A stretch of 38,133 nucleotides of DNA from Acidimicrobiales bacterium (GTDB lineage: Bacteria > Actinomycetota > Acidimicrobiia > Acidimicrobiales > MedAcidi-G1), in NCBI GenBank assembly GCA_016845305.1, contig JAERSW010000018.1, positions 1-38,133 on the forward strand, in the 5' to 3' direction. Both the position numbers and the translations under genes were made by a program. Shown piece after piece: positions 1 through 38,133 of the stretch; position 1 is the first letter of the stretch, and the number at the start of each line of letters is the position of its first letter. The notes beneath the pieces were generated by a model. The model saw only the letters and a program-made list of their open reading frames with translations. It did no database searches and had not been told where the DNA came from.

Positions 1-1301
1 TCGCGGGCTGCCTGGAACCGGTCCCACTGCGGGTAGCGGCCCGCCAGCGTGGCGGCCGTCTGGAAGTGGACCTTCCCCCAGTGGGGGCGCCCGCCGTAGT
101 CGTCCATGATCGCCTCCACGCCCCGGAAGTACGCCTCCGACGGGGTCCGGCGGAACACGTGCACGGCGATGTAGCAGGAGTCGCGCCCCTCGGCCGTCGA
201 CAACGGCACGTCGTCGGCGCCGAGCACACGAAACTCCACCGGGAAGCCGATCGGCCGGTCCAACGAGTCGACCAGGCGACGCACCCGGTCGAACGCCTCC
301 AGGCCGTGCTCGCGGGGAACGGCGTACTCCATCTCCTCGAAGCGCACCCGCCGCGGCGACGTGAACACCTCGTACGACGTCGTCAGGTACTCGGCTCGCC
401 CCACCGAGCCCAGCACCTGCCGGTTCATCGCCGGGATGGCCGACGGCCGCAGGCGCCCCACGTGGTTCATGGCGCCGAACACCACGTTGGCCAGCAACTC
501 GTCGTTCTTGAACCGCTTCCACCTGCGGCGCAGCGCGTGGCGCCGGCTCCGGGCCGGCGGCGGCGCGTCGGACGTGCGGGTGTTGCGCTTCAACAGGGCG
601 GAACCGGTGTGCGGCACCCAGAAGAACTCGGCGTGGTCGGTCGAGTCGGCCCAGGCGTCGAACCCGGCCACCACCTCGTCGATGGCCATCACCTCCTCGA
701 TCGCCCACAGGTTGAACGCCGGCACGCACTGCAGGGTCACCTCGGTGACGACGCCGAGCGCCCCGAGGCCGACGCGGGCCACGTCGAGCAGGTCCGGGTC
801 GTGGTCGTCGTCGAGCACCACCACCGAGCCGTCGCCGGCCACCAGCCGCAGGCCCACCACGCCCGCGGCGATCGACCGGAACCCCAGGCCGGTGCCGTGC
901 GTCGACGTCGAGATGGCGCCCGCCACCGTCTGGGCGTCGATGTCGCCCAGGTTCTCCATGGCCAGGCCCCAAGCCAGCAGCGCCGGGTTCAGCTCCGACA
1001 GACGGGTCCCGGCCCGGACCCGCACCCGACCGGTGTCGTCGTCGACGGCCACCACGCCGGTCAGGCCGTCGAGGGTGACGAGGACGTCGTCGGTGCGGGC
1101 GATGCCGGTGAAAGAGTGCGCCGAGCCGACGACGCGGACCCGCAGCCCGTCGGCGGCCGCCCGACGCACCAGGTCGACGACGTCGTCCTCGGAGGTCGGA
1201 CGTTCGATCCGGTCCGGCCGGCTGCGCTGGTTGCCGGCCCAGTTCCGCCACGAACCGTCCGACCGGATGCCCCCCGAGTTCACTCCCACCGGCCCGCTCA
1301 C
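1..1301 (-). CDS. FAD-linked sugar-lactone oxidase (D-arabinono-1,4-lactone / L-gulonolactone oxidase type), C-terminus cut by window edge
   Basis: The protein resembles the VAO-type flavoprotein family that oxidises aldonolactones at C2. The N-terminus reads NWAGNQRSRPDRIERP and is followed by the FAD pyrophosphate-binding stretch VVGSAHSFTGIA, where the His of the HSF triplet is the usual covalent FAD site. Further on, ISTSTHGTG is the second FAD-contact motif. Near the window edge GGRPHWGKVHF carries the HWGK motif typical of the ALO C-terminal domain. About 433 codons are visible and only the last few residues should be missing. I chose the GTG at 1301-1299 because it overlaps the stop of the upstream aldolase gene as GTGA, which suggests translational coupling; GTG at 1289 or 1283 are alternatives. 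The family is clear, the substrate is not. Confidence 0.85.
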   Translation of the reverse strand, partial: MSGPVGVNSGGIRSDGSWRNWAGNQRSRPDRIERPTSEDDVVDLVRRAAADGLRVRVVGSAHSFTGIARTDDVLVTLDGLTGVVAVDDDTGRVRVRAGTRLSELNPALLAWGLAMENLGDIDAQTVAGAISTSTHGTGLGFRSIAAGVVGLRLVAGDGSVVVLDDDHDPDLLDVARVGLGALGVVTEVTLQCVPAFNLWAIEEVMAIDEVVAGFDAWADSTDHAEFFWVPHTGSALLKRNTRTSDAPPPARSRRHALRRRWKRFKNDELLANVVFGAMNHVGRLRPSAIPAMNRQVLGSVGRAEYLTTSYEVFTSPRRVRFEEMEYAVPREHGLEAFDRVRRLVDSLDRPIGFPVEFRVLGADDVPLSTAEGRDSCYIAVHVFRRTPSEAYFRGVEAIMDDYGGRPHWGKVHFQTAATLAGRYPQWDRFQAAR

Positions 1302-2335
1302 CAACCCCGCAGGTCGATGGGCCACGACTCGACCACCTCGGCGTCGCCGCCGGCCGTGGCGTCGTCGACGAGGTGCAGCACCTCGTGCTTGGCCATCGTC
1401 GGATCGATGTGGTCCGGCCGCAGGCCCACCCGGTCGCCGACCCGCCACTGCCCACCGGCCACCGTCGTGTGCTCGTCCGAGCAGAACAGGACCGACGCCG
1501 CGCCGTCGTGGTCGTCGACCAGCGTCGGCCCGCCGCTGTCCATGGCCAACGCCTTCAGGCCGGCGTCGAGCGCGGCGTGCGACCCGGGCCGCACCGACAC
1601 CGCCGTGGCCAGCACCACCAGCCCCTCGTCGAACGGCAGGCCCAGGCGGGCGTAGTCGCCGTCCATCAGCACGAACGACCCGGCCTGCAGCTCGGTCACC
1701 ACGTCGTTGCAGTCCCATGTGCCGGTCCCGCCACCGGACACCACGTCGCCGCCGACGTCGCCATGGGCGGCGGTCAGCACCGCCATGGCCTTCGCCGTCC
1801 GGGCCGTCCGCTCGGTGGCGGCGACCACGTGCTGGAGGTGGCCCTCGTAGCCCATCGTGCCGCGCACCTCGAGGCCCGCGGCCCGGGCCGCATCGGCGAG
1901 GCGGCCGGCGTCGGCCGGATCACAGCCGCATCGGGGCATGCCGACGTCGACGTCGACCAGCACCTCGCGTAGCCCGCCCGCCACGGCGGCGTCGATGGCC
2001 TCCGGCGAGTCCACGGCCACCGTCACCCGGGCCGTCCCGGCCGCCACCAGCGCACCGAGGCGTGCCGTGGCCCGCGGGTCCACCACCTCGTTGGCCAGCA
2101 ACAGGTCGTCGCCGAGGCCGGCGGCGGCCATGCCCTCAACCTCGCGGACCGTGGCACAGCAGAACCCGTGATGTCCGGCGTCGGCGAGCAGGCCGGCCAA
2201 CGGCGTGCACTTGAAGGCCTTCACGTGGGGCCGCAGCGCCGGCCCCGGGCGTGCCGCCGACATGGTGGCCACGTTGCGGTCCAGCACCGCGGCGTCGGCC
2301 AGCAACGCCGGGGTGACCAGGTCGCCGGCTCTCAT
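1298..2335 (-). CDS. D-threonine aldolase-like fold-III PLP enzyme (alanine racemase N-terminal family)
   Basis: This 345-residue protein belongs to the fold-type III PLP family that includes D-threonine aldolase and D-serine dehydratase. The PLP lysine lies in RPHVKAFKC (Lys39). A glycine-rich phosphate-binding segment follows at SGGGTGTWD. The metal site near the C-terminus reads RPDHIDPT, with His309 and Asp311. As I recall, D-threonine aldolase uses His-x-Asp here while D-serine dehydratase uses His-x-Cys, so the aldolase reading is preferred. The predicted reaction is cleavage of a D-beta-hydroxy amino acid to glycine and an aldehyde, in the cytoplasm. It is coupled by a 4-base GTGA overlap to the downstream lactone oxidase gene, which hints at a shared pathway that I cannot name. 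Confidence 0.8.
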   Translation of the reverse strand: MRAGDLVTPALLADAAVLDRNVATMSAARPGPALRPHVKAFKCTPLAGLLADAGHHGFCCATVREVEGMAAAGLGDDLLLANEVVDPRATARLGALVAAGTARVTVAVDSPEAIDAAVAGGLREVLVDVDVGMPRCGCDPADAGRLADAARAAGLEVRGTMGYEGHLQHVVAATERTARTAKAMAVLTAAHGDVGGDVVSGGGTGTWDCNDVVTELQAGSFVLMDGDYARLGLPFDEGLVVLATAVSVRPGSHAALDAGLKALAMDSGGPTLVDDHDGAASVLFCSDEHTTVAGGQWRVGDRVGLRPDHIDPTMAKHEVLHLVDDATAGGDAEVVESWPIDLRGW

Positions 2336-2364
2336 CCGCGGCTCATCCGGCGTTCACCCGGGAC

Positions 2365-3585
2365 TCACCCGGCGCGGGCCTCGGCCCACGTCCGTCCCCG
2401 GTCGGCGTCGTGGTCCCGGGGCAGGCCCAGGACCCGCTCCGCGATGATGTTGCGCTGCACGGCGAACGTCCCGCCACCCAGCGTCAACGCCGGCGAGAAC
2501 AGGAACCCGTAGTGCCACACAGGCGCCACGTCCGGGAACTGCCGGTCGCCCTCCGGTTCGTCGTCGAGCCCGCGTCGCCCCGACTCCCCCACCTCGCCGG
2601 GCGGCCCCGAGCCGTCCAGCATCCCGGCCGTCCCCGCCAGCTCCTTGGCCAACTCCATGACGTGCTGGCCGTGCTCGTCGGCCATCGCCTTCTGGATCGA
2701 CGCCTCGGCGCCCGGCGTCCGCCCCGCCAGCCGGGCCGACAGCGTCCGCAGCCGGTTCAGGCGCAGCACCTCCGCCTCGCAGAACAGGCCGGCGAGACGC
2801 TGGCGCACCACCGGGTCGTCAGCGCCGCCGCTGCGACGCACCAGCTCCAGCAGGTCGTCGGCCGACGGACCGTCGCCCCACAGCGACCCCGCCGACGACA
2901 ACGACACCCGCTCATTGGCCAGCGTCACCCGGGCCAGGCGCCACCCGTCGCCCTCCTCGCCGACCAGGTTCTCCGCCGGGATCCGCACGTCGTCGAAGAA
3001 CACCTGGTTGAAGGCGTGCGTGGTCGTGGCGTCCACGATCGGGGTCATCGTCAGGCCCGGCAGGTCGGTCGGGCAGATGAAGTACGAGATGCCCATGTGC
3101 TTCGGCTGGTCCGGATCGGTCCGGGCGATGAGGATCCCGAACTTCGCCCGGTGCCCGTAGCTCGTCCAGATCTTCGACCCGTTGACGACGTACTCGTCGC
3201 CGTCGCGCACCGCCCGCGTCCCGAGGTTGGCGAGGTCCGAGCCGGCGTCCGGCTCGGAGAACATCTGGCACCAGAACTCCTCGCCGGTGAAGATCGGATC
3301 CAGGTAGCGGGCCTTCTGCTCGTCGGTGCCGGCCAGCAGGATCGTCGGTGCCGCCCACCCGATGCCGATGGCGTTGGCCGGACGCCGCACCCCGGCGGTC
3401 CGCAACTCCTCGTCGATGACCAGCTGGTGCATCGGATCGGCGTCGATGCCCCACGGCGCCGGCCAGTGCGGCACCACGTAGCCGGCGTCGTGCAGCTGCC
3501 GGGCCGTCGGCTCGGGATGGTCGGCCAGCCACGCCCGCACGGCGAGCCGCCGGGGATCGTCGTCCGGCGGGAAGTCGAAGTCCAT
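2365..3585 (-). CDS. acyl-CoA dehydrogenase
   Basis: A 406-residue flavoprotein of the acyl-CoA dehydrogenase family. The mid-domain signatures are clear: CQMFSEPDAGSDLANL (flavin and acyl contact), NGSKIWTSYGHRA, and FFDDVRIPAENLVG. The C-terminal helical domain ends with NIIAERVLGLPR, the usual closing motif. It should introduce an alpha-beta double bond into an acyl-CoA thioester, passing electrons to ETF; the substrate is unknown. I chose the ATG at 3585 because the family's N-terminal sequence begins there (MDFDFPPDDDPRRLAVRAWL) and because CAGACT lies 7 bases upstream, a leaderless-type -10. The frame is open further upstream, but that would run into the end of the upstream SDR-fusion gene. 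Confidence 0.9.
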   Translation of the reverse strand: MDFDFPPDDDPRRLAVRAWLADHPEPTARQLHDAGYVVPHWPAPWGIDADPMHQLVIDEELRTAGVRRPANAIGIGWAAPTILLAGTDEQKARYLDPIFTGEEFWCQMFSEPDAGSDLANLGTRAVRDGDEYVVNGSKIWTSYGHRAKFGILIARTDPDQPKHMGISYFICPTDLPGLTMTPIVDATTTHAFNQVFFDDVRIPAENLVGEEGDGWRLARVTLANERVSLSSAGSLWGDGPSADDLLELVRRSGGADDPVVRQRLAGLFCEAEVLRLNRLRTLSARLAGRTPGAEASIQKAMADEHGQHVMELAKELAGTAGMLDGSGPPGEVGESGRRGLDDEPEGDRQFPDVAPVWHYGFLFSPALTLGGGTFAVQRNIIAERVLGLPRDHDADRGRTWAEARAG

Positions 3586-3611
3586 GGCGTCGAGTCTGAC
3601 GCCCGGTCCGG

Positions 3612-5300
3612 TCAGCCGAGCACTCGGGCGGCGAGGCGGCGCTGCACCCCGAACGGCACCCACCCGCGGGCCGCCCACCGCAGCCGCGCCGTGCGACCCA
3701 CCGGGCGACGCATCGCCGGGCGACCGCCCTCGAACGCGGCGGCGATGACCCGGGCGACGACCTCCGGATCCCCTGCCGAGTCCACCATCCGTGGCTGGGC
3801 AGCCGCCATGCCCGCGGCCAACGCCGCGTACGGGCCGTCGGGATCACCCTGCCAGGCGGCGGCGTCGACCATCGGGGTGCGGTGCACGCCCGGCTCGACG
3901 AGGGCCACGTCGATGCCGTGTGGACCGGCCTCGTAGGCCAACGCCTCGGCCCACCCCTCGACGCCCCACTTGGACGCCGCGTAGGCCGACCATCCCGGCA
4001 GGCCCATGAACGCGGCGCCGCTCGACACGCAGACGATGCGGCCACCGTGGCCCCGCATGCGCCGCAGCGCCGCGTGGGTGACGGCCATCGTGCCGACCAG
4101 GTTGGTGGCCACCACCCGGTCCACCTCGGCCGGCGGCAACTCCTCGAACGGGCCGACGGCCAGCACGCCGGCGTTGTTCACGAGCCCCACGATCCGGCCC
4201 ACGTCTCCGGCGACCCGCACCCAGTGGTCGGCCCGCTCGAACGCCTCGTCGATCGAGGCCGGCGACGTCACGTCCATCGGCAGCACCTCGACCCGGTCGG
4301 CCACGCCGGCCTCGGCCAGGGCAGCGTCGAGCGCGCCCCGTCGGGCCGTGTCGCGCATGGTCGCCGCCACGCGCCGGCCCCGTCGGGCCAGCTCGACGGC
4401 GGTCAGCAGGCCGATGCCCGACGAGCAGCCGGTCACCATCACCACGCCCTCCGGGTCACGCGGCGACGCCTTCGGCCCGTCCAGGCGGGCGAGGCGGGCC
4501 ACGACCCGTCGCTCCAGCGCCGTGGGCACCTTGCCGCGGGCCAGGAAGCGCGCCCGGGCCGACACGCCGACCGGGTGCCGCAGCCCCCGCTGACCTTCGA
4601 CGCACGACACCAGGGTGGCCGACACCACGTTCGGGTCCAGCGCCCGCGTCCACGCCCGGTCGTCGGCCGCCTCCACCGACTCGACGAGCGAGGCGTACGG
4701 CCCGTCGGGATCGCCGGACACGTGGCCGTGGTGGCGCATGTCGGTCCGCGTCGGCGACGGCTCCACGATCGACACGCCCACGCCGTGCGGATGCAGTTCG
4801 TGGGCCAGCGACTCGGCCCAGCCCTCGAGCGCCCACTTGGAGCCCCCGTACGCGGCCGACCCGGGAGCCGCCGCCAGGCCCTCGATGGCCGACACCACGA
4901 CCACCCGGCCCTCGTCGGAGGCCCGCAACGCCGGCAGCGCCGCCCGGGTGACGTGCATGGCGCCGCCCAGGTTCACCGCCACCATGCGGGCCACGTCGGC
5001 CATCGGCGTCTCCTCGAACGGACCCACGGCACGGATCCCGGCGTTGGCCACCACGGCGTCCAGCGTCCCGCCGGTGGCGGCCAGCACGGCGGCCACGGCG
5101 GCCTCCACCGCGGCCCGATCGGCGACGTCGACGGTGACCGGTTCGACGGCGCCGCCGAAGCCGGCCAGGTCCGACGCCACGAGCGTGCGTTCACCGGCAC
5201 GCAGGTCGAAGCCGTAGACCCGCCACCCCCAGCGGGCCAGGTCCTGGGCGATGGCCTCGCCGATGCCGCTGGCCGCCCCGGTGACGATCGCCGTGCGCAT
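3612..5300 (-). CDS. double SDR: two fused short-chain dehydrogenase domains
   Basis: A 562-residue protein with two complete classical SDR modules in tandem. Module 1 (about 1-270) has the nucleotide motif TGAASGIG (residues 7-14), NAG (86-88), Ser137, and YGGSK with Tyr151/Lys155. Module 2 (about 285-562) has TGCSSGIG (290-297), NNAG, a serine at 426-427, and YAASK with Tyr440/Lys444. Both catalytic triads look intact. The modules also share their C-terminal tails (GDPDGPYA, then R[HR]PVG followed by an Arg-rich amphipathic helix), so this looks like an internal duplication rather than a fusion of unrelated SDRs. Typical SDRs are about 250 residues. TAGCCT lies 6 bases before the ATG, but its first three bases are also the MOSC stop codon. 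Substrate unknown. Confidence 0.9.
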   Translation of the reverse strand: MRTAIVTGAASGIGEAIAQDLARWGWRVYGFDLRAGERTLVASDLAGFGGAVEPVTVDVADRAAVEAAVAAVLAATGGTLDAVVANAGIRAVGPFEETPMADVARMVAVNLGGAMHVTRAALPALRASDEGRVVVVSAIEGLAAAPGSAAYGGSKWALEGWAESLAHELHPHGVGVSIVEPSPTRTDMRHHGHVSGDPDGPYASLVESVEAADDRAWTRALDPNVVSATLVSCVEGQRGLRHPVGVSARARFLARGKVPTALERRVVARLARLDGPKASPRDPEGVVMVTGCSSGIGLLTAVELARRGRRVAATMRDTARRGALDAALAEAGVADRVEVLPMDVTSPASIDEAFERADHWVRVAGDVGRIVGLVNNAGVLAVGPFEELPPAEVDRVVATNLVGTMAVTHAALRRMRGHGGRIVCVSSGAAFMGLPGWSAYAASKWGVEGWAEALAYEAGPHGIDVALVEPGVHRTPMVDAAAWQGDPDGPYAALAAGMAAAQPRMVDSAGDPEVVARVIAAAFEGGRPAMRRPVGRTARLRWAARGWVPFGVQRRLAARVLG

Positions 5301-5309
5301 GGTCCGAGG

Positions 5310-5879
5310 CTAGGTGCCGGGCCGCTCCACGGTGATCCGATCGCCCGGCCGGATCGTTCCCGGCACCACCACCCGGGCGTTGACGCCCCGCAGGTTGAGG
5401 GCCCGACCGGCCTCGTCGTTGACGAAGCGGTGGGCCTCAAGGCCGAACCGGCGGGTGAACTTCGCACAACCGGTGTGCGGCTGGTCGGTCACCTCGATGA
5501 CCGCCGAGCCGATGTGGAGCCGCGACCAGACGGGCAGGTCGTCACGGGCGAGAGACAGGTCGACGGCCAACTGGTCGCCGGCAAGGGGGCGACGCTCGGG
5601 ATCCGGGCAGACGAGGGCCAGGAGTCGGCTGTTGATGACGTTCAACTGCATGTCCGGGTGCGGGCCGCCGTCGTCGGTCCGGCCGCTGGGGCGCTCGATC
5701 CAGTTGTCCCCCACGAGGCCCTCGGTCGTATCCAGCTCGCCCTCGTCGAGCACCTCGCGCTCGCCGACGCCCGGCCGCCGCACGATCAGTTCGAGTGTTC
5801 CTTCGTCGGTCGGCGAGGCCAGCACCTCGCCGAGGCCGGCGTGGAGTTCCGCGGCGGTGCGGTGAACGGTCCCGCTCAC
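5310..5879 (-). CDS. MOSC domain protein
   Basis: A 189-residue stand-alone MOSC protein, the sulfur-carrier domain found at the C-terminus of molybdenum-cofactor sulfurases and in YiiM-type proteins. The key cysteine is in QPHTGCAKF (Cys138). Other family marks are LVGDNW near residue 56, the MQLNVINSRLL stretch near 77, and the C-terminal RGVNARVVVPGTIRPGD. These enzymes bind a persulfide on the cysteine or reduce N-hydroxylated compounds together with molybdenum enzymes; which applies here is not visible. The GTG start at 5879 overlaps the stop of the upstream oxygenase as GTGA, so I prefer it over an in-frame extension into that gene. Confidence 0.88.
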   Translation of the reverse strand: MSGTVHRTAAELHAGLGEVLASPTDEGTLELIVRRPGVGEREVLDEGELDTTEGLVGDNWIERPSGRTDDGGPHPDMQLNVINSRLLALVCPDPERRPLAGDQLAVDLSLARDDLPVWSRLHIGSAVIEVTDQPHTGCAKFTRRFGLEAHRFVNDEAGRALNLRGVNARVVVPGTIRPGDRITVERPGT

Positions 5880-6835
5880 GTCGTCGTTCCGGCCAGCCGG
5901 AACCGCTCGACCTGGATGTCGTCCTCGCCGATGTCGGCGTAGTTGTCGCGGGCCCGCCCGGCGATGAACTCCTGCCACGCGAACGGGCGGTAGGCGGGCC
6001 GGCCGCCGTCGAGGCCGGGCAGCGGCTCGACCACGTCGTCGCGGCCCGGGTTCGAGAAGAACGGGATGGAGTACCGGTCGGTGCGGGTCATGGGTTCGAC
6101 GCGGTGGACGGCCGCCCGGTACCGGTCGTTGGTCCGCACCCGGGTGACGTCGCCCAGGTTCACCACCACCGTGCCGGGCCGGGGCGGCACGTCGACCCAC
6201 CCACCGGCACGGTCCTGCGTCTGGAGTCCGCCGACGTCGTCCTGGAGCAGCAGGGTCAGCACCCCGGGGTCCGTGTGCTCGCCGAGGGCGGTGGGTCCGA
6301 GCTCGTTCAGGCCGGCACGTTCGTCGGCGGGCACCGGATCGCCGACCGTGTACCGGTTGAGGCGCACCGTGCTGGAACGACGCGATCCGGCGCACGCCGC
6401 GGCCGTGTCGGCATCGAGGCCGAGGGTGTCGTGCACCAGACCGGCGACGCGCACCGCGAGGCCCGCGAAGCCGTCGAAGAAGGCGACCAGGTCGCCGCGG
6501 AAGCCGTCGACCCCCTCCGGCCACTGGTTGAGGCGGCGCTCCGGCGAGTCGACCTCGGGGTCGATGTAGTCGAAGACCTCCTTGTGGTCCCGGGTGCGCT
6601 TGGTGAGCTCGCGGTCGAACCAGCCCAGCGCCCGGTCCTCGGTGCGGCACACCGACGCCTTCACCTCGGGCGGCGCGGCGAAGAAGCGGCGGGCCGTCGC
6701 CCACGTCCGGTCCACCAGGTCGTCGAGGCCGTGGCCGGCGACCAGGAAGAAGCCGTGGTCTGCGCACGCCGCGTCGAGCGCCTCGAGCGAGGCGGCCGAC
6801 GGGGCGGCCAGGTCGACGAGCGGCACCCGGTCCAT
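5876..6835 (-). CDS. 2-oxoglutarate/Fe(II)-dependent oxygenase, isopenicillin-N-synthase-like
   Basis: A 319-residue protein with the N-terminal DIOX_N domain (VPLVDLAAPS at the start, then DHGFFLVAGHGL) and a C-terminal double-stranded beta-helix oxygenase domain. The iron triad is His187-x-Asp189 (GEHTDPG) with the distal His244 (AAVHRVEP), and the cosubstrate motif is Arg254-x-Ser256 (RYSIPFF). The family hydroxylates or cyclises small molecules in the cytoplasm; the substrate cannot be read from the sequence. It heads a minus-strand run with the MOSC and double-SDR genes and is divergent from an MFS exporter. TAGCGT lies 7 bases upstream of the ATG, a leaderless-type promoter. Confidence 0.9.
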   Translation of the reverse strand: MDRVPLVDLAAPSAASLEALDAACADHGFFLVAGHGLDDLVDRTWATARRFFAAPPEVKASVCRTEDRALGWFDRELTKRTRDHKEVFDYIDPEVDSPERRLNQWPEGVDGFRGDLVAFFDGFAGLAVRVAGLVHDTLGLDADTAAACAGSRRSSTVRLNRYTVGDPVPADERAGLNELGPTALGEHTDPGVLTLLLQDDVGGLQTQDRAGGWVDVPPRPGTVVVNLGDVTRVRTNDRYRAAVHRVEPMTRTDRYSIPFFSNPGRDDVVEPLPGLDGGRPAYRPFAWQEFIAGRARDNYADIGEDDIQVERFRLAGTTT

Positions 6836-6842
6836 GGCGCCG

Positions 6843-6848
6843 ACGCTA
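6843..6848 (-). promoter_or_regulatory. leaderless-type -10 box of the oxygenase gene
   Basis: TAGCGT on the minus strand, 7 bases before the ATG at 6835. This TANNNT box placed so that transcription would begin at the start codon is the actinobacterial leaderless pattern. No purine-rich ribosome site lies between them. Confidence 0.5.
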
Positions 6849-6906
6849 CGACACCCGCCGGGGCGGCTCGAATCCGACCGATCACGGCTCCGGGGCCGCC
6901 GCCGAC

Positions 6907-6912
6907 CAGACT
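6907..6912 (+). promoter_or_regulatory. possible leaderless -10 box of the MFS gene
   Basis: CAGACT, 6 bases before the ATG at 6919. It matches the A and last T of the TANNNT pattern only. The 83-base gap to the divergent oxygenase gene must hold both promoters. Confidence 0.35.
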
Positions 6913-6918
6913 GCGCCG

Positions 6919-8151
6919 ATGGCGGACCCCCGATCCCGACCCCAGTGGCAGGTCGTCTTCTTCTTCGCCTTCGTCGGCATGTCGACCGCCTACGGCATCG
7001 ACGCCTCGCTGCCCGCCTTCGACGAGATGCGACCCGACGTGGGCCTCCCGCCGGGGTCGAACCGGATCACCCTGGCCATCACCGTGTACTTCCTCGGCAT
7101 GGCCGTCGGCCACCCCTTCTACGGTCCGATCGCCGACCGGTTCGGGCGGGCACCGACGCTGCGCATCGCCATGGCCGTCTACGCCGCCGGTGCCATCGGA
7201 TCGATGCTGGCCACCGACTTCGAGTTCCTGCTGGCGTGTCGCACCGTGTGGGGCGTGGGCGCCGCCGGCGCCACCCTCATGCACACGACCATGGCCCGCG
7301 ACCTGTTCTCCGGGGACCGGATGGCCCGGGTCATGTCGCTCGTGTCGGCGGTGTTCCTGGTCGGGCCGGTCATCGGCCCGCTGGCCGCCGAGGGGATCCT
7401 GCAGGTCGCCTCGTGGCGCTGGGTGTACGCCGTGGCGCTCCTCTTCCCGGTCGCCATCGTCGCGGCCGGTTGGCGCTTCGGCGAGACCCTCGACCCCGCC
7501 CACCGTCGCCCCCTCCGCGTCGGGCCGACGTTGGAGGCCGCCCGGACGGTGCTGGGCTGCCGCCGGGCCATCCTCTACATCGCCGCGGTGACCGTCGGCG
7601 ACGGGGCGTTCCTGATCTTCCTGGGCAGCACCCAGCAGGTGTTCGACATCGTCTACGACCGTGCCGATCAGTTCGCCGTGCTGTTCGCCGCCACGGCCGT
7701 CGTGTATGCCATCGGCTTCCTGCTGCTGAACCCGGCCATCGGACGGTGGGGCGCCCATCCCGTCGGTGTCACGGTCATCACCGCGGCCCTGGGCGTGCAC
7801 GGGCTCCTGCTGGCCGTCACCCTGGCCGCCGACGGGGTCCCCGGCTTCTGGACGTGGTTCGTCCTGGTGACCGTCGGCTCGGCGCTGCTGGCCCTGCTCC
7901 TCCCGGTGGCCATGTCCAAGGCCCTGGAGCCGTTGGGCGAGGTGGCCGGCACCGCCTCGGGGATCCTCGGCCTGGTCCACATCACCTGCGCGTCGCTCCT
8001 CGCCGCCCTGGTCGGCATCCAGCTGGGCGACACCACCACGCCGTGGTCGGTCGGTGCGTTCGCCTACAACGCCGTGTCCCTGGCCATCCTCGTGGCCGCC
8101 GGCCGGACCCCCGAGCCGGACCCCGAGGTCGTCGCGGAAGCGTCGTCATGA
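6919..8151 (+). CDS. MFS exporter, Bcr/CflA-like (DHA1) family
   Basis: A 410-residue, 12-helix-type major facilitator. The first loop has YGPIADRFGRAPTLRIA, matching the G-x-x-x-D-R-x-G-R-R/A motif A of MFS proteins. GIDASLPAFDEM in helix 1 resembles the D-x-Y-L-P-A-L motif of Bcr/CflA drug exporters, and HTTMARDLFSGDRMARVMS follows the motif C region of that family. Proton-driven export of a small molecule is the likely role. It opens a plus-strand operon: its stop overlaps the next gene's start as ATGA at 8148-8151, tying it to a TauD-like dioxygenase. Confidence 0.88.
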   Translation: MADPRSRPQWQVVFFFAFVGMSTAYGIDASLPAFDEMRPDVGLPPGSNRITLAITVYFLGMAVGHPFYGPIADRFGRAPTLRIAMAVYAAGAIGSMLATDFEFLLACRTVWGVGAAGATLMHTTMARDLFSGDRMARVMSLVSAVFLVGPVIGPLAAEGILQVASWRWVYAVALLFPVAIVAAGWRFGETLDPAHRRPLRVGPTLEAARTVLGCRRAILYIAAVTVGDGAFLIFLGSTQQVFDIVYDRADQFAVLFAATAVVYAIGFLLLNPAIGRWGAHPVGVTVITAALGVHGLLLAVTLAADGVPGFWTWFVLVTVGSALLALLLPVAMSKALEPLGEVAGTASGILGLVHITCASLLAALVGIQLGDTTTPWSVGAFAYNAVSLAILVAAGRTPEPDPEVVAEASS

Positions 8152-9200
8152 CCGACGACCTGCTGCAGGCCCTCCTCGACGTCGAGGTCCCGACCGCCGG
8201 GCGGTGGACGGCGACCGAGGTGCCCGACACGGACGCCATCGCGGTCGACGTCGACCCCGACGTCCTCGCCGGACTCGAAGCCGCGGCGGTGGCCCTCGCC
8301 GCCCGGGGCGTCGATCCGGTCGACGCCGGACCGGACGACCTGCCCCTCGACCGGCTCGCCTCCCTCGTCGACGAGGTCCGCCACGAGGTGCTCCACGGCC
8401 GTGGCCTGGTCCTGCTGCGCGGCCTGCCCGTCGACCGGCTCTCCGTCGACGAGATGGCACTGGTGTTCTGGGGTCTCGGCCTGGGGCTCGGGCGGGCCGT
8501 CTCGCAGAGCGTCATGGGCGAGCGCCTCGGCCACGTCGTGAACGTCACCGACGTCGACCCGCACGCCCGCGCCTACCGCAACCGGTCGGAGCTGGCCCCC
8601 CACAGCGACCCCGGCGACCTGCTGTCGTTCCTGTGCCTCCACCCGGCGCTCACCGGGGGCATCAGCCGGTTCGTCAGCTCGCTGACCGTGTTCGACGAGA
8701 TCCGGGCCGACCGGCCCGACCTTCTGGCCCACCTGGCGAACGGCTTCCGCTACCACCGGTTCGGCGAGCAGGGCCCCGACGAGGAGGCGATCACGCCGCA
8801 CCGCATTCCCGTCTTCAGCCTGCGCGACGGCCTGGTCAGCGGCCGCTACGTCCCGGAGTACGTCCAGATCGCCGCCGACGAGGACCCGTCGATCGAGCTG
8901 TCCGATGCCGAGGTCGAGGCGCTGGAGCTGCTGCACGCCACCACCAACCGGGCCGACCTGGTGCTGGACTTCACCATGGCGCCCGGCGAGATGGTCCTGG
9001 CCAACAACTTCACGGTGCTGCACGCCCGCACCGCCTTCACCGACTCGCCGGAGCACCGCCGCCACCTGCTGCGCCTCTGGCTGGCCGCCGAACCGCCCCG
9101 GCCGGTGGTGCCCGAGACCCGCCAGTACCCCGACGAGCCGGGCATCCCTCCGCAGCCCGGTCGCACCCCGTCCTTCGCCAGCCGTTACGACCTGCCATGA
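8148..9200 (+). CDS. TauD/TfdA-family 2-oxoglutarate dioxygenase
   Basis: A 350-residue protein with the features of the TauD/TfdA oxygenases. GRGLVLLRGLPVD near residue 85 is the family entry strand; the iron ligands are His152 and Asp154 (APHSDPGD) with distal His292 (VLHARTAF), and an arginine in EHRRHLLRLWL (304-309) should bind 2-oxoglutarate. The family hydroxylates next to sulfonate, aryloxy or quaternary-amine groups, leading to cleavage. The substrate here is unknown; lying between two transporters suggests a compound moved across the membrane. The start at 8148 is fixed by the ATGA overlap with the MFS gene. Confidence 0.88.
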   Translation: MTDDLLQALLDVEVPTAGRWTATEVPDTDAIAVDVDPDVLAGLEAAAVALAARGVDPVDAGPDDLPLDRLASLVDEVRHEVLHGRGLVLLRGLPVDRLSVDEMALVFWGLGLGLGRAVSQSVMGERLGHVVNVTDVDPHARAYRNRSELAPHSDPGDLLSFLCLHPALTGGISRFVSSLTVFDEIRADRPDLLAHLANGFRYHRFGEQGPDEEAITPHRIPVFSLRDGLVSGRYVPEYVQIAADEDPSIELSDAEVEALELLHATTNRADLVLDFTMAPGEMVLANNFTVLHARTAFTDSPEHRRHLLRLWLAAEPPRPVVPETRQYPDEPGIPPQPGRTPSFASRYDLP

Positions 9201-9210
9201 CGGGGCTGCC

Positions 9211-10107
9211 ATGACGGGCCGGGCGGGGCTCGGGCGGTACGCCGGGCCCCTGTACGTGGCCGCCGCGATGGGCCTCACCGGAACCACCGGCACCGCACAG
9301 GCGTTGGCCCCCGACGACGTCGACCCGACGGCCATCGGGATCCTCCGGATCCTGCTCGGCGGCCCGGTGCTCGTGGCCCTGTCGGCCCGGAGGCTGCAGG
9401 CCTCCCGCCGGGCGGCCGGACCACTCCCGCTGGCCCCGATGGTGATGGCCGCGGTGGCCATGGCCGTCTACCAGCCGTGCTTCTTCGGCGGAACGGCCCG
9501 CTCCGGGGTGGCGGTGGGGACCATCGTGACCATGGCCAGTGCTCCGGTCTTCGCCGGGATGATCGAACCGCTGCTCGGTCGTGCCCGGCCCGACCTCCGG
9601 TGGTGCCTGGCCACCGCGGTGGCCGTGGTCGGCGTGGTGCTCGTCGTCGACCCGTCGGGTGGGATGGCCGGTGGCGCCACCGGGCCGCTCCTGTCGCTGG
9701 GGGCCGGCCTGGCCTACGCCACGTTCGCCCACGCCACCAAGGAGGTGGTGGCCGTCCACCCCCCGACCGCGGTGATGGGCGTGGCGCTGACCGGCGCGGG
9801 CCTCCTCCTGGCCCCGGCACTGCTGGTCGTCGACCTGGACTGGGTGGCCTCGGGACGCGGCACGGGCGCCGTCCTCCACCTCGGCCTGCTGGCCACCGCG
9901 GCGGCCTACGTCCTGTACGGGAGGGGCCTGGCCCGGGTGCCGGTGGCCGAAACGACGACGCTGAGCCTCGTCGAGCCGGTGGTGGCGGCCACCCTCGGCC
10001 TGGTGGTGGTCGGCGAGGCGTTCTCGGCCTCCATGGGACTGGGCGCCCTGCTCGTGGCCAGCGCCCTGCTGGCCGTCGGTTCGTCGAGTCGGGCCACCTC
10101 GGGATGA
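9211..10107 (+). CDS. EamA/DMT-family transporter
   Basis: A 298-residue, ten-helix-type drug/metabolite transporter made of two EamA repeats. The first repeat begins LYVAAAMGLTGTTGTAQALAP, and SLGAGLAYATFAHATKEVVA starts the second. The end of the second repeat reads AETTTLSLVEPVVAATLGLVVVGEAFS, the strongly conserved glutamate/proline helix of the family. Typical length. It starts 10 bases after the dioxygenase stop and its own stop overlaps the next start as ATGA, so it is part of the operon. The direction and substrate of transport are not visible. Confidence 0.88.
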   Translation: MTGRAGLGRYAGPLYVAAAMGLTGTTGTAQALAPDDVDPTAIGILRILLGGPVLVALSARRLQASRRAAGPLPLAPMVMAAVAMAVYQPCFFGGTARSGVAVGTIVTMASAPVFAGMIEPLLGRARPDLRWCLATAVAVVGVVLVVDPSGGMAGGATGPLLSLGAGLAYATFAHATKEVVAVHPPTAVMGVALTGAGLLLAPALLVVDLDWVASGRGTGAVLHLGLLATAAAYVLYGRGLARVPVAETTTLSLVEPVVAATLGLVVVGEAFSASMGLGALLVASALLAVGSSSRATSG

Positions 10108-11378
10108 CCGCGGCTCCCCTCCCGCCGGGCCACATCCCGCCGACCCGCATCCCGCTGGCCGTCAAGGCGCTGCTGGGCACCTTCTCGCTGAACGCCTTCG
10201 CCGTGGTGGGCCAGATCACCATCCTCGGGAAGCAGGTGTACGACCTCACCGGCAGCGAGTTGCACCTCGGCCTGCTGGGCCTGACCGAGTTCCTCCCCGT
10301 GGCCCTGCTGGCGCCGTTCGCCGGCGCCACCGCCGACCGGTTCGACCGGCGGGTGGTCTTCGCCGTCGCCCTGACCGGCCAGGTGGTGGCGTCGCTGCTG
10401 CTGTGGCTCTACGTCCGGTCCGATCCGACCTCGGTCACCCCGATCTTCCTCCTCGTCCTGCTCTTCGCCACCTGCCGGGCCTTCGGCTCGCCGGCCGGTC
10501 GGGCCCTTCCCATCGACCTGTCGCCGCCCGAGGTGGTGGCCCGGGTGGTGGCATTGAAGGCGGTGGGCTTCCAGGTCGGCATCATCACCGGACCGGTGGC
10601 CCTCGGCTTCGCCTTCGTGGCCGACCCGGCGCTTCCCTACCTGCTGGCCGCCCTCGCCCTGACCACCTCGATGGCCATCGTCGTCGGCGTCCCGTCGTCG
10701 AACGTCCGCCGACTGGGGACCGACGGATCCCGGCAGGCCGTGGCCGACGCCCTCGACGGGCTCCGCTTCATCCGTCGCAGCCCGATCCTGTTCGGGGCCA
10801 TGAGCCTCGACCTGTTCGCCGTCCTGTTCGGTGGCGCGGTGGCCCTGCTCCCGGCCATCGCCGAGGAACGCCTCGGCGTCGGGGCGATCGGCCTGGGCTG
10901 GCTGCGGGCTGCGGAGGGCATCGGCGCCGGCATGGTGGCCGTCACCCTGTCGATCCGTCCCCTGCAGCGAAACCTCGGTCGGATCCTGCTGCTGGTCGTC
11001 GCCCTGTTCGGCCTCGGGACCATCTGCCTCGGCCTGACACGCAACTTCGCCCTGGCCTTCCTGGCCATCGTGGTGCTGGCCGGCGCCGACGCGGTGTCGA
11101 TGTTCATCCGGCTCAGCCTCGTCCCGTTGGCCACCCCGGAAGACATGCGGGGCCGGGTCCTGGCCATGGAGAACGTCTTCATCGGAGGGTCCAACGAGTT
11201 GGGGGCGGCCGAATCGGGACTGACCGCGGCGTTCATGGGCCTGGTCGGCGCCGTGGTGTTCGGTGGGGCGGCGACGCTGGTGGTGGTGGCACTGTGGTGG
11301 CGTTGGTTCCCGAACCTCCGGGACATGGACACCTTCGACGAGATCCGACCCGAGGGTCGAGGAGGCGCCCCGCCGTGA
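10104..11378 (+). CDS. MFS transporter, EntS/MFS_3-like
   Basis: A 424-residue major facilitator with about 12 hydrophobic segments. The segment LTEFLPVALLAPFAGATADRFDRR is motif A as seen in the EntS/MFS_3 group, and SLDLFAVLFGGAVALLPAIAEE around the centre is the hallmark sequence of the second half in that group. DMRGRVLAMENVFIGGSNELG matches the conserved late loop. Members often export siderophores or macrolides, but that is family knowledge and not evidence for this gene. Its start overlaps the EamA stop (ATGA) and its stop overlaps the next start (GTGA). Confidence 0.88.
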   Translation: MTAAPLPPGHIPPTRIPLAVKALLGTFSLNAFAVVGQITILGKQVYDLTGSELHLGLLGLTEFLPVALLAPFAGATADRFDRRVVFAVALTGQVVASLLLWLYVRSDPTSVTPIFLLVLLFATCRAFGSPAGRALPIDLSPPEVVARVVALKAVGFQVGIITGPVALGFAFVADPALPYLLAALALTTSMAIVVGVPSSNVRRLGTDGSRQAVADALDGLRFIRRSPILFGAMSLDLFAVLFGGAVALLPAIAEERLGVGAIGLGWLRAAEGIGAGMVAVTLSIRPLQRNLGRILLLVVALFGLGTICLGLTRNFALAFLAIVVLAGADAVSMFIRLSLVPLATPEDMRGRVLAMENVFIGGSNELGAAESGLTAAFMGLVGAVVFGGAATLVVVALWWRWFPNLRDMDTFDEIRPEGRGGAPP

Positions 11379-11821
11379 TCCAGACCACCATCGACCGTTG
11401 GCACGCCGTGCTCCGCGGCGAGGACGACATCGACGACCTGCTCCACGCGGACTGCACGTTCTGGTCGCCGGTCATCTTCCGCCCCCAGGAGGGACGCGAG
11501 CTCACCCGGATGTACCTGACCGCCGCCGGTCAGGTGTTCCCCGGCGACGACGCACCCCCGTCGGGCGGCCCCTCCGAGGGGGGCGGCGACCCCACGGGCG
11601 GGAACTCGGCGTTCCGCTACACCCGGCGCATCCTCGACGGCCACCACGCCTGCCTCGAGTTCGAGACGACCATGGACGGCCTGACCGTCAACGGCGTCGA
11701 CCTCATCACCTGCGACGACGACGGCCGGATCGTCGATTTCAAGGTGATGCTGCGGCCCATGAAGGTCCTCGAGGCGGTGCGCGACCGGATGGTCGCCGCC
11801 CTCGACGCGCTCAGCGGCTGA
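11375..11821 (+). CDS. SnoaL/NTF2-like protein
   Basis: A 148-residue protein of the NTF2-like cone fold. It starts with the typical helix IDRWHAVLRGEDDIDDLLHADCTFWSPV and ends with a strand pair, LEFETTMDGLTVNGVDLITCDDDGRI, then FKVMLRPMKVLEAV. Such proteins are small hydratases, cyclases or binding proteins; no catalytic assignment is possible. A Gly/Pro-rich loop at about residues 55-75 is longer than usual. The GTG start overlaps the MFS stop (GTGA). Its 3' end overlaps the end of the convergent aminotransferase gene by 11 bases. Confidence 0.75.
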   Translation: MIQTTIDRWHAVLRGEDDIDDLLHADCTFWSPVIFRPQEGRELTRMYLTAAGQVFPGDDAPPSGGPSEGGGDPTGGNSAFRYTRRILDGHHACLEFETTMDGLTVNGVDLITCDDDGRIVDFKVMLRPMKVLEAVRDRMVAALDALSG

Positions 11822-13046
11822 CCGCGTCCAGGGCGCCGCGCACCACGGCGGCCACGTCCCGACAGTGGTCGGGGGTCATCGACAACGGGATCCGCAGGTC
11901 GCACAGGCCGGCCAGCACGGCCGAGGTGGCGTGCAGGACCTGCTCGTCGGCGTAGCGCCAGTGGTCGTAGCGGCTGGTGAAGCCGACCGGTTCGTCGCGA
12001 CCGAACCACTTGACGTGCACGCCGTGCTCGGCGGCCACGTCCAGCCAGGCGGCCATGGCGTCGTGGTCCGGCGGGCCGCCGTCAGCGCCCAGCACCGAGA
12101 ACTGGATGGACGAGGGCGCCGCGCCCTCGCCGTCGGGCCGCTGCGGGAGGCGGATCCTCGGATCGGCGTCGAGCAGGGCGGCCAGCAGGTCGTAGCGCTC
12201 GTTCCAGACGGCGACCCGCTCGTCGAGCAGGGCCAGCTGGGGGCGGACCACCGCAGCGGCCAGGGCCGACATGCGCATCGACAGGTTCGGCGTGGTGAAC
12301 CGGTGCCGCTCGACCACCTCGTCGGGCGGGGCGGCGCCGTGCTGGGCGTAGAGCATGTACGAGCCGCTGAGCAGGACGGCCCGGGCCGCCACGTCCTCGT
12401 CGTCGGTGGCCAGCAGGCCGCCCTCGCCGGAGTTGACGTGCTTGAACGACTGCGTCGAGAAGCAGCCGACGGCGCCGAACGTGCCCGTCGGCCGGCCCCG
12501 CCACGTGGCACCCATGGTGTGGGCGCAGTCCTCGACCACGGTGAGGCCGAGGCCGTCGGCGACCTCGCACACGGCGTCGAGGTCGGCGACGTGGCCGCGC
12601 ATGTGCGACAGCATCAGGACCCTCGCACCGGACCGCTCGGCGGCGACGGCCAGGTCGTCGAGGTCGATGCGGTAGTCGGGGGTGACGCCCACGAAGACGG
12701 GGCGACCGCCGGCGTGGACGACGGCCCCGGGGACCGGCGCCAGGGTGAAGGCGTTCATGAGCACCGGCTCGTCGCGTTCGACGCCGACCGCCATCAGGGC
12801 GGCGGCCAACGAGGCCCCACAGCTGTTGAAGGCCACGCAGTAGCGGCGACCCAGCAGCGCCGCGAACTCGGCCTCGAGGGCGGCCACCTCGGACCCGCCG
12901 GTCGCGGGGTCCGGAGAACGGGTCTCGCCGTACCGGAAGAGGCGGCCCGACGCCATCAGCTCGTTGGCACGGGCGATCCCCTCGTCCGGAATCGGCGGCT
13001 GGGCGGTGAAGTCCAGGTCGACCCGCGGCAGGTCCGAGCCGGTCAC
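11811..13046 (-). CDS. DegT/DnrJ/EryC1/StrS-family PLP aminotransferase
   Basis: A 411-residue fold-type I PLP enzyme of the sugar-aminotransferase family. The PLP lysine is Lys202 in SFKHVNSGEGG, the ring-binding aspartate is Asp173 in VEDCAHTMGA, and the N-terminal half has FNSCGASLAAALMAVGV and LSHMRGHVADLDAV, all standard for DegT proteins. The usual reaction is transamination of a keto-sugar, though the family also includes dehydratases and regulators; no other nucleotide-sugar gene is nearby, so the substrate may be something else. The GTG start at 13046 overlaps the stop of the upstream dehydrogenase gene as GTGA, so the two are probably one unit. Confidence 0.88.
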   Translation of the reverse strand: MTGSDLPRVDLDFTAQPPIPDEGIARANELMASGRLFRYGETRSPDPATGGSEVAALEAEFAALLGRRYCVAFNSCGASLAAALMAVGVERDEPVLMNAFTLAPVPGAVVHAGGRPVFVGVTPDYRIDLDDLAVAAERSGARVLMLSHMRGHVADLDAVCEVADGLGLTVVEDCAHTMGATWRGRPTGTFGAVGCFSTQSFKHVNSGEGGLLATDDEDVAARAVLLSGSYMLYAQHGAAPPDEVVERHRFTTPNLSMRMSALAAAVVRPQLALLDERVAVWNERYDLLAALLDADPRIRLPQRPDGEGAAPSSIQFSVLGADGGPPDHDAMAAWLDVAAEHGVHVKWFGRDEPVGFTSRYDHWRYADEQVLHATSAVLAGLCDLRIPLSMTPDHCRDVAAVVRGALDAVSR

Positions 13047-14326
13047 GTCGACGCTCCCGGTCCCGCCCGCAGGTCGGCGGAGCGGGCGTGGCCCTCCATC
13101 CCCTCGAGGCGGCTGATACGGCCCGACACCGCGGCGTGGGCGGCGGCGGCCTCGTCGGTCATCACCTGCCAGGTCAGCTGCTTGACGAACCGGTGGACGT
13201 TCAGGCCGCCGCTGTACCGGGCGGCCCGCCCCGTCGGGAGGATGTGGTTGGGCCCCGCGGTCTTGTCGCCGAAGGTCACCGTCGTGCGTTCGCCGAGGAA
13301 CAACGACCCGTAGTTCCGCAGGCGGGACCGCCACCAGTCGAGGTCGGCGGCCATGACCTGGAGGTGCTCGGGGGCGTACTCGTCGCACACGGCGGCGGCC
13401 TCGTCGCGGTCGTCGACGACGACGACCTCGCCGTGGTCGCGCCACGCGGCGACCGCCGAGGCCCGGGCCGGATCGGGCAACGAACCGGCCACGGCGTCGA
13501 TGCGAGCCAGGACCGCCGCACCCAGCTCCGCACTGGTGGTGACCAGCCAGACCGGCGAGTCGGGGCCGTGCTCGGCCTGCCCGACGAGGTCGACGGCCAC
13601 CGTGTCGGCGTCCGCGGTGCCATCGGCCACCACCATCGACTCGGTGGGTCCGGCCACCACGTCGATCCCGACGCGGCCGAACAGGCGGCGCTTGGCCTCG
13701 GCCACCAGCGAGTTGCCGGGCCCCACGATCACGTCGGCGGGCAGCCCGGTGAACAGCCCGTACGCCAGCGCACCGACGCCCTGCACCCCGCCGAGGCCGA
13801 GGATGCGACCGGCGCCGGCCAGGTGGGCGGCGTGCAGGATCGCCGGGTGCACGCCACCCCGGTCGGGACGGGCCGGCGAGGCCACCACCACGTGGTCGAC
13901 GCCGGCCTCGACGGCGGTGGTGACGCTCATGAGCGCCGAGGCGACGTGGGCGAACCGGCCGGCCGGGACGTAGCAGCCGGCCACCTCCACGGGGACGAGC
14001 CGCTGGCCGGCCACCAGGCCCGGCGACAGTTCGACGGCGAACTCGGACATCGAGTCGCGCTGGGCCCGGGCGAAGTCGCGGATGTGCCGGTGGGCGAAGG
14101 CCACGTCGTCGACGACGGTGGTGGGGAGGTCGCGGGTGGCCGCGGCGACGGTGGCCTCGTCGACCTCGACGGGGCCGGTCCAGCCGTCGAACTCGGCGGC
14201 CATCCGCCGGGCCTCGGCCTCGCCTCCCGCCTCGAGCGCCGCCAGCAGCTCGGCCACCGTCCGACCGACCTCGGGGTCGGCTTCGTTCAGCGGTCGGGGC
14301 GCCTGCTTGAGGTACGTCCGGGTCAC
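13043..14326 (-). CDS. histidinol-dehydrogenase-family NAD enzyme, HpsN-like branch
   Basis: A 427-residue zinc/NAD dehydrogenase of the histidinol dehydrogenase fold. Zinc-site and catalytic features are present: QAEHGPDSPV (Gln, His), YAPEHLQV (Glu-His pair), GDKTAGPNHILPTG, and EGMEGHARSADLR at the C-terminus. From memory, the opening TYLKQA, the CYVPAGRFAHVASALMSV stretch and the ending RLEGMEGHARSAD match the branch that contains HpsN, which oxidises R-2,3-dihydroxypropane-1-sulfonate to sulfolactate, rather than biosynthetic HisD. No other his gene is present, which supports a non-histidine role. The GTG at 14326 has no strong ribosome site. HpsN activity is an inference; family membership is firm. 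Confidence 0.82.
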   Translation of the reverse strand: MTRTYLKQAPRPLNEADPEVGRTVAELLAALEAGGEAEARRMAAEFDGWTGPVEVDEATVAAATRDLPTTVVDDVAFAHRHIRDFARAQRDSMSEFAVELSPGLVAGQRLVPVEVAGCYVPAGRFAHVASALMSVTTAVEAGVDHVVVASPARPDRGGVHPAILHAAHLAGAGRILGLGGVQGVGALAYGLFTGLPADVIVGPGNSLVAEAKRRLFGRVGIDVVAGPTESMVVADGTADADTVAVDLVGQAEHGPDSPVWLVTTSAELGAAVLARIDAVAGSLPDPARASAVAAWRDHGEVVVVDDRDEAAAVCDEYAPEHLQVMAADLDWWRSRLRNYGSLFLGERTTVTFGDKTAGPNHILPTGRAARYSGGLNVHRFVKQLTWQVMTDEAAAAHAAVSGRISRLEGMEGHARSADLRAGPGAST

Positions 14327-14401
14327 GGTCGGAGAGGATCCCACGGATCGCGCTCCGGTGGCACGGCCCGGCATCCGACCACCGGGCCGTGGTCTGCGAC
14401 G

Positions 14402-15931
14402 ATGTCGGCCATGACGGCAGGCGACGACGCGGCGCTGGTGGAACGGCTGGTGGCCACGATCCTCGACCACGTCGTGGATCCGCCGTCGGGTGACGACCCG
14501 GTGGTGCGCTTCGCCGCCCCGGGCGACCTGGTGACCGCCTTCGACGCCTCGGTGGGCCTGGCCCTCGGCGACGACGCCCCCGCCCACGGCGCCGACCGGG
14601 TCGAGGCGGCCGTCGCGGCCGTGCTCCACCACTCGGTCCAGACCACGCACCCCCGGTTCATGAACCAGAACTACGCCGGCGCCGACCCGGTGGCCGTGGT
14701 CGGCGACTGGCTGGGGGCGGCGCTCAACACCGCCAGCTCGACGTACGAGATCGCCCCTGTGTTCCACCTGGTGGAGAGCGCCGTGCTGGCCAAGCTGGCG
14801 CATCTGGCCGGGTTCGGCGGGCCGGGTGCCGACGCCCCACCGTCGCCGTTCCCGCCCGGCCTGTTCTGCCCGGGTGGCTCCATCGCCCTGCTGTACGCGC
14901 TGCAGCTGGCCCGCCACCGTCGCCAACCCGATCTGGTCCGGTCCGGGGCGACGGCCGAACCGGTGGCCGTGTTCGTGTCGGCGTCCGGCCACTACGGGGC
15001 GGGCAAGGCCGCCGCGCTGCTGGGGTTGGGCACCGACGCGGTGGTCGAGGTGGCCACCGACGCCGACGGAGCGATGCGACCCGACGCCCTGCGCGAGGCC
15101 ATAGCCGCGTCGGCCGCCGAAGGCCGGACCCCGCTGGCCGTGATCGCCACGTCGGGCACCACCGTGACGTGCGCGTTCGATCCGCTGGACGCGGTCGCCG
15201 ACGCGTGCGCCGAACACGGGGCCTGGATGCACGTCGACGGCTGCTACGGCGCCTCGGCGCTGTTCTCGCCCGACCACCGGCAGCGTCTCGCCGGCGTGGA
15301 GCGGGCCGACTCGATGGTCTGGAACCTCCACAAGATGATGGGGGCCACGCAGCAGTGCACCGCCCTGTTGCTCCGCGAACCCGAACGGCTGGTGGCGTGC
15401 TTCTCGTCGGGCGCCGACTACCTGTTCCAGCCCGACAAGCAGTTCGGCGAGTGGGACTCGGGCGACCGGACGTACCAGTGCGGCCGACGGGTCGACGCCC
15501 TGAAGTTCTGGCTGGCGTGGAAGGTGCGGGGCGACGCCGGCCTCGCGGCGCGCATCGACCACGCCGTGGCCATGGCCGACTTCGCACGCATGGTCGTCGG
15601 GGCGTCGGACGGGGCGTTCGTACCGCTGGTCGACACCGGGTTCACGAACCTGGTGTTCCTGTGGGTGCCCGAAGCGCTGCGCCCCCTGGACCCGGCATGG
15701 TTGGCGACCCCGGAGGGCGCGGCGACCCGGGACCGGTTGCACCGGCTGGCGCCGAGGATCAAGGCCCGGATGCAGCGCGAGGGCACGGCGATGCTCGGCT
15801 ACCAGCCGGTCCACGGCGTCAACTGCTTCCGCCTGCTGGTCATGAACCCGGCGGTGTCGCCCGACGACGTCGAGGCGATCCTCGGCCTGATCGACCGCTA
15901 CGGCACCGAGGAGTGGGCCGACCTCGACTGA
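14402..15931 (+). CDS. group II PLP decarboxylase of the glutamate / cysteine-sulfinate decarboxylase type
   Basis: A 509-residue fold-type I decarboxylase closely following the animal GAD/CSAD pattern. Visible blocks are THPRFMNQN (82-90), STYEIAPVFHLVESAVLAKL, FCPGGS (155-160), GHYGAGKAAALLGLGTDAV with stacking His197, ATSGTTVTCAFDPLDA, HVDGCYGAS with Asp279, NLHKMMGATQQC with PLP Lys311, QCGRRVDALKFWLAWK, and NCFRLLVMNPAVSPDD near the end. These enzymes decarboxylate glutamate, aspartate, cysteine sulfinate or cysteate. CSAD gives hypotaurine, which would fit the HpsN-like gene next door, but specificity cannot be read by eye. The HVDGCYG segment deviates from the common HVDAAWGG. ATG at 14411 is an alternative start. 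Confidence 0.85.
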   Translation: MSAMTAGDDAALVERLVATILDHVVDPPSGDDPVVRFAAPGDLVTAFDASVGLALGDDAPAHGADRVEAAVAAVLHHSVQTTHPRFMNQNYAGADPVAVVGDWLGAALNTASSTYEIAPVFHLVESAVLAKLAHLAGFGGPGADAPPSPFPPGLFCPGGSIALLYALQLARHRRQPDLVRSGATAEPVAVFVSASGHYGAGKAAALLGLGTDAVVEVATDADGAMRPDALREAIAASAAEGRTPLAVIATSGTTVTCAFDPLDAVADACAEHGAWMHVDGCYGASALFSPDHRQRLAGVERADSMVWNLHKMMGATQQCTALLLREPERLVACFSSGADYLFQPDKQFGEWDSGDRTYQCGRRVDALKFWLAWKVRGDAGLAARIDHAVAMADFARMVVGASDGAFVPLVDTGFTNLVFLWVPEALRPLDPAWLATPEGAATRDRLHRLAPRIKARMQREGTAMLGYQPVHGVNCFRLLVMNPAVSPDDVEAILGLIDRYGTEEWADLD

Positions 15932-15945
15932 GGCCGCGCTCCGGT

Positions 15946-16761
15946 TCAGTCGGGCAGGCCGTCCAGCCAGCCGCCGACGATCCGATTGAACGTCGCCGGG
16001 TCCTCCTGGTTGGGCAGGTGCCCGCAGCCGGGCACCTCGACGTAGGTGGCGTCGGGGATCCCGTCGACCAGTGCCCTGGAGTCCGACGGCGGGCAGACGC
16101 GGTCGTGCTCGCCGACCAGCACCAGCGTGGGCACGTCGATGGTGGGCAGCGCCGCGGTGTGGTCGGTCTCGGCGAGCGACGCCGCGGCGTGGGCGTAGCC
16201 GGGCATCCGACAGGCCGTCCGCATGATGTCGGCCACGCCCGTGACCACTCCGGGGTCGGCATCGTCGGCGACCAGCAGCGGTGTGCGGTCCCGCACGAAG
16301 GCCTCGGGGTCGGCGGCGTAGTCGCGGGCCCGCTGACGCATCATCTCGGCCCGCTCGGCGTCGAGGCCCGAGCCGCGGCTGGTGTCGCACAGGGCCAGGG
16401 CCCGCAGGCGGTCGCCGTGGCGGAGCGCGAACCGGGTCGAGATCACGCCGCCCCACGACACGCCGAGCACGACGGCACGGTCCACGCCGGCGTCGTCGAG
16501 CAGGCCGGCCACGGCGTCGGCGAACCCGTCGATGCCCGGTTCCTCCGACGGGTCGTCGGATGCGCCGTAGCCGGGGGCGTCGGGGGCGAGGATCCGGAAC
16601 CGGTCGGCGAGGCCGCCCACCTCCGGGGCGACCTGGCCGGCGAAGGCGTCGCCGGACGATCCGATGCCGTGCAGCAGCACCAGCGTCGGCGCGGACGGAT
16701 CGCCCGCCTCGACGACCGACAACGGCCCGTACCGGACCCGCTCCGATCCTCCGTCTGCCAT
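15946..16761 (-). CDS. alpha/beta-hydrolase
   Basis: A 271-residue alpha/beta-hydrolase. The oxyanion segment is LLHGIGSSGDAF, the nucleophile elbow GVSWGG carries Ser102, the acid is Asp220 in VGEHDRVCPP, and the base is His248 in GCGHLPNQEDP, so the triad is complete. Length and lid are those of small esterases, C-C hydrolases and lactonases; substrate unknown. A strong ribosome site, GAGGAGGGG, sits on the minus strand just before the ATG (16764-16772), which supports this start and sets it apart from the leaderless genes nearby. It converges with the decarboxylase gene and diverges from the LLM oxidoreductase. Confidence 0.88.
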   Translation of the reverse strand: MADGGSERVRYGPLSVVEAGDPSAPTLVLLHGIGSSGDAFAGQVAPEVGGLADRFRILAPDAPGYGASDDPSEEPGIDGFADAVAGLLDDAGVDRAVVLGVSWGGVISTRFALRHGDRLRALALCDTSRGSGLDAERAEMMRQRARDYAADPEAFVRDRTPLLVADDADPGVVTGVADIMRTACRMPGYAHAAASLAETDHTAALPTIDVPTLVLVGEHDRVCPPSDSRALVDGIPDATYVEVPGCGHLPNQEDPATFNRIVGGWLDGLPD

Positions 16762-16838
16762 GTCCCCTCCTCGGCGTCCTCCGCCGCGTTCCGGTCTGCG
16801 GTTTCGCCCAGCCGGGCCGATCGGACCATGATGCCCGC

Positions 16839-17612
16839 ATGGCAGACACCACGTTGAAGGTCGGCATCCAACTCCACCCGCAGGCCACCTCGGTGGCCGA
16901 CCTGCGGAACGCCTGGCGGCAGGCCGACGCCATGTGCGCCGACTCGATCTGGGTGTGGGACCACTTCTACCCGCTGTACGGCGACCCGGACGAGACCCAC
17001 TTCGAGGCGTGGACGCTGTTGTCGGCCATGGCGGCCGACACGACCAACGCCATGCTCGGCACGATGGTGACCGGCAACTCGTACCGGAACCCCGAGTTGC
17101 TGGCCGACATGGCCCGCACGCTGGACCACCTGTCGAACGGCCGCATGTACCTGGCCGTGGGCGCCGGCTGGTTCGAGCGCGACTACGACGAGTACGGCTA
17201 CGAGTTCGGCACCGTCGGCAGCCGACTCCGCCAGCTCGAGGCCGACCTGCCCCGCATGAAGGGTCGCCTCGCCAAACTGAACCCGCCGGCGGTGGGGTCG
17301 ATGCCGCTGCTGATCGGCGGGTCGGGACGAACGGTCACGTTGCGCCTCGTGGCCGAGTACGCGGACGCCTGGAACTGCTTCGGCCCGCCGGAGAATTTCG
17401 CCGAGCTGTCGGGGATCCTCGACGACTGGTGCGCCAAGGTCGGCCGCGACCCGGCCGAGATCGAGCGGACGGTGTGCATCGGCCAGGACGACGTCGAGGA
17501 CGTGGGCCGCTACGTGGACGTCGGCGTCGACCACCTGGTCGTGATGACCGGCCACCCGTTCGACCTCGGGCCGCTGGAGTCCCTCATCGCACAGCGCGAC
17601 GCCCTCGGCTGA
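16839..17612 (+). CDS. LLM-class (probably F420-dependent) oxidoreductase
   Basis: A 257-residue luciferase-like monooxygenase-fold protein. The opening strand is KVGIQLHPQ, then IWVWDHFYPLYGDP, LGTMVTGNSYRNPELLADMARTLDHLSNGR with the conserved RNP and D-x-L-S-x-G-R, and GAGWFERDYDEYGYEF. PLLIGGSGRTVTLRLVAEYADAWN is the phosphate-binding signature. In actinobacteria such proteins usually use coenzyme F420 for hydride transfer, but the cofactor cannot be proven here. The ATG at 16839 is preceded at 6 bases by CATGAT, a weak leaderless box, with no ribosome site. It is shorter than many family members but ends normally. Confidence 0.85.
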   Translation: MADTTLKVGIQLHPQATSVADLRNAWRQADAMCADSIWVWDHFYPLYGDPDETHFEAWTLLSAMAADTTNAMLGTMVTGNSYRNPELLADMARTLDHLSNGRMYLAVGAGWFERDYDEYGYEFGTVGSRLRQLEADLPRMKGRLAKLNPPAVGSMPLLIGGSGRTVTLRLVAEYADAWNCFGPPENFAELSGILDDWCAKVGRDPAEIERTVCIGQDDVEDVGRYVDVGVDHLVVMTGHPFDLGPLESLIAQRDALG

Positions 17613-17657
17613 CACGAGTGCCGGCCTGCTGGTCGGCGCCTCACCCCGACCCGCACA

Positions 17658-17676
17658 CGGGATCCACGGGATCCCG
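17658..17676. terminator. hairpin between convergent genes
   Basis: CGGGATCC-ACG-GGATCCCG forms a perfect 8-base-pair stem with a 3-base loop between the ends of the LLM gene (17612) and the M24 gene (17686). No T-run follows on either side. A bidirectional terminator is the simplest reading. Confidence 0.5.
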
Positions 17677-17685
17677 ACCTCACAG

Positions 17686-18885
17686 CTAGGCCGGATCCCA
17701 GAGGGGGTAGGTGGACAACGGCACCACGCCGTCGGCGGTGACCCGGACCATCTGCTCCATCTTCACGCCGTGCGACCCGCCCTCGGGGCCGACGTAGCTC
17801 TCGACGCTGAGGACCAGGCCGTCCTCGACCTCGCCGTCGTAGCCGCACCGGTCCCAGTCGTCCGGGTACGGGATCTTCGGGTACTCGTCGGACATGCCGA
17901 CCCCGTGGAAGGCGCACGCGTACCGGTTGACCCGCACGTCGTCGGGCTGGCGCCACGTCGCCGCCGACAGCTCCCGGAACGACGCCCCGACATGGAGCAG
18001 GGCCGTGTTGTGCTCGACCTCGTGGCAGGCCATGTCGTACAGGCGCCGCTGCTCGGCGGTGGGCACCCGGGGGCCGGCCGGGTCGCCGGGTAGTGCCCCG
18101 CAGAAGAAGGTGCGCGAGATGTCGGCGCAGTAGCCGAACGGCCCGATCATGTCGGTGTCGAAGGCCACGAGGTCGCCGGCCTCGATGGCCCGCGGCCCGG
18201 CCTCCTGGTACCACGGGTTGGTCCGCGGCCCCGAGCAGAGCATCCGCCCGTCGAACCAGTCGCCGTCGTGGGCCACGTTGACCTGGTGGATCAGCGACCA
18301 CAGGCCGTTCTCGGTCATGCCGGGCACGAGGGCGGCCTCCATGACGGCCATGCCGTGCTCGGCCACGTCGATGGCGTGCCCGAGGGCCACCATCTCGGCA
18401 TCGGACTTGCGGCTGCGGGCCAGCTCCACGGTGCCCTCGGCGTCGACGGCGTGGATCCCGGCGTCGGCCAGGGCGGCGTGCGCGGTGGGCAGGAGCCGCT
18501 CGACGCCGACCCGGGCCACGGTGTCCCGACCCAGGGCGTCGACGGCGACGGCCACGTCGGCGGCGAAGCGGCGGGCCGCATCGGCCTGGTCGAGGCCGGC
18601 GTCGAAGGCCGTCACGGCGTTGCCGGGACGCATCTCGTCGACCAGGGGCACGTCGAACGCGTAGGCCCCGTGCACCACCACCGGACCCTCCACGGGGAGC
18701 AGCAGGTAGGAGGTCGGGATGTGCGCCTGGTACGTGTTGTAGCCCCGGTACTCCACCGCGTACCGGAGGCTGACCGGGTTGTGCAGGACGAGCAGGTCGA
18801 TCCCGTCGGCGGCCATCGTGGCCCGCAGGTTGGCGAGGCGGCCGGCCGCCATCGCCGTCACGTCGAGGTCCGGAGCCGCGATCAT
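17686..18885 (-). CDS. M24-family metalloenzyme with the motif set of DMSP lyase DddP
   Basis: A 399-residue creatinase/aminopeptidase-P-fold protein. The two-metal site is complete: Asp243, Asp245 and Asp255 (FDTDMIGPFGYCADISR), His327 (FHGVG), Glu362 (VESYVG) and Glu377 (KMEQM). The stretch SGPRTNPWYQEAGPR before the first ligand, and the spacings D-x-D-x9-D, H-x5-D and E-x14-E, match what I remember of DddP, the iron-dependent M24 lyase that cleaves dimethylsulfoniopropionate to DMS and acrylate. The counterparts of its catalytic Asp377 (Asp333) and Tyr366 (Tyr322) are also present. The N-terminus is about 45 residues shorter than in DddP. A peptidase or creatinase-like role remains possible. 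It is divergent from a dimethylglycine-dehydrogenase-like gene 46 bases away. Confidence 0.8.
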   Translation of the reverse strand: MIAAPDLDVTAMAAGRLANLRATMAADGIDLLVLHNPVSLRYAVEYRGYNTYQAHIPTSYLLLPVEGPVVVHGAYAFDVPLVDEMRPGNAVTAFDAGLDQADAARRFAADVAVAVDALGRDTVARVGVERLLPTAHAALADAGIHAVDAEGTVELARSRKSDAEMVALGHAIDVAEHGMAVMEAALVPGMTENGLWSLIHQVNVAHDGDWFDGRMLCSGPRTNPWYQEAGPRAIEAGDLVAFDTDMIGPFGYCADISRTFFCGALPGDPAGPRVPTAEQRRLYDMACHEVEHNTALLHVGASFRELSAATWRQPDDVRVNRYACAFHGVGMSDEYPKIPYPDDWDRCGYDGEVEDGLVLSVESYVGPEGGSHGVKMEQMVRVTADGVVPLSTYPLWDPA

Positions 18886-18888
18886 CGA

Positions 18889-18903
18889 CGGACCCTAGGT
18901 CCG
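18889..18903. promoter_or_regulatory. palindrome between divergent M24 and FAD/GcvT genes
   Basis: CGGACC-CTA-GGTCCG, two perfect 6-base arms with a 3-base spacer. It overlaps TAGGGT (18892-18897, minus), the leaderless-type -10 that lies 6 bases before the M24 start. Its place in a 46-base gap would let one bound regulator control both genes. No regulator gene is adjacent. Confidence 0.4.
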
Positions 18904-18917
18904 GAACCCGTCGGGTG

Positions 18918-18923
18918 TAGAAA
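18918..18923 (+). promoter_or_regulatory. possible -10 box of the FAD/GcvT gene
   Basis: TAGAAA, preceded by TG one base upstream and 8 bases before the ATG at 18932. It would place the transcript start at or just before the start codon. Last base does not match TANNNT. Confidence 0.35.
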
Positions 18924-18931
18924 GACCGCCC

Positions 18932-21370
18932 ATGGCCCGGGAACTCCCGACGACCGCAGAGATCGTCATCGTCGGGGGCGGCGTGATCGGCCTCGGCATC
19001 GCCTACCACCTGGCCGAGGCCGGCTGCACCGACGTCGTCGTCCTCGAACGCCACAGCCTCACCAGCGGCACCTCGTGGCACGCCGCCGGGATCGTCGGAC
19101 CCCTGCGGGCCACCTACGACCTGACCCTGCTGTCGCGCTACGCAGCCGAGCTGTTCTCGGACCTCGAGTCCCTGACCGGACAGGCCACCGGCTACAAGCG
19201 CACCGGCGGTCTCTGGCTGGCCGGCCGACCGGAGCGGATGGTCGAGCTGGAACGCACCCGGGCCATGGGCGACCTCGCCGACCTGCACGCCCGCATCGTG
19301 ACCCCCGACGAGGTCGCCGAGCGGGTCCCCGGCATGGAGGTGGGCGACCTGGCCGGTGCCATGTGGGTCGACGAGGACGGCCAGGCCGACGCCACCGGGG
19401 TGTGCATGGCCTACGCGGCGGGCGCCCGTCGGGCCGGCGTGGCCATCCACGAGGGCGTGACGGCCACCGGCGTGGTGGTCGACGACGGACGGGTGGTCGG
19501 CATCGACGTCGTCCCGACCGCCGGCGGCGACCCGTCCACCATCGGTTGCCGGGCCATGGTGAACGCGGCCGGGGTGTGGAGCCGACGGCTCGGCGACCCC
19601 GTCGGCGTGGCGCTCCCCGTCCAGGGCGTCCAGCACATGTACGTGGTCACCGAGGGCACCGACGACCTCCCGGAGCCCTTCCCCATCGTCCGCGACCTCG
19701 AGCACTGCTACTACCTGAAGTCCGACGCCAGCCAACTGCTGGTGGGCGGCTTCGAGTTCGACGCCAAGGCCTGGGACCCCGAGGGTCCCGACGGTGACAC
19801 CCCGTTCCTCGAGATGGACGAGGACTGGGACCAGTTCGGACCGGTGATGGAGGCGGCCATCCGCCGCTATCCGACCCTCGGCGAGACCGGCCTCCGGTTC
19901 TTCATGAACGGGCCCGAGTCGTTCACGCACGACACCGCGCAGGTCATCGGCGAGGCCCCCGACCTGGAGGGCTACTTCGTGGCCACCGGGTTCAACAGCC
20001 TCGGCCTCACCGCGTCGGCCGGCGTCGGGAAGGTGATGGCCGAGTGGCTGACCACCGGCGTGGCCCCCGACCAGTTCGGCCTCGACATCGCCCGCGTCGA
20101 CCCGCTCCAGGCGGGCCGCGACCACCTGCGGGAGCGGCTCCAGGAAGCCGTGGGCGAGCACTTCTCCATGCACTGGCCGTTCAAGCAGATCACCGCCGGA
20201 CGGGGCCTTCGCCACACCCCGTTCCACGGCCGGTGGACCGGCGCCCAGTACGGGGCCACGGCCACGTGGGAGCGGCCCCTGTGGTTCGGCGACCCGGTCG
20301 AGCCCGACAACGTGGCGCCGCGCTGGTGGCCGATGGCCGAGGCCGAGGTGGCGGCCATGGTCGACGGCGTGGCCCTCATCGAGCTCACGCCGTTCGCCAA
20401 GTTCGACGTGACCGGGCCCGACGCCCTGGCGCTCCTCCAGTGGCTGTGCGTCAGCGACCTCGACGTCCCAGTCGGCGCGGCCACCTACACGCAGATGGCC
20501 AACGACCGCGGCGGCATCGAGGCCGACCTCACCGTGGTGCGCCGCGGTCCCGACGAGTTCCGGGTGACCGACGGCGCCCCCACCCGCTGGCGGACCGGCG
20601 GGCGCCTCCGACGCATGGCCCACCGGCTCGGACAGGCGCACGGCTGGTCGGTGTCGGTCACCGACCTGACCGAGGACGAGGCGGTGCTGGGCGTCATGGG
20701 CCCCCGCTCGGCGGAACTCCTCGCCGCCCACGCCGACCCGGGCGACCTGGACGCCTTCGGCTTCGGGACGTCGCGGACGGTGGCAATCGACGGCGTGGAG
20801 GCCACCGCCACCCGGATCAGCTACGTCGGCGAGCTCGGCTGGGAGCTCTCCATCCCCGGCGCCGGAGCAGCCCGGGCGTTCGACGCACTCGTCGCCGAGG
20901 GGAACGGTTCCGGCGGACCGTCCTTCCTCGGCCTCTATGCCATGGACGCCTGCCGGCACGAGAAGGGCTACCGGCACTGGGGCGACGACCTCGGACCGCT
21001 CGACACGGTGCTGGAGGCCGGGCTCGGCTTCACCATCGGCTGGGACGTCGACTTCCTCGGCCGCGACGCGCTCGCCGCCCAGAAGGAGGTGGGGATCACC
21101 CATCGCCTGCGCCAGTTCGCCGTCGACGGCGCCCACCCGCTGGTCCTCCACGACGAGCCGGTCTTCTGCGACGGCGTGGTCGTGGGTCGCACCACGTCGG
21201 GCGCCCGCGGCTTCCGCACCGGCCGGACGCTCTGCCTGGCCGACGTCGAGGTCGACGCCGACGGCGAGTTCGAGGTGCTCGTCGCCGGGGTCCGCCACCC
21301 CCTGGAGCGACTGGTCCGGCCGCCCTACGACCCGACCGGGTCGAGGATGCGCCCCGAGGGCCAGACCTAG
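18932..21370 (+). CDS. FAD oxidoreductase/GcvT fusion, dimethylglycine or sarcosine dehydrogenase-like
   Basis: An 812-residue two-part flavoprotein. The N-terminal DAO domain (about 10-370) has the dinucleotide motif IVIVGGGVIGLGIAYHLAEAG and LTSGTSWHAAGIVG, whose His50 aligns with the histidine that carries covalent FAD in dimethylglycine dehydrogenase. A linker like FAO_M follows (about 370-430), then a folate-binding GcvT domain (about 430-710, with YTQMANDRGGIEADLTV and TRISYVGELGWEL) and a GcvT_C domain. The family oxidatively removes an N-methyl group and hands the one-carbon unit to tetrahydrofolate. The neighbouring Rieske oxygenase and sarcosine-oxidase-like gene fit stepwise demethylation of a betaine. 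The exact substrate is an inference. Confidence 0.88.
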   Translation: MARELPTTAEIVIVGGGVIGLGIAYHLAEAGCTDVVVLERHSLTSGTSWHAAGIVGPLRATYDLTLLSRYAAELFSDLESLTGQATGYKRTGGLWLAGRPERMVELERTRAMGDLADLHARIVTPDEVAERVPGMEVGDLAGAMWVDEDGQADATGVCMAYAAGARRAGVAIHEGVTATGVVVDDGRVVGIDVVPTAGGDPSTIGCRAMVNAAGVWSRRLGDPVGVALPVQGVQHMYVVTEGTDDLPEPFPIVRDLEHCYYLKSDASQLLVGGFEFDAKAWDPEGPDGDTPFLEMDEDWDQFGPVMEAAIRRYPTLGETGLRFFMNGPESFTHDTAQVIGEAPDLEGYFVATGFNSLGLTASAGVGKVMAEWLTTGVAPDQFGLDIARVDPLQAGRDHLRERLQEAVGEHFSMHWPFKQITAGRGLRHTPFHGRWTGAQYGATATWERPLWFGDPVEPDNVAPRWWPMAEAEVAAMVDGVALIELTPFAKFDVTGPDALALLQWLCVSDLDVPVGAATYTQMANDRGGIEADLTVVRRGPDEFRVTDGAPTRWRTGGRLRRMAHRLGQAHGWSVSVTDLTEDEAVLGVMGPRSAELLAAHADPGDLDAFGFGTSRTVAIDGVEATATRISYVGELGWELSIPGAGAARAFDALVAEGNGSGGPSFLGLYAMDACRHEKGYRHWGDDLGPLDTVLEAGLGFTIGWDVDFLGRDALAAQKEVGITHRLRQFAVDGAHPLVLHDEPVFCDGVVVGRTTSGARGFRTGRTLCLADVEVDADGEFEVLVAGVRHPLERLVRPPYDPTGSRMRPEGQT

Positions 21371-21394
21371 GCGACCCTGCCCAGAAGACCGGGC

Positions 21395-22564
21395 CTAGAA
21401 ATCCTCCAGCCCGGCGCCCAGCAGGGCGTCGCGCACCATCTTCTGGAAGAAGTGGACGTGGTGCTCGCTCCACGACGGCTCCGACGGGTCGACCACGAAG
21501 CGCCCCTGCCGATAGCCGAGCGAGTGGAGCCCCCGCTGGACCGACTCGCACAGGCCGACGTCCTCGGGGATGAGGACGTCGCGGACGAAGTCGACGAGCC
21601 GCAAGTGGGCCGGCGCCGGCTCGCCGGGCGGTCCGAAGAAGTCCCACCGCTCCCGGGACGTCTCCGGGCCGGTCGGCATGACCCGGAACACGGTGAGGCT
21701 GGCCCCACCGGGGAAGCACAACGGGATGGTCGTCGGGTGCACGAAGCCGAACATGGCGTCCTGGGTGACGTCGACGTCGGTCAGGTCGTAGGCCCCGTTG
21801 TCGGCATCGAGCGGCGCCACGCCGTGCGTGAAGGTGATGCCGCTGTCGGACCAGGCGGCCTGGCGGTCGTAGTCGACGAGCTCCATCAGCGACCGGTGGT
21901 TGACCCGGCAGTGGTAGCACTCGTGGTTGTTGTCCAGGATCGTCTTCCAGTTGGCGACGACGTCGACCTCGTGGGTGGCGACGCGCACCAGGCCCTCGAC
22001 CTCCGGGCAGACCCGGCGCAGGTCGTCGCCGAAGGCTCCGGACAGCTCGGCCAGCGGCGTGGCGTCGGGATCGACGTTGGCGAAGAGCATCCCGGCCAGC
22101 GACTCGACGCGCACAGGCTCCAGGTCGGCGTTGTCGGGGATCCAGTCGGCGAGGGCGTCGCGGCCCCGGGCGCCCCGGAAACCGCCGTCGGTGCCGTAGC
22201 TCCACTGGTGGTACGGACACACGATGAGGCGGCACGACCCGCAGCCGTCGAGCAGCGGGTGGGCACGGTGGCTGCACACGTTGTGGAAGCCGCGCACCTC
22301 GCCGTCGTCGCCGCGCACCAGCACGATGGGCTGGTCGACCAGCACGTCGGTCCGGTAGTCGCCGGGGGCGGCCAGGTCGGTCTCGTGGCAGACGTACCAC
22401 CACGACCGGTGGAAGATCGCCCCGTGCTCGAGGCGGTGGACCTCCGGGTCGTGGTACCAGTGGGCGGGCAGCGTCCACGAGTCCTCCGCCCGGTCGGCGA
22501 ACCGGCCCGCATCGAGGAGCCCGCCACCAGGGAGCCCGCCGCCGGGCGACGGACCGGCGCTCAT
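21395..22564 (-). CDS. Rieske non-heme iron oxygenase, quaternary-ammonium type
   Basis: A 389-residue oxygenase alpha subunit. The Rieske cluster ligands are Cys97-x-His99 (NVCSHRAHPLL) and Cys116-x2-His119 (CPYHQW). The mononuclear iron site is NHECYHCRVNH, with His218 and His223, plus the aspartate of IPEDVGLCESVQRGL. Glu215 two residues before the Tyr-His matches the bridging glutamate described for carnitine oxygenase CntA. The family includes glycine betaine, carnitine, choline and stachydrine monooxygenases, all N-demethylating or C-N-cleaving. Glycine betaine is the best guess given the dimethylglycine-dehydrogenase-like gene opposite. No reductase partner is in the window. The ATG overlaps the stop of the upstream flavoprotein (ATGA). 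Confidence 0.88.
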   Translation of the reverse strand: MSAGPSPGGGLPGGGLLDAGRFADRAEDSWTLPAHWYHDPEVHRLEHGAIFHRSWWYVCHETDLAAPGDYRTDVLVDQPIVLVRGDDGEVRGFHNVCSHRAHPLLDGCGSCRLIVCPYHQWSYGTDGGFRGARGRDALADWIPDNADLEPVRVESLAGMLFANVDPDATPLAELSGAFGDDLRRVCPEVEGLVRVATHEVDVVANWKTILDNNHECYHCRVNHRSLMELVDYDRQAAWSDSGITFTHGVAPLDADNGAYDLTDVDVTQDAMFGFVHPTTIPLCFPGGASLTVFRVMPTGPETSRERWDFFGPPGEPAPAHLRLVDFVRDVLIPEDVGLCESVQRGLHSLGYRQGRFVVDPSEPSWSEHHVHFFQKMVRDALLGAGLEDF

Positions 22565-23772
22565 CCCCAACCGCCGAACTTGTTGGTGGAGCTCTTCTCG
22601 ACCGGCCCGTCGGCGAAGCGCCCGGGACGGAAGGGGTTGTCGGCCTCGTCGCGCACCCCGGCCACCAACTCGGCGGTCAGGCGGCCGCTGCCCGGGGCCA
22701 GCATCACGCCGGCCCAGTGGCCGACGTCCACCCACAGGCCGGGCACCTCGTCGACGGCGCCGATCAGCGGGGCGTCGTCGGGGGTGTAGCAGGGCTGCCC
22801 ACCGACGGCCACCACCTCGCTGGGCGGGGTTCCGGCCAGGTCGGCGAGGAACGGCGAGACGGGCGCCAGCATGGCCAGCGTGTCGACCACGAAGTCGCCC
22901 GGCACCTGCACCTCGTGGAGCGGCTCTCGGGGCCGGTCGGCCACGTTGGCGTGGCTGATCCACAAGCCGCCGTCGACGGGTCGCCAGTAGGCGCCGTTGG
23001 CGGTGTTGATGGTGAACGGGGCGTCGGTGAGGCCGTCGACGTCGCACGGGAGGAAGGCCCGGTAGCGAGGCGTGGAGGTGATGGGCAGCGGCTCGGGCAG
23101 GGCGCCGAGGAGCTCATTGGCGAACGGACCGGCGCAGTCCACCACCCGGTCGGTGGCCACCACCCCGCCGGAGGTGGCCACGCCGGTCACGGCGCCGCCG
23201 GCACCACGCAGCAGGGCGGTCACCGCGGTGCCGGCCACGAACGTCGCCCGTCCGGTGGCCTCCGCGGCCCGCACGAACGCCCCGGTGACGGCGGCCGGAT
23301 CGATCCAACCCCCCTCGGCGTGGTGGATGCCGGCCACGGCGCCGCCTGCGGCCAGCGGGAACCGGTCGTGGAGCTCGTCGCGGTCCAGCAGCGTCGACGA
23401 GCTGATGCCGAGGGCGACGTACTCGTCGAGGGCCGCGGCCAGGCGGGCGACGTGGTCGGGCTCGGGGGTGAGGTACAGGTAGCCGGGCTGGCGGAAGTCC
23501 AGCGCCGCGGCGTCGGCGGCATCGAAGTGATCGGTGGCCGACCGGTAGAAGTCGACGCCCTCGGTGGCCAGCTCGATGAGAGCCCGAGAGCCGAACTGGG
23601 TGCGCAGCGACCCGAAGGACCGGGGCGTGGTGAGCGTGCCGACGTCGTCCCGCCGTTCGAGTACGAGCACGTCGAGGCCGAGGCGCCCGAGGAAGTAGGC
23701 GGTCGAGGCGCCGGACACGCCGCCGCCGACCACCACCACGTCGATCCGGTCCGGTAGTGCGACCACGTGCAT
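22561..23772 (-). CDS. FAD-dependent oxidoreductase, sarcosine oxidase/DAO family
   Basis: A protein of about 403 residues with the DAO fold. The FAD motif is VVVVGGGVSGASTAYFLGRLGLDVLVLER at the N-terminus, followed by TTPRSFGSLRTQFGS, and the C-terminal FAD-contact region reads GLWVDVGHWAGVMLAPGSGRLTAELV. It resembles monomeric sarcosine oxidase or the beta chain of the heterotetrameric enzyme, which convert N-methylglycine to glycine and formaldehyde. Coupled by ATGA overlap to the Rieske gene. Start choice is open: ATG at 23772 touches the AGGGGG ribosome site, while GTG at 23766 lies 6 bases from it and may be the real start, giving 401 residues. Confidence 0.85.
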   Translation of the reverse strand: MHVVALPDRIDVVVVGGGVSGASTAYFLGRLGLDVLVLERRDDVGTLTTPRSFGSLRTQFGSRALIELATEGVDFYRSATDHFDAADAAALDFRQPGYLYLTPEPDHVARLAAALDEYVALGISSSTLLDRDELHDRFPLAAGGAVAGIHHAEGGWIDPAAVTGAFVRAAEATGRATFVAGTAVTALLRGAGGAVTGVATSGGVVATDRVVDCAGPFANELLGALPEPLPITSTPRYRAFLPCDVDGLTDAPFTINTANGAYWRPVDGGLWISHANVADRPREPLHEVQVPGDFVVDTLAMLAPVSPFLADLAGTPPSEVVAVGGQPCYTPDDAPLIGAVDEVPGLWVDVGHWAGVMLAPGSGRLTAELVAGVRDEADNPFRPGRFADGPVEKSSTNKFGGWG

Positions 23773-23837
23773 CCCCCTGCGGACCCGGCGCCGGTGCCCG
23801 GTCCGCGGCGCGGAACCTACACCCAGCCGTCGGCCGG

Positions 23838-25025
23838 TCAGATCCGGCGGGGCAGCAGGGTGGCGGCCGCGGCGGTGGCGAAGCACAGCACCGCGACGAC
23901 CAGGTAGTAGGCGCGGAACGGGGCGAACAGCAGGACGAGGGCGGCGAGGCCCGGCGCCGCCAACGACGCCACCTCCCGCCACGTCGAGAACACCGTCGTC
24001 ATGGCCAGGCGTTCGCGGGGCCGGACGGTCCGCATGAACGGGATGTTGCCGAGGACGTCGAGGGCGATGGCGCCGGTGGCGGCCGCCAACCAGACGGGCA
24101 GCCCGATCGTCCTCGCCTCGCCGATGGCGGCCAGCGCCACCAGCCCGACGCCGATGACGGTGAAGCCGGCCACGATCACCCGCCGGGCCGAGAAGCGCTC
24201 GGCGGCCCGCTCCACCAGCGGGCTGAACACGAGCATCGCCGACACCGTCGAGATCATCACGCCCACCCAGACCCGCGACAGGCCGGCCTCGACGACGTAC
24301 AGCGGGACGTAGACGAAGAACGAGATCCAGAACGTGCCCCGCACGACGGTCACGGCGTAGGCGATGCGGAGGTACCGCTGGCCGAAGTAGCGGGGGATGT
24401 TGGCCAGCGGCGACGGCGCCTTCTGGCGGGGCTGGACGAGCACCGGGTTGGCGCCCAGGCGCAGCGTCCAGAAGAGGCCGAGGGTGACCAGCGCCGTCAC
24501 CATGGCCACCACGAACGGGAGTCGGTCGTCGACCGAGGTGAACAGCCACATGCCCAGCGACGGTCCGACCGTCCACGCGAGGCCGTTGTAGACCATGCGC
24601 CTCGACTCGTTGCGCACCAGGTCGCGCTTGTCGATGTACTCCATGATGAACAGGGCGATGCAGACCGAGAACATGCCCGCGGCCACGGCGACGAGGCCGA
24701 TCCCGAGCGACAGCAGGGCGTTATCGACGGCGAGGAAGATGACGGCGGCGCCAACCAGCGAGGCGAGGGCGAGGGTGACGACCCACCGGCGGGGCATCCA
24801 CGACTCGAGCCGACCCACGTTGAGGGTGACGAACAGGGCGATGCAACCGCCGCCGAGGTACGCGTAGCTGACGGCCTGCTTGGAGCCGAGGGCGTCGAGG
24901 GCGACCAGCGGCATGATCCCGACCATGATCGAGCGGCCCAGGCCCTCGAAGCCGCCGAGCAGGGCCAGCGAGCGGCTGGCGTTGCGGTCCAGTTGCTGGA
25001 GCAGGTGTGGGCGCTGCAGGAGCAT
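23838..25025 (-). CDS. MFS transporter
   Basis: A 395-residue membrane protein with about 12 hydrophobic segments and MFS layout: LLGGFEGLGRSIMVGIMPLVALDAL as helix 1, a central charged loop (LRLGANPVLVQPRQKAPS) and VVRGTFWISFFVYVPLYVVEAGLSRVWVGVMIST opening the second half. Motif A is poorly kept, so the subfamily is unclear. A ribosome site GGAGG lies just before the ATG at 25025. It stands upstream of the sarcosine-oxidase-like and Rieske genes on the same strand with a 65-base gap, so it may bring in or expel the compound they handle. Confidence 0.8.
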   Translation of the reverse strand: MLLQRPHLLQQLDRNASRSLALLGGFEGLGRSIMVGIMPLVALDALGSKQAVSYAYLGGGCIALFVTLNVGRLESWMPRRWVVTLALASLVGAAVIFLAVDNALLSLGIGLVAVAAGMFSVCIALFIMEYIDKRDLVRNESRRMVYNGLAWTVGPSLGMWLFTSVDDRLPFVVAMVTALVTLGLFWTLRLGANPVLVQPRQKAPSPLANIPRYFGQRYLRIAYAVTVVRGTFWISFFVYVPLYVVEAGLSRVWVGVMISTVSAMLVFSPLVERAAERFSARRVIVAGFTVIGVGLVALAAIGEARTIGLPVWLAAATGAIALDVLGNIPFMRTVRPRERLAMTTVFSTWREVASLAAPGLAALVLLFAPFRAYYLVVAVLCFATAAAATLLPRRI

Positions 25026-25088
25026 CGCGCCTCCGGGCCGGAGCCCAGGGTCGTCCGCCGAGGCGCGCAGCCTCCCACAGGCGTGCCG

Positions 25089-25124
25089 CCAGCGCCGGGC
25101 AGATTGCGCTGGGCAGATGGCACT
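25089..25124. promoter_or_regulatory. dyad plus 14-base tandem repeat upstream of the PhyH gene
   Basis: CCAGCGC-N10-GCGCTGG spans 25089-25112. Overlapping it are two 14-base direct repeats, GGGCAGATTGCGCT (25097-25110) and GGGCAGATGGCACT (25111-25124), with two mismatches. They lie about 20 bases before the -10 box of the PhyH gene in a 128-base divergent gap, a natural operator position. Confidence 0.35.
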
Positions 25125-25141
25125 GGCCGGGGCGGCCTGAC

Positions 25142-25147
25142 TACCGT
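25142..25147 (+). promoter_or_regulatory. leaderless-type -10 box of the PhyH gene
   Basis: TACCGT, 6 bases before the ATG at 25154, matching TANNNT. No ribosome site is present, so the mRNA probably begins at the start codon. Confidence 0.5.
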
Positions 25148-25153
25148 CCGCAC

Positions 25154-26446
25154 ATGGCCCTGACCCCCGTCGAGGTCGCCCCGCCTGAGGGCCTGGGACC
25201 CGACGCCACCTCGTTCCACCGGTTCCACCGCGAGGTGCTGCCGGCGCGCATCGAGGCCGGCACCGGTGCCCTGGCCCACGACGCGCTGGCCCGACACGGC
25301 ACCCTGGCGCTGCGCACCCCGGCCGGGTCGTACACCTACGCACCCATGGCCGGCACCGTCACGGTGGTCGAGGGCGAGGACGAGGCCGACACGGTGGTGG
25401 CCGTCGACCTCGACTCGTGGCTGGGCCTGGCCACCGACCTCGACACCGCCCCGGGCCTGATGTACACCGACCGGGCGACCGTCCCCGTCGGCGATCCGGG
25501 TCGCTTCATGGCCTGGGAGCCGGGCCTGCGGGCGCTCCTCCACGGGCGTCCGATCTTCGACCCGGCCACGGTCGACCTCCGCGACCTCGACGGTTCGCCG
25601 CTGGACCCGACCCACACCTTTCCGGCATCAGAGATGGAGGCGGAGGCCGAGGCGGCCGCGCACTTCCTGCGGACCGCCGGCCACCTGTGCGTCACCGGGG
25701 TGTTCGGCGCCGACGAGGTCGACGGGATGCTGGCCGACGCCGCCGTGCTGGCCGACGAGGCGCGGCCCGGCGACAGGACGTCGTGGTGGGGTCGCGACGG
25801 CGACGGGTCGGAGGTGCTGACCCGGGTCCTGCGTGCGGCCAGCCGTCCCCGCCTCGACGCCCTCGTCGACGATCCGCGGGTCCGGGCCATCGTGGGCCTG
25901 GCCGACGAGGACCTCGCCCCCAGCGTCGACGACGGCCCCGAGTCGGTCGACCGGGTCACCGTGCTGTGGAAGCGGCCCGGCATGGCCACAGGGCTCGGCG
26001 ACCTGCCGTGGCACCGGGACTGCGGCATGGGCGGACACGCCAACCGGTGCCCGTCGACGGTGCTCACCATCTGCCTGACCGACGGTTCAGCAGCCGCCGG
26101 ACAGTTGCGGTTCCTGTCGGGCTCGCACCGGGGCTCGTTCCCGTTCGTGGACGGCACGGCGGACGCCGCACCCGACGGGGCCGGGCTCGACCTCGGGCCG
26201 GGCGACGTGACGCTGCACTACTCCGACGTGATGCACGCCTCGCTGCCCCCCACGTCGGCCGTCGGGCCGCACCGGATCTCGGTGCTCGTCGGCTTCGCCC
26301 CTGCCCGCGGCGGCCACCACCGCGGCGAACGCCACTACAACGACGCCCTCCTCGTCAACGAGGACGGCCAGGTCGACCACCTGGGCCAGCGCCTCGAGGC
26401 CGAGCGGCAGGACCGGGCGACCGGCCCGAACGGTCCAGCGGACTAG
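25154..26446 (+). CDS. PhyH-type Fe(II)/2-oxoglutarate dioxygenase with an SCP2-like N-terminal domain
   Basis: A 430-residue protein, longer than the usual 260-300 residues of phytanoyl-CoA dioxygenases. The C-terminal part (about 165-410) is the oxygenase: iron ligands His287-x-Asp289 (WHRDCGMGG) and His361 (DVMHASLPP), with Arg374 (GPHRISV) for 2-oxoglutarate, and GQLRFLSGSHRGSFPF between them. The first 135 residues look like a sterol-carrier-protein-2 fold, with the strand pattern GTLALRTPAGSYTYAP, DTVVAVDLDSWLGLATDLD and DPGRFMAWEPGLRALLHGRP. If so, the protein may hold a lipid-like or acyl substrate for its own hydroxylase. The oxygenase call is firm, the SCP2 call is tentative. Confidence 0.85.
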   Translation: MALTPVEVAPPEGLGPDATSFHRFHREVLPARIEAGTGALAHDALARHGTLALRTPAGSYTYAPMAGTVTVVEGEDEADTVVAVDLDSWLGLATDLDTAPGLMYTDRATVPVGDPGRFMAWEPGLRALLHGRPIFDPATVDLRDLDGSPLDPTHTFPASEMEAEAEAAAHFLRTAGHLCVTGVFGADEVDGMLADAAVLADEARPGDRTSWWGRDGDGSEVLTRVLRAASRPRLDALVDDPRVRAIVGLADEDLAPSVDDGPESVDRVTVLWKRPGMATGLGDLPWHRDCGMGGHANRCPSTVLTICLTDGSAAAGQLRFLSGSHRGSFPFVDGTADAAPDGAGLDLGPGDVTLHYSDVMHASLPPTSAVGPHRISVLVGFAPARGGHHRGERHYNDALLVNEDGQVDHLGQRLEAERQDRATGPNGPAD

Positions 26447-26458
26447 AGGTCGGGCGAC

Positions 26459-27304
26459 TCAGCGGGCGCCGGGTCGGATGCCGCCGGGATAGGGCGCGGA
26501 GCCGTCGAGTTCCATGACCGTCAGGCCGAGGCGTTCGACGAGCCCGAGGCTGTCCTCGACGTGGCCGCTGTGGTCGGGACCGCAGTCGCACAGGGCGAGG
26601 ACGCCCTCGACCATGGCCTCCATCGACTCGACCTGGTCGGGACGCAGCCGGTTGGCGTAGATGGCCGCCGCACCCTCGGACATGACCGCGGCGCGCGGCT
26701 GCACCGTGTTGACGCGCACGCCCGTGCCGTGCAACTGGATGGCGAGGGCGTCGGTGACCCGGTTCAGCGCCGCCTTGGACGCCCCGTAGACGCCGAGCAG
26801 CTTCGACGACTCGGTGACGTCGAACGGCGCACCGTCCTGGAGGCGCGAGGTGGCGCTCGACAGGTTGACGATCCAGCCCTCGCCCCGTTCGACCATGCCC
26901 GGGGCGACCCGCTGCGACAGCTCGAGGGGGACGACCACGTTCATCTCCATGGCCAGGCGCACCTTCGCCGCCGGGAGCTCGAGGACCGAGCCGCGGGCGC
27001 CGGCGGCGGCGTTGTTGACGAGCACGTCGACCGGCCCGAGCTCGGCCTCGACCCGGTCGACCAGCCCGGCCCGATCGTCGGGGTCGGACAGGTCGACCAC
27101 GAGGGCGAGGGCCCGCCGTCCGAACGACCGGACCCGCTCGACGGTCTCGGACAGGCTGCCCGACACGTCGGGGAGGGGGTCGGCGGTGCGGGCCACGACG
27201 GCGACGTCGGCTCCCTCGGCGGCGAGGCGGGTGGCGGTCGCCGCGCCGATGCCACGGCTGGCACCGGTCACCACGGCGACCCGACCCTCGAATCGGCTCG
27301 ACAT
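26459..27304 (-). CDS. short-chain dehydrogenase/reductase
   Basis: A 281-residue classical SDR. TGASRGIG is the cofactor motif, NNAA follows strand 4, VNLSSA holds the catalytic serine, and VYGASKAAL holds the Tyr-x3-Lys pair. The acidic region that selects NAD or NADP is not clear. The C-terminus has an extra segment (CDCGPDHSGHVEDSLGLVERLG) beyond the normal end. It converges with the PhyH gene and diverges from the next SDR. TACGGT lies 7 bases before the ATG at 27304, a leaderless-type box. Substrate unknown. Confidence 0.88.
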   Translation of the reverse strand: MSSRFEGRVAVVTGASRGIGAATATRLAAEGADVAVVARTADPLPDVSGSLSETVERVRSFGRRALALVVDLSDPDDRAGLVDRVEAELGPVDVLVNNAAAGARGSVLELPAAKVRLAMEMNVVVPLELSQRVAPGMVERGEGWIVNLSSATSRLQDGAPFDVTESSKLLGVYGASKAALNRVTDALAIQLHGTGVRVNTVQPRAAVMSEGAAAIYANRLRPDQVESMEAMVEGVLALCDCGPDHSGHVEDSLGLVERLGLTVMELDGSAPYPGGIRPGAR

Positions 27305-27311
27305 GGCGGCG

Positions 27312-27317
27312 ACCGTA
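27312..27317 (-). promoter_or_regulatory. leaderless-type -10 box of the minus-strand SDR
   Basis: TACGGT on the minus strand, 7 bases before the ATG at 27304. It forms the left half of a compact divergent promoter region of 61 bases. Confidence 0.5.
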
Positions 27318-27352
27318 GCCACGCCGCCTTTCAGCGGACCAGCGGGGCGCCG

Positions 27353-27358
27353 TACTGT
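27353..27358 (+). promoter_or_regulatory. leaderless-type -10 box of the plus-strand SDR
   Basis: TACTGT, 7 bases before the ATG at 27366. It mirrors the box at 27312-27317, so both divergent SDR transcripts appear leaderless. Confidence 0.5.
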
Positions 27359-27365
27359 CGGCGCC

Positions 27366-28088
27366 ATGTTCGACCTGACGGGACGCACCGCGCTGGTCAC
27401 CGGCGCCGGACAGAACATCGGCGCCGGCATCGCCCGGGCCCTCGCGTCGGCCGGCGCCCGGGTGCTGGTCAACGACCTGCGGGCCGAGCGGGCCGCCGAG
27501 GTGGCCGACGGCATCGGCGCCGAGCCGGTGGCGTTCGACGTCACCGACCGCGACGCCGTCCTGGCGGCCGTGGAGCAGGCGGGGACCGTCGACGTGCTCG
27601 TGAACAACGCCGGCAACGGCGGCGCCGGGTCGATGCTGCCCAAGCGGTTCATGGAGACCGAGCCGGACGAGTGGGCGGGCCCCATGGAGGTCAACCTGCA
27701 GGGCGTCCTCTTCTGCTGCCACGCCGTGCTGCCCGGCATGGTCGAGCGGGGCCACGGCCGGATCATCACCATCTCGTCGGCCGCCGGGACCCACGGGGTG
27801 GGCATCGGCTTCGCCCCGTACTCGGTGGGCAAGGGCGGTTCGTTGAGCCTCATGCGGTCCCTGGCCCTCGAGCACGGACGACAGGGCATCACCGCCAACT
27901 CGGTGGCGCTGGGGATCATGGACTCGGTCCGCGAGGAGACGGCGGCCGCGTTGCGCGGGTCGATCCCCGTGGGTCGCCTCGGATCGCCGGACGACGTCGG
28001 GGCGGCGTGCCTGTGGCTGGCCTCCGACGAGGCGTCGTGGGTGACCGGCCAGACCATCGGCCTGAACGGCGGCGCGTTCACCTCCTGA
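27366..28088 (+). CDS. short-chain dehydrogenase/reductase (FabG-like)
   Basis: A 240-residue classical SDR of FabG length. Motifs are TGAGQNIGAGIA, VNDLRA (aspartate after strand 2, favouring NAD), NNAG, TISSAAG with the serine, and YSVGKGG with Tyr-x3-Lys. The C-terminus WVTGQTIGLNGGAFTS is the standard SDR ending. The insertion LPKRFMETEPDEWAGPMEVN is slightly longer than usual. Probably an NAD-dependent alcohol dehydrogenase or ketoreductase in the same catabolic block as the adjacent crotonase-fold gene; the substrate is not known. Confidence 0.9.
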   Translation: MFDLTGRTALVTGAGQNIGAGIARALASAGARVLVNDLRAERAAEVADGIGAEPVAFDVTDRDAVLAAVEQAGTVDVLVNNAGNGGAGSMLPKRFMETEPDEWAGPMEVNLQGVLFCCHAVLPGMVERGHGRIITISSAAGTHGVGIGFAPYSVGKGGSLSLMRSLALEHGRQGITANSVALGIMDSVREETAAALRGSIPVGRLGSPDDVGAACLWLASDEASWVTGQTIGLNGGAFTS

Positions 28089-28111
28089 CGGGCACCTCCC
28101 CAGCCCGATGG

Positions 28112-28137
28112 CCGGGACCGGGCAGCGTCAGTCCCGG
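28112..28137. terminator. possible bidirectional terminator
   Basis: CCGGGAC and GTCCCGG (7-base arms, 12-base loop) lie between the ends of the SDR (28088) and crotonase (28138) genes. A 10-base exact tandem repeat, GTCAGTCCCG, at 28127-28146 overlaps the right arm and the crotonase stop codon. No T-run. Confidence 0.3.
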
Positions 28138-28917
28138 TCAGTCCCGGTGCGTCCAGACCGGGGGGCGCTTCTCGACGAAGGCCCGCGGCCACTCGCGGCC
28201 GTCGCCATGGGCGGCCGCCCGCGACATGACGTCGACGGCCAGTTCGTAGGCGTCGTCGACGGTCATGTCCAGCTGCTCGTACAGCGTCCGCTTGCCGAGG
28301 GCCTTGGCCGACCGGCTGCCCCGGGTGGCGTAGCCGACGAACTCGGTGGTGGCCGCCTCCAGGTCGGCGGCCGGCACGACCCGGTTCACGAGGCCCCAGT
28401 CCAGCGCCGTGGCCGCGTCGATGGTGCCGCCGGTCATCGCCAGCTCGACGGCCCGCTTGCGTCCGACCTGGCGGGCCACGGCGACCAGCGGCGTGTGGCA
28501 GAACAGGCCACCCTTGCCGCCGGGGGTGGCGAAGGCGGCGTCCTCGGAGGCCACGATCAGGTCGGCGCTTGCCGCCAACTGGGCGCCCGCCGCGGTGGCC
28601 AGGCCCTGGACGCGGGCCACCACGACCTGGGGAACCTCGGCCATCGAGGTCATGGCCTCGGTGCAGAGCTCGAACAGGGACCGCAGCTCGTCCTCGGACA
28701 TGGCGGCCATCTGGGCCAGGTCGTGGCCCGCCGAGAAGACGGGACCGGTGGACGCCAGCACGATGCCCGACACGTCGTCGAGGGCGCCGGCGGCGTGGAA
28801 GGCGTCGAGCAGTTCGGCGAGGACGTCCGACGACAGGCAGTTGCGCCGGTCAGGTCGATCAAGGGTGATGGTGACGGTCTCGGCGTCGCGCTCGAACCGC
28901 AGGTGCTCGTAGGCCAC
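28138..28917 (-). CDS. ECHDC3-like crotonase-fold protein lacking both hydratase glutamates
   Basis: A 259-residue enoyl-CoA hydratase/isomerase-family protein. The CoA/oxyanion segments FSAGHDL (61-67) and GLATAAGAQLAASADL (105-120) are present. The two catalytic glutamates of true hydratases are replaced: Gln113 stands where Glu144 of rat crotonase would be, and Gly133 in FATPGGKGGLFCHTP where Glu164 would be. ATPGxxxGLFCxTP and the ending RPPVWTH are, as I remember them, hallmarks of ECHDC3, a family without an established hydratase activity. I chose GTG at 28917 because the family begins with YEHLRFERD. ATG at 29028 is in frame but would translate through the operator upstream. Confidence 0.85.
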   Translation of the reverse strand: MAYEHLRFERDAETVTITLDRPDRRNCLSSDVLAELLDAFHAAGALDDVSGIVLASTGPVFSAGHDLAQMAAMSEDELRSLFELCTEAMTSMAEVPQVVVARVQGLATAAGAQLAASADLIVASEDAAFATPGGKGGLFCHTPLVAVARQVGRKRAVELAMTGGTIDAATALDWGLVNRVVPAADLEAATTEFVGYATRGSRSAKALGKRTLYEQLDMTVDDAYELAVDVMSRAAAHGDGREWPRAFVEKRPPVWTHRD

Positions 28918-29004
28918 GGGGCGAGTCTTGCCGGTTCCGGACCGGGGGGCCAGCAGCAGGCGGGCCGGCAACCGGTGGACCGGCGCCGACGGATCGACCA
29001 CGTG

Positions 29005-29033
29005 TGGACTGAACAAGCGTTCAGTCATAGTCT
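29005..29033 (+). promoter_or_regulatory. sigma70-like promoter of the enolase-family gene
   Basis: A -35-like TGGACT (29005-29010) and a -10-like TAGTCT (29028-29033) are 17 bases apart. The spacer is almost filled by the palindrome at 29007-29026, as expected for a repressed promoter. The gene it serves has a GAGGAGG ribosome site just before its ATG at 29083. Confidence 0.45.
29007..29026. promoter_or_regulatory. TetR-type operator palindrome
   Basis: GACTGAAC-AAGC-GTTCAGTC, perfect 8-base arms around a 4-base spacer, in the 165-base gap between the divergent crotonase and enolase-family genes. TGAAC-N4-GTTCA is a common TetR-family operator shape in acyl-CoA and lipid pathways. No TetR gene lies in the window, so the regulator acts from elsewhere. 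Confidence 0.6.
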
Positions 29034-29082
29034 CCCGGATGCCGGTCCCGTCGAACGGCCCGGCACCCGACGAGGAGGCCCC

Positions 29083-30255
29083 ATGTCGTCCCGTAGCCCC
29101 ATCGCCCGCGTCGAGGCCCTCCTGGTCTCGGTCCCCGCCGAGGGCAACGCCTTCGCCGAGGGCAACGAGGAGACGGTCGTCGTCCGGGTCACCGACGAGG
29201 ACGGCCGGTACGGCATCGGCGAGTGCATCACCACGCCGCCGGTCACCAAGGCGATGATCGACATGCCGACCGTCAACTTCTGGAGCCAGGGCATCTCCGA
29301 CCTGCTGGTCGGTAGGGACCCGCTGGAGGCCCGTGCGCTGTACGACCTCGTGTACCACGGCTCCTTCTTCCACGGCCGCCGGGGCACCCTGATCCAGGCC
29401 CTGTCGGGCGTCGACATCGCCGTGCACGACCTGGCCGGAAAGCAGCTCGGCGAGCCCGTCTACAAGCTGCTGGGTGGCGCCCGCTGCGAGCGGCTCCGTC
29501 CCTACGCCACCCTCTACCCGGGCGACATCTACGACCGCCCGGTGGCCGAGGTGGCCGCTCCCATCCGCGAGCAGGCCGACATCGCCCGCGACCAGGGGCT
29601 GCGGGCCTTCAAGGTCCCGGTCCTGTTCGGGCCCGAGGTCCCCGACCGCGACGTCGTCGAATTCGCCCGGCTCAGCCGCGACATGGTCGGCGACGACGTG
29701 GTCCTGGCGCTCGACTTCGGCTACCGCTGGTGGGACTGGCACGACGCGGCGTGGACCCTGAAGCGCATCGAGGACTTCGACGTCCATTTCGCCGAGGCGC
29801 CGCTACGCCACGACGACCTCGACGGCCACCGTCGCCTGGTTGACGTGTCGCCCGTGCGGGTCGGAGGCGCCGAGTTCGCCGCCGGGCGCTGGGAGGTCCG
29901 CGAGTGGCTGGAGCGGGGCGGCGTGTCACTCGTCCAGCCCGGCGTCAGCCGGGCCGGCGGTTTCACCGAGCTGATGCGCATCGGCGAGATGTGCGAGATG
30001 TACGGCGCGCAGCTGATCCCCCACAGCTACGCCACGGGCATCACCGACACGGCCAGCCTCCACCTGCAGGCCGCCTGCCTGACCGTCCCCATGGTCGAGT
30101 TCCGGTCGTCGCGCCTCGGCCCGTCGCGACTGCGCACCGAACTGGTGTCGCCCCCCGAACCGGAGATCGTCGACGGCTGGGTGGAGCTGCCCACCGGCCC
30201 CGGCCTGGGCATCGACCTGAACGAGGACCTGGTCGCCGCGCACGCGATGACCTGA
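29083..30255 (+). CDS. mandelate racemase / muconate lactonizing enzyme family protein
   Basis: A 390-residue enolase-superfamily protein. The capping N-terminal domain includes YGIGECITTPPV and ALSGVDIAVHDLAGKQLGEPVYKLLGG. In the barrel, the magnesium ligands are Asp211 (LALDFGY), Glu238 (FAEAPL) and Glu264 (GGAEF), and His314 is in IPHSYATG. The usual Lys-x-Lys of strand 2 reads AFKVPV (Lys177-Val-Pro), so one expected base is missing and the reaction may be a dehydration or one-sided abstraction using the histidine. The substrate is probably a hydroxy-acid anion. A GAGGAGG site precedes the ATG. The next SDR follows after 47 bases. Confidence 0.85.
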   Translation: MSSRSPIARVEALLVSVPAEGNAFAEGNEETVVVRVTDEDGRYGIGECITTPPVTKAMIDMPTVNFWSQGISDLLVGRDPLEARALYDLVYHGSFFHGRRGTLIQALSGVDIAVHDLAGKQLGEPVYKLLGGARCERLRPYATLYPGDIYDRPVAEVAAPIREQADIARDQGLRAFKVPVLFGPEVPDRDVVEFARLSRDMVGDDVVLALDFGYRWWDWHDAAWTLKRIEDFDVHFAEAPLRHDDLDGHRRLVDVSPVRVGGAEFAAGRWEVREWLERGGVSLVQPGVSRAGGFTELMRIGEMCEMYGAQLIPHSYATGITDTASLHLQAACLTVPMVEFRSSRLGPSRLRTELVSPPEPEIVDGWVELPTGPGLGIDLNEDLVAAHAMT

Positions 30256-30302
30256 CGCACGACCGTCTGACACGCAACCTTCTGACAGGAGAGGACCCCG
30301 AC

Positions 30303-31064
30303 GTGATCACCGCAGACCTGACCGGCAAGCACTCACTGGTCACCGGAGGGGCCAGCGGCCTCGGCCTGGCCACCGTCCGCAAGTTCGCCGAGATGGGCGC
30401 CACGGTCGCCATGTGCGACCTCGACGGCGACCGCGTCCACGAGTCGGCCGCCGCCCTCGCCGACGAGGGCCTCGACGTCTTCGCCGCCCCCACCGACCTA
30501 CGGGACGGCGAGCGGGCCCGAGCCACCGTCGTCGACGCCGCCGAACGGATGGGCGGCCTGGACCACCTGGTCAACATCGCCGGCCACCCGGTCACCCTGG
30601 CCTACATGCCCCCCACCGACCTGGACGCCCAGACCGAGGAGTTCTGGGACGAGGTGCTGTCGGTCAACCTGCTGTCGGCCTTCCGCACCTCGCACGCCGC
30701 CGCCCCCTACCTGAAGGCGTCGGGTGGGGCCATCGTCAACTGCGCCTCCATGTCGGGCTGGCGGGGCGGCGGGTCCAGCTCGCCGTACTCGGTGGCCAAG
30801 GGCGCCGTCATCACGCTCACCAAGGAGCTGGCCCGCGGCCTCGCCCCCGAGGTGCGGGTCAACGCCATCTCGCCGAGCTACGTCCACCCCGAATCGACCA
30901 ACTTCCCGCTCAAGTGGGACACCGTGTTCGAGGACACGAAGGCGCTGCCCCTGGGGCGGCCGGGCACCGGCGAGGAATACGCCGACGCCTGCCTGTTCCT
31001 GTGCGCGGGCGCCGGCTACATCACCGGCCAGACCATCCACGTGGACGGCGGCTGGAGCGCCTGA
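30303..31064 (+). CDS. short-chain dehydrogenase/reductase
   Basis: A 253-residue classical SDR: TGGASGLGLATV, CDLDGDRV with the aspartate that favours NAD, NIAG in place of NNAG, NCASMSG with the serine, and YSVAKGA with Tyr-x3-Lys. The C-terminus YITGQTIHVDGGWSA is typical. The GTG start at 30303 is set by AGGAGAGG at 30287-30294, eight bases upstream. Lying downstream of the enolase-family gene under the same operator-controlled promoter, it may oxidise or reduce a hydroxy acid made or used by that enzyme. Confidence 0.9.
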   Translation: MITADLTGKHSLVTGGASGLGLATVRKFAEMGATVAMCDLDGDRVHESAAALADEGLDVFAAPTDLRDGERARATVVDAAERMGGLDHLVNIAGHPVTLAYMPPTDLDAQTEEFWDEVLSVNLLSAFRTSHAAAPYLKASGGAIVNCASMSGWRGGGSSSPYSVAKGAVITLTKELARGLAPEVRVNAISPSYVHPESTNFPLKWDTVFEDTKALPLGRPGTGEEYADACLFLCAGAGYITGQTIHVDGGWSA

Positions 31065-31066
31065 CC

Positions 31067-32107
31067 ATGGCCGACACGGCCGGACCGACCGGCGACGCCC
31101 GGTCGGAAACCCGCTGGCACCACGTGCCCGACCTGCCCATCCGCATGGCGCCGTTCCTGCGGTGGCCGATGCGCCCCGGCGAGGTGGTCCGCCACGTCGC
31201 CGCCTCATGGCGGCCGTTCAAGCCGCGGGTCCTGATCCTGGTCACCGCCTTCGTGGTGTGGCGCTGGTTCACCCCGTCGTTCGACGAGGCCCGCACCTGG
31301 AGCCTCGACTGGGTGGCCGCCATCTGGCTCCGCAACGTGGTCCTGATCTCGCTGGCCGCCGGCGGCGCCCACCTGTGGCTGTACCGCTGGAACCGCCAGG
31401 GCGACGACCTCCGCTACGACGCCCGCCCGCTCGGCCGCGACAAGCGCCTGTTCCTGTTCCGCGACCAGGTCAAGGACAACATCCTCCTGACCATCGTCCC
31501 GGCGCCGATCGCCGGCGCGGCCTACGAGTCGCTGTGGTGGTGGGCCGCCGCCAACGGCCACGCGCCGAACCTCGGGTTCTCCGACCACCTGTGGTGGTCG
31601 CTGCTGCTCGTGCTGCTGGTGCCGCTGTGGTCGATCGGCTACTTCTCCGTCGGCCACTGGCTGCTGCACCGCGGGCCGATGTACCGGCACGTCCACTCGT
31701 GGCACCACCGCAACGTCAACGTCGGACCGTGGTCGGGCCTGTCGATGCACCCGGCCGAACACGTCGTGCTCTACGGCGACGCCCTGCTGTTCCTCCTGCT
31801 GCCCGCCCACCCGGTGCACATGCTCTACATCGTCGTGCAGCACCACATCGGCGCTCCGCTCAGCCACACCGGCCACCACGCCATCCGGTTCACCCGGTCC
31901 GAGGGCCGCCTGGGGCGGATCCTGACGCTGCCCATCGGCGACTTCTTCCACCAGGTGCACCACCGGTTCATCGAGTGCAACTACGGCGGCGAGGAGTCGC
32001 CGATGGACGGGTGGCTGGACTCGTTCCACGACGGGACGCCGGAGGGCGAGCAGCGCACCGCCGAGCGACGCCGGCGGATCAACGCCAACCGCCGCTCCGC
32101 CGCCTGA
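31067..32107 (+). CDS. sterol desaturase / fatty acid hydroxylase family membrane protein
   Basis: A 346-residue membrane di-iron protein. Hydrophobic segments lie around residues 55-70, 82-100, 135-160 and 175-200. The histidine clusters are HWLLHR, HSWHH, a middle HTGHH and HQVHH, matching the family's H-x3-H, H-x2-HH and H-x2-HH pattern. Such enzymes hydroxylate or desaturate sterols, carotenoids, fatty acids or sphingoid bases at the membrane. It starts two bases after the SDR stop, so it belongs to the same unit. The substrate is unknown. Confidence 0.85.
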   Translation: MADTAGPTGDARSETRWHHVPDLPIRMAPFLRWPMRPGEVVRHVAASWRPFKPRVLILVTAFVVWRWFTPSFDEARTWSLDWVAAIWLRNVVLISLAAGGAHLWLYRWNRQGDDLRYDARPLGRDKRLFLFRDQVKDNILLTIVPAPIAGAAYESLWWWAAANGHAPNLGFSDHLWWSLLLVLLVPLWSIGYFSVGHWLLHRGPMYRHVHSWHHRNVNVGPWSGLSMHPAEHVVLYGDALLFLLLPAHPVHMLYIVVQHHIGAPLSHTGHHAIRFTRSEGRLGRILTLPIGDFFHQVHHRFIECNYGGEESPMDGWLDSFHDGTPEGEQRTAERRRRINANRRSAA

Positions 32108-32132
32108 CCCCGTCCGGCGCGGCCGCGGCTTT

Positions 32133-32147
32133 CCCGGACCCTCCGGG
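32133..32147. terminator. short hairpin after the desaturase-family gene
   Basis: CCCGGA-CCC-TCCGGG, 6-base arms with a 3-base loop, in the 58-base gap between the desaturase-family gene and the gene at 32166. It suggests that a new transcription unit begins there. No T-run. Confidence 0.35.
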
Positions 32148-32165
32148 CGCGGCGAGACTCGTCGG

Positions 32166-33233
32166 GTGATGGACGCCACCGCCACGGGACCCACCGACCT
32201 CCGGTCGACGCGCCTCGCGTTCGACGACGTGGCCGCCCTCCAGGAGCGGTTCCACGCCGAGGGCTGGACCGACGGCCTGCCGGTGGTGCCCCCCACCCCC
32301 GACGCCGTCCGCGCCTGCCTGGAGTGGGCCCTGCTGGAACCCGACCACCTGGTCGGCGTCGAACCGGTCCGCCAGCGGGCGCTCACGGCCGAGCAGGTGG
32401 CCACCAACGCGGTGATGGCCGGCTGCCTGCCGTCACACTTCCCCGTCGTCGTCACCGCCCTGACGGCCATGCTGTCCGAGCCGTTCCAGCTGCACGGGCC
32501 GATGGCCAGCACCGGCGGGGCGGCCGTCCTGCTGGTCGTGAACGGTCCCATCCGCCGGGAGATCGGCATGGACGGCACCTTCGACGCCCTCGGCCCCGGC
32601 GACCGGGCGTCGGCGTGCATCGGACGGGCCGTTCGCCTCGTGGTCGCGAACCTGCTCGACGTCCGGCCCGGCGGGACCGACCGCTCCACCCTCGGCCATC
32701 CCGGCAAGATCAGCTTCTGCCTCGCCGAGGACGAGGAGGGCACGCCGTGGGCGTCGCTGTCGGCCGAGCGCATCGGCGACCCGCACGCCTCGGCGGTGAC
32801 CGCCATGGCCGCCCTGGCCCCCCGCCAGGTCATGAACGAGTGGACGACCGAGCCGGAGCGGATCCTGGACACCTTCGTGGCCGAGATCCGGGCCAACATG
32901 CGCCACTACTCGATCTGGCCGGGCAACTACGCGCTCGTCGTGCCACCCCAGCTGCGCCAGCACTTCGACGCCGCCGGCTGGTCGAAGGCCGACGTCCGGG
33001 CCTACGTGTACGAGCACGCCCGGATCCACCGCCGCGAATGGGCCGACTGCGGCAAGGGCGCGGTGGTCGGCGACAAGGGCGACCGCGAGTACGCGGCGCT
33101 CCCCGACCCCGACCACCTGCTGGTGGTGGCCGGCGGCGGCCCGGCCGGCGGCTTCGGTGCGGTCATCCCGCCGTGGCTGGGGACCCGTTCGCAGGCCGTG
33201 ACGGTGCCGGTCGGCGCCTGCGTGGACTGCTGA
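32166..33233 (+). CDS. protein of unknown function, probable partner of the UGSC selenoprotein
   Basis: A 355-residue protein that I cannot assign to a named enzyme. It opens with a conserved-looking segment, RFHAEGWTDGLPVVPPTPDAVRACLEWA, followed by AVMAGCLPSHFPVVVTALTAML, and LHGPMASTGGAAVLLVVNGPIRREIGM. No signal peptide or clear membrane segment is visible. Later come GHPGKISFCLAEDEE and VVAGGGPAGGFGAVIPPWLG. The C-terminus ends with two cysteines, ACVDC. It is followed 15 bases later, in the same frame, by the UGSC gene. From memory, proteins with the DGLPVVPPT segment occur beside UGSC genes, but I cannot verify this. GTG 32166 has GAGACT 6 bases upstream; ATG 32169 is the alternative. 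Confidence 0.75.
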   Translation: MMDATATGPTDLRSTRLAFDDVAALQERFHAEGWTDGLPVVPPTPDAVRACLEWALLEPDHLVGVEPVRQRALTAEQVATNAVMAGCLPSHFPVVVTALTAMLSEPFQLHGPMASTGGAAVLLVVNGPIRREIGMDGTFDALGPGDRASACIGRAVRLVVANLLDVRPGGTDRSTLGHPGKISFCLAEDEEGTPWASLSAERIGDPHASAVTAMAALAPRQVMNEWTTEPERILDTFVAEIRANMRHYSIWPGNYALVVPPQLRQHFDAAGWSKADVRAYVYEHARIHRREWADCGKGAVVGDKGDREYAALPDPDHLLVVAGGGPAGGFGAVIPPWLGTRSQAVTVPVGACVDC

Positions 33234-33248
33234 GGGACCGGGGCGACG

Positions 33249-33776
33249 ATGACGATCGAGGTCCTGCACCCCGGCTATGCCGATGACGCCACGCCCGTCG
33301 ACGAGGTGGCGCGTCCGGCGTCGCTGGCCGGCCTCGTCGTCGGCCTGGTGTCCAACGGCAAGCAGGGCACGGCGACCTTCTTCGACGCCATGGACGAGTC
33401 GTTGCGGAACGACCACGGCGTCGCCGAGGTGGTGCGGGTCACCAAGGCCAGCTACAGCGCCCCGGCCGAGGACGCCGTGATGGATCGGGCGACGCGCTGG
33501 AACGCCCTGATCGCCGGCATCGGCGATTGAGGCAGCTGTTCGTCGTGCAGTCTGCACGACAGCGTGGCCGGCGAGCGGCGGGGCGTGCCGGCGGTGTCGG
33601 TGATGACCGAGCAGTTCACGTCGGCCGCCGAGCTGATGGCCACGGTGCTGGGTGCCGACGGCTTCCCGTTCGTGGTCATCCCCCATCCGATCAGCAGCGC
33701 CACCCACGAGGCGCTCGCCGAGACCGCCCGCACCGCCACCACCGAGTGCGTGGCCCTGCTCACCCGCGAACTGTGA
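33249..33776 (+). CDS. UGSC-family selenoprotein, read through an in-frame TGA
   Basis: One 175-residue protein, not two fragments. Codon 94 is TGA (33528-33530) and the next codons give Gly-Ser-Cys, so the motif is Asp-Sec-Gly-Ser-Cys, the hallmark of the UGSC family of small redox-type proteins. The frame stays open past the TGA to a stop at 33774-33776, with high-GC third positions and sensible sequence: SCSLHDSVAGERRGVPAVSV, then FPFVVIPHPISS. The N-terminal half begins MTIEVLHPGY and has LVVGLVSNGKQGT near residue 30. A hairpin fitting a bacterial SECIS follows the TGA directly. The true stop overlaps the hypF start (GTGA), which makes 33776 the natural end. The biochemical role of the family is not established. 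Confidence 0.88.
33528..33564 (+). promoter_or_regulatory. bacterial SECIS element after the Sec UGA
   Basis: Stem GTCGTGCA (33542-33549) pairs perfectly with TGCACGAC (33553-33560) around loop GTC. Counting the U of UGA as 1, loop G and U are positions 23 and 24, and positions 23-30 read GUCUGCAC. From memory these are the same bases at the same positions as in E. coli fdhF, where G23 and U24 contact SelB. Unlike fdhF, no bulged U17 is seen because position 17 is a paired C. GCTGT/ACAGC outside the stem can pair as an alternative lower stem. Confidence 0.8.
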
Positions 33777-36061
33777 CCGAAACGGGGACGACCGTCGAGG
33801 ACGGGTCGAACACCCGTCGTCACCGGATCTACGTCCGTGGAACCGTCCAAGGGGTGGGGTTCCGACCGTTCGTCCACCAGGCCGCGGCGGACCTCGGGCT
33901 AGTCGGCTGGGTTCGCAACGAGGGCTCGTCGGTGGCCATCGAGGTCGAAGGACCAGGGGAACGCCTTGCCGATTTCCGGAATGCCCTGGAAGGCAGCCCG
34001 CCGCCGCTGGCCGAAGTCCTCGAGGTCCTGGTCACGCCGATCGAACCCGTCGGGGAAACGGTGTTCCAGGTCCTGGCCAGCGAACGACGGGACGAGCCGG
34101 TCCAGGTGGCCTCCGACATCGCCACCTGCGCCGACTGCCTCGCCGAGGTCCTGGATCCCGACGACCGCCGACACGGCTACGCCTTCACCAACTGCACGAA
34201 CTGCGGCCCGCGCTTCACCATCGTCGACCAGGTCCCCTATGACCGGACCAACACCACCATGTCGGCCTTCACCATGTGCGAGGCGTGCCGGGCCGAGTAC
34301 GAGGACACCTCAAACCGCCGCTTCCACGCCCAGCCCACCTGCTGCCCGGACTGCGGACCGTCCCTCACCCTGACCGACCTGTCCCCGGACGGCCCGCCAC
34401 CGAACGACCCGATCGACCGGGCTGCCGCCCGGCTGCTCGACGGCGAGGTGCTCGCCGTGAAGGGCCTCGGCGGCTACCACCTCGCCGTGCTGGCCGACTC
34501 GGAATCCGCCGTGGAACGGCTCCGATCCAGAAAGCACCGGGAGGACAAGCCGTTCGCCGTGATGGTCCCCGACCTCGACGCGGCCCAGGGCCTCTGCGAA
34601 GTCGACGCCATCGGAGAGGACCTGCTCACCGACCCCGCCCGACCCATCGTCCTGCTCCGCCGTCGACCCGACTGTCCGATCGCCGACGCAGTCGGGCCGC
34701 ACACGACCGAGGTCGGGCTGATGCTGCCCTACACCCCGCTCCACCACCTGCTCCTCAGGGCAGTCGGTCGACCCCTGGTGCTGACCAGCGGAAACGCCTC
34801 TGACGAGCCCATCGCCTACCGGGACGACGACGCCCGACGGCGCCTGGCCGGGATCGCCGACGCCATCCTGTCCCACGACCGTCCCATTCGAATCCGGACC
34901 GACGACTCGGTGGTCCGGTCCGTCGCCGGCCAGCCGATGGCCATCCGCCGGTCCCGAGGGTTCGTCCCCGACTCCCTCCGTCTCCCCGTCCCGACCCGCC
35001 GACCGGTCCTCGGCGTGGGTGCCGAACTGAAGAGCACGGTGGCCCTCGCCGACGGGGACCGGGCCGTGGTGTCCCACCACATCGGCGACCTCCGCCATCT
35101 CGAGACCCACGGATCGTTCCTGGAGGCCATCGAACACCTCGGACGGCTGTTCCAGATCGAACCGCAGGTGGTGGCCCACGACCTCCACCCCGACTACCTC
35201 TCCACAGCACACGCCACCGGAATCGAGGGCGTGGACCTGGTGGGCGTCCAGCACCACCACGCCCACGTGGCGGCCTGCCTGGTCGACAACGGACGAACAG
35301 ACGAGGTCATCGGCGTGGCGTTCGACGGCACCGGCCACGGCACGGACGGCACTTCGTGGGGCGGAGAGTTCCTGGTGGCCGACCTGGCCGCATCCACCCG
35401 GAGGGGCCACCTCGAGGTGCTCCCGTTACCGGGTGGGGACGCCGCCATGCGCGAACCGTGGCGGATGGCCGCCGTCCACCTCGCCCACCTTGGCGACCCG
35501 ATGGCGGAGACCCCTCTCCGTGGCCGCCAACCGTCCTGGGACGACGTGGTGGCCCTCGCCGGATCGGACCTCGCTGGTCGGACGTCGAGCGCCGGCCGCC
35601 TCTTCGACGCGGTGGCCGCGCTGGTCGGGGTCCGGGACGTGGCCAACTACGAAGGCCAGGCCGCCATCGAGTTCGAACAACGGGTCGACCCCTCCGAGAC
35701 TGGCGCCTACCGGGCAGGCCTGTTCGACGACGGAACCCTGGTCGTCCGAGGCTCCGACCTGTTCGCCGCCGCCCTCGACGACCTCCGGACCGGGATCGAC
35801 GTGGGCCGGATCGCCGCCCGCTTCCACCATGGCCTGGCCGATGCGGTGGTCGAGACCTGTGACCGGATCCGGGCGGACGGTGGACCAGAGGTCGTGGCGT
35901 TGACCGGCGGCGTCTTCCTGAACCGGGTCCTGCTGACCCGAGCGGTCGAGGGCCTAGAGGGGTGTGGCTTCGAAGTGCTCCGGCACCGTGAGATCCCGCC
36001 CAACGACGGGGGGATCAGCCTCGGGCAGGTGGCGGTCGCCGCCGCCTTCGACCGTCGATGA
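33773..36061 (+). CDS. hypF: carbamoyltransferase HypF, NiFe-hydrogenase maturation
   Basis: A 762-residue full-length HypF, which turns carbamoyl phosphate into the carbamoyl group passed to HypE for the cyanide ligands of the NiFe centre. Domains in order: acylphosphatase (about 15-105; RIYVRGTVQGVGFRPF), two zinc fingers (Cys119/122 with Cys141/144, and Cys169/172 with Cys191/194), a YrdC-like domain (about 205-395; VLAVKGLGGYHLA, KHREDKPFAVM, LVLTSGNASDEPI), and a Kae1-like domain with HHHAH near 492 and PPNDGGISLGQ at the end. The GTG start overlaps the selenoprotein stop. More A/T-ending codons occur here (CTA, CTT, CAA, GAT, AAT) than in upstream genes, hinting at a different history. 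Confidence 0.93.
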   Translation: MTETGTTVEDGSNTRRHRIYVRGTVQGVGFRPFVHQAAADLGLVGWVRNEGSSVAIEVEGPGERLADFRNALEGSPPPLAEVLEVLVTPIEPVGETVFQVLASERRDEPVQVASDIATCADCLAEVLDPDDRRHGYAFTNCTNCGPRFTIVDQVPYDRTNTTMSAFTMCEACRAEYEDTSNRRFHAQPTCCPDCGPSLTLTDLSPDGPPPNDPIDRAAARLLDGEVLAVKGLGGYHLAVLADSESAVERLRSRKHREDKPFAVMVPDLDAAQGLCEVDAIGEDLLTDPARPIVLLRRRPDCPIADAVGPHTTEVGLMLPYTPLHHLLLRAVGRPLVLTSGNASDEPIAYRDDDARRRLAGIADAILSHDRPIRIRTDDSVVRSVAGQPMAIRRSRGFVPDSLRLPVPTRRPVLGVGAELKSTVALADGDRAVVSHHIGDLRHLETHGSFLEAIEHLGRLFQIEPQVVAHDLHPDYLSTAHATGIEGVDLVGVQHHHAHVAACLVDNGRTDEVIGVAFDGTGHGTDGTSWGGEFLVADLAASTRRGHLEVLPLPGGDAAMREPWRMAAVHLAHLGDPMAETPLRGRQPSWDDVVALAGSDLAGRTSSAGRLFDAVAALVGVRDVANYEGQAAIEFEQRVDPSETGAYRAGLFDDGTLVVRGSDLFAAALDDLRTGIDVGRIAARFHHGLADAVVETCDRIRADGGPEVVALTGGVFLNRVLLTRAVEGLEGCGFEVLRHREIPPNDGGISLGQVAVAAAFDRR

Positions 36062-36077
36062 CGGTCGGCCTCTCCAA

Positions 36078-36860
36078 TCAGTCGCCGACGGGCACGAGGG
36101 GGTCGGCGGCCACGGTCGTCTCGATCTCGTCCAGCAGTCGGCCGATCTCGTCCCAGGCGGGACCTCCGGCGTCCGGGTCGAGGGCCCGCCCGGCCCGATC
36201 GGCCTCGGCGAGGCCGCGGTCGTGGGGCACCACCGCCTCGAGGGGCACGCCGTGCTCGGCGCACAGTTCCTCGAGGACCCCGCGGTCCTCGGGGAGGCGC
36301 GCCTTGTTGCCCACCCCGATGCACCGGGGAATCCCCAGTTCGGCCGCCAGTGCGATGGTCCGGGCCGCCGTGATGACCGACTTCCTCGTCGGCTCCATCA
36401 CCATCAGCAGCACGTCGGCGTAGGCGAGGGTCCCCCCGGAGCGGCTGAGGTGCTCGATGCCGGCCTCCATGTCGATCAGGGTCACGTCAGCGTGCTCCTC
36501 GATGACCTCGCCCAGGAGGCTCCGCACCGTGGCATGCCCGCCACAGGTGCAACCGGCTCCCGCCTCGGAGACCCGGAGGGCCGACATCACCATCGGACCC
36601 AGCGGCGTCGTCGTGCCGTAGTCCTCGAGGAGTTCCTCGACGGTCAGGTCTCCCCGGTGGCCGACGACCACGGACCGGGGGAGGACGGGGATGGCCTCGG
36701 TCTCACCGACGGTGAGTCCGAGGGAGATCCCGAGGTTCGGGTTCGAGTCCGTGTCCACGGCCACCACCCGGCGGCCCCGGCGAGACCACGAGGCCGACAC
36801 CATCGACGACAGGGTGGTCTTGCCCACGCCGCCCTTCCCGACGACGCCGACCTTCAGCAT
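36078..36860 (-). CDS. CooC-type nickel-insertion ATPase (MinD/ParA family)
   Basis: A 260-residue P-loop ATPase. The deviant Walker A motif is GKGGVGKTT (residues 8-16), Walker A' is VVAVDTDSNPNLG, and LIDMEAGIEHLSR resembles the switch II/Walker B region of CooC. The Cys104-Thr-Cys106 pair in AGCTCGGHATVR is the CxC metal-binding motif of CooC, which inserts nickel into carbon monoxide dehydrogenase. Its presence beside hypF points to a nickel-enzyme maturation locus. It could serve a CO dehydrogenase, a hydrogenase or another metalloenzyme outside the window. The ATG at 36860 is chosen because the nucleotide-binding strand starts two residues later. It converges on hypF with a 16-base gap. 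Confidence 0.85.
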   Translation of the reverse strand: MLKVGVVGKGGVGKTTLSSMVSASWSRRGRRVVAVDTDSNPNLGISLGLTVGETEAIPVLPRSVVVGHRGDLTVEELLEDYGTTTPLGPMVMSALRVSEAGAGCTCGGHATVRSLLGEVIEEHADVTLIDMEAGIEHLSRSGGTLAYADVLLMVMEPTRKSVITAARTIALAAELGIPRCIGVGNKARLPEDRGVLEELCAEHGVPLEAVVPHDRGLAEADRAGRALDPDAGGPAWDEIGRLLDEIETTVAADPLVPVGD

Positions 36861-36929
36861 GACCCGGCCAACATGGCTCGGCAGACCTCCCCGCATCGAT
36901 GGTTCATCGGACCCCGATGCCACTACCTG

Positions 36930-36959
36930 TCGACAACACCTAGTCTCGCAGTCTAATCT
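36930..36959 (+). promoter_or_regulatory. possible promoter of the small-gene cluster
   Basis: TCGACA (36930-36935) and TAATCT (36954-36959) with an 18-base spacer, in the 165-base divergent gap. About 65 bases of leader would follow before the ATG at 37026, whose ribosome site AAGGGAA is at 37012-37018. This locally less GC-rich patch is the best promoter candidate there. Confidence 0.35.
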
Positions 36960-37025
36960 CGGTTCGAGGAACGGTCCCGAGGCGGTCTCGTACTCGGCCC
37001 GGGACGCGGAGAAGGGAATGACCGC

Positions 37026-37274
37026 ATGTGGCTCTGGTGGCTCGCCAACGTCGTCGGCCTGCTGATCGTCATCCCCCTCGTCATCGTCCTCGCCAACCGG
37101 GTCGTCCGGCCCGCGTTGGAGATCCAGGCCTATTCGGACGACATCCTCGAGAACGGCCTGGCCCTCAGCGAGGACCTGGTCCCCGTCCCCGCCCTCGCCC
37201 AGACCGACGAGCTGGTCGGTGAGATCACCGGCGAGGCCGTCCGCTACCTGTCCGGCGTCCGACGCCTGGTCTGA
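37026..37274 (+). CDS. small membrane protein, unknown function
   Basis: An 82-residue protein with one N-terminal membrane helix (LWWLANVVGLLIVIPLVIVLANRVVRPA, about 3-30) and an acidic soluble tail (YSDDILENGLALSEDLVPVPALAQTDELVGEITGEAVRYLSG). A ribosome site AAGGGAA precedes the ATG by 7 bases. I do not recognise the family. The tail is predicted cytoplasmic or periplasmic depending on orientation, which the sequence does not settle. It is the first of four plus-strand genes that look like an operon. Confidence 0.7.
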   Translation: MWLWWLANVVGLLIVIPLVIVLANRVVRPALEIQAYSDDILENGLALSEDLVPVPALAQTDELVGEITGEAVRYLSGVRRLV

Positions 37275-37282
37275 GGAGAGCC

Positions 37283-37546
37283 GTGTCCGCCGTCGCCGTC
37301 ACCACCCTCGTCCTGGTCGGGATCCTCGTCGTCGCCCTCGCCCTCTACCTGGTCCGCATCGTCTTCATCCTTCGCCACGCCAACGACCGACTGGGGAAGA
37401 TCACCTTCGGGGTCCGGGCCATCGCCCACCAGGTCGAGCCGGTGAACGAGTTGACCGATGGCATCAACGCCAACCTGGGCGCGGTGGCCGACGCCCTGGA
37501 CCAGTTGATCGCCGACGTCACGGCCGTCGACGAGAACGCCGCCTGA
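37283..37546 (+). CDS. small membrane protein with a helical tail, unknown function
   Basis: An 87-residue protein with an N-terminal membrane helix (AVTTLVLVGILVVALALYLVRIVFIL, about 4-30) and a helical, heptad-like tail (RHANDRLGKITFGVRAIAHQVEPVNELTDGINANLGAVADALDQLIADV). The GTG start at 37283 follows AGGAGAG at 37274-37280, which overlaps the end of the upstream stop codon, so the two genes are closely coupled. Both have the same helix-plus-tail plan and may associate. I do not recognise the family. Confidence 0.72.
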   Translation: MSAVAVTTLVLVGILVVALALYLVRIVFILRHANDRLGKITFGVRAIAHQVEPVNELTDGINANLGAVADALDQLIADVTAVDENAA

Positions 37547-37562
37547 CCGGGAGGATCCACCC

Positions 37563-37739
37563 ATGGCACTCGAGTTCCGCTGTGCGAACGTCGGCGTCAC
37601 CGACTGCCGGGCCTCCTTCAAGGCCGACACCGCCGAGGACCTCCTGGCCCAGGTCGCCGCCCACGCCGAGAAGGTCCACGACGTGGCGCTCAACGACACC
37701 CTCGTCAACTACGCACTGACCACCGTGGTCGAGCGATAG
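37563..37739 (+). CDS. DUF1059-type small protein
   Basis: A 58-residue protein. LEFRCANVGVTDCRASFKADTAEDLLAQVAAHAEKVHD matches the pattern of the DUF1059 family: a starting F-x-C, a second cysteine, then a helix with H-A-x-x-V-H. Function is unknown; the two cysteines and histidines suggest metal binding. A GGGAGG ribosome site (37549-37554) precedes the ATG. It lies 16 bases after the small membrane gene and is probably in the same operon. Confidence 0.75.
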   Translation: MALEFRCANVGVTDCRASFKADTAEDLLAQVAAHAEKVHDVALNDTLVNYALTTVVER

Positions 37740-37773
37740 CGCACCGGTCCCCCGAGCGAGTGAGGCCCTCCGA

Positions 37774-38133
37774 GTGAAGCACGACCCGACCGCGTCGATC
37801 GCCCGCAACACCCACTCGTTGGCCTGGGCCGTCGTGGTCATCGCCGGTGCGGTGGTCCTGTCGGTCATCGCAGGGCTGGAGCTCTTCAGCCGACTCGACG
37901 CGGGTCAGCGGGTGCTGGACGGCGCCCGACCGGCGTTCACCGAGGAGCGGGTGGCCGGCGACCGGGTGGGGATCACCATGGTCGGCCATGTGGCCGACAT
38001 GGCCGATCCGATCGTGGACGCCCAGGGCGGCGCGGCCAGCGAGGTCGGCCCCCTCGTCGAGCTCGTCGCCGCGGTCACCGGCCTGGCCCCCGCCGACGTC
38101 CTGGCCGCCCTGGAGGCCAACTTCCCGCACACC
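37774..38133 (+). CDS. membrane-anchored protein, unknown function, cut by window edge
   Basis: 120 residues are visible and the frame is still open at the last base. It begins VKHDPTASIARNTHSLAWAV, has one membrane helix (SLAWAVVVIAGAVVLSVIAGLELFSRL, about 15-41), then a soluble part with VGHVADMADPIVDAQGGAASEVGPLVELVAAVTGLAPADVLAALEANFPHT. The short cytoplasmic N-terminus and single helix suggest a large extracytoplasmic domain. GTG at 37774 is the likely start, 34 bases after the DUF1059 gene. I do not recognise the family with certainty. Confidence 0.65.
   Translation, partial: MKHDPTASIARNTHSLAWAVVVIAGAVVLSVIAGLELFSRLDAGQRVLDGARPAFTEERVAGDRVGITMVGHVADMADPIVDAQGGAASEVGPLVELVAAVTGLAPADVLAALEANFPHT

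Follow-up and report, generated by a model that had tools for sequence, protein, structure and literature searches.

The in-frame TGA at positions 33528-33530 of the window, as we call the whole 38,133-nucleotide stretch of an Acidimicrobiales contig analysed here, is almost certainly a selenocysteine (Sec) codon. The protein that contains it belongs to the UGSC family. On balance, it is best explained as the small, catalytic subunit of a selenium-dependent redox enzyme with two subunits, the other being encoded directly upstream, and as a product of UGA recoding that relies on an in-frame SECIS element and on the Sec machinery of the same genome. The computed results are Sec decoding, membership in the family, the pairing of the UGSC gene with its partner and the relation of the Sec module to that of GrdB/PrdB. 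Coordinates of the features are collected in Table 1.

Table 1. Features of the UGSC locus in the window, and loci with a recurring neighbour
Feature	Position or loci	Strand	Basis
Partner (large-subunit) gene, 355 residues, putative start codon	32166..33233	+	partner-profile linkage to UGSC; no Pfam/NCBIfam family
Partner C-terminal Cys-Val-Asp-Cys, possible thiol tail	33219..33230	+	C-terminal CxxC in 2/111 partners
TGA read as true partner stop, in frame with UGSC	33231..33233	+	L065 linker, frame and order statistics of relatives
UGSC selenoprotein gene, 175 residues plus stop, Sec = residue 94	33249..33776	+	PF24696 and NF041046 on read-through product
TGA selenocysteine codon	33528..33530	+	TGA in 88/113, TGC/TGT in 25/113 distinct homologues at same codon
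Predicted bacterial SECIS apical stem-loop	33542..33560	+	arms 33542-33549 / 33553-33560, 8/8 pairs; loop 33550-33552 (GUC)
hypF (carbamoyltransferase), assumed start overlaps UGSC stop	33773..36061	+	TIGR00143, 735.4 bits
NifU-like neighbour loci	L114, L115, L118, L120, L122, L124, L127, L055, L103		

A single frame leads from the ATG at 33249 to the stop TGA at 33774-33776, with the Sec codon as its sole internal TGA. The first-pass annotation had proposed that two short pieces form one gene here, and the family match across the TGA confirms this: the read-through product is matched by the Pfam UGSC profile PF24696 over residues 5-172 (165.7 bits, cut-off 25) and by NF041046, the NCBI "UGSC family (seleno)protein", over residues 28-172 (134.1 bits, cut-off 125). 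By these profiles, which also provide the alignment of the 175-residue product to UGSC proteins that the annotation had suggested, the sequence on both sides of the TGA is that of one curated family. The predicted Asp-Sec-Gly-Ser-Cys at residues 93-97 was borne out by the frame and by the homologue codons. The real stop overlaps the GTG at 33773, the assumed start of the next gene, hypF. The window protein shares with the family the sequence on both sides of the Sec codon, the UGSC motif and the exchange between Sec and Cys; no difference from the family was seen, and it is a member of it. Within the family it falls into a small subtype, G[IV]GD-U-G[SA]C, which was seen in three loci, and two of the partners of this subtype end in CxxC.

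Published work already describes UGSC selenoproteins, including some from actinobacteria, in the passages available from four sources (PMC2398784, PMC9402790, PMC13188914, PMC5330540), the last of which reports them in Geodermatophilaceae. The window gene is therefore a further member of a known, uncharacterised family, and its locus is an example of a selenoprotein truncated by standard gene calling, which ends it at the Sec codon.

Homologues were taken from fetched loci, which represent a subset of the matches in the class together with loci from a genome contig search; the latter used a Cys-form pattern and therefore returned Cys homologues only, among them those of the actinomycetes Yinghuangia and Embleya, which carry the Cys-type unit. 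These loci gave 120 profile matches, 113 of them distinct. A first parse with a regular expression found a TGA at the U of the UGSC motif in 84 and a Cys codon in 16, and missed 13, which were assigned by alignment (4 TGA, 9 TGC). In total, 88 TGA and 25 Cys codons account for all 113 distinct homologues, and the Cys homologues with TGC or TGT at codon 94 that the annotation had named as a check are thus present. Because homologues carry one or the other of these codons at this position, a coincidental in-frame TGA is excluded.

In bacteria, the SECIS element is described as lying directly 3' of the UGA, with a small apical loop containing a guanosine (PMC1088965, in the part available). A predicted 8-bp stem begins 11 nt 3' of the TGA in the window copy and in the 84 first-parsed Sec genes. 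These 84 genes and the 16 first-parsed Cys genes made up the test set, from which the four Sec genes assigned later were left out. As a null, every locus was synonymously recoded 200 times with its own codon use, so that the protein was preserved. Sec genes form a mean of 7.55 of the 8 pairs, compared with 4.86 +/- 0.145 (maximum 5.18) after recoding, and Cys genes 5.13 of 8 compared with 4.40 +/- 0.33 (maximum 5.06), which places them likewise slightly above their own null; the counts are not independent, since the genes are related. Compensatory pairs occur as well: the pair below the closing one, for example, is C-G in 61/84 and G-C in 17/84 of the Sec genes, its codon specifying Cys or Trp. 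The Ser codon in the loop is AGT in 77/84 Sec genes and in 0/16 Cys genes, and elsewhere in the Sec loci AGT makes up 116 of 573 AGY codons. Conservation of the predicted stem-loop in Sec genes exceeds what the protein sequence would account for, and is far stronger than in Cys genes. A search of the UGSC gene against Rfam returned chance matches only.

The first-pass annotation had also implied a Sec-decoding machinery in this lineage and proposed a search for selA, selB, selC and selD; all four were found in the genome to which the window belongs (2.92 Mb, 136 contigs, 98% complete). Its tRNA-Sec, with anticodon TCA, scores 67.5 bits against an Rfam cut-off of 47 and lies on contig C58, where selA (378.9 bits) and selB (269.3 bits) are adjacent to each other. 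The selD gene (352.6 bits; locus L050, G000:C121:15781-16713) has an in-frame TGA near its N-terminus, in the context GAGUGCK, and by its sequence the product is likely a Sec-containing SelD. The genome carries three UGSC genes, all with TGA.

The accompanying statement that selenoproteins are uncommon in actinobacteria does not hold within Acidimicrobiia, where tRNA-Sec exceeds the Rfam cut-off in 135 of the 198 sampled genomes. Of the 198, 68 have a match to UGSC with an E-value of 0.001 or lower. After sorting by hand, with two genomes that contain UGSC fragments only left out, tRNA-Sec is present in 50/56 genomes with TGA-type UGSC and in 3/10 with Cys-type only (Fisher p = 0.0002, uncorrected for relatedness); it is also found in 81 of 130 genomes without UGSC. 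Six of the 56 genomes with TGA-type UGSC gave no tRNA-Sec at E 1e-9, and a looser search of these yielded 47.4 bits in G119, just over the cut-off, 41 to 45 bits in three and none in two. As a separate observation, G031, G091 and G153 carry tRNA-Sec on the strand opposite to a UGSC match and about 1.5 kb away from it; two of these cases were checked with ARAGORN (loci L163 and L164), and G153 was placed by coordinates.

The gene upstream of UGSC, an addition to the first-pass annotation, belongs with it to what is very probably a fixed two-gene unit of UGSC and a partner of about 350 residues, judging from its recurrence in the sequences compared. In the fetched loci, a partner homologue on the same strand accompanies 111 of the 113 UGSC genes, upstream in 84 and downstream in 27, and the two genes lacking it lie at contig ends. 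A partner-profile search of the 198 genomes of the class gave 132 matches in 67 genomes, of which 127 lie within 400 nt of a UGSC match and on its strand; in the opposite direction, 127 of 134 UGSC matches have a partner. Four of the five lone partners touch contig ends, and the one on G023:C15 does not. Of the seven lone UGSC matches, three touch a contig end and three more are fragmentary or score below the cut-off, which leaves G146:C191 as the one true exception.

Searches of the partner against Pfam, NCBIfam and PDB sequences gave no match above threshold, the sole exception being a match below the cut-off of the N-terminal segment of one relative to thioredoxin (TIGR01068, E 0.012). A CxxC segment is fused in frame before the partner in 34/111 loci, and its motif and this weak library match suggest that it may be thioredoxin-like (Trx-like). 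Among the 111 partners, a C-terminal CxxC occurs only in the window copy (CVDC) and in its orthologue L065 (CIDC). According to the available part of the 2008 GOS paper, UGSC is fused to a domain named "Unknown_1", which is a candidate equivalent of the partner. The partner model (pLDDT 74.4) retrieved mostly cyclic-amide hydrolases among its best Foldseek matches, at E 0.04 or worse and TM 0.20 to 0.25, and its best VIA-align match reached Z 7.0 over 75 residues. These matches were too weak for use, and no fold was assigned from them. A relation of the partner to GrdE was also dropped, as the profile comparison gave no signal (score 15.8, below shuffled decoys that scored up to 23.9).

Profile comparison makes it likely that UGSC is related to the Sec module of GrdB/PrdB-type selenoproteins. 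GrdB carries a UxxCxxC motif and PrdB is its homologue (PMC13188914, in the part available); the window motif UGSCSSC fits this pattern, and a Cys at +6 from Sec is present in 53 of 100 UGSC proteins. GRDB-type loci were read past their TGA and the profiles compared by hhalign. The UGSC alignment of 113 rows matched the C-terminal part of 11 GRDB-type proteins with a probability of 92.8 and a score of 49.6 over 85 columns, Sec aligned on Sec, and the full-length proteins with 91.9 and 51.8. Masking the Sec column left 89.7 / 45.6 for the C-terminal part and 83.0 / 44.6 for the full length, and the smaller 32-row alignment A1 gave a probability of 87.5. Reversed profiles scored 17 to 19, and 30 shuffled decoys at most 17.5. 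Of 30 real decoys, families of neighbouring genes, the best was a cluster with 2-hydroxyacid dehydrogenases, which reached 36.0 (probability 45.7), and the next one scored 21.3; a shared Rossmann background may therefore contribute to the GRDB score. In addition, E, G and P at +15, +18 and +20 from Sec occur together in 83/100 UGSC and 12/12 GRDB-type proteins.

UGSC and GrdB/PrdB, the latter consisting of PF07355 and a Sec module that follows it, thus have in common the Sec module by profile, the UxxCxxC of the window copy and the E/G/P positions. They differ in length, UGSC having 175 residues and nine of the eleven GRDB-type proteins compared about 430. They also differ in that PF07355 is not reached by UGSC: at E up to 10 it was listed for none of 32 UGSC proteins, in a search where HMMER filters drop most matches above 0.1, and in nine GRDB loci the PF07355 match ends directly before the TGA. 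Furthermore, by profile the UGSC partner is unrelated to GrdE (PF09338), and PF09338, the GrdE/PrdA-type partner, has no match in the genome of the window. Since PF07355 is not reached and the partner is not GrdE-like, we claim a related Sec module and do not claim membership.

Some genes of the GRDB type also seem to be cut at a TGA. One in the genome of the window (L162, G000:C116:6000-11000; match at contig positions 8483-8836) shows homology past its TGA (VPV-U-PVCHQT, then GVPT), and from its sequence it is likely a further selenoprotein cut by gene calling. In nine genomes of the phylum, GrdB-like genes (L140-L148) stop at a TGA beyond which the sequence carries on in the same frame (U-GTGTR); judged from coordinates, eight of the nine have a match to PF09338 (GrdE) beside them.

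Among the 83 loci for which flanking genes were available, the neighbours that recur beside the unit vary by subtype. From a look at the sequence only, we recognised short-chain dehydrogenases in 28 loci, luciferase-like oxidoreductases in 12 and zinc alcohol dehydrogenases in 9. Pfam, run on one representative of each, identified AMP ligases (12 loci), 2-hydroxyacid dehydrogenases, a MaoC-like protein and an aminotransferase. Acetate kinase lies 44 to 47 nt 3' of UGSC in four loci of one genus; the single copy scanned scores 431 bits with PF00871. Since acetyl phosphate is a product of glycine reductase (PMC13188914, in the part available), this neighbour fits a reductase, and a single genus makes it thin evidence. 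A NifU-like protein of about 85 residues also recurs beside the unit, mostly with Cys-type UGSC (Table 1); the one scanned scores 25.5 bits with PF01106, whose cut-off is 27.

In the AlphaFold2 model of UGSC, built from 10 alignment rows (pLDDT 88.6), a beta-alpha unit is repeated five times and Sec begins the helix that follows strand three; in its order of elements the predicted fold would be Rossmann/flavodoxin-like. Foldseek and VIA-align returned many unrelated Rossmann/flavodoxin-like chains and no clear best relative: Foldseek gave one match at E 8.1e-4 (apo-YsxC, TM 0.48), and the numerous unrelated chains from VIA-align had Z values of 8.7 to 10.9. PDB sequence searches with the UGSC and GRDB alignments found no relatives of use.

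Other readings of the locus were weighed against this evidence. One of them takes the TGA at 33528-33530 as a genuine terminator of translation and the locus as a pseudogene or a pair of fragments. It agrees with translation by table 11, which yields a 93-residue ORF; its chance is negligible, given homology that runs through the TGA, Cys at that codon in 25/113 homologues, a conserved SECIS and the Sec machinery in the genome. Recoding could also be extended upstream, since in the window and in orthologue L065 the partner and UGSC share a frame with a TGA between them, and both would then form one polypeptide with a second Sec at 33231-33233 (CVDC-U). Such a fusion is highly improbable and was rejected on linker, frame and gene order: the L065 linker has another length, and a Shine-Dalgarno-like AGGAGG precedes its GTG start; of the 84 partners located upstream, no more than 13 share the frame of UGSC, five of these with TAG between; and the gene order is reversed in 27/113 loci.

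As to function, the stop-start overlap at 33773 could be taken to mean that UGSC serves hydrogenase maturation with the downstream hypF. We consider this very unlikely and dropped the link, as hypF is not a recurring neighbour: among the 83 loci, whose neighbours are partly typed, it forms no neighbour cluster of at least three loci, and other families do recur. UGSC might also act alone, as a thiol oxidoreductase of the Trx-like kind or an antioxidant protein whose neighbours are incidental. This reading has on its side the Trx-like fold proposed for UGSC in the 2008 GOS paper, as far as its available part goes, and the UxxC motif, which is typical for redox proteins and shared with thioredoxin-like selenoproteins. 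We regard it as unlikely in view of the predicted order of elements, which is Rossmann/flavodoxin-like instead, with five repeats and Sec after the third strand, and of a partner that adjoins UGSC in 127 of 134 cases. A Trx chain is absent among the structural matches listed for the UGSC model, with which a Trx relation nevertheless remains compatible.

For the favoured reading of UGSC as the catalytic subunit of a two-subunit enzyme, reductive-cleavage chemistry can be suggested tentatively, by analogy with GrdB/PrdB. The selenolate of Sec94 would attack the substrate, with reductive cleavage of a C-N or similar bond, and Sec94 would then form a selenenylsulfide with Cys97 or Cys100 of the UxxCxxC motif in the window. 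A dithiol might reopen it: in many relatives that of the CxxC segment, Trx-like and fused to the partner, and in the subtype of the window that of the C-terminal CVDC tail. It is conceivable, if somewhat doubtful, that UGSC and its large subunit make up a distinct and widespread class of selenium-dependent reductases with two subunits, in which the Sec module of Stickland-type glycine/proline reductases is combined with a different large subunit, recycling thiols come as a fused Trx-like segment or a CxxC tail, and some members make an acyl phosphate for the adjacent acetate kinase. With its fixed partner and the link to GrdB/PrdB, UGSC becomes testable as a two-subunit reductase.

The partner linkage, the GrdB/PrdB relation and the Rossmann/flavodoxin-like order of the predicted fold go beyond the passages available from the literature searched; these passages contain no mention of the tie to GrdB/PrdB or of the partner linkage. 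The literature search returned no paper mentioning Acidimicrobiia together with selenocysteine and selenoprotein.

In addition, a run of catabolic genes identified by Pfam occupies positions 11814-22570 of the window. It includes members of the histidinol-dehydrogenase family, a DegT aminotransferase, an M24/creatinase-like peptidase, an FAD plus GcvT protein and a Rieske oxygenase of the alpha-subunit type, and our guess is that these genes serve the breakdown of a methylated amine or betaine.
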